A DNA stretch of 28,686 nucleotides. Source: a virus. The stretch is taken from positions 1 to 28,686 of the IMG/VR virus record IMGVR_UViG_3300006903_000024; one strand, written 5' to 3'. The notes under the pieces are model-generated. The model saw only the letters and a list, made by a program, of their open reading frames with translations. It made no database searches and was not told where the DNA came from. Made by a program: the position numbers and the translations under genes. Shown piece after piece: positions 1 to 28,686 of this stretch (the first letter of the stretch is position 1; the number at the start of each line of letters is the position of its first letter).

Positions 1-2
1 TC

Positions 3-1307
3 GACCGGCCCGGGGAAGAGACGATGCTCACCTCGTTCCGGAAGCTCCACGTGGTCGACCGCCTCGAGCGGGCCATCGACTACTTCGAGATGATTCCGTT
101 CTTCAAGGCCTACATCAAGCGGATCGTCCGGTCGCCGAGCTACACCATCGAGCTCCGGAATGCCCACATGATCTACGGGATCTCGGTCGGTGATGATCCC
201 GAGGCCAAGATGGCGCAGGGCAAGCACGTCTCGACCATGATCATCGAGGAGGCCCAGCAGTACCCCGAGCGCGCGTGGCTGAAGCTCCAGGGGGCCAAGG
301 ACCCGCGCGGGTGCCGGCTGCTCATGGCTGGCGTGCCCGACGGGTCCATGAACAGCCCGTTCCGCAAGGCCGATGGGCAGTTCTCGTCCTTCGAGGGCCG
401 CCGGTTCCGCCTGAGCCGCCGGTATGACCCCTACTTCGACCAGAAGACCAAGAACGAGTTCGCCGAGACCCTCGGCGGTGAGGAGCAGGACACCTTCCTC
501 CAGGAAGTCGACGCCGAGTGGGCGAACCCGTCCTGGTCCGCGTGGGACCTCGACTCGATCTACGCCTGCATGGAAGAGAACCTCCCGCTCCGCCTGAGCC
601 GGGTGGCCGGGAAGCTCTACCGCCAGCAGAACCTCACCCCGCTTGACGTGGTGACGGATCTCCCCCGCCAGCCGCACCCGGGTGCGCCCATCTACATCGC
701 GATGGACGTCGGCTACTCGCAGCCGTCGGAGATCGGCATCTGGGAGTCCTGGTACGACCGCTGGCACCTCATCGGGCGGCTCGAGCTGGTGGACCGCATG
801 GAGCACAACGACCAGGCGGCCATCCTGCGCGCGCTCGGGGAGTGGTACGGCGCGCTCAAGATCGGGATCGACACCACGGAAGGCGAAGGGCGCGCGATCG
901 CGCACGAGTGCGAGGAGAACGGCTGGGCCGAGAAGATCGTCCGCGTGGGCTTCACCGAGACGCTCAAGTCGGGCTACACACCGAGCGGGGAAGAGGTCTG
1001 GGAGCATGCCCGATCGATTGCGACCCGGGTGCTCCGGGCCTTCTTCGGCCATCGGCTCGTCGCCCTCCCGCGCGATGAGGACATCGCGACAGAGTTCAAT
1101 CAGGAGAAAGAGAAACGCACTGCGGAGGGGACGACGAAGGTCGTCACGCCCCCGACGGTGCACATCACGGACATGATGCGCGTGTTTGCGGTCATGGTGT
1201 TCTTGGAGACGCCCCCAGTTCCGCCGGATCTCGATAGCGGCGCGTTCGAGGACTGCGTGTGGGGAGACCGTCCAGGCCCGTGGGCACCTACGCAGATCCA
1301 ACTATAG
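3..1307 (+). CDS. terL: Terminase large subunit (5'-truncated by window edge)
   Basis: This is the ATPase and nuclease motor that packages phage DNA into the procapsid through the portal. The frame is open from base 3, and the Walker A region that should precede it is absent, so the gene starts left of the window; the ATG at 24 is probably internal. A Walker B-like stretch MIIEEAQQ lies at 237-260, followed by a coupling-motif-like LLMAGVPDG near 319-345. The C-terminal half looks like an RNase H-fold nuclease: acidic residues in AMDVGYS (Asp codon 705-707), GIDTTEGEG (Asp codon 870-872) and ITDMM (Asp codon 1170-1172) are candidate metal ligands. About 434 residues are visible, consistent with a 480-550 residue family member. 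The portal follows 15 bases later, the usual order. The small terminase subunit is not in the window. Assignment rests on motifs and synteny, not a database search. Confidence 0.88.
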   Translation, partial: DRPGEETMLTSFRKLHVVDRLERAIDYFEMIPFFKAYIKRIVRSPSYTIELRNAHMIYGISVGDDPEAKMAQGKHVSTMIIEEAQQYPERAWLKLQGAKDPRGCRLLMAGVPDGSMNSPFRKADGQFSSFEGRRFRLSRRYDPYFDQKTKNEFAETLGGEEQDTFLQEVDAEWANPSWSAWDLDSIYACMEENLPLRLSRVAGKLYRQQNLTPLDVVTDLPRQPHPGAPIYIAMDVGYSQPSEIGIWESWYDRWHLIGRLELVDRMEHNDQAAILRALGEWYGALKIGIDTTEGEGRAIAHECEENGWAEKIVRVGFTETLKSGYTPSGEEVWEHARSIATRVLRAFFGHRLVALPRDEDIATEFNQEKEKRTAEGTTKVVTPPTVHITDMMRVFAVMVFLETPPVPPDLDSGAFEDCVWGDRPGPWAPTQIQL

Positions 1308-1322
1308 GAGAGGGGATCAGCG

Positions 1323-3065
1323 ATGCCACGGAAACAAGACGCGATGGGAACCCTGTACGCCGACTTCCAGGGCCAGCGGTCCGGAGCGCTGGCGGCGATG
1401 GCCGATGAGACGCGCCTGAAGTTGCAGGCGACCTCGCGCGTCGACATGGCAGGGGCACCACTCAACACGCTCTTCGTGCCCCAGACCTACCAGCAGCGCG
1501 TCCAGCGCGTCTGGTCCGCCTACGGGACCGATCCGCTCTTCCACCGGCTCGTCAACCGCTTCTGTGAGTTCGCGGCCAACGGCTCGCAGTGGGAGGTGCC
1601 CGCCCAGTCCAACGAGACCTCGTGGATCAAGCGGCTGAAGAAGTGGAGCGGCGCGGACACGCGGTCGGATCGAGAAGAGGACGTCTGGAACGTCTGGTCG
1701 GAGATCATCAACCGCGGGATCCCGGGCGTGATCCCGGGCCTCAACGAGTTCGTCCGCTGGGGCGTCAAGCACATGCTGCTGTCGTCGATGTTCGTCCCAC
1801 ACTGGCAGATCGGGGAGGTGAAGGTCGGCAAGCAGACGTACCTGATGCCCACGAAGATGACCTGCTACCCGGCCTCGAGCATCACGCTGCGCCGGCAGCA
1901 GGGGCTCTTCGTCCAGGAAGACATGTTCCTCTTCCGGGCGGTCACGGACCAGTTCACCCCGATGCAGGAAGGGCAATTCAGCGAGGCCCCGTCGTTCACG
2001 GCCCTCGTGAGCAACCCGGCGAACATGATCCAGCTCCCGCCCATCAACCCGCGCGCTGTCACCGGGGAGACCGAGTCGTTCGCGCTCAAGTACAACTGGT
2101 CGCCGGGCGACCTAGTCAGCGTGCGCCGGGGGGCCACCGAGATGATGGGGCACGGGATCTACCCGTTCCCGTCGTTCTCGTCGCTCCTCCCGCAGTTTGC
2201 CATCCGCCAGAAGCTCTTCGCGGCGGATGCGGCGATCCTCGACGGGATCATCAACTTCATCATGATGTACAAGATCGGCGACAAGGACCACCCGCCGAAG
2301 CCGCCCACCCGGACGGCAGGCGGCGTGATCACCACGGACGGCACCATCGAGATGGTGCGCAAGCTGATCCAGGAGGGGCGCACCGGCCCCGCCATGGAGC
2401 TGTTCGTGCCGTACTACGTCGATCTCGTCATCAAGATGCCGGAGACCGGGTCGCTCGTCTCGGACACGAAGTACGGCCCCAGCGCGACCGAGATCCTGCA
2501 AGCCTTCGGCATCTTCTTCTCCCGGACCGCTGCGGGCGCGCGCATCAAGCTGGACGACATCAACACGGCCGGATTCGAGCAGTTCATCGAGGCCATCCGG
2601 CTGCAAATCAAAGCCTTCTTGCAAATGATGGCCGCCCACATCGTCGAGATCAACGGCGGGAAGCTGAAGGTCCCGGCGCAGTGGTCCCCGAACCCGCTCA
2701 ACACCAAGAGCGACGCCTTCATCCAGGAACTCCAGAAGATGAAGGACAAGGGCATGATCTCGGCCAAGACCCTCTTCCGGCACCTCGGGATCGACGACGA
2801 CGTCGAGATCCGGCGGATCGTCCAGGAGTTGGCGGTCGACGCCGACGATGTGTTCAACGAGAACGTGCCGCTCACCTACGTCCAGCAGGCGATCCAGCCG
2901 GACGAGGGCGGCCAGGATCCTAGCGCGCCGGCTCCGGGGGGCGCGCCTCCGCCGAAGGGCGGGACGCCGAAGCCCGCCACCGGCCCGACCGGGCGGACGC
3001 GGAAGACCACCGCGATTCCGCCGACCAAGCAACGCGGACGCCCGAAAGGTTCTGGGAAGGGGTAG
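1323..3065 (+). CDS. Portal protein
   Basis: The portal forms the dodecameric ring at the head vertex through which DNA enters and leaves and onto which the neck is built. The 580-residue length, the position directly after terL, and the C-terminal region support the call: residues near 400-500 (FEQFIEAIRLQIKAFL, then KMKDKGMISAKTLFRHLGID) match the helical crown region typical of portals, where a KGxIS-type turn precedes HLGI. The start follows a purine-rich GGAGAGGGGA site. The last ~60 residues are Pro/Gly/Lys-rich and probably disordered, ending in an RGRPKG motif (3033-3050) that resembles an AT-hook core. The next gene begins 3 bases after the stop. Family membership is inferred mainly from order and overall architecture. 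Confidence 0.82.
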   Translation: MPRKQDAMGTLYADFQGQRSGALAAMADETRLKLQATSRVDMAGAPLNTLFVPQTYQQRVQRVWSAYGTDPLFHRLVNRFCEFAANGSQWEVPAQSNETSWIKRLKKWSGADTRSDREEDVWNVWSEIINRGIPGVIPGLNEFVRWGVKHMLLSSMFVPHWQIGEVKVGKQTYLMPTKMTCYPASSITLRRQQGLFVQEDMFLFRAVTDQFTPMQEGQFSEAPSFTALVSNPANMIQLPPINPRAVTGETESFALKYNWSPGDLVSVRRGATEMMGHGIYPFPSFSSLLPQFAIRQKLFAADAAILDGIINFIMMYKIGDKDHPPKPPTRTAGGVITTDGTIEMVRKLIQEGRTGPAMELFVPYYVDLVIKMPETGSLVSDTKYGPSATEILQAFGIFFSRTAAGARIKLDDINTAGFEQFIEAIRLQIKAFLQMMAAHIVEINGGKLKVPAQWSPNPLNTKSDAFIQELQKMKDKGMISAKTLFRHLGIDDDVEIRRIVQELAVDADDVFNENVPLTYVQQAIQPDEGGQDPSAPAPGGAPPPKGGTPKPATGPTGRTRKTTAIPPTKQRGRPKGSGKG

Positions 3066-3067
3066 CG

Positions 3068-3856
3068 ATGGGCCGAGACGATGTGCTGTGCATGATGCGG
3101 GTGCGCAACGAGGCCCGGTGGATCCGCCGGAGCCTCGAGCGCACGTGGCAGGTGTGCAAGACCGCCGTCGTGTTCGATGACCACTCGACCGACCAGACAT
3201 TCAGTGAGGCCGTCGCGACGATGGGCGCGTCCATCAAGTACGACCAGCACCCCAGTGGGGTCACGGTGCTGACGGACGACCGGGAGCTGCACTGGCTGGC
3301 GTCACCCTTCCAGGACCAGACCGATGAGGTGCGCGACAAGAACCATCTCTGGGAGTACGTGGGCGGGCTGAAGTTCCGTCACGTCCTCTGCCTGGACGGC
3401 GACGAGATGCTCTCCCTTGAGGCCATCCGGCAGTTCGAGAACGCGTGTGGTCGGCTCGAGCAGGGCGGGGCGAGCGTGATCGTCATGCCGTTCATGTACC
3501 TCTGGGACACCGAGCGCTATCGGCGAATCGATGGGGTCTACAACGACATCCGCCACGCCCGGCTCTTCACGATCGACCGCGCCCCGGACTTCCGCTCCGC
3601 GCGCTTCTTTGCCCGTGGCCGTGCGGGCTTCCACTGCGGGAGCATCCCGGAGCACCTCAACATCAACCACTTCGACTTCAACATGCCCGTGATCCACTTC
3701 GGCTATCTCGACGCCGAGCTCCGGGAGCGCAAGCTCGCCTTCTACACGAACCTGGATCCGAACAACGAGGCTGAGGGGTACTACCGGCACATCGTCGGCG
3801 AGGCGAACCATCTGGCGCCCGGCCCCGTCCGGCTGGCCGAGTACATTGACGCGTGA
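3068..3856 (+). CDS. Glycosyltransferase family 2 protein (first of cassette)
   Basis: A predicted GT-A fold enzyme that transfers a sugar from an activated nucleotide donor. The N-terminus reads MMRVRNEARWIRRSLE, the usual GT2 opening strand and helix, followed by a nucleotide-binding FDDHSTDQT segment near residues 37-45 and a metal-binding LDGDEML motif (DxD type) near residue 115-122. At 262 residues it is the length of a single catalytic domain. There is no signal peptide and no membrane segment, so it should act in the cytoplasm. A GGAAGGGG ribosome site precedes the ATG. It opens a run of five overlapping sugar-modification genes placed between portal and protease. Donor and acceptor cannot be read from the sequence. 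Confidence 0.85.
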   Translation: MGRDDVLCMMRVRNEARWIRRSLERTWQVCKTAVVFDDHSTDQTFSEAVATMGASIKYDQHPSGVTVLTDDRELHWLASPFQDQTDEVRDKNHLWEYVGGLKFRHVLCLDGDEMLSLEAIRQFENACGRLEQGGASVIVMPFMYLWDTERYRRIDGVYNDIRHARLFTIDRAPDFRSARFFARGRAGFHCGSIPEHLNINHFDFNMPVIHFGYLDAELRERKLAFYTNLDPNNEAEGYYRHIVGEANHLAPGPVRLAEYIDA

Positions 3857-4587
3857 TCTCCGTCCTGATCCCGTCCCGCACTGATGCGTACCTGGCGCGC
3901 GCACTTGAATCGCTCTTCTGGCACGGCGGCTTCCAGGGCACGGGCCGGCGGATTATCGTCGGCGATAACGGCTTGGCGGAACGTGACCCGCATCCCGCGA
4001 TCGTCTACGTCGACGTTCCCCGGCCCTTCAACTTCGCCCGCGCCATCAATCTCTGTGCGGCCGCTGCCGATCCGACCCACGACCTCCTCATCCTCAACGA
4101 CGATGCACACCCTCTCGACTTCTACTTCCCGGTGGCGATCGAATGCGCTCTCAAATGGGGACGCGAAGAAGGTTACGGACTCCTCAGCCCCCGGATCGAG
4201 GGCGGGGTTGGTAACGACGACCAACGGATGAAGACGCCGATCGGGACGATCAAGCAGACCTTCCGGTCGATCTGCTTCATGGCGGCCGCCATCCCACGGC
4301 ACGTGTGGAATGAGATCGGGCCGCTCGATGAGCGCTTCGACGGCTACGGGTGTGACGATCTCGATTACTCCCGGCGCGTGGTCGAAGCGGGCTACAAGCT
4401 CGGCGTGGCGGGCTGGACGGCGGTGGAGCACGGCTTCCACGATCGGATACAGAGCGGGACGTTCCTGAAGGTGTATGGGCAGCAGACGTACGCGGAAATG
4501 GGGCAACGCGCGCTCAAGATCTTCTTCGACAAGTGGGGCGAAGGCCCCCAACTGGGAGAGTACGAATGCGAACGCACGGGGGAGTGA
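3853..4587 (+). CDS. Glycosyltransferase family 2 protein (second of cassette)
   Basis: A second predicted GT2 enzyme of 244 residues. It begins at a GTG that overlaps the previous stop (GTGA), so translation is probably coupled. Recognisable parts are the opening strand MISVLIPSRTDAYLARALES, a PFNFARAIN segment near residue 56-64, the metal-site LILNDDAHP near residue 77-85, and an acceptor-side block GPLDERFDGYGCDDLDYSRR near residue 156-175, which resembles the G-x-x-DE-x-F-x-G-x-x-DxD pattern of many GT2/GT7-like enzymes. No membrane helix is seen. The sequence is clearly different from the preceding GT2, so this is not a recent tandem duplication. Substrate unknown. Confidence 0.85.
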   Translation: MISVLIPSRTDAYLARALESLFWHGGFQGTGRRIIVGDNGLAERDPHPAIVYVDVPRPFNFARAINLCAAAADPTHDLLILNDDAHPLDFYFPVAIECALKWGREEGYGLLSPRIEGGVGNDDQRMKTPIGTIKQTFRSICFMAAAIPRHVWNEIGPLDERFDGYGCDDLDYSRRVVEAGYKLGVAGWTAVEHGFHDRIQSGTFLKVYGQQTYAEMGQRALKIFFDKWGEGPQLGEYECERTGE

Positions 4588-5165
4588 AGCGGGATCCACG
4601 GGAGTGGACCGAGGCCTGGCAGTTCACGGAGGCCTGGCCGCCGCTCGGCGAAGCGATCCAGCACGCGGCGGGCAGCGACGTCCAGGACGACGTCCCGCTG
4701 CTCTGGGCGCTGGTCTGCGAGGTCGAGCCGAAGCGGATGGTGGAGCTGGGGACCCGGCAGGGCACGAGCACGCGGACGCTACGGCTGGCCGCCGAGCTCG
4801 TGGGGGCTGAGTTCCTGACGATCGATCCGGATCCCGGGTGCCTCGCCTTCATCAAGCCGATCCTGCACCAGCGGTACTGCCGGTTCCTTCAGATGACCGG
4901 GCAGCAGGCCTTCCCGGGGCCGGAGCCGGACTTCCTCTTCATCGACACGGACCCGCACACCTACGAGCAGACCGTGGAGTGGCTGGACACCTACGTCCAG
5001 GTGGCGCTCACGCCGGGCGGGGTGGCCGTCTTCCACGACACCGTGCCCGCGCGGCCGGAGATCCAGGTGGGGCAGGCCGTCCGGGACTGGGTGGCCAAGC
5101 ACGAGGGATACATCTGGCGGGAGATCCCGACGACCTACGGGCTCGGGGTGCTCTGGAAGCCATGA
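4566..5165 (+). CDS. SAM-dependent methyltransferase (class I, Methyltransf_24-like)
   Basis: Predicted class I methyltransferase of 199 residues. Motif I is visible as MVELGTRQGTSTRT, motif II as FLTIDPDPG, and motif IV as PDFLFIDTDPHTYEQ; the later TPGGVAVFHDT strand is typical of the Methyltransf_24 and macrocin/cephalosporin-type sugar or natural-product methyltransferases. The ATG at 4566 is preferred over an upstream in-frame GTG at 4533 because GGGAGAG sits 5 bases before it. The gene overlaps the previous one by 22 bases and runs into the next by ATGA. Its place between GT genes suggests O-methylation of a sugar, which would cap or decorate the glycan; that role is inference. Confidence 0.82.
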   Translation: MRTHGGVKRDPREWTEAWQFTEAWPPLGEAIQHAAGSDVQDDVPLLWALVCEVEPKRMVELGTRQGTSTRTLRLAAELVGAEFLTIDPDPGCLAFIKPILHQRYCRFLQMTGQQAFPGPEPDFLFIDTDPHTYEQTVEWLDTYVQVALTPGGVAVFHDTVPARPEIQVGQAVRDWVAKHEGYIWREIPTTYGLGVLWKP

Positions 5166-5866
5166 GGCGGCTCGCCTTCGTCATCCCGACGATGAACTGC
5201 CTGCACTTCACGCGGCAGGCGATCACCTCGATCGCGGTCCGGCCTGGCGACTGCATCTACGTGATCGACAACGGGTCGACCGACGGAACGCTCGACTGGC
5301 TCGAGGAACAGCGGCGGAAGGGGCGGCCGATCGTGGTCACCGCCTTCGGGCAGAACCTCGGCGTCGCGGCAGCCTGGAACCGCGGGCTCGAGACGGCCTT
5401 CGAGGACGGGCACCTCAAGGCCCTCGTGATGAACAACGACGTGATCCTGGCGGCCGATACCGTTGACGCGCTCGAGCGCGGGTACAACAAGCACCTCGGG
5501 GTGGTCTCCGCCCACAGCGTGGCGGCGATCAACGCGCTGTATCTGGTCGAGCGGACTCCGACCTATCAGCTCCCGGTCGACTACTCGTGCTTCCTGCTCT
5601 CCCGCGCGGTCTATGCCAAGGTGGGGCCGTTCGACGAGGGGTATTGGCCGGCCTACTTCGAGGACCAGGACTGGGACTGCCGGGCGGAGCAGCTCGGCGT
5701 GCCGCGCGGGACGCTGGGCGACGCCGTCACCTGTCACTTCCACAGCCAGACGCTCCACAGCGGCCAACTTCCGGAGCACGCGCACTACTTCGCGAAGAAT
5801 CAGGCGAGGTTCATGGAAAAGTGGAAGGACTACATCCTGGGAGGCCGCCGTGCGCCTGGCCTATAG
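5162..5866 (+). CDS. Glycosyltransferase family 2 protein (third of cassette, rhamnosyltransferase-like)
   Basis: A predicted GT2 of 234 residues. The start ATG overlaps the methyltransferase stop (ATGA); a longer reading frame extends upstream but lies inside the methyltransferase gene. The N-terminus LAFVIPTMNCLHFTRQAI is the Rossmann-like first strand, YVIDNGSTDGTLDWL is the nucleotide-binding turn, QNLGVAAAWNRG is the classic N-x-G-x-x-x-x-x-N-x-G element, and VMNNDVIL carries the NND variant of the metal motif. GPFDEGYWPAYFEDQDWDCR is the acceptor/catalytic-base region. This motif set is typical of the rhamnosyltransferase branch of GT2, but sugar specificity cannot be decided from motifs. 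Confidence 0.87.
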   Translation: MRRLAFVIPTMNCLHFTRQAITSIAVRPGDCIYVIDNGSTDGTLDWLEEQRRKGRPIVVTAFGQNLGVAAAWNRGLETAFEDGHLKALVMNNDVILAADTVDALERGYNKHLGVVSAHSVAAINALYLVERTPTYQLPVDYSCFLLSRAVYAKVGPFDEGYWPAYFEDQDWDCRAEQLGVPRGTLGDAVTCHFHSQTLHSGQLPEHAHYFAKNQARFMEKWKDYILGGRRAPGL

Positions 5867-6938
5867 CGGCTTCTTCTTCGACTCGAGCGGCTACGGGGAG
5901 ATGACCCGGCGCTACCTCTTCGCGTTACTTCAGACCGACGGGCTCGACGTCACGCCGGGGGCGATCCTGGCCGACGGCGGCTGGCAGATCCCTCCGACGG
6001 CGGACCTTCAGATCTTTGGCGGGCTCCGGCGCGTCGGGCCGCCGGACGTCCACGCGCTCTGTGTCACGGGTGCGGACCTCGCGGGCATTCAGATTCAGGA
6101 GATCCCGCCGTGGATCCCGCGCGTCGGGCTCATGTGCTGGGAGACCGATCGCCTCCACCCGACCACGCTCGCCGGGTGCCAGTCGGTCAAGCGGGTGATC
6201 GTGCCGTCGCAGCACAACGCGGCGGTGTTCGAGCGCGCGGGCCTCAAGGCCGAGGTCGTGCCGATCCCGGTGGAGGTGCCGCGCTTCATCGACGAGCTGC
6301 CCTTGCAGGGCATCGACGACGTCGGCGAGGAGACCTACATCTTCTACAGCCTGCTCACCTGGCAGGACCGGAAGAATCCGTTCGGGCTGATCGCGGCGTT
6401 CTGCCAGGCGTTCACCGATCGCGACGACGTCATGCTCGTGCTCAAGGTGAGTGGCCCCGATGCCGACAAGGCGGTGGCGCAGGCCGCCGGGTCCGCGAAC
6501 GCCGTTGTGCAGGCGATGGGGCTGTCGGATGCCCCCACGATCCGCGTGATCGGCGGGCGGATGAGCCCCGCGCATCTCTGGGCGCTCCATCAGCGCGGGC
6601 AGTGCTACGTCTCGCTGGCGAAGGGGGAAGCCTACGGGATTCCGATGCTCGACGCGGCGGCGGTCGGCAATCATGTCATCTCGACAGGGTACGGCGGGCA
6701 ACTCGATTTCCTGCCGCCAGCGAACTCGAGCTTCGTCCGCTACCGCATGACGCCAGTGATGCAGCGCTACTCCCACTTCAACGGCCGGATGCTCTGGGCG
6801 GAGCCGGATGTGCTGCACGCCGCCGAGCTCATGCACGCCGCGTTCATGCGCGGCCGGCAGCCGAAGATCATCCCCGACCTCACCCATCTTTTGCCTTATA
6901 ACATCGGCACTAAGCTCGCGGAGGCCCTCGCCGTATGA
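5850..6938 (+). CDS. Glycosyltransferase family 4 protein
   Basis: A predicted GT-B fold, retaining-type enzyme of 362 residues. The GTG at 5850 has GGGAGG 5 bases upstream and overlaps the previous gene by 17 bases; the open frame continues upstream but only as overlap. The N-terminal lobe begins MRLAYSGFFFDSSGYGEMTR, with the glycine turn expected near the acceptor site. VPSQHNAAVFERAG leads into the second lobe, where LLTWQDRKNPFGLIAAF, LVLKVSG and GEAYGIPMLDAAAVG lie. The last is the donor-binding E-x7-E signature but with Asp at the second position, a conservative change. It is the last enzyme of the cassette and runs into the helix-turn-helix gene by ATGA. Confidence 0.85.
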   Translation: MRLAYSGFFFDSSGYGEMTRRYLFALLQTDGLDVTPGAILADGGWQIPPTADLQIFGGLRRVGPPDVHALCVTGADLAGIQIQEIPPWIPRVGLMCWETDRLHPTTLAGCQSVKRVIVPSQHNAAVFERAGLKAEVVPIPVEVPRFIDELPLQGIDDVGEETYIFYSLLTWQDRKNPFGLIAAFCQAFTDRDDVMLVLKVSGPDADKAVAQAAGSANAVVQAMGLSDAPTIRVIGGRMSPAHLWALHQRGQCYVSLAKGEAYGIPMLDAAAVGNHVISTGYGGQLDFLPPANSSFVRYRMTPVMQRYSHFNGRMLWAEPDVLHAAELMHAAFMRGRQPKIIPDLTHLLPYNIGTKLAEALAV

Positions 6939-7135
6939 CGAGTGGTACGAGACTCCCAGCGCCGCACTTCTATCGCGTCGATGAGGTCGCCCGGATCCTC
7001 CGGATCTCGCTCGCGACGGCCTACCGTCGGATCGAGGACGGCAGCATTCCCTCACGGATCATCGGCGGCGTGATCCGGGTGCCGATCGTGGAATTTCGCC
7101 GCGCGTTCCAACTGGACAGTCAAGAGCCCCAGTAA
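6935..7135 (+). CDS. Small helix-turn-helix protein (excisionase/HTH_17-like)
   Basis: A 66-residue protein that is almost entirely one winged-helix domain of the MerR/excisionase type: YRVDEVARILRISLATAYRR is the helix-turn-helix and GSIPSRIIGGVIRVPIVEF is the wing. Such proteins bind DNA as repressors, activators or recombination directionality factors. Its ATG overlaps the GT4 stop (ATGA), so it is co-translated with the sugar cassette. It stops just 6 bases before a tandem 9-base repeat and a promoter, which makes those repeats plausible binding sites for it (inference). No integrase is in the window, so a role in excision is not supported here. Confidence 0.82.
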   Translation: MTSGTRLPAPHFYRVDEVARILRISLATAYRRIEDGSIPSRIIGGVIRVPIVEFRRAFQLDSQEPQ

Positions 7136-7141
7136 AATTCT

Positions 7142-7159
7142 TTCTCACAATTCTCACGA
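7142..7159 (+). repeat. Tandem 9-base direct repeat upstream of promoter (operator-like)
   Basis: TTCTCACAA is followed directly by TTCTCACGA (8 of 9 identical), in an AT-rich pocket that stands out from the surrounding high-GC DNA. It ends 3 bases before a predicted -35 box and starts 6 bases after the stop of a helix-turn-helix gene. Position and spacing fit an activator or repressor site. That the neighbouring protein binds here is inference. Confidence 0.5.
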
Positions 7160-7162
7160 AAA

Positions 7163-7192
7163 TTGACTTGCGCTTCAACGGATTGCTACGGT
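7163..7192 (+). promoter_or_regulatory. Sigma70-type promoter with extended -10
   Basis: A -35 box TTGACT (7163-7168) is separated by 18 bases from TACGGT (7187-7192), which keeps the three most important -10 positions (TAnnnT). A TG at 7184-7185 adds an extended -10 element. Transcription would start near 7198-7201. It is the only convincing promoter I found in the window, and it lies in its longest non-structural gap. Confidence 0.6.
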
Positions 7193-7200
7193 CGCCGTCA

Positions 7201-7410
7201 ATGGCACTCACCGGATACGCGCCGTCGCCACACACCGGCGTGCGACCTCCTGAAGAAGTGACCGCCGTGACGAGCACCGTGTTTCATTCTTCCGATCTCC
7301 CGATGCTGATCGAGTTCAACGGGCGGAAGTACTTCCTGAGCGAGACCAAGAAGGGCGGTTTGCTCTTGAACGGAGCCGTCACCATCGGAGGGCAGACACT
7401 CCGACGATAG
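7201..7410 (+). CDS. Small hypothetical protein in the regulatory island
   Basis: A short reading frame of 69 residues from the ATG at 7201. Alternative in-frame starts are GTG at 7267 (47 residues) and ATG at 7303 (35 residues), and none has a clear Shine-Dalgarno site. If transcription begins near 7199, the 7201 ATG would be almost leaderless. The C-terminal part, reading LIEFNGRKYFLSETKKGG and onward, has the G/C-rich third positions of the neighbouring genes and looks like real coding sequence; the N-terminal part is less convincing. No family recognised. It is alone between a promoter and a terminator, so the transcript might instead act as RNA. Confidence 0.45.
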   Translation: MALTGYAPSPHTGVRPPEEVTAVTSTVFHSSDLPMLIEFNGRKYFLSETKKGGLLLNGAVTIGGQTLRR

Positions 7411-7432
7411 CCAGCCGCGCCTAATCCATCGG

Positions 7433-7450
7433 CGTCCGCCCGAGCGGACG
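7433..7450 (+). other. Perfect 7-bp hairpin with CCGA loop
   Basis: CGTCCGC and GCGGACG form a perfect 7-base-pair stem around a 4-base CCGA loop, between the end of the small ORF and the terminator. It has no T-tract, so it is more likely to be part of an RNA 3' structure or a protein-binding site than a terminator. Confidence 0.55.
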
Positions 7451-7460
7451 AGCTCAGCCC

Positions 7461-7501
7461 AAAGCCAGCGAGCCGAGAACACCCGGCCCGCTGGCTTTTT
7501 T
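7461..7501 (+). terminator. Rho-independent terminator
   Basis: AAAGCCAGCG (7461-7470) pairs perfectly with CGCTGGCTTT (7489-7498). After one mismatch a further 4-bp stem (7472-7475 with 7484-7487) closes an 8-base loop. A run of six T follows at 7496-7501. It would end transcripts from the sugar cassette and from the promoter at 7163, just before the protease-scaffold ribosome site (GGAGG at 7507-7511), so the capsid genes need read-through, antitermination or their own promoter. Confidence 0.85.
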
Positions 7502-7518
7502 CTTGTGGAGGCGACGAG

Positions 7519-9339
7519 ATGCGTAAGCAATTCCGGACCGCGACGATGAGCCACGACGAGCTGCGGTCTGCGCTCTGGAGCGAGCTCGACGAGGAGTACC
7601 CCGGACAGCCGGGCGAGTACGGCTCGTGGTGCGCGCTCATGGACGTCTACGACGGGTTCTGCATCGCCAAGATCGCCGTCAACGGCGTGAAGGCGCTCTA
7701 CAAGGTGCCCTACACGATCGGCCCCGATGACAGCGTCGAACTGGGGGAGCCGGTCAACCTGCTCGAGGCCGACGCCAAGGTCCTGGAGGAGCGGGTCGAG
7801 TTCCGGGCGAGCACGGTGGCCTTCGGGGCGGATGCCCAGGCGCTCCTGACCGAGGTGACGGAGAACAACCCGCTCTTCTCCACCATCAAGAACTCGCCGA
7901 ACACCCACCTCGTCGTCTTCGATCTCACCTCCGTCGGCCGGCCCAGCAAGCACGCGGGCAAGCTGAAGTATCAGCTCGCCACGAAGGGGCTCGAGGCCGC
8001 GCTGCCGACGCTGATCTCGAAGCCGATCCACATCACGACCGACCTGGACGCCCACTTCGAGGCGGGCAAGGCTCCGAAGCCGATCGGGACGTTCCTCGGC
8101 GGCGTGGGGATCCCGAACGACGACGGCACCATGACCCTCCGGGCGATCGGCACGCTCTGGAAGAACGACTTTCCGGACGAGGTCGAGGAGATCCAGAAGA
8201 AGCAGGCCCAACTCGGGGCCAGCTACGAGATCCAGTATCTCGCGGCGAGCGCCGACCGCATCGGGGCCAACGTCATCGAGATCGGCCACTACGAGTTCTC
8301 CGGCGGGGCGATCCTGAAGAAAGCCTCGGCCGCGCACCCCGAGACCCAGTTGCTCGTGGCCTCGGCGGATCCGGATACGACCTTCGACGTGATGGACGAG
8401 GAGGAGGTCTCCCGCCTCCTCGCGTACCTGAAGGGCGCGACCTCATTCAGCACCGCAGACAAGCTGTCCTACCAGCAGCGCGAGAACCTGTCCGACAGCG
8501 ACTTCGCACTCATTCAGACGGTCGACGGCAAGAAGGTGCGTCGATTCCCCATCCAGGACGAAGCCCACCGGAAGAACGCGTGGGCGCGGTTGTCACAGGC
8601 GAAGGGCCTCTCCGAAGCCGAGCGTAGCGAGGTGGCCAACAAGATCATCTCGAAGGCGAAGGCCGCGGGAGACGACTGGGCAAAGGGCTACACGAAGTCC
8701 AACGGCAAGTGGACCCAGACCAAGGAGGGAGGAGCCAGCATGAAATACCCCGGGATCCCCGCAGAGCAGGAGGCCACCGTCGACGGCATCATCGCCGCGC
8801 TTCGAGCCGAGTACACCAAGCAGCTCGATGAGCTGAAGGCGCAGATGGCCGAGGACACCGACCCGCAGAGCAAGAAGAACATGGCCGCGAAGCTGACGGA
8901 GCTGGCGGCGAAGATCGCCGAGCAGGACAAGGCGATCGAGGCGGCCAAGACCAAGGAAGTCGAGGCGGCCAACAAGATCGTCGAGCTGACCGCGTCGGTC
9001 GAGGGCACCAAGGCCGAGCTCACGGTCAAGGCCACGCAGCTCGCCGAGATCGAGACCAAGACCAAGCACGCCGAGACCGTGGCGAGCCTCAAGGCGGACT
9101 ACGGCCTGACCGACGAGCAACTCAAGGAGGAGAAGCGCGCGGCCCTGGTCACCAAGCTGGCCGAGGCCAAGGTCCCGCTGACTTCCGCCGAGTTCAAGGA
9201 GTTGATCTCCGGCGGCAAGGGCGTCGTCCCGCTGATGGCTGGTCAGGGCCAGGGCGAGGACGGGCTGCGCAAGCCCATCGACGAGAAGGCGATCGCGTCG
9301 TCGTTCCCCGCTGCCACCGGCCCCAGGCGGGTGCGGTAG
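7519..9339 (+). CDS. Prohead protease fused to scaffold protein
   Basis: A 606-residue capsid assembly protein. Residues ~10-80 form a small domain often seen at the start of phage capsid-assembly proteins. Residues ~110-280 resemble a herpesvirus/S78-like prohead serine protease: His171 (in SKPIHITTD) or His179 and Ser235 (in LGASYEIQY) are candidate catalytic residues. Residues ~315-390 (LSDSDFALI to NKIISKAKAAG) match the DUF6582-type module found in phage proteases. Residues ~408-606 are Lys/Glu/Ala-rich coiled coil, as in scaffolds. The start has GGAGG 7 bases upstream. Expected role: scaffold shapes the procapsid, the protease then cleaves scaffold and itself so DNA can enter. A strong internal start at 8740 would yield free scaffold. 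The catalytic residues are proposed by eye. Confidence 0.8.
   Translation: MRKQFRTATMSHDELRSALWSELDEEYPGQPGEYGSWCALMDVYDGFCIAKIAVNGVKALYKVPYTIGPDDSVELGEPVNLLEADAKVLEERVEFRASTVAFGADAQALLTEVTENNPLFSTIKNSPNTHLVVFDLTSVGRPSKHAGKLKYQLATKGLEAALPTLISKPIHITTDLDAHFEAGKAPKPIGTFLGGVGIPNDDGTMTLRAIGTLWKNDFPDEVEEIQKKQAQLGASYEIQYLAASADRIGANVIEIGHYEFSGGAILKKASAAHPETQLLVASADPDTTFDVMDEEEVSRLLAYLKGATSFSTADKLSYQQRENLSDSDFALIQTVDGKKVRRFPIQDEAHRKNAWARLSQAKGLSEAERSEVANKIISKAKAAGDDWAKGYTKSNGKWTQTKEGGASMKYPGIPAEQEATVDGIIAALRAEYTKQLDELKAQMAEDTDPQSKKNMAAKLTELAAKIAEQDKAIEAAKTKEVEAANKIVELTASVEGTKAELTVKATQLAEIETKTKHAETVASLKADYGLTDEQLKEEKRAALVTKLAEAKVPLTSAEFKELISGGKGVVPLMAGQGQGEDGLRKPIDEKAIASSFPAATGPRRVR
8740..9339 (+). CDS. 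Nested in-frame scaffold protein (internal start)
   Basis: Within the protease-scaffold gene an ATG at 8740 is in the same frame and has an AAGGAGGGAGGAG ribosome site (8722-8734) 5 bases upstream, stronger than that of the full-length start. The 199-residue product MKYPGIPAEQEATVDGI... contains only the coiled-coil part. Internal, in-frame scaffold translation is known from lambda (C and Nu3), where it supplies scaffold in excess of protease. The placement exactly at the domain boundary supports a real start rather than chance. Confidence 0.68.
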   Translation: MKYPGIPAEQEATVDGIIAALRAEYTKQLDELKAQMAEDTDPQSKKNMAAKLTELAAKIAEQDKAIEAAKTKEVEAANKIVELTASVEGTKAELTVKATQLAEIETKTKHAETVASLKADYGLTDEQLKEEKRAALVTKLAEAKVPLTSAEFKELISGGKGVVPLMAGQGQGEDGLRKPIDEKAIASSFPAATGPRRVR

Positions 9340-9371
9340 TCCACCGACCACGAAAGGAGAGGTGAAGACTC

Positions 9372-9821
9372 ATGGCCCAGACCAAGAAGATCTCCCAGTA
9401 CCCGGCCATCGCCGTGGTCGGTGCGCCGATTCTGGCGTCCTCGGCTTCGAGCATCCTGCAAGGGGTGTTCGTCGGCCTCGATGCCAACGGCAAGATCAAG
9501 CCGGCGGACTATCGGGCTTCGCAGGGTCCGGTGGTGCCTCGCGGCGCGTCGTTGCAGGACGCGCTGATGAAGGATCCGAAGGGTAACACCCTCGATACGG
9601 TCAAGCAGGGATCGTTCACGTTCCTCGGCCGCATCAAGGGCATCACCGATCGCAACGGGGCCGCGCTGACGCCTGGTGCGACCTACTACCTGCACTCGGG
9701 TGGCGGGATCTCGGCGACGAAGCCCGCGTCGGCCACGAGCGACGTCGACATCAAGGTCGGGTATGCCGTCTCGGCCGACGAGCTCGAGATCGACATCGGC
9801 CAGGAGGTCATCCACGCCTAG
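9372..9821 (+). CDS. Probable capsid decoration / head-stabilising protein
   Basis: A 149-residue protein between scaffold and major capsid protein, the standard place for a lambda gpD-like or DUF2190-like decoration protein that binds the expanded shell. It has no signal or membrane segment and reads as mainly beta-structure, with GVFVGLDANGKIKPADY near residues 31-47 and a YYLHSGGGISATKPASATSD loop near 105-124 that resembles the turn in such proteins. The ATG has GGAGAGGTGA 6 bases upstream. Being surface-exposed and fairly Ser/Thr-rich, it is one candidate acceptor for the phage's glycosyltransferases (inference). The assignment relies mostly on position. Confidence 0.6.
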   Translation: MAQTKKISQYPAIAVVGAPILASSASSILQGVFVGLDANGKIKPADYRASQGPVVPRGASLQDALMKDPKGNTLDTVKQGSFTFLGRIKGITDRNGAALTPGATYYLHSGGGISATKPASATSDVDIKVGYAVSADELEIDIGQEVIHA

Positions 9822-9888
9822 TCCGGCGTGACGCTGCCGTGACCGACTACGGATTCTGAGTCCACCACCCAGAGAGGAGAACTGACCT

Positions 9889-10890
9889 ATGTCGCCGCAA
9901 GGCTACAGGACGATGGATGGAATCGATCTGAACGACATCTGGTACGGGGGCGCGGGCATTGCGAATGCCATCGACCTCTACCGGCGGGTCGAGCTACCGC
10001 TGATCAACATGCTGGCGATGCCCTGGCCCGAGCAGATCATGAAGTACGGCATCAGCCAGAAGAACGGCTTCCAGGTCCTCGCGCCGAGCGAGCGGCCGAG
10101 CCGCAAGACCGTCGACGTGGCGACGACCTACCCCACCGTGACCAAGTACGGCTACGGCGTGGGCACGGATCTCGACACGCTGCGCCGGTCGACCGGCCGA
10201 GAAGTGATGATGGACCTGAACCGCCCGATGCAGGAGGACCCGGAAAACGTCCTCATGCAGTTCCTCCAGGTGATGTTGTCCGGCGCGGACGCGCAGAGCA
10301 GCAACTCGCTCTACTCGTTCTACAACGGGCAGTTCGCCTCCGAGGAGAAGATCACCGCGCCGCCCCAGTACCAGCAGAACACGTTCGTGTCCGGGCACTC
10401 GCACTACATCGTGAAGAACGGCTCGCTCGCCTTCACGGACATCACCGACGTGAAGCAGACGATCCGGGAGCACGGGCACAAGGGCAGCATCATGGCGTTC
10501 TGCAACAGCGACACGGTCCAGAAGCTCGAGGATCTCGCGTCGTTCGTGCAGTCCGCCATCGTGCGGTCGCCGCTGACCGACCAGACCGCGGTGGAGGGCT
10601 TCAACGACGTCTTCACCGTGTTCGGGGTGACCTTCCACTCCACCGAGATGATCCCGAACGGCTACATCCTCTTCGTCGAGGGCAGCACCGCCGAGACGGG
10701 GCGGCCGCTGATCTTCTTCGAGCCGGCCAACATGCGCGGCCTGACCCTGCACCCGGGTCCGATGAACGACTACCCCCTGATCGAGTCCTTCTGGGATCGC
10801 TGGATGGGCGTGAAGGTCTTCCAGCGCGGGGCCGGAGCCGTGGTGCAGTTCGGCCTCGGCGCGAGCTACATCACGCCGACCCTGACCTAG
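9889..10890 (+). CDS. Major capsid protein (HK97-fold expected)
   Basis: A 333-residue protein in the canonical slot after protease, scaffold and decoration. Its size and order fit an HK97-fold shell protein. Segments such as QNGFQVLAPSERPSRKTVD in the first third, VKQTIREHGHKGSIMAFCNS in the middle (a spine-helix/P-domain-like helix followed by a strand) and the final MGVKVFQRGAGAVVQFG strand are typical of this fold. There is no N-terminal delta-domain of the HK97 gp5 type, consistent with a separate scaffold. AGAGGAGAA precedes the ATG. A strong hairpin follows the stop. I did not recognise a specific named family. Confidence 0.78.
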   Translation: MSPQGYRTMDGIDLNDIWYGGAGIANAIDLYRRVELPLINMLAMPWPEQIMKYGISQKNGFQVLAPSERPSRKTVDVATTYPTVTKYGYGVGTDLDTLRRSTGREVMMDLNRPMQEDPENVLMQFLQVMLSGADAQSSNSLYSFYNGQFASEEKITAPPQYQQNTFVSGHSHYIVKNGSLAFTDITDVKQTIREHGHKGSIMAFCNSDTVQKLEDLASFVQSAIVRSPLTDQTAVEGFNDVFTVFGVTFHSTEMIPNGYILFVEGSTAETGRPLIFFEPANMRGLTLHPGPMNDYPLIESFWDRWMGVKVFQRGAGAVVQFGLGASYITPTLT

Positions 10891-10903
10891 AGCTGAAGCG
10901 CGC

Positions 10904-10932
10904 GCCCGGCGGCCGATCTCGAGCCGCCGGGC
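10904..10932 (+). terminator. Strong GC hairpin after major capsid gene
   Basis: GCCCGGCGGC (10904-10913) and GCCGCCGGGC (10923-10932) form a perfect 10-bp stem with a 9-base loop, 13 bases after the capsid stop codon. No T-run follows, so it is more likely a partial terminator or a 3' RNA stabiliser that gives the capsid message an advantage over downstream genes. Confidence 0.65.
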
Positions 10933-10965
10933 GGTTGCACCACATCGCACGCACGGGAGGACCAC

Positions 10966-11379
10966 ATGGACACGACGGAACATACGGACGTCATCGATCC
11001 GAAGGAATGGCGCGTCCGGGGCTCGCTCCGGCACGAGGGCCTCACCTATGGCCCCGCCGATCCTCTGCCCCCGCTCACCCTCGCCGAGGCCGAGCGGTAC
11101 GAGAGCCTCGGCAACCTCGTCCGGCTCAACCCGGATGGCTCGGTCCAGACCGTCCCGCGCAAGAACGCCGCGCCGCCGTCGGCGGCCGCCTATCTCTACG
11201 CGCGCGATGAGCAGGTGTTCCGCTCCATCGTCGAGCACCGGCCGAGCAAGCGCGTCGTCCAGGAGATCCTGTCGCTGGCGAAGCAAAACGGACGGTCGTA
11301 CGCGCTCCGCTTCGCCCTCGAGGCCATCCTGCTCTACGCCGGAGTCAAATCGCCGCACGCGGACCTTCAGCGCGAGTAG
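10966..11379 (+). CDS. Hypothetical protein downstream of major capsid
   Basis: A 137-residue cytosolic-type protein with a GGGAGG ribosome site before its ATG. The N-terminal part (WRVRGSLRHEGLTYGPADPLPPLT then EAERYESLGNLVRL) resembles the small beta-hairpin module common in phage proteins, where a 'ygpGd' turn is followed by a helix and 'LG'. The C-terminal half is helical (VFRSIVEHRPSKRVVQEILSLAK). Position between capsid and connector genes suggests a head-completion role, but nothing catalytic is visible and no firm family is recognised. The double glycosyltransferase starts 3 bases after its stop. Confidence 0.65.
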   Translation: MDTTEHTDVIDPKEWRVRGSLRHEGLTYGPADPLPPLTLAEAERYESLGNLVRLNPDGSVQTVPRKNAAPPSAAAYLYARDEQVFRSIVEHRPSKRVVQEILSLAKQNGRSYALRFALEAILLYAGVKSPHADLQRE

Positions 11380-11382
11380 CCC

Positions 11383-13506
11383 ATGCGCTTGCTGATCGTC
11401 TCCGACAGCCCCGCGATCCGCTCTGGCCTCGGCCGGGTGACGCGGGAGCTCGCGCAGCGGTTCGCCGACGACAACTTCGAGGTGGCGGTCGCCGGATGGT
11501 TCGATCTCCACGGCAGCCTCGACGAGGAGTACGACTACGCGGTCTACCCGGCCGTGAAGCCCGCGCCGGAGTCCCTCGCCCGGACCATCGCCCACGTCGA
11601 CCCCCAGGTGATCCTCGCCATCGGGGATCCGTGGGACTTCGCGTGGCTGGCCGATCAGCGTGCGGCCGGCGCGCCCTGGCGGCTCGTCGGGTACCTCAAC
11701 ATCGAAGGTCGTCCGCTGCCGCTGGCGTGCGAGCGGATCCTGGACGCCTTCGACGTGCTCGTGACCACCAGCGAGTTCGGTGCGCAGGCCGTCGGCCGTC
11801 CGAGCGTCCGCGCGGTGCACCACGGCGTCGACATGGCCACCTTCCGGAAGCTGGGGGAGCGGAAGGGGGAGTTCTGTGGCCGGGATCTCGCCCGGACCTT
11901 CCTGGTGATGCTCAACGGCCAGAACACGCCCCGGAAGAACTACCCGACGGCGCTGCGCGGCTTCCGGCTCTTCGCCGAGGGCAAGCCGGACGTCCTGCTC
12001 TACGCCAACACGGCGGTGAGCACCGGGCCGGACGACCAGCCGGGACCGGACCTGCGCCAGACTCTCGTGGGCCTCGGCGTCGACGAGGACGACCGCGTGT
12101 GGTTCAACCCCGACAACCGGGGACCGCTCGCCACGGTGAGCGACGACCACGTCAACAAGATCTACAACATGGCGAGCGTGCTCCTGGTCACCTCCTGGGC
12201 CGAAGGCTTCTGCCTGCCGGTCCTCGAGGCCATGGCCGCCGCCGTCATCCCCGTGGCCCCGGCGGACTACTCGATGCCGGAGTTGCTCGCCGAGGATCGC
12301 GGGATCCTCTACCCCGTCGCCGCCCGGGTCGAGAACACCTTCGGCATGCAGGTGGCCGTGGTCTCGGATTGGGACGTCGCCGAGGCGCTCGAGCGGGCCT
12401 ACCGGGAGTGGAAGGACGATCGGGCGGCCTGGGACCGTCGGCGGGTCCGGTGCACGGCCTACGCCCGGACGAAGAACTGGAACGCGACCTACCAGGGCCT
12501 CAAGGCGGCGATGTCCGCGTGGACGCCGGGTCGGGTCGCGATCGGACGGCCGGTGAGCCCGCAGGCGCGCGCGGCCGCGCGCGCGGCTGCCGCGCGGCAC
12601 CCGGGGGCGCTGGGCGTCCTGAAGCTCGGCGGCCTCGGAGACCTGCTCCAGACCACTCCGGTGATCGCGGCCGCTGCCGCCAAGACCGGCCGGAAGGTGG
12701 TCGTCTTCACGAATCAGCCCGCGCCGGTCTTCGAGGAGAACCCGGCCGTGGCCGAGGTCGTCGCCATCGAGGCCATGCCCCAGCAGGTGGCCCTGGAGAG
12801 CCTCGCGGATGCGTTCGAGGCCTTCTACGACCTCCGGTATGTCTCCTGGGCCTACGGGGCGGAGAAGCCCAGCGCGTTCGCCGAGCGGCATCGGTGGTTC
12901 TACGACCACTGGACCGACTCGAACCCTCGCCTGCACAGCCTCGGGATGCACAGCACCCGGGTGATGCTGACGAGCCTCGATCTCGAGAGCGACTCCATCC
13001 GGCCCATCTACAAGCCGCGCCAGAAGTGCGAGATCCCCGCCGAGCCGTACCTGGCGGCGGCGAGCGGCGTCGGGGTCATGGGGGGGCTGAAGCGGTGGCC
13101 CGCCGAGGCCTGGGCCAAGCTCCTGGCGGGCATCGGGGTGCCGGTCGTGCAGGTCGGCGGCTCGGAAGACGAGCCGCTGCCCGGAGCTGTCGACCGGCGG
13201 GGCGCGAGCCTGCCCCAGACCGCGTGGGTGCTCGAGAACGCCGCCGGCCTCGTCGCGGTCGAGGGCGGGATGGTGCACCTCGCCGCCGCCACCGGGATCC
13301 GCGTGGCCGTGATCTTCGGCCCGACGCCGGTCGAGACCTTCCTCTACCCCGGGCACTGGGCGGCGGTGACCCGACGGTGCACGCCGTGCTGGGGAGCCGA
13401 GCCGAACTGGTCGCAGGCCGTCTGCGCGGTCGCCGAGCCGGTGTGCCGGAACTTCCCCAACCCCGACACGGTCCTCGATCAGGTCAAGGCGTGGCTGCAT
13501 GACTGA
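11383..13506 (+). CDS. Two-domain glycosyltransferase: GT4 fused to GT9 (heptosyltransferase-like)
   Basis: A 707-residue protein with two complete GT-B enzymes. Residues 1-~375 are GT4: SDSPAIRSGLGRVTREL at the N-terminus, HHGVDMATFRKLG, LNGQNTPRKNYPTALRGF, and a full E-x7-E donor motif in AEGFCLPVLEAMAAAV. An Ala/Arg-rich linker at ~390-405 leads to residues ~406-707, which resemble GT9 (ADP-heptose:LPS heptosyltransferase family): GVLKLGGLGDLLQTTPVIAA is the family's opening nucleotide-binding strand, and SLPQTAWVLENAAGLVAVEG plus HLAAATGIRVAVIFGPT is its C-terminal donor region. No membrane segment is present. The stop overlaps the next gene by 8 bases, keeping it in the structural operon. 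The two domains could add successive sugars to one glycan; donor and acceptor are unknown. Confidence 0.85.
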   Translation: MRLLIVSDSPAIRSGLGRVTRELAQRFADDNFEVAVAGWFDLHGSLDEEYDYAVYPAVKPAPESLARTIAHVDPQVILAIGDPWDFAWLADQRAAGAPWRLVGYLNIEGRPLPLACERILDAFDVLVTTSEFGAQAVGRPSVRAVHHGVDMATFRKLGERKGEFCGRDLARTFLVMLNGQNTPRKNYPTALRGFRLFAEGKPDVLLYANTAVSTGPDDQPGPDLRQTLVGLGVDEDDRVWFNPDNRGPLATVSDDHVNKIYNMASVLLVTSWAEGFCLPVLEAMAAAVIPVAPADYSMPELLAEDRGILYPVAARVENTFGMQVAVVSDWDVAEALERAYREWKDDRAAWDRRRVRCTAYARTKNWNATYQGLKAAMSAWTPGRVAIGRPVSPQARAAARAAAARHPGALGVLKLGGLGDLLQTTPVIAAAAAKTGRKVVVFTNQPAPVFEENPAVAEVVAIEAMPQQVALESLADAFEAFYDLRYVSWAYGAEKPSAFAERHRWFYDHWTDSNPRLHSLGMHSTRVMLTSLDLESDSIRPIYKPRQKCEIPAEPYLAAASGVGVMGGLKRWPAEAWAKLLAGIGVPVVQVGGSEDEPLPGAVDRRGASLPQTAWVLENAAGLVAVEGGMVHLAAATGIRVAVIFGPTPVETFLYPGHWAAVTRRCTPCWGAEPNWSQAVCAVAEPVCRNFPNPDTVLDQVKAWLHD

Positions 13507-13978
13507 CCTGGGCGAGCTCGAGCCCTTCCTGAACGTCGAGCTGGGGGGCGGCGTCGACGGCGACTCCCAGCCGGTCGGGACGCTCGATCGGATCAACCTG
13601 CTCAAGGCCGGGGTCGCGGCCTTCAACGCCGAGGCCCCGCAGCCGTTCACGCTGACCGGGGTGAAGCTCGACCGGGACGCCAACGAGATCGAGAAGCGGC
13701 TGGTCGTGCTCTTCTCCGCGTGGGCATGGGTCCGCGGGCGCGCGCTCGACACCTCCACGCAGGCCATCGTGCATTCCAACGTGGCCGGCCGGACCGATCT
13801 CAGCGGCATGGAACTCGGGCTCTCGAAGCGGACGAAAGAATGGCGCGCGGACATCGACAACCTGCTCCCGCGCCTGACGCAGCCGGCAGTCATGGCGGAT
13901 GTGCACGCGGAGGAGCTCGGCGAGACCAAGGACCTCGCGGTCGCCTTGCCGACTTCGCTCTACCCCTGGATCTGGTAA
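13499..13978 (+). CDS. Putative head-tail connector / neck protein
   Basis: A 159-residue protein overlapping the GT4-GT9 gene by 8 bases (ATGACTGA). It lies where the adaptor that docks on the portal is usually found. The reading shows a helical hairpin (INLLKAGVAAFNAEAPQPF), a beta segment (LVVLFSAWAWVRGRALDTST) and a C-terminal helix plus DVHAEELGETKDLAVALPT. No motif allows a firm family call, so the role is from gene order alone. No signal peptide or membrane helix. Confidence 0.55.
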   Translation: MTDLGELEPFLNVELGGGVDGDSQPVGTLDRINLLKAGVAAFNAEAPQPFTLTGVKLDRDANEIEKRLVVLFSAWAWVRGRALDTSTQAIVHSNVAGRTDLSGMELGLSKRTKEWRADIDNLLPRLTQPAVMADVHAEELGETKDLAVALPTSLYPWIW

Positions 13979-13991
13979 GGAGGAACCCTGC

Positions 13992-14492
13992 ATGGCGACC
14001 AAGACGAGGAAGCGGAGTGGCCCGGTGTTCGAGTCGGTGCGGGTACGCGGGTTCTGCCGCGTCCAGGCGGGCACGCGCGATCGCCGCACCGGCCGACTGC
14101 GGATCGTCGGCGATTCGGGCTGGATCAAGAACACGATCACCAACGACGGCCGCAACAGCTACATCGCGGCGACCGTCGGCGCGGTGGCCGGCTCGAAGGT
14201 GGTCAGCCACCTCCAGCTCGCCACCCAGTCCACGGCGGTCGACGCGACCCAGACCTCGCTGACCGGGGAAACCCGCGTCCGCAAGGCCCTGACCGCGTCG
14301 ACCCTGGCCACCGGCACCCTGCGGATGACCGCTTCCTGGTCGTCCTCGGACAACACGGCGGCCATCACCATCGGCTCCATCGGCGTCTATAACACCTCGT
14401 CCGGCGGCACGCTCGGGTCGGGGCAGACGTTCACCACGAGCCAGTGGAACTCGAACCAGGACCTCAGCGCGACATACGAATGGCGTTTCTAG
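13992..14492 (+). CDS. Ser/Thr-rich virion (tail-fibre-like) protein
   Basis: A 166-residue protein. The ATG at 13992 is chosen because AAGGAGG lies at 13977-13983; an upstream in-frame start at 13899 would lie inside the previous gene. After a basic first 20 residues it is mostly beta-strand and very rich in Ser and Thr (roughly a third of residues from 55 on). The pattern GWIKNTITNDGRNSYIAA, LTGETRVRKALT, TIGSIGVYNTSSGGTLGSG and a final YEWRF resembles small phage tail/tail-tip proteins whose subunits end in an aromatic strand. Its location straight after the GT4-GT9 gene and its composition make it a candidate glycan acceptor (inference). Confidence 0.55.
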   Translation: MATKTRKRSGPVFESVRVRGFCRVQAGTRDRRTGRLRIVGDSGWIKNTITNDGRNSYIAATVGAVAGSKVVSHLQLATQSTAVDATQTSLTGETRVRKALTASTLATGTLRMTASWSSSDNTAAITIGSIGVYNTSSGGTLGSGQTFTTSQWNSNQDLSATYEWRF

Positions 14493-14566
14493 GCGCACTC
14501 GGGGCATGGTTGCGGATTCTTCGTAACCTGCCCCGGGTCGTCGGGCTGCTGTTCAAAAGGAGGTAG
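14480..14566 (+). CDS. Cationic amphipathic micro-ORF (28 residues)
   Basis: ATG at 14480 overlaps the end of the preceding gene by 13 bases, and the TAG (14564-14566) sits inside the very strong AAAAGGAGGT ribosome site of the next gene. The 28-residue product starts MAFLGALGAWLRILRNLP and ends LLFKRR: a hydrophobic helix with about six basic residues, four of them in the second half and three at the very end. No ribosome site of its own is visible, so it would rely on translational coupling. It could be a membrane-active peptide related to lysis, or simply a chance frame. Confidence 0.35.
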   Translation: MAFLGALGAWLRILRNLPRVVGLLFKRR

Positions 14567-14568
14567 CG

Positions 14569-14814
14569 ATGCTTCAGATTCCTCCGGCGGTTGCTCCGTT
14601 GGTCTGGTGTCTTGGCTTCGTGTTGGTGGTGGCGGCGGTCTACGCGCTCATCACGTGGCTCGAGATCACGCTCCATCCCAAGCTGGTGCAGATCATGATC
14701 TTCCTGGTCTGTCTCATCGTGGCGGTGGTGCTGCTGCTCTGGCTCCTCGGGTTTCTCGGGATCATGAAGCCGCTGGCCCACGGATTCCTCGGGCTCGGGC
14801 CGGTCCTGGGCTAG
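14569..14814 (+). CDS. Small two-helix membrane protein (holin candidate)
   Basis: An 81-residue protein with two predicted membrane helices: about residues 11-31 (LVWCLGFVLVVAAVYALIT) and 40-64 (VQIMIFLVCLIVAVVLLLW). There are few charged residues and a short loop ITLHPK between them. AAAAGGAGGT, a near-perfect Shine-Dalgarno site at 14555-14564, precedes the ATG, suggesting high expression. Size and topology match class II holins, which open the membrane for endolysin, but no endolysin gene is in the window and the position inside the head-neck region is atypical. Other small virion or superinfection-exclusion membrane proteins remain possible. Confidence 0.6.
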   Translation: MLQIPPAVAPLVWCLGFVLVVAAVYALITWLEITLHPKLVQIMIFLVCLIVAVVLLLWLLGFLGIMKPLAHGFLGLGPVLG

Positions 14815-14816
14815 TG

Positions 14817-14975
14817 GTGCGCCAGTGCTCGTGGTGTTTCCAGCGCGCGGACGGCAGCGAGTGTCATCGGGGTTGCGCCTGCGCGTGCCACATCCGCCGA
14901 GGCTCGGTTTCTGCCGCTTCCCGGGCCGAACTCTCCACCGAAGCGGAGCGGCGTCAGGTGGGGGGCGGCGGGTGA
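14817..14975 (+). CDS. Cys/His-rich mini-protein (zinc-binding-like)
   Basis: From a GTG 2 bases after the previous stop, a 52-residue frame opens with a CxxC pair (QCSWCFQ) followed by ECHRGCACACH within the first 25 residues. Six Cys and two His in so short a stretch fit one or two structural zinc sites. The rest is unremarkable. There is no strong ribosome site, so translation would be coupled to the upstream membrane-protein gene. It ends TGATG with the next gene. No family recognised. Confidence 0.45.
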   Translation: MRQCSWCFQRADGSECHRGCACACHIRRGSVSAASRAELSTEAERRQVGGGG

Positions 14976-15190
14976 TGGAGCTGCCGACCGTCTGCCCGGC
15001 GTGCGATCCGGAGGAGGACTTCATGTACGCCGGCGTGGGCTGGTGCGGAGAGCATCAGCCGAACCGGAAGGGGAGCGCGGACAAGATCGCCTCTCCGCTT
15101 GGGGATCCCCCAGCCTCGACGGCCAGTGAGGCGGGGGGCGAGGACAACCGAGCCATGTGCGACCTGCTGCACCGAGGGCGGGATGCCTGA
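14975..15190 (+). CDS. Small zinc-ribbon-like protein
   Basis: A 71-residue product starting at an ATG that overlaps the previous stop by one base (TGATG), with a G-rich stretch just upstream. CPAC near residue 7-10 and WCGEH near residue 23-27 make a C-x2-C...C-x2-H pattern, a plausible single zinc site. The remainder is Gly/Ser/Ala-rich and hydrophilic. It overlaps the next gene by one base (TGATG). Paired with the preceding Cys-rich ORF it forms a tiny two-gene insert in the neck module. Function unknown. Confidence 0.5.
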   Translation: MELPTVCPACDPEEDFMYAGVGWCGEHQPNRKGSADKIASPLGDPPASTASEAGGEDNRAMCDLLHRGRDA

Positions 15191-15570
15191 TGGGCACCGG
15201 CTTCCTGACGGCCGCGCAGATCGCGGCGATCAAGGCCGTCCGCGCGCGCGCGTGGAACCGCGACTTCACGGTCGTGCGGACCGCACCGGGCGAGGCGGCC
15301 GACATCTACGACGACCCGGCGATCTTGGCGTCAGGGACGCAGGTGCTCCAGGGAGACTGGGCGTGGCGCGGGCAGCAGACGTTTCAGGGCGGGCCGGGCG
15401 GGGAGACGGAGCATGCGGACCTGATGCTGGCGACAGACATCTTGAACTCGGGGGCGTTGATGGCCTCGGGGGTGCGGCTCGTGGTCGACGGGATCACGTG
15501 CTCGGTCACGCGCGCCGCGCCATTTCCGGATAGCGGAGAGATCGTCATCTCCGCAGTGAGGGTGGCATGA
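15190..15570 (+). CDS. Putative head-closure (stopper) protein
   Basis: A 126-residue protein beginning at ATG 15190, coupled by TGATG to the previous gene; a longer in-frame start at 15157 is less likely because it overlaps that gene. It reads as mainly beta-strand: FTVVRTAPGEAADIYDD near residues 25-41, ADLMLATDILNSGALMASG, then GVRLVVDGITCSV and a final EIVISAVRVA strand. This order of a short N-terminal helix and a small beta-barrel fits head-closure proteins of siphoviruses. The assignment is by fold pattern and order only. It ends ATGA into the next gene. Confidence 0.5.
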   Translation: MGTGFLTAAQIAAIKAVRARAWNRDFTVVRTAPGEAADIYDDPAILASGTQVLQGDWAWRGQQTFQGGPGGETEHADLMLATDILNSGALMASGVRLVVDGITCSVTRAAPFPDSGEIVISAVRVA

Positions 15571-15947
15571 GCGAGCAGAACGGCATCACCCAGGGGTCGC
15601 CGACGGCGACGTCGACGGCCCCCCGCACGGTCCCGGTCCCGACGGACAAGGTGCGAGAGAAGTTCATCCTGTCCGTGACGAACTCGGCGGGGCAGACGAA
15701 GCGGAGCCTGCTCGACTTCCTGGACTTCCAGGAGGGCATCCTGCTCCGCGACCCCGCCCTCGAGCCGATCCACGCCCAGATCAAGGACGTGTTCGCCTAC
15801 TCGCGCCGGCGGATCCACAACGAGATCTCGACCATGCGGGACCAGGTGCTCGCGTGCTTTCAGATCTTCGCCAACGGGGGCGAGATCCCGGCGTTCGGCC
15901 GGAGCGAGGAACAGCGCGCGGCGGCGGACACGAAAGGGAAGCGCTAG
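15567..15947 (+). CDS. Hypothetical neck-region protein
   Basis: A 126-residue protein starting within ATGA. The first ~25 residues are Ser/Thr/Pro-rich and likely flexible (TSTAPRTVPVPTDKVRE). The rest is helical, with FLDFQEGILLRDPALEPIHAQ and RRRIHNEISTMRDQVLACFQ. No motif or family recognised. The next gene's GTG overlaps its TAG by one base. Its place among neck genes suggests a structural or assembly role, but this is inference. Confidence 0.65.
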   Translation: MSEQNGITQGSPTATSTAPRTVPVPTDKVREKFILSVTNSAGQTKRSLLDFLDFQEGILLRDPALEPIHAQIKDVFAYSRRRIHNEISTMRDQVLACFQIFANGGEIPAFGRSEEQRAAADTKGKR

Positions 15948-16624
15948 TGGCGGTGGTCGGCGCGATCGTCCTGACGCCCACCGGGCAGGAGAAGCTCCGC
16001 CGCGCCGTGAACGCGGTTGGGCAGGCGCTCCAGATCGGCCTCGCGCGGGAGATGCAACTCCTCCGGACGGAGGCCTCGCTACGCGCGCCGTCCTCCGAGG
16101 AGGAGGCCGAGATGCTCTCCCGGGGCGTCCCGGACAATCTCGCCGGTGGCAACCTCGTGTCCTCCGGTGGTGAGGTAGGGACGCCGAACGGGGGGCGCTT
16201 CCTCCGGCTGGGCTCGATGATCCCGGTCCGGGAAGCGATCAGTCAGGAGCCCATCTCGACCGGCCGTCAGCTCGACCGCATCGTGGCCGGGATCGGCAAT
16301 CCCGAGTGGATCAACGCGCGGACCGGCTTCTCCTGGGACACGCGCAAGCGCGGGGTCCAGGGGCCGACGCTGCCGTTCAACCGGGCCTACATCCAGACGC
16401 TCGAGCGCGGGGGCGCGGCCTGGGTGGTCGTGCCGCGCCCAGAAAACCGCGGGCCGCGCGGGCTGCCGGGCACCCTAGAGCCGGAAGAGGACGTCCTGAC
16501 CCGGCGGATGGTGAAGACGCTCAAGCCGCAGCGGATGTACGCCTCGACCCTGTTCGCGCGGACGGGACGCCTGCGGCAAGCCCTGCTCGGCGAGGCGCAG
16601 GCGGCGGTGCGGGAGATCCGATGA
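15947..16624 (+). CDS. Putative HK97 gp10-like neck / tail-completion protein
   Basis: A 225-residue protein. The GTG at 15947 overlaps the previous stop (TAGTG) and has AAAGGGAAG upstream; a longer frame from 15854 would overlap more and lacks a clear site. The N-terminal helix GQEKLRRAVNAVGQALQIGLAR and the later LRQALLGEAQAAVREI helix fit the gp10-like pattern of an amphipathic helix followed by a small alpha/beta domain. At 225 residues it is longer than the usual ~120-180, with an insert around residues 55-165. Order between head-closure and tail-terminator supports the call. Ends ATGA. Confidence 0.5.
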   Translation: MAVVGAIVLTPTGQEKLRRAVNAVGQALQIGLAREMQLLRTEASLRAPSSEEEAEMLSRGVPDNLAGGNLVSSGGEVGTPNGGRFLRLGSMIPVREAISQEPISTGRQLDRIVAGIGNPEWINARTGFSWDTRKRGVQGPTLPFNRAYIQTLERGGAAWVVVPRPENRGPRGLPGTLEPEEDVLTRRMVKTLKPQRMYASTLFARTGRLRQALLGEAQAAVREIR

Positions 16625-17160
16625 CCCTCACCGTCCAGCGCTCGCTCCAGAACATCCAGTTCTCGCTCTTTCGCTTCCTGAACACGAACACGTACAGCGT
16701 GGAGAACCAACTCACGAACGTGGTTACCACCGGCACGCTCAAGCAGTTTTTCACGGACCTGATGATCCGGGCCGAGTACCCGGATGACCTGATGAAGATC
16801 ACGGTGCCGACGCTCGCGCTCGGCGGGCTTGAGGTGGCGGAGGCCGAGCCCGACTTCTTCGGGGCAGCGCTCTTCGGGGCGACCTACCGGGTCCCGCTCT
16901 ACGGCTTCGTGACCGGCCGGGGGAGCGACGCCCAGAACAAGGCCTATCGCGACCGACTGATGAGTGATCTCTACGAGATCTTCGTCCACCAGTGCGGGGA
17001 CGAGGGCTTCGATTTCTACGATGCCGACTCGAAGGTCCTCCAGGAAGCCGGAGGGCTGGAAGTTACTACCGCTCGCGCGCGCATGATCCCGGCGAACGCC
17101 CCGACGGTTCCGGCGGATCGCTACAAGTTCCTCATGGAACTTGATGTGCACTACGCATAG
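16621..17160 (+). CDS. Putative tail terminator / tail-completion protein
   Basis: A 179-residue protein whose ATG overlaps the previous stop (ATGA); an open frame continuing upstream is overlap only. It lies immediately before the major tail protein, where the hexameric terminator that caps the tail tube is usually encoded. Visible elements are a helix LKQFFTDLMIRAEYPDDLM, strands around ATYRVPLYGFVTG, a helix DRLMSDLYEIFVHQ and a final RYKFLMELDVHY strand, a helix-beta pattern compatible with that family. No specific motif, so moderate confidence. Confidence 0.55.
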   Translation: MTLTVQRSLQNIQFSLFRFLNTNTYSVENQLTNVVTTGTLKQFFTDLMIRAEYPDDLMKITVPTLALGGLEVAEAEPDFFGAALFGATYRVPLYGFVTGRGSDAQNKAYRDRLMSDLYEIFVHQCGDEGFDFYDADSKVLQEAGGLEVTTARARMIPANAPTVPADRYKFLMELDVHYA

Positions 17161-17181
17161 GCAACAAAGGAGAGCGACACC

Positions 17182-17940
17182 ATGGCGCTAGGCGGACGGC
17201 GGTTCCGGCGGCGGAAGAAGGAAGACATCTTCGTCGAGGGCTACTTCATCGACCACATGAACGTGGCCAGCCCCGACATCAACCAGCAGGACGAGATCTT
17301 TCACCTCTTCGGCAAGGACTCGCCGGAGACCGATCGACTCCAGAACTACGGCACCCTGACGGTGACCGTGCTGGACAAGTACACCAACAACGCGATCCTG
17401 GACCTGATCACCGGGAACGACCCGGGTGCGGGGACCACGTCACCCCGGCAGTACAACACCAACGACCTCACGGTCGTGAACATCTGGGCGAACGTCAAGA
17501 ACGCTCAGAACACCCAGTACGTGAAGAGCTGGATCCTCGAGTCGTGGACCCCGGGTATGCCTATGCCGTCGGGCAACCCCGAGGCCAAGGCCGCCGTCCA
17601 GATCACCGGCAACGGCAACCTGCCGCGTCAGTTCCAGAACGCGGCCATCCTCATGAAGAAGGTCGCCTCCGGGGCGGCCAACATCGGAGCGACCCCGGTG
17701 CTGGTCCCGGGTGAGACCAACTACGCGGTCGCCGTCAAGGCGATCAACGCTGGGGCCACGTTCGACCAGGAAGACCTGATCGTGTCGGCGGCGATGATCA
17801 CGTCGTCGGGGGCGATCTCCTGGACGGAAGTGCTCGCGGCGCTGATCAACCTGACGTCGGTCACGCACCTGGCTGTGTACTACCTCTACACCGGCACCGG
17901 CGTCTACCCGACGGTCCGGCCGGACAAGCTGCGGACCTAG
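17182..17940 (+). CDS. Major tail (tube) protein
   Basis: A 252-residue protein that should polymerise into the tail tube. It follows the terminator gene and precedes the chaperone pair, the canonical order. AAAGGAG sits ahead of the ATG. The N-terminus is basic (GGRRFRRRKKED), then GYFIDHMNVASPDINQQDEI and TLTVTVLDKYTNN suggest the beta-sandwich tube fold, with IWANVKNAQNTQYVKSWILES near residue 93-113. A C-terminal ~75-residue extension may be a small added domain on the tube surface. A perfect 11-bp hairpin follows the stop, as it does after the capsid gene. Confidence 0.78.
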   Translation: MALGGRRFRRRKKEDIFVEGYFIDHMNVASPDINQQDEIFHLFGKDSPETDRLQNYGTLTVTVLDKYTNNAILDLITGNDPGAGTTSPRQYNTNDLTVVNIWANVKNAQNTQYVKSWILESWTPGMPMPSGNPEAKAAVQITGNGNLPRQFQNAAILMKKVASGAANIGATPVLVPGETNYAVAVKAINAGATFDQEDLIVSAAMITSSGAISWTEVLAALINLTSVTHLAVYYLYTGTGVYPTVRPDKLRT

Positions 17941-17967
17941 TCGTCCGCCGCATCGACCACACGCACG

Positions 17968-17999
17968 GGTGCCACCTGGGCTACGGCTCAGGTGGCACC
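17968..17999 (+). terminator. Strong hairpin after major tail gene
   Basis: GGTGCCACCTG (17968-17978) and CAGGTGGCACC (17989-17999) form a perfect 11-bp stem with a 10-base loop, 28 bases after the stop. No T-run follows, so it is a partial terminator or RNA stabiliser rather than a full stop, and it would favour tail-tube protein over the chaperones that follow. Confidence 0.65.
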
Positions 18000-18016
18000 A
18001 CTTCACTGGAGGACAT

Positions 18017-18841
18017 ATGGGCACGAACGGGACAGGGCGGAATCTGGCCACACGGCTGTTCGATCTCTTCCGGGGCCGCGAGAGTTACGAGATCGTCGGC
18101 CTCGACGGCGAGCCAACGGGCGACAAGGTCTGGCTTCAGGCGCTCGATTGGCAGCAGAACCAGGCGTTGCTCAAGGACTTGGAGTCCGCGCGGTTCCGCG
18201 TGCGCTCGGAGATGGCCGGGAGCGGCGCGCGCGAGTCGCTGGTCGAGCAGGTCAGCGGCCTCAATCTCGAGATGTGCATCGACATGCTCCTGAATCTCGA
18301 GCGCCCCACCGCGACCAACGTGGCCGACCTCGCGCCCGGTGGGAGTGAGGAAGAGACCAAGAAGGCCAAGGAAAAAGAAGAGGCCGCCACCAAGAAGTGG
18401 GAGGAGGCGCGCAAGGCCGAGCTCGCGGAGATGGAGTTGGCCGAGGTCCGCGAGATCGTCGTGCGGCGGCAGGAGACCCTGTTCGTGCAGGCGCGCGCCA
18501 TCCAGGACTACATCAATCAGACGCTCTGTCTGATGGTGATCGACCCGGAGACCGGCGAGCCCGCGTTCTCGGCCGACGAGTTCCTCGAGGACGGCCACAC
18601 TCCCAGTCCGAACTACATCGGGCACCTCATGCCCGAGCTCCGGGATCAGCTCTTGAAGTTCCGGGAGCAGTTTCTCGCCAAGCGGTCGGACAAGGCGGTC
18701 CGCAAGACGGCGGAGGACAAGAGTTTTTTACCATCTGGCGAGTCGCCCAGTCCGGACACCGGTACCCCTGGGGAAACGACCGAGACCCCGCGGCGCTCCC
18801 GGCGTTCACCATCGCCCTCTACCACCGTCGCCGATGGCTAG
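18017..18841 (+). CDS. Tail assembly chaperone, frame-0 product (gpG-like)
   Basis: A 274-residue protein. The ATG at 18017 has TGGAGGAC upstream; a longer frame from 17969 runs through the hairpin and is unlikely. Chaperones of this kind bind the tape measure and deliver tail-tube subunits but are not in the finished tail. The middle is a highly charged helix (KKAKEKEEAATKKWEEARKA), and the C-terminal part after the slippery site is Ser/Pro/Thr/Arg-rich and disordered. Its position between tube and tape measure, plus the overlapping -1 frame, are the diagnostic features of the lambda G/T arrangement. Confidence 0.83.
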   Translation: MGTNGTGRNLATRLFDLFRGRESYEIVGLDGEPTGDKVWLQALDWQQNQALLKDLESARFRVRSEMAGSGARESLVEQVSGLNLEMCIDMLLNLERPTATNVADLAPGGSEEETKKAKEKEEAATKKWEEARKAELAEMELAEVREIVVRRQETLFVQARAIQDYINQTLCLMVIDPETGEPAFSADEFLEDGHTPSPNYIGHLMPELRDQLLKFREQFLAKRSDKAVRKTAEDKSFLPSGESPSPDTGTPGETTETPRRSRRSPSPSTTVADG

Positions 18842-19170
18842 ACGACACCGAGGAGATCGTCGCGCACTACGCGGACTTCCCGCGTCCGACGCGGCTCGAG
18901 CGGCGGGATCCGGCGTACTTCTCGCAGTGGTTGCAGGCGACGAGGGAAGAGGAAAAGCAGCGAGCCAAGCGTAAGGGCGCGCCGCCCGAGGAGTTCAAGG
19001 CGCTGGGCTCTGGCGGGGAGGAGGACCAGGAAGCGTGGGAGCAGTGGTACGGCTACGTCGACTGGATCTGCGAGGAGCAGCCCGACGATCTCGAGTACGG
19101 GCGGATCAAGGACTCCGATGACGAGGACTATGTCCCGGCCCCCGATGAGCAGGAAGTGTTCGGTGAGTGA
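18017..19170 (+). CDS. Tail assembly chaperone frameshift product (gpGT-like)
   Basis: Ribosomes that slip one base back at T TTT TTA (18724-18730) leave the frame-0 gene after 238 codons and read on in the -1 frame to the TGA at 19168-19170, giving a fusion of about 384 residues. The -1 part, ~146 residues, begins TIWRVAQSGHRYPW and is rich in acidic and aromatic residues (WEQWYGYVDWICEEQPDDLEY). It has no credible start codon of its own near the slip site, so it can be made in full only by frameshifting. The stop overlaps the tape measure ATG by one base (TGATG). In lambda the small amount of GT fusion relative to G is essential for tail assembly. Confidence 0.82.
18724..18730 (+). promoter_or_regulatory. 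Programmed -1 frameshift slippery site T TTT TTA
   Basis: The heptamer TTTTTTA fits X XXY YYZ with frame-0 codons TTT TTA and -1 codons TTT TTT, so both tRNAs can re-pair. It lies in the only region where the two long frames can be joined. A possible nested stem, CCCAG (18746-18750) with CTGGG (18768-18772) around CCGG-ACA-CCGG, starts 15 bases after the heptamer and may stimulate slipping. Confidence 0.85.
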
Positions 19171-22100
19171 TGGCTGAAGGCCAGTTCACCCCGGATCTGC
19201 TGCTCACCGTCGGGGCCGACGTCTCGGCGCTGCGCCAGCAGCTTGCCAACATCTCGCGCGAGCTGGGCATCCCGCCGGTCAACGTCCAGGTCGAGGCAAA
19301 CGTCCAGCAGATCCGCGAGGCCCAGCAATCCTTCAACGATCTCCAGCGGCAGATCGAGGCCGCGAAGAAGTCCCTCTCTGAACTGAAGGCGCAGATCGCG
19401 GGCGGCCTCTATGACGTCCGGCTCGACAAGGCCGCGACGGTCGCCTTCCAGCAGAACGAGGAGCTGAAGCGGAAGGAAGCGCAGAAGACCTTCGATTTCA
19501 TGCGGGGCCAGGAGGAAAAGCAGGCGGCCCTACAGGCGAAGGACGTCCTCACCGAAGGGCGCGCCTTCGCCGCCAACGAGCAGTTCAAGCGGACCGAGAT
19601 TGAGAAGACCGCGATCGCGCAGCAGCGGCTCGGCGACGCCAATGCCGCCCTGACCGCGCGGAACTTCACCGGCCAACTCTCGCAACTCTCGCAGATCGCC
19701 AACGCCTACGAGAAGATCGCCGCGCTCCAGATCAAGGCCTCGGCGACCGGGACGGTGATCCCGCCGCAGCTTCAGCAGCGCATCGGGACCTTCACGTCGG
19801 TCCTTGCGGGGGAACAGCAGGGCTTGCTGGGGGGCGCAGAGGCCGCGAGCCCCCAGGCCGCCGCCGCGCTCAAGGCGACCGCCGAGAGCATCCAGCGCGA
19901 CCTGAAGGCCATCGTGGGGGCGGCAGGGGATGCCGACGGCGCGGTCTCGGGCTTCTTCGGCAAGCTCGGCCGGTATGCCCAGATCGCGGCGGGCCTCACG
20001 ATCATCTACACGGTCATGCGCCAGATCGGCGCGGCGGCCGAGGAGTTCGTCGAGGTCGACCGGCAACTCGCCAAGATCGCCGCCACGATGGACAACGGGG
20101 CCGATCGGGCGACCGTGCTCCGCGACTCCTACGACCTGATGGTGCAGGCGAACCAGCGCCTCGGCGTCAGCTTCACCGAGGCGAGCAAGGTCGTCTTCGA
20201 GTTGGAGAAGGCCCTCGGCAACAACTCCGAGCAGGTCCGGGCGGCGTTCCTGCCCGCGCTGACGCTCGCGTCCCTCGGCGAGGGCAATCAGACAGAGATC
20301 CTGCGGACCCTCGTCGGGCTCTACAAGCTGTTCGGGGACACGCTCACCAGCGCGATCACGCCGCAGGAGAAGTACCTCCAGATCTCCGACAAGCTGATCG
20401 GCTCGGCGGCCGCGTCAATCCAGGACATCGACGGCTTCCGGACCGCGCTCCAGAACGTCGCGCCGGTGGCGAAGGCGGCCGGCGTCTCGCTCGACGTCCA
20501 GTTGGCGGCCATCGTCCAGTTGACGAACGGTATGCAGTCGGCCAGCCGGGCGGGCACCGGCTTCCGTCAACTCCTCGTTGACCTCCAGACGCGACCGGGC
20601 GCGATCTCGAAGGCCTTCGGCATCGACTTCGATCCGAACGCCCCGCTCAACGCGACGAAGCTCCTGGACGAGGTCATCAAGAAGATCCGGGATCTGGGGA
20701 CCGACAGTCTCAAGACGCAGGCCCTCATCAACTCGGCCTTCCCGGACAAGCGCGCGACCCTCGCCCTCGAGACACTGGTCGAGCTCTACCCGCAGTACTC
20801 CAAGGCCCTCCAGGACGTCGCCGACTCCGCCGGTCGGACGCAGAAGGCCCAGGAGGAACTCAACAACACCATCAGTGCGGCGGCCGGACGGTTCAAGGGG
20901 GCACTCTTCAACGAGATCACCCTGACCGTCAACGCGATCTCCGGAGTCAAGCCGGGGCAAGCGGACGGCCTCGTTGGCCTCTTCGACATCGTCACGCGGG
21001 CCGCGATCATCGCGGGCCAGGAGCTCCGCAAGTACCTCGGCGACGTCAAGGCGCTGATCGATGCAGCCAACCGCGCGACCGGCGGGGCGGCGGGGGCGGC
21101 CACGCAGGGGGCGGCTGGCTCGAACATCACCGGCTCCGCGCTCCTGGGCTTCGCGTCACCGCAAGCGGCCTACCGGGGCGTCCTGCCGCCGTCTCAGGCC
21201 CGCCTCGACGCCGAGGCGGCGGCGCAGGCCAAGCAGCAGCAGGATCTCGCGCGCGCCAACGCGCAGGCCCTTCAGAATGCGCAGAACATTGAGCTCCAGC
21301 CGGGCGATCAGTCCGGCCAGCTCAAGAAGATGATCGATCTGACGGCGGAACTCGCCAAGCAGAAGGCGATCCTCAAGAACCAGATCGAGTTGGAGTTTAC
21401 GGTCAACGATAAGTCGCTCTCGTACGCGACGCGCATCGCAGCGGCCGACGCGCTCCTGGCCGAGAAGACGCGCGAGCGGCAGATCGCCGAGAAGAACTAC
21501 GACACCACCGCCTCACTGACCCCGAAGGACATCGCGGCGCTCGACGAGTACAAGGGCAAGCTCCAAACCGCCCTGGAGGCCGAGCGGCGCGCGCGGTCGC
21601 AGGCGACGGAGCTGCGTCGGGAGGACGCGAACGAGTCCATCGAGATCAGCCAGAAGCTCGCCGCGCAGACCGAGGCCGACCAGAAGAAGGTGGTCGAGCT
21701 CTTCGCCAAGTTCACGACCGAGCAGAGCAAGCTCAAGGAGATCTCGCCACTTGAGCGCGCCGTCGACGAGTACAAGAAGCTCGGCGACGTGCTCAACTCG
21801 GCCCAATTCGCGCCGCTCTCGCCGGCCCAGTTCTCCGAGATCAACAAGATGTACATCCAGATCGGCGAGGCCATCAATCGCTACTGGGTGGACCCGCTCC
21901 TGGCGATCACCCAACTCGACTACGAGTCCGGGTGGGACAAGTTCAACAAGGCGCTGAAGAAGAACATCGAGGACGCCGAGAAGCTCCGCGGGATCACGAG
22001 CGCCGTGACCGGCAAGACGGCCCCGACCCCCGAGGAGGTGACCCAGCGGTCTCTCGAGCGCCAGGTCGGTGTCGACGCAGTCACCGACCAGATCCTCAAG

Positions 22101-25100
22101 CTCCGGGCTGAGATTGGGTACACCCGCGAAGAGTGGATCGCCAACATCGCGGCCATGAAGGCGGGGGCGAAGGACTTCGCCGATCTCCTGCGGCAGATCA
22201 ATGATGAGTCGCTGCCCCAGGCGGATCGGGACAAGAAGCGCGCGGCGGCGACGATCATCACGACGAAGTTGCTCCCGCAGAGTGATGAGGCGACCTCCCT
22301 TCAGATCCAGAAGCAGACCCAGGACGAGCAGAACCGGCTGGACGGCCTCCGGGAAGGCTTCGGGCGGGTGGGCGAGGAGCTGAACCGCTACATCCTCGCG
22401 CGGGCCAACTGGCGCAAGTCCTACGACGACCTGACGCCGAAGCAGCAAGAAGAGATCGACCTCCTCGCCCGGACCACCGAGGAGATGAAGAATGCGGCGG
22501 CGGCCGCCGGCCTCGTCGCGCTCGGGTTCTCGGCGACGGACGCGAACTCGATCGCGGGGCAGGCCGGGGCCGTCCTCGAGCGCCAGAAGCAGATCCAGGA
22601 CGGCATCAACGCCCTCAAGGTGCTCAACGATCAGCAGAAAGTCGCCCGCGATCAGCAGGAACAGGCGACCCAGGAGATCGCGAAGGCCGCCGGGCAGGTC
22701 GGGACCTACTTCGTCTCGGCGCTCCGGCAGGCGGCGAACGCCGCAGGCGACTTCTTCGACGACATCAAGACCCTGGCGCAGGACACGGCCAAGGCCATGA
22801 CGTCGGCCTTCTCGGACTTCTTCTTCAACTCCTTCCAGGACAAGCTGAACGCGGGCAAGGACGCGTGGAAGAGCTTCCTCGACTCGATGCAGCGCGCGCT
22901 CGCCGACTTCATGAGCAAGCAACTCGTGAAGAGCTTCCTGAACATCCTGACGGGGACGGGGGACAGCGGCACCGGGACCGGGATCCCCGGTGCGGCGAAC
23001 CTCGTGAGCGGGGTCGGGAGCGGCTTCGGCAACATCGTGTCCAACTTCCAGGCCGGCGGCCTCTCCGCCGCGCTCTTCGGCCTGCCCCCGACGACGCCGT
23101 CGACCGTCAGCACGTCGCCGCCAGGGGAGCCCGGGGCGGCGGGTGGCCCGAACTCGACCTCCGGGGTGCCTCGTGGCACGACCGGCATCGTGGGCTCCGG
23201 CGGCAACATCAGCAAGGATCTCTCTTCGGCTGGGGCGGTCGCCGCCGCGTACACGGCGTCCCAGTCGGTCCTGAAGCTCACCAGCGAGCTCTCGACGCAG
23301 CGCGACCGCAATTCGGGGACCGGCGGCCTCGCCGGGACGGCGGTCGGCGGGATCATCGGCTCGCTCTTCGGAGCCACCGCGATCGGGGCGGGCGCGGGCG
23401 GGCTCATCGGCAGCTTCCTGGGCGGCCTCTTCGGCAGTAACACGCCACCGGCAGGCAAGTTCGACGAGCTGTCCCGGAGCATCTCGACCGTTCAGACCGC
23501 CCTCGAGGCCGCCGTCAAGTCCTCGGCGACCTTCACGGATCTCTACAACACCATCCTGGGCTTCCAGGGCGGCGGGGCGCTCGCGGCGGCCACCCGGCAG
23601 CCGGTTCAGCTCGCGGTCGGGGGCCAATCGGTCAGCAACCTCACCCAGGAGCAGTTCCTCACCGCGCTGCGGGCCAACCCCGCGTCCCTCACGGCCAGCG
23701 TCCAGGCGGGCGTGTCGCCGGATCTCCTGGGGCCGCTCAACCAGGAGGTCGTCCAGACCATCCTGGCCAAGGTTGCCGCGCTCGACGACATCAACCGGCA
23801 GATCAGCCAGACGATCGCGGAGATCTCCGCCGAGGCGGTCTCGCCGGCGGCGACCGGCATCGCCAATCTCGAGACCCTGAAGGAGCAGGCGGTCAACTTC
23901 CGGGCGACCGTCGATCAGCTCATCGCGGGCGAGCAGGCGCAGGTGGCCTCGCTCGAGAGCCTGCTCGCGACCACCACGGATCCGGCCCAGATCCTCTCCT
24001 ACACGACCCAGATCAAGAAGCTGATCGAGGATCGGTACCAGAACGAGACGCAACTCGTCCAGCAGTTCGCCGGGCAACTCGATTCGCTCGCGACGAGCCT
24101 CAAGAGCGTCAGCAAGTCGATCGACGACCAGATCTTCCAGCTTCAGCTCTCCAACTTCGGCCCGACGAACCCGCTCCAGGGCTTCCAACTCGCGCAGGGC
24201 CGGTTCGAGGCCGCCAAGTCGGCCTTCCAGGCGAGCCCGACGCCGGAGAACGCGCAGGCGCTCCAGGCCCTCGTCGACCCGCTCCTGAAGGCGGCGAGTG
24301 ACGTCTTCACCCGGCCGTCGCCGGAGTACCGGGCGATCTACGACGAGGTGATCGCGACCCTCGGCGACGTCAAGGTCTCGGTCGACCAGCAGGCGAACGA
24401 CATCCAGGACGCCCTCAAGGCCGCGCTGGGCGACTCCGTCAGTATCCAGGACCTCACCCAGAAGAACACCGCCTCGATGGCCTCCGACATGAAGTCGCTC
24501 CTCGCCATCGTGTCCGCGCAGGCGGCGGCGGCGGGGATCAACCTCAATCTGGGAGCCGGGCTCCTCACCGGGCAGAACTTCCCGTTCCCGACTGGCCAGG
24601 TGGTGGCCCCCACGGGGCCGACGCCGCAGGGCGGCAACCAAACCGCCTCGACGGCGGCCGCGTTCGGCGTCCTCGGGGCACTCGGTGGCGGGGCGAGCCT
24701 CCTCGGTGGGGCCGTGTCCCTGTCCGACAAGATCGGCCTGACCGCGTGGCTCCAGCAGACGTTCCCGAGCATCTTCGGCGTCAAGTACAACGACACGATG
24801 CTGCCCGGGAGCGGGGGCGCGCCGGGGGCGGGCGCGGGCGGGGTCACGGTCACGAATCCGCAGTTTGCCCTGGGCTCGGCGGACTTCCAGAGCGCGCTGG
24901 CGAGCGCCATGGAAGCGATGAACCTGCAACTTACCATCCCGAACATCAACCTCAACTTCGGGAACCTGGGCTCGTTCAGCTTCTCGGACCTGGGGAGTCT
25001 CGACACCAACTTCAGCGACATTCGCGCGTTCCAGTCCGGCGGCCATGTGCCCGGCATGGGCGTGGGCGACATCGTCCCGGCCATGCTCGAGCCCGGCGAG

Positions 25101-27518
25101 TTCGTCATCCCGAAGAAGTTCGCGGGTCCGCTGCGGCCCTGGCTCGAGCACCTCATCGGGGGGAACAAGAGCATCCCGACCGGGCCGCGGGGCCTGCACT
25201 TCGCTGACGGCGGGACGGTGCCGCTCACGGCGCAGGATGTCCAGGCGCTCCTCCTGCTCCAGGCGCTCCTGAGCGTCAACAGCACGCAGACCCAGACCCA
25301 GGCCCAGATCGCGGCCAACACGCAGCTCACTGCGGCGATCCTTCAGCAGCTTGCCCAGCGGAGCGGGGTCTCGGTCAACGGAGCTGCGTCGCCAACCACC
25401 ATCTCGATCCCCTCGACGCCGAGCGTGGTGGGCGCGCTCGGGTCGCCCAGCGCGACCGCGAGTGCGGGCGGCTCGGGGCTCACGCTCCAGCAGTTCCTCA
25501 CGCGGCTGGTGGCGAGCGCCAGCGGGGCCGGCGGAACGGCGGGCGCGCATCTACCGACGACCGCCACGGCGGGCGGCCTGATCACCTCGAGCCCCAGTGG
25601 GGGCCTCGCCAGCATCACCGGCCCCGGCGTCCCACAGGGGGGCGGCTTCCTGGGGCCGCTCGGGCTCGCGATTCAGTCCGGCAACCCGATGGCGATCCTG
25701 AAGGCTGCCTCTCCGCTCCTGGGGCTCCTCTCGACCATCTCCACCCTCTCGCAAGCCACGAGTGGTAGCGGGGCGCTGCTCGGCGGCGCACCGACGACCC
25801 TGGGCTCGCTCCTGGGGACCCTCACGGGCGGCCTGACACTCGCGGGGGGCCTCCAGAGCGGCAACATCCTCCAGGCGATCCAGGGGGGCATCAGCGGGGG
25901 GATCAGTCTCTCGGATCTGATCTCGACGCTCACGTCCGGAGCGGTCCCCGGGGCGACCGACCTCCTCTCCGGGCTCATCTCGGATGCGGCGACGGGCCTC
26001 GGGATCGATCTCCTGCCGACGGATGCGATCCCCTATGCCGGGGCGGTGATCAAGGCGGCCCTCGCCGCGTTCCAGATCTCGGAGATCGCGACCAGCAACG
26101 CCAGCGACCAGGACAAGGCGATCGCGGCCGCCGAGATCGCCGCCAAGACCGCCGCCGTGCTCGCGGCCGGTCCCACGTTCGGCGCGAGCCTCGCGGTCAC
26201 CCAGATCCTCGACTTCATCGACCGCCTACGTGCGGGTCAGAGCTTCTCGCAATCCATCATTTCGGCGAACGACCCGACGGCGATCTTGGGCGGGCAGAGC
26301 GGCATCTCGGGGCAAATCTTCTACCCGAGTACGGCCTGGCAGACGTTCGGGACCCGTCTGCTCGAGACCTTCCAGAAGGGCGGCACCGACATCTCCCGGC
26401 TCGCGACCGACATGCAGTACGTCCAGAGCAAGGAGGAGTTGGGTGGCCTGATCAACTCCTTCCGGACGTGGGTGCAGTCGGACAACGGCTGGCCCTGGTA
26501 CGGGCAGGACACGCCCGATCCGTACAAGATCCCGGCGTTCCCGGAGGCGGGTGGCTCGGCGCACGAAGGCGGGCTCAACATCAGCCTCAGCGACCCGATC
26601 AATCAGATCCAGGCCTTCATCGATCAGCTCCTTCAGGTGCTCCCGGGCAATCGGGTGACGTCCCTGGGGTACTTCAACCAGGGGCCGGGCGTCGGGCTCT
26701 ACAACCTCTCACAGTCGCCGCCCCCACAGGGCTTGAATCAGGTACAGGTCGCGCAGGGCTTCTCCGGCGAGTCGACGAACTTCGCGACGGAAATCGCGGG
26801 GGCTAACCTGCCGGTGTTCGTCCCGGACGGCGCTGGCGGCTATCAGGCCATCACGATGAACCCGCAAGATGTCATCAACGGCATCGCGGCGGGGACGTTG
26901 GACCCGAGCCCGATCCTCGACCCACGGACCGGGCAGTGGGGCATCACCTATACCGGGACGAAGGGGAGTCTTGGATTCCCCAGCGTGTCGAGCCTGCTCT
27001 CGCCGTACTTCCAGAACTTCGGGCAGCGGCCGATCCCCACCGTCACGCTGCCGAACGTGAGCTCGGTGAACCTCGTGCAGGCCCTTGCTGGCGCGGATCC
27101 GAACCTGCTCCAGTCCATCGTCAGCCCGGATGGCGGCGGCTTCGCGCTGGGTGGCTGGGTCACTGGCGGATCTCGGGGGCGCGACTCGGTCCCGGCCATG
27201 CTCATGCCGGACGAGTTCGTGGTCCCGGCGAGCATCGCGCGGGAGAACGCCGCGATGCTTGAGAGCCTCGTGAGCGACGGGGTCTACCGGCCGGGGTCAG
27301 ACGTCTCGGCGGCCGCGCGATCGGGGCTCTATCACTCCGCTGGCGGGGTCTCGCAGATCGCGCTGCACATCGCCGAGGGGGCCATCAACATCTCCGGAGC
27401 GAAGGACCCGAAGGCCGTCAGCCGCGAGGTCCTCGACGCCATCGAGCAGAACATCCGGACCGGACGGCTCGGCCAGGTCATCGCCGCGCGCATCCGGCCT
27501 GCGCGAGTGGGGGGCTAG
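19170..27518 (+). CDS. Tail tape measure protein
   Basis: At 2,782 residues this sets tail length and passes into the host envelope during DNA delivery. The ATG at 19170 overlaps the chaperone stop; a GTG at 19167 is the alternative. Residues 1-~290 are coiled coil, ~290-600 resemble the TP901-1 tape-measure core (RLGVSFTEASKVVFELEKAL, TGFRQLLVDLQTRPGAISKA), and ~600-1300 are long charged helices. Residues ~1385-1430 are a glycine-zipper hydrophobic stretch (GGIIGSLFGATAIGAGAGG). Two copies of a turn motif appear near 1954 (GDIVPAMLEPGEFVIP) and 2660 (RDSVPAMLMPDEFVVP), and ~2160-2360 is Gly/Ala/Leu-rich. I saw no clear lysozyme or peptidase motif. If the usual ~0.15 nm per residue rule holds, the tail could be about 400 nm. 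Confidence 0.92.
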   Translation: MAEGQFTPDLLLTVGADVSALRQQLANISRELGIPPVNVQVEANVQQIREAQQSFNDLQRQIEAAKKSLSELKAQIAGGLYDVRLDKAATVAFQQNEELKRKEAQKTFDFMRGQEEKQAALQAKDVLTEGRAFAANEQFKRTEIEKTAIAQQRLGDANAALTARNFTGQLSQLSQIANAYEKIAALQIKASATGTVIPPQLQQRIGTFTSVLAGEQQGLLGGAEAASPQAAAALKATAESIQRDLKAIVGAAGDADGAVSGFFGKLGRYAQIAAGLTIIYTVMRQIGAAAEEFVEVDRQLAKIAATMDNGADRATVLRDSYDLMVQANQRLGVSFTEASKVVFELEKALGNNSEQVRAAFLPALTLASLGEGNQTEILRTLVGLYKLFGDTLTSAITPQEKYLQISDKLIGSAAASIQDIDGFRTALQNVAPVAKAAGVSLDVQLAAIVQLTNGMQSASRAGTGFRQLLVDLQTRPGAISKAFGIDFDPNAPLNATKLLDEVIKKIRDLGTDSLKTQALINSAFPDKRATLALETLVELYPQYSKALQDVADSAGRTQKAQEELNNTISAAAGRFKGALFNEITLTVNAISGVKPGQADGLVGLFDIVTRAAIIAGQELRKYLGDVKALIDAANRATGGAAGAATQGAAGSNITGSALLGFASPQAAYRGVLPPSQARLDAEAAAQAKQQQDLARANAQALQNAQNIELQPGDQSGQLKKMIDLTAELAKQKAILKNQIELEFTVNDKSLSYATRIAAADALLAEKTRERQIAEKNYDTTASLTPKDIAALDEYKGKLQTALEAERRARSQATELRREDANESIEISQKLAAQTEADQKKVVELFAKFTTEQSKLKEISPLERAVDEYKKLGDVLNSAQFAPLSPAQFSEINKMYIQIGEAINRYWVDPLLAITQLDYESGWDKFNKALKKNIEDAEKLRGITSAVTGKTAPTPEEVTQRSLERQVGVDAVTDQILKLRAEIGYTREEWIANIAAMKAGAKDFADLLRQINDESLPQADRDKKRAAATIITTKLLPQSDEATSLQIQKQTQDEQNRLDGLREGFGRVGEELNRYILARANWRKSYDDLTPKQQEEIDLLARTTEEMKNAAAAAGLVALGFSATDANSIAGQAGAVLERQKQIQDGINALKVLNDQQKVARDQQEQATQEIAKAAGQVGTYFVSALRQAANAAGDFFDDIKTLAQDTAKAMTSAFSDFFFNSFQDKLNAGKDAWKSFLDSMQRALADFMSKQLVKSFLNILTGTGDSGTGTGIPGAANLVSGVGSGFGNIVSNFQAGGLSAALFGLPPTTPSTVSTSPPGEPGAAGGPNSTSGVPRGTTGIVGSGGNISKDLSSAGAVAAAYTASQSVLKLTSELSTQRDRNSGTGGLAGTAVGGIIGSLFGATAIGAGAGGLIGSFLGGLFGSNTPPAGKFDELSRSISTVQTALEAAVKSSATFTDLYNTILGFQGGGALAAATRQPVQLAVGGQSVSNLTQEQFLTALRANPASLTASVQAGVSPDLLGPLNQEVVQTILAKVAALDDINRQISQTIAEISAEAVSPAATGIANLETLKEQAVNFRATVDQLIAGEQAQVASLESLLATTTDPAQILSYTTQIKKLIEDRYQNETQLVQQFAGQLDSLATSLKSVSKSIDDQIFQLQLSNFGPTNPLQGFQLAQGRFEAAKSAFQASPTPENAQALQALVDPLLKAASDVFTRPSPEYRAIYDEVIATLGDVKVSVDQQANDIQDALKAALGDSVSIQDLTQKNTASMASDMKSLLAIVSAQAAAAGINLNLGAGLLTGQNFPFPTGQVVAPTGPTPQGGNQTASTAAAFGVLGALGGGASLLGGAVSLSDKIGLTAWLQQTFPSIFGVKYNDTMLPGSGGAPGAGAGGVTVTNPQFALGSADFQSALASAMEAMNLQLTIPNINLNFGNLGSFSFSDLGSLDTNFSDIRAFQSGGHVPGMGVGDIVPAMLEPGEFVIPKKFAGPLRPWLEHLIGGNKSIPTGPRGLHFADGGTVPLTAQDVQALLLLQALLSVNSTQTQTQAQIAANTQLTAAILQQLAQRSGVSVNGAASPTTISIPSTPSVVGALGSPSATASAGGSGLTLQQFLTRLVASASGAGGTAGAHLPTTATAGGLITSSPSGGLASITGPGVPQGGGFLGPLGLAIQSGNPMAILKAASPLLGLLSTISTLSQATSGSGALLGGAPTTLGSLLGTLTGGLTLAGGLQSGNILQAIQGGISGGISLSDLISTLTSGAVPGATDLLSGLISDAATGLGIDLLPTDAIPYAGAVIKAALAAFQISEIATSNASDQDKAIAAAEIAAKTAAVLAAGPTFGASLAVTQILDFIDRLRAGQSFSQSIISANDPTAILGGQSGISGQIFYPSTAWQTFGTRLLETFQKGGTDISRLATDMQYVQSKEELGGLINSFRTWVQSDNGWPWYGQDTPDPYKIPAFPEAGGSAHEGGLNISLSDPINQIQAFIDQLLQVLPGNRVTSLGYFNQGPGVGLYNLSQSPPPQGLNQVQVAQGFSGESTNFATEIAGANLPVFVPDGAGGYQAITMNPQDVINGIAAGTLDPSPILDPRTGQWGITYTGTKGSLGFPSVSSLLSPYFQNFGQRPIPTVTLPNVSSVNLVQALAGADPNLLQSIVSPDGGGFALGGWVTGGSRGRDSVPAMLMPDEFVVPASIARENAAMLESLVSDGVYRPGSDVSAAARSGLYHSAGGVSQIALHIAEGAINISGAKDPKAVSREVLDAIEQNIRTGRLGQVIAARIRPARVGG

Positions 27519-28349
27519 ATGGTCGGACGGACCAAGGTCGCTGGATCCCGGATGTACATCTCGATCCAGAACTACGTGGCGGCGAGCGCCTCGATCATCA
27601 CGGGCTCCTCCGAGGCGGCCAACTCTCCGGCGACGAACATCTCCAAGCCCGCGCGGCCGTTCCTGCCGTGGCGGACGGCGGCCGGGGGCGATCAGAGCGT
27701 GGTGATCAACTTCGCCGCCGCCAAGCAGATCGACGCGGTGTGGCTGGTCAACGTCAACTTCGCTCAGGTCCGCATCCAAGGCAACGCCTCGGATGCGTGG
27801 GGCGCGCCCGCCTTCAATCAGCTCTACACGGTCGGCCTCAGCCCGTGGAACTTCCGCTATCAGCTCGGGGTGCGCCTGACCGGCTTCAACTACCAGTACA
27901 TGCGGGTGTTCATTCCCTCCCAGACGCCGACCGACGGCACCGCCGCCTACCTGCTCGGCGGGGTCTGGGCGGGGCCGATCGAGGGGCTTCCGCAGAACGT
28001 CCGCTTCGACGTCAATCTGGCAACCGTCCAGCCGGGGCAGGACGTGGTCCCGAGTCACCAGGGCTGGCGGCAGCGGCTCGTCCTGGGCGACCCGCTGTGC
28101 CGGATCGCGGCCATGCGGACGGTCCGGATCACCGAGATGATGCCGGGCTACCAGGACGACCTGAACACGTGGCAGAGCATCGCCCGGCGCATCCGGCTCA
28201 ACGACACGCTCGCGATCCTCCTGGGGGCGGCCGACAATTCGCAGGCCTTTGTCGTCCGGCCGGTCAACGAGGCGTACTGGCAGTGGACCCGCCGGCGGAT
28301 CGGGCGGGCCGAGTCCCCCTGGGAGCTGGAAGAGGCGATCGGCCCGTAG
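27519..28349 (+). CDS. Distal tail / tail-tip protein
   Basis: A 276-residue protein that begins one base after the tape measure stop, the usual place for the distal tail protein that forms the hub below the tube. The first half reads as a beta-sandwich with a discoidin-like run: QSVVINFAAAKQIDAVWLVN followed by VRIQGNASDAWG, and later YMRVFIPSQTP, which resembles galactose-binding-like folds used for carbohydrate contact. The C-terminal ~100 residues (RTVRITEMMPGYQDDLNTWQ, LAILLGAADNSQAFVV) are alpha/beta. The family call rests on position and fold pattern. Confidence 0.65.
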   Translation: MVGRTKVAGSRMYISIQNYVAASASIITGSSEAANSPATNISKPARPFLPWRTAAGGDQSVVINFAAAKQIDAVWLVNVNFAQVRIQGNASDAWGAPAFNQLYTVGLSPWNFRYQLGVRLTGFNYQYMRVFIPSQTPTDGTAAYLLGGVWAGPIEGLPQNVRFDVNLATVQPGQDVVPSHQGWRQRLVLGDPLCRIAAMRTVRITEMMPGYQDDLNTWQSIARRIRLNDTLAILLGAADNSQAFVVRPVNEAYWQWTRRRIGRAESPWELEEAIGP

Positions 28350-28352
28350 TCC

Positions 28353-28686
28353 ATGCCCTCGCTCACCCCGCTGGTCAGTGACGCCCTCACCGCCACCGAG
28401 GCGATCAGTTTTCGGTTCAATCCCGGTGTCCCGGTGGTCGCCGACGCCATCACGGTGTCGGAGTCGGTCACGCTCCGCCGGAGCCTCCTCGAGATCAACG
28501 TGGCGGAGACCATCCCCGTGGGGGAAGTGGCCATTCCCTTCACGATTGCCTTGCAGGACACGCAGGGCAGCGGCGGATCGGGCGGGTCGGGCTCCGGCCT
28601 CTCGGGGGCCGCCAACGAGCTCTGGCAGCCGGTGTGGCTCATCGACATGAGCCAGATCACGGTGCTCCCGGCCGGGATCCTGGCCG
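28353..28686 (+). CDS. Partial tail-tip protein with short E-x-V repeats (3' cut by window edge)
   Basis: An ATG 3 bases after the previous stop opens a frame with no stop before the window ends; 111 codons are visible. Three related stretches, DALTATEAISF, DAITVSESVTL and INVAETIPVGE, repeat every 25-30 residues, suggesting stacked beta-strands. A glycine/serine linker (GSGGSGGSGSG) follows near residues 71-81, then WQPVWLIDMSQITVL starts what looks like another domain. Such repeat-plus-linker layouts occur in tail-tip and fibre-like proteins. Function cannot be settled on the fragment. Confidence 0.6.
   Translation, partial: MPSLTPLVSDALTATEAISFRFNPGVPVVADAITVSESVTLRRSLLEINVAETIPVGEVAIPFTIALQDTQGSGGSGGSGSGLSGAANELWQPVWLIDMSQITVLPAGILA

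Follow-up and report, generated by a model that had tools for sequence, protein, structure and literature searches.

The window, the whole 28,686-nucleotide stretch of viral DNA analysed here, carries five plus-strand genes 3' of the portal gene, at positions 3068-6938. They had been predicted to form an overlapping run, and both coordinates and overlaps proved exact: GT2a and GT2b share 4 bases (GTGA, 3853-3856), GT2b and the methyltransferase 22 (4566-4587), the methyltransferase and GT2c 4 (ATGA, 5162-5165), and GT2c and the GT4 gene 17 (5850-5866). The run had also been placed between portal and protease. This order holds, but the run continues into a sixth gene, which overlaps the GT4 gene by ATGA, and 383 bases, holding a short ORF and a terminator-like hairpin that are both conserved, lie between that gene and the 'protease' gene. 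In the following list, G002 is a distant relative of the window phage, with terL and portal sequences ~56% identical to those of the window.

1323-3065, plus strand: portal gene at the cassette's left edge, assigned by synteny (terL on one side, head genes on the other)
3068-3856, plus strand: GT2a, GT-A-type glycosyltransferase (DDxSxD and LDGDE motifs)
3853-4587, plus strand: GT2b, GT2-type glycosyltransferase (G002 homolog, motifs, profile links)
4566-5165, plus strand: class I methyltransferase, Methyltransf_24 (PF13578, E 1.6e-11, above cut-off)
5162-5866, plus strand: GT2c, GT2 glycosyltransferase (PF00535, Glycos_transf_2, E 1.2e-13, above cut-off)
5850-6938, plus strand: GT4 glycosyltransferase (phrog_2170, E 6e-10; PF00534, Glycos_transf_1, E 6.6e-5, below cut-off)
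6935-7135, plus strand: HTH_17/excisionase-like DNA-binding protein (PF12728, E 3e-10)
7201-7410, plus strand: conserved 69-aa ORF (59 aa align at 39% identity with the ORF in this position in G002)
7461-7501, plus strand: terminator-like hairpin with T-run, just 5' of the protease ribosome site
7519-9339, plus strand: putative head protease/scaffold gene, right border of the cassette
9889-10890, plus strand: major capsid protein gene, candidate acceptor (phrog_3990, E 9e-39)
11383-13506, plus strand: GT4-GT9 two-domain glycosyltransferase, 3' of the capsid gene (phrog_2170, E 2.5e-25)

The gene preceding the portal gene is terL (phrog_2, E 9e-15). The portal protein itself has no Pfam or PHROG match; its counterpart at the same place in G002 is 55.7% identical, and the HTH protein (55%, same place) and the putative protease protein (54%) are conserved to a similar degree. 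The right border is called a protease from its position, its coiled-coil, scaffold-like tail and its adjacency to the capsid gene; neither profile searches nor fold searches with a model of pLDDT 49, which matched no fold meaningfully, confirmed it. The hairpin, AAAGCCAGCGAGCC followed by a T-run, is conserved in G002 and lies in a region that folds with z -2.9, and it is missing from the terminator list of a simple scan. The capsid protein has tblastn matches in 89 actinophage records; a pattern scan of the species-genome collection found no relatives of capsid or portal.

Four of the five cassette genes are kept in G002 at 37-46% identity, across a shift in third-position GC from ~0.6 to ~0.9, so they are coding and selected rather than chance frames. 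An assembly artefact was rejected, as the window recurs in a second record, of 107 kb, at 99.997% identity, and the G002 slot, as far as GT2b, recurs in another contig at 99.9%. For the methyltransferase an alternative start, GTG 4584, would give a 4-base overlap with GT2b; the ATG at 4566 has the better ribosome site (GGGAG).

The individual enzymes

The five genes had been described as three GT2 enzymes, a GT4 and a Methyltransf_24-like methyltransferase. Profiles and motifs support four of these assignments, and GT2a is the weakest call. GT2a matched no sequence family, although its DDxSxD and LDGDE (DGD) motifs are conserved in the G002 homolog (39% identity) and the best Foldseek matches of its low-confidence model (pLDDT 45) are the GT-A enzymes PcManGT and SpsA (E 7e-4). 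GT2b has no Pfam match of its own; its G002 homolog, 37% identical and in the same order, matches Glyco_transf_7C (E 8e-4), its NDD and DD-x-D motifs are conserved, and its profile picks up GT2c-type proteins. GT2c also matches phrog_29879 (E 1e-17) and has a 38% identical homolog in G002. By profile match and acidic motifs GT2c falls in the GT2 family, and so does GT2b by way of its homolog, motifs and profile links.

The GT4 product has a conserved GEAxGIPxLDAAAxGN stretch and a 46% identical homolog in G002; an E-x7-D motif, also conserved in that relative, stands in place of E-x7-E, and together with the profile match it places the protein in the GT4 family. The methyltransferase has no homolog in G002. 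GT2a, GT2b and the methyltransferase found no match in the phage collection and nothing significant in sequence searches of solved structures.

A larger enzyme set, conserved in a distant relative

The original prediction described a cassette of five enzymes. These do not form a self-contained unit: the set is larger and spread along the genome. The protein encoded 3' of the capsid gene joins a GT4 half (Glycos_transf_1, E 1.8e-8) to a GT9 half (Glyco_transf_9, E 7.9e-6) and is 50% identical in G002, and the 107-kb contig that contains the window has a second run of sugar and methyl genes upstream of terL. It is probable that this fusion, the upstream cluster and an RMNT-type methyltransferase at another site form one gene set with the cassette.

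The order GT2a-GT2b-GT2c-GT4-HTH is kept in G002, as is the GT4-GT9 fusion next to the capsid gene. G002 has further genes beyond these: two GT2s and a GT4 and, in the slot, a nucleotide-sugar 4,6-dehydratase and two genes of the rhamnosyl-O-methyltransferase type. Such differences in content, with the methyltransferase missing from G002 and a LAGLIDADG endonuclease present there, would fit a hotspot for cargo genes without a close tie to virion assembly, and actinophages with related capsid proteins show no sugar genes in the annotated slot. We nevertheless consider a cargo hotspot improbable: the core order and the fusion survive deep divergence (37-50% identity) with motifs intact, and the pattern recurs in several phage lineages. 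Recent cargo in particular is disfavoured by the conserved order and by the cassette's composition, which matches that of its own genome in both the window phage and G002.

Probable glycan assembly on the virion

Assembly of a glycan on the virion remains the best explanation, and we think it probable that the cassette directs the building, in the cytoplasm, of a methylated glycan attached to a protein of the virion. It is supported by the synteny in G002, by the same slot in cluster O mycobacteriophages, with their reportedly glycosylated virions, and by the absence of the accessory genes that action on the host surface or on DNA would normally call for. We infer the timing, steps and targets as follows. 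Expressed late, with terL and portal, the enzymes would be present while heads and tails form, and would act on the virion as a soluble, cytoplasmic glycosylation line. GT2a, GT2b, GT2c, the GT4 and probably the GT4-GT9 fusion would add sugars sequentially to a virion protein, for which the capsid, a decoration protein and the tail tube are the likeliest choices. The methyltransferase would place O-methyl groups on the added sugars.

Counting against this reading, the hairpin may divide the cassette from the capsid genes, and GT9 and Maf-like domains are also found in enzymes that act on LPS or bacterial proteins. The enzymes could instead alter the surface of the host (LPS core or O-antigen), which might, for instance, block superinfection or keep progeny from sticking to debris. 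GT9 is the family of the LPS heptosyltransferases, whose models the fusion matches weakly; the dehydratase and RMNT-type genes of G002 also occur in surface-polysaccharide pathways; and an integrase suggests that the phage is possibly temperate. Yet the genes lie among head genes and not in a conversion locus, in an arrangement that recurs in several lineages, and neither the 107-kb contig nor G002 encodes a GtrA-type or Wzx-type membrane protein. GtrABC-type O-antigen conversion was rejected: there is no PF04138 (GtrA) match and no flippase, and no transmembrane segments were found in the enzymes. We regard action on the host surface as unlikely, though the least so of the alternatives.

Less likely still is glycosylation of modified bases in the phage DNA. 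Phages with glycosyltransferases that hypermodify DNA are known, according to PMC12619734, which cites Pyle 2024, and a gene in the cluster upstream of terL weakly resembles 2OG-Fe(II) oxygenases (E 0.0023). However, neither genome has a thymidylate-synthase/dCMP-hydroxymethylase gene (PF00303), in a search whose controls worked, and there was no Tet/JBP (PF12851) match, in a search that had no positive control and with a 107-kb contig that may be incomplete.

Virion glycosylation, if true here, would not be peculiar to mycobacteriophages, as similar enzyme sets lie in the head regions of phages of cyanobacteria, of a marine actinobacterium and of uncultured hosts. G002 shows that such a set can extend to making sugar nucleotides and O-methylating sugars; a phage could then specify its own glycan and need not borrow one. 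More tentatively, and with somewhat more doubt than confidence, we suggest that this phage group has an unusually long virion-glycan pathway of some ten or more enzymes around terL, portal and capsid (GT2s, the GT4, the GT4-GT9 fusion, MptE/Maf-like and GT8-like proteins, FkbM-type and RMNT-type methyltransferases and, in the relative, the 4,6-dehydratase), which would coat the virion with a methylated deoxy-sugar oligosaccharide; the portal-protease slot would be exchangeable between relatives, each swap changing the glycan. Glycosylated virions would matter for the ways in which phages escape antibodies, predation or re-adsorption, and the arrangement would offer a genomic signature for predicting them, testable in cultured phages.

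Comparison with known phages

Of 21 contigs with GT2c-type genes, 19 have them no more than 5 kb from a recognised capsid gene, against 10.0 expected; these are related contigs. In Synechococcus phage S-CBS4, gp014-gp016 encode a GT4, a GT2 and a methyltransferase between the portal and capsid genes, as in the window; gp015 is homologous to GT2c and gp014 to the GT4 half of the fusion. The S-CBS4 set is shorter and has another methyltransferase type, and its function is putative; no paper on capsid glycosylation in cyanophages came up in a literature search. Pontimonas phage phiPsal1 has a GT4, a methyltransferase and a GT2 in its head region (genes 010-012), its glycosyltransferases being homologous to the fusion's GT4 half and to GT2c, but these three genes follow the capsid gene and the methyltransferase is on the other strand. 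The head region of Mae-JY09 has a homolog of the fusion's GT4 half (GT4 only). In podovirus ctDrO704 (MW202512) two genes are homologous (41% and 53%) to the methyltransferase half of g12 and to g17, both genes of the 107-kb contig's upstream cluster; these homologs adjoin the capsid region, and a counterpart of the five-gene cassette is absent from the annotation.

A five-gene series in this slot had been called unusual; comparison with the Firecracker and Dylan sequences does not bear out that the slot is: both have portal, O-methyltransferase, three GT-type genes and capsid protease in that order. With S-CBS4 and phiPsal1 they also dispose of a cassette unique to the window phage. Cluster O mycobacteriophages carry a methyltransferase and three glycosyltransferases between portal and protease (PMC4351075), namely Corndog gp35-38, Firecracker gp33-36 and Dylan gp32-35, in similar overlapping frames, and glycosylation of their capsid or tail tube is reported, according to PMC12363180 and PMC12619734, which cite Freeman 2023. 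The slot and its use are thus already known from some mycobacterium viruses; new here is a larger, spread set, kept in a distant relative. Unlike the window, the cluster O sets place the methyltransferase first and have no GT4 gene and no GT4-GT9 fusion after the capsid gene. Between the window and Firecracker enzymes there was no significant BLASTP or phmmer match, so function does not transfer from Firecracker by homology, a point against the virion reading. In gene arrangement the window matches the Corndog type, with its glycosyltransferase and methyltransferase genes lying between the portal gene and that of the putative head protease; given the lack of significant enzyme homology, its cassette would work like a Corndog-type set without being a member by descent.

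Layout and identity of the sugar-enzyme run

The run of sugar enzymes is confirmed. In this viral record of 28,686 bases, five ORFs lie at exactly the positions originally predicted, with overlaps of 4 (GTGA), 22, 4 (ATGA) and 17 bases:

3068-3856, GT2a
3853-4587, GT2b
4566-5165, methyltransferase
5162-5866, GT2c
5850-6938, GT4

An HTH_17/excisionase-like gene (6935-7135) extends the run through an ATGA overlap with the GT4 gene, and the 383 bases between it and the putative protease gene (7519-9339) hold a small ORF and a hairpin with a T-run.

In Pfam, the methyltransferase (Methyltransf_24, E 1.6e-11) and GT2c (Glycos_transf_2, E 1.2e-13) score above the curated cut-offs; the GT4 match (E 6.6e-5) falls below its cut-off and is accompanied by a PHROG glycosyltransferase match (6e-10). 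GT2a and GT2b gave no match in the Pfam search. A homolog of GT2b matches Glyco_transf_7C (8e-4), a GT2b profile search recovers GT2c-type proteins, and its motifs also point to GT2. In GT2a, DDxSxD and LDGDE motifs are conserved, and GT-A enzymes are the top fold matches of a low-confidence structure model. Because of these family, profile, motif and fold matches, the original assignment of three GT2 enzymes and one GT4 is likely right, the weakest call being GT2a as a putative GT-A-type glycosyltransferase.

A related virus and a possible terminator

Scans found one other group member with a complete portal-protease interval, IMGVR_UViG_3300002503_000012 (G002, 45.6 kb), with terL, portal, protease and capsid 54-58% identical to those of the window. 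It carries, in the same order, GT2a (39% identity), GT2b (37%), GT2c (38%), GT4 (46%), the HTH gene (55%) and a GT4-GT9 fusion (50%); no homolog of the window methyltransferase was found in it. Additional genes in its interval encode two GT2-type enzymes, one GT4, a Polysacc_synt_2 protein of the nucleotide-sugar 4,6-dehydratase type (E 1e-65), a pair of RMNT_CmcI proteins (5e-42, 3e-64) and a LAGLIDADG endonuclease. Three near-identical contigs (99.9%) support its terL-portal region, and one of these (L195) supports the interval up to GT2b. Within each virus, cassette genes resemble structural genes in third-position GC, which is mostly ~0.9 for the window and ~0.6-0.7 for G002. Since gene order is kept and third-position GC matches each genome, the core set is old and under selection in both viruses, part of the set being exchanged. 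G002 terL (916 aa, positions 6441-9191 of L185, a locus of this relative) has an intein-like insertion of ~1.15 kb relative to the window terL.

Both viruses also share elements between cassette and protease gene:

Window 7201-7501, small conserved ORF and conserved terminator-like hairpin

The ORF is 39% identical over 59 aa, and both hairpins contain AAAGCCAGCGAGCC followed by a T-run (T6). The window hairpin stretch is more stably folded than shuffles (z -2.9); a simple terminator scan did not list the region. If the hairpin terminates, expression of low-level genes (terL, portal, enzymes) would be set independently of that of high-level ones (protease, capsid). With this possible terminator intervening, the claim that the cassette lies inside the head operon holds for position; one transcript may or may not extend through to the capsid gene.

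Further sugar genes and the likely substrate

The entire window is contained, at 99.997% identity, in IMGVR_UViG_3300050505_000309 (107,417 bases), which carries a second sugar/methyl run of five proteins upstream of terL and, elsewhere, an RMNT_CmcI-type (rhamnosyl O-methyltransferase) gene (E 8e-53). L011 and L006 are coordinate handles in this contig.

Second run (L011 3316-8344, minus strand)
MptE/Maf-like plus methyltransferase protein
2OG-Fe(II) oxygenase-like protein, weak match
Methyltransf_24 plus GT-type fusion
FkbM-type methyltransferase
GT8-like protein (phrog_28018, 4e-54)

Repeat proteins with a motif like VxVxDDxPATEAVTVRIPMxV, beside terL in both viruses
L011 2543-3316, minus
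L011 13525-14769, minus
L011 15998-16684, minus
L185 3043-6051

The members of this repeat family that were tested gave no match in a Pfam search. Close to the second run is a 1290-aa fibre-like protein (L011 8796-12668, minus), mostly SVLSQQVSVLS heptad-like repeats, a possible glycan acceptor. Within the window, outside the originally predicted coordinates, the capsid gene is followed by one small ORF and then the GT4-GT9 fusion (707 aa, 11383-13506), whose GT9 half is a heptosyltransferase-type domain. A single 2783-aa ORF (19167-27518) occupies the tape measure position; siphovirus-type tail genes are normally much shorter. The 107-kb contig also encodes a phage integrase (E 2e-16, L006 8252-9499) and a Dam-type DNA methyltransferase (E 7e-8, L006 10769-11299), and the phage may therefore be temperate. 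Pattern scans of the species-genome collection returned no relative of its capsid or portal.

The proposal that the enzymes build a glycan on the virion is partly supported. The cassette glycosyltransferases have no transmembrane segments; most likely, these soluble enzymes would add sugars to a virion protein one after another in the cytoplasm, with the methyltransferase modifying the sugars. Action on the host surface is less likely: such a role normally needs a flippase or GtrA-type protein, and our searches found no gene for either, although the contigs may be incomplete. Action on phage DNA, also less likely than virion glycosylation, needs a hydroxymethylated base; within the same possibly incomplete contigs, neither a thymidylate-synthase-family gene nor, in a search run without a positive control, Tet/JBP was found.

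Comparison with other phages

Glycosylation cassettes in the phage head region are already known. In the cluster O mycobacteriophages Firecracker and Dylan, an O-methyltransferase and three GT-type genes lie in overlapping frames between portal and capsid protease; a study of cluster O reports the four enzymes from infected cells but not from CsCl-purified virions, and proposes capsid modification by them (PMC4351075). Later papers describe capsid and tail tube glycosylation in Che8, Corndog and Myrna and call Corndog gp38 essential for it (PMC12363180; PMC12619734). Sequence comparison of the window and Firecracker enzymes detected no homology. Homologs of GT2c and of the fusion's GT4 half lie between portal and capsid in S-CBS4 and 3' of the capsid gene in phiPsal1; Mae-JY09 has a GT4 homologous to the latter half 3' of its capsid gene. 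Hawkeye, Fowlmouth and Hiddenleaf, actinophages with related capsid proteins, have no annotated sugar genes in the portal-protease interval. Among viral contigs that carry a GT2c-type gene together with a recognised capsid gene, the two lie within 5 kb in 19 of 21 (10.0 expected under uniform placement), a pattern rather than 19 independent events because many of the contigs are related to each other. Relative to the mycobacteriophage precedent, what appears new here is a set that is larger, more dispersed and without detectable sequence relationship to it.
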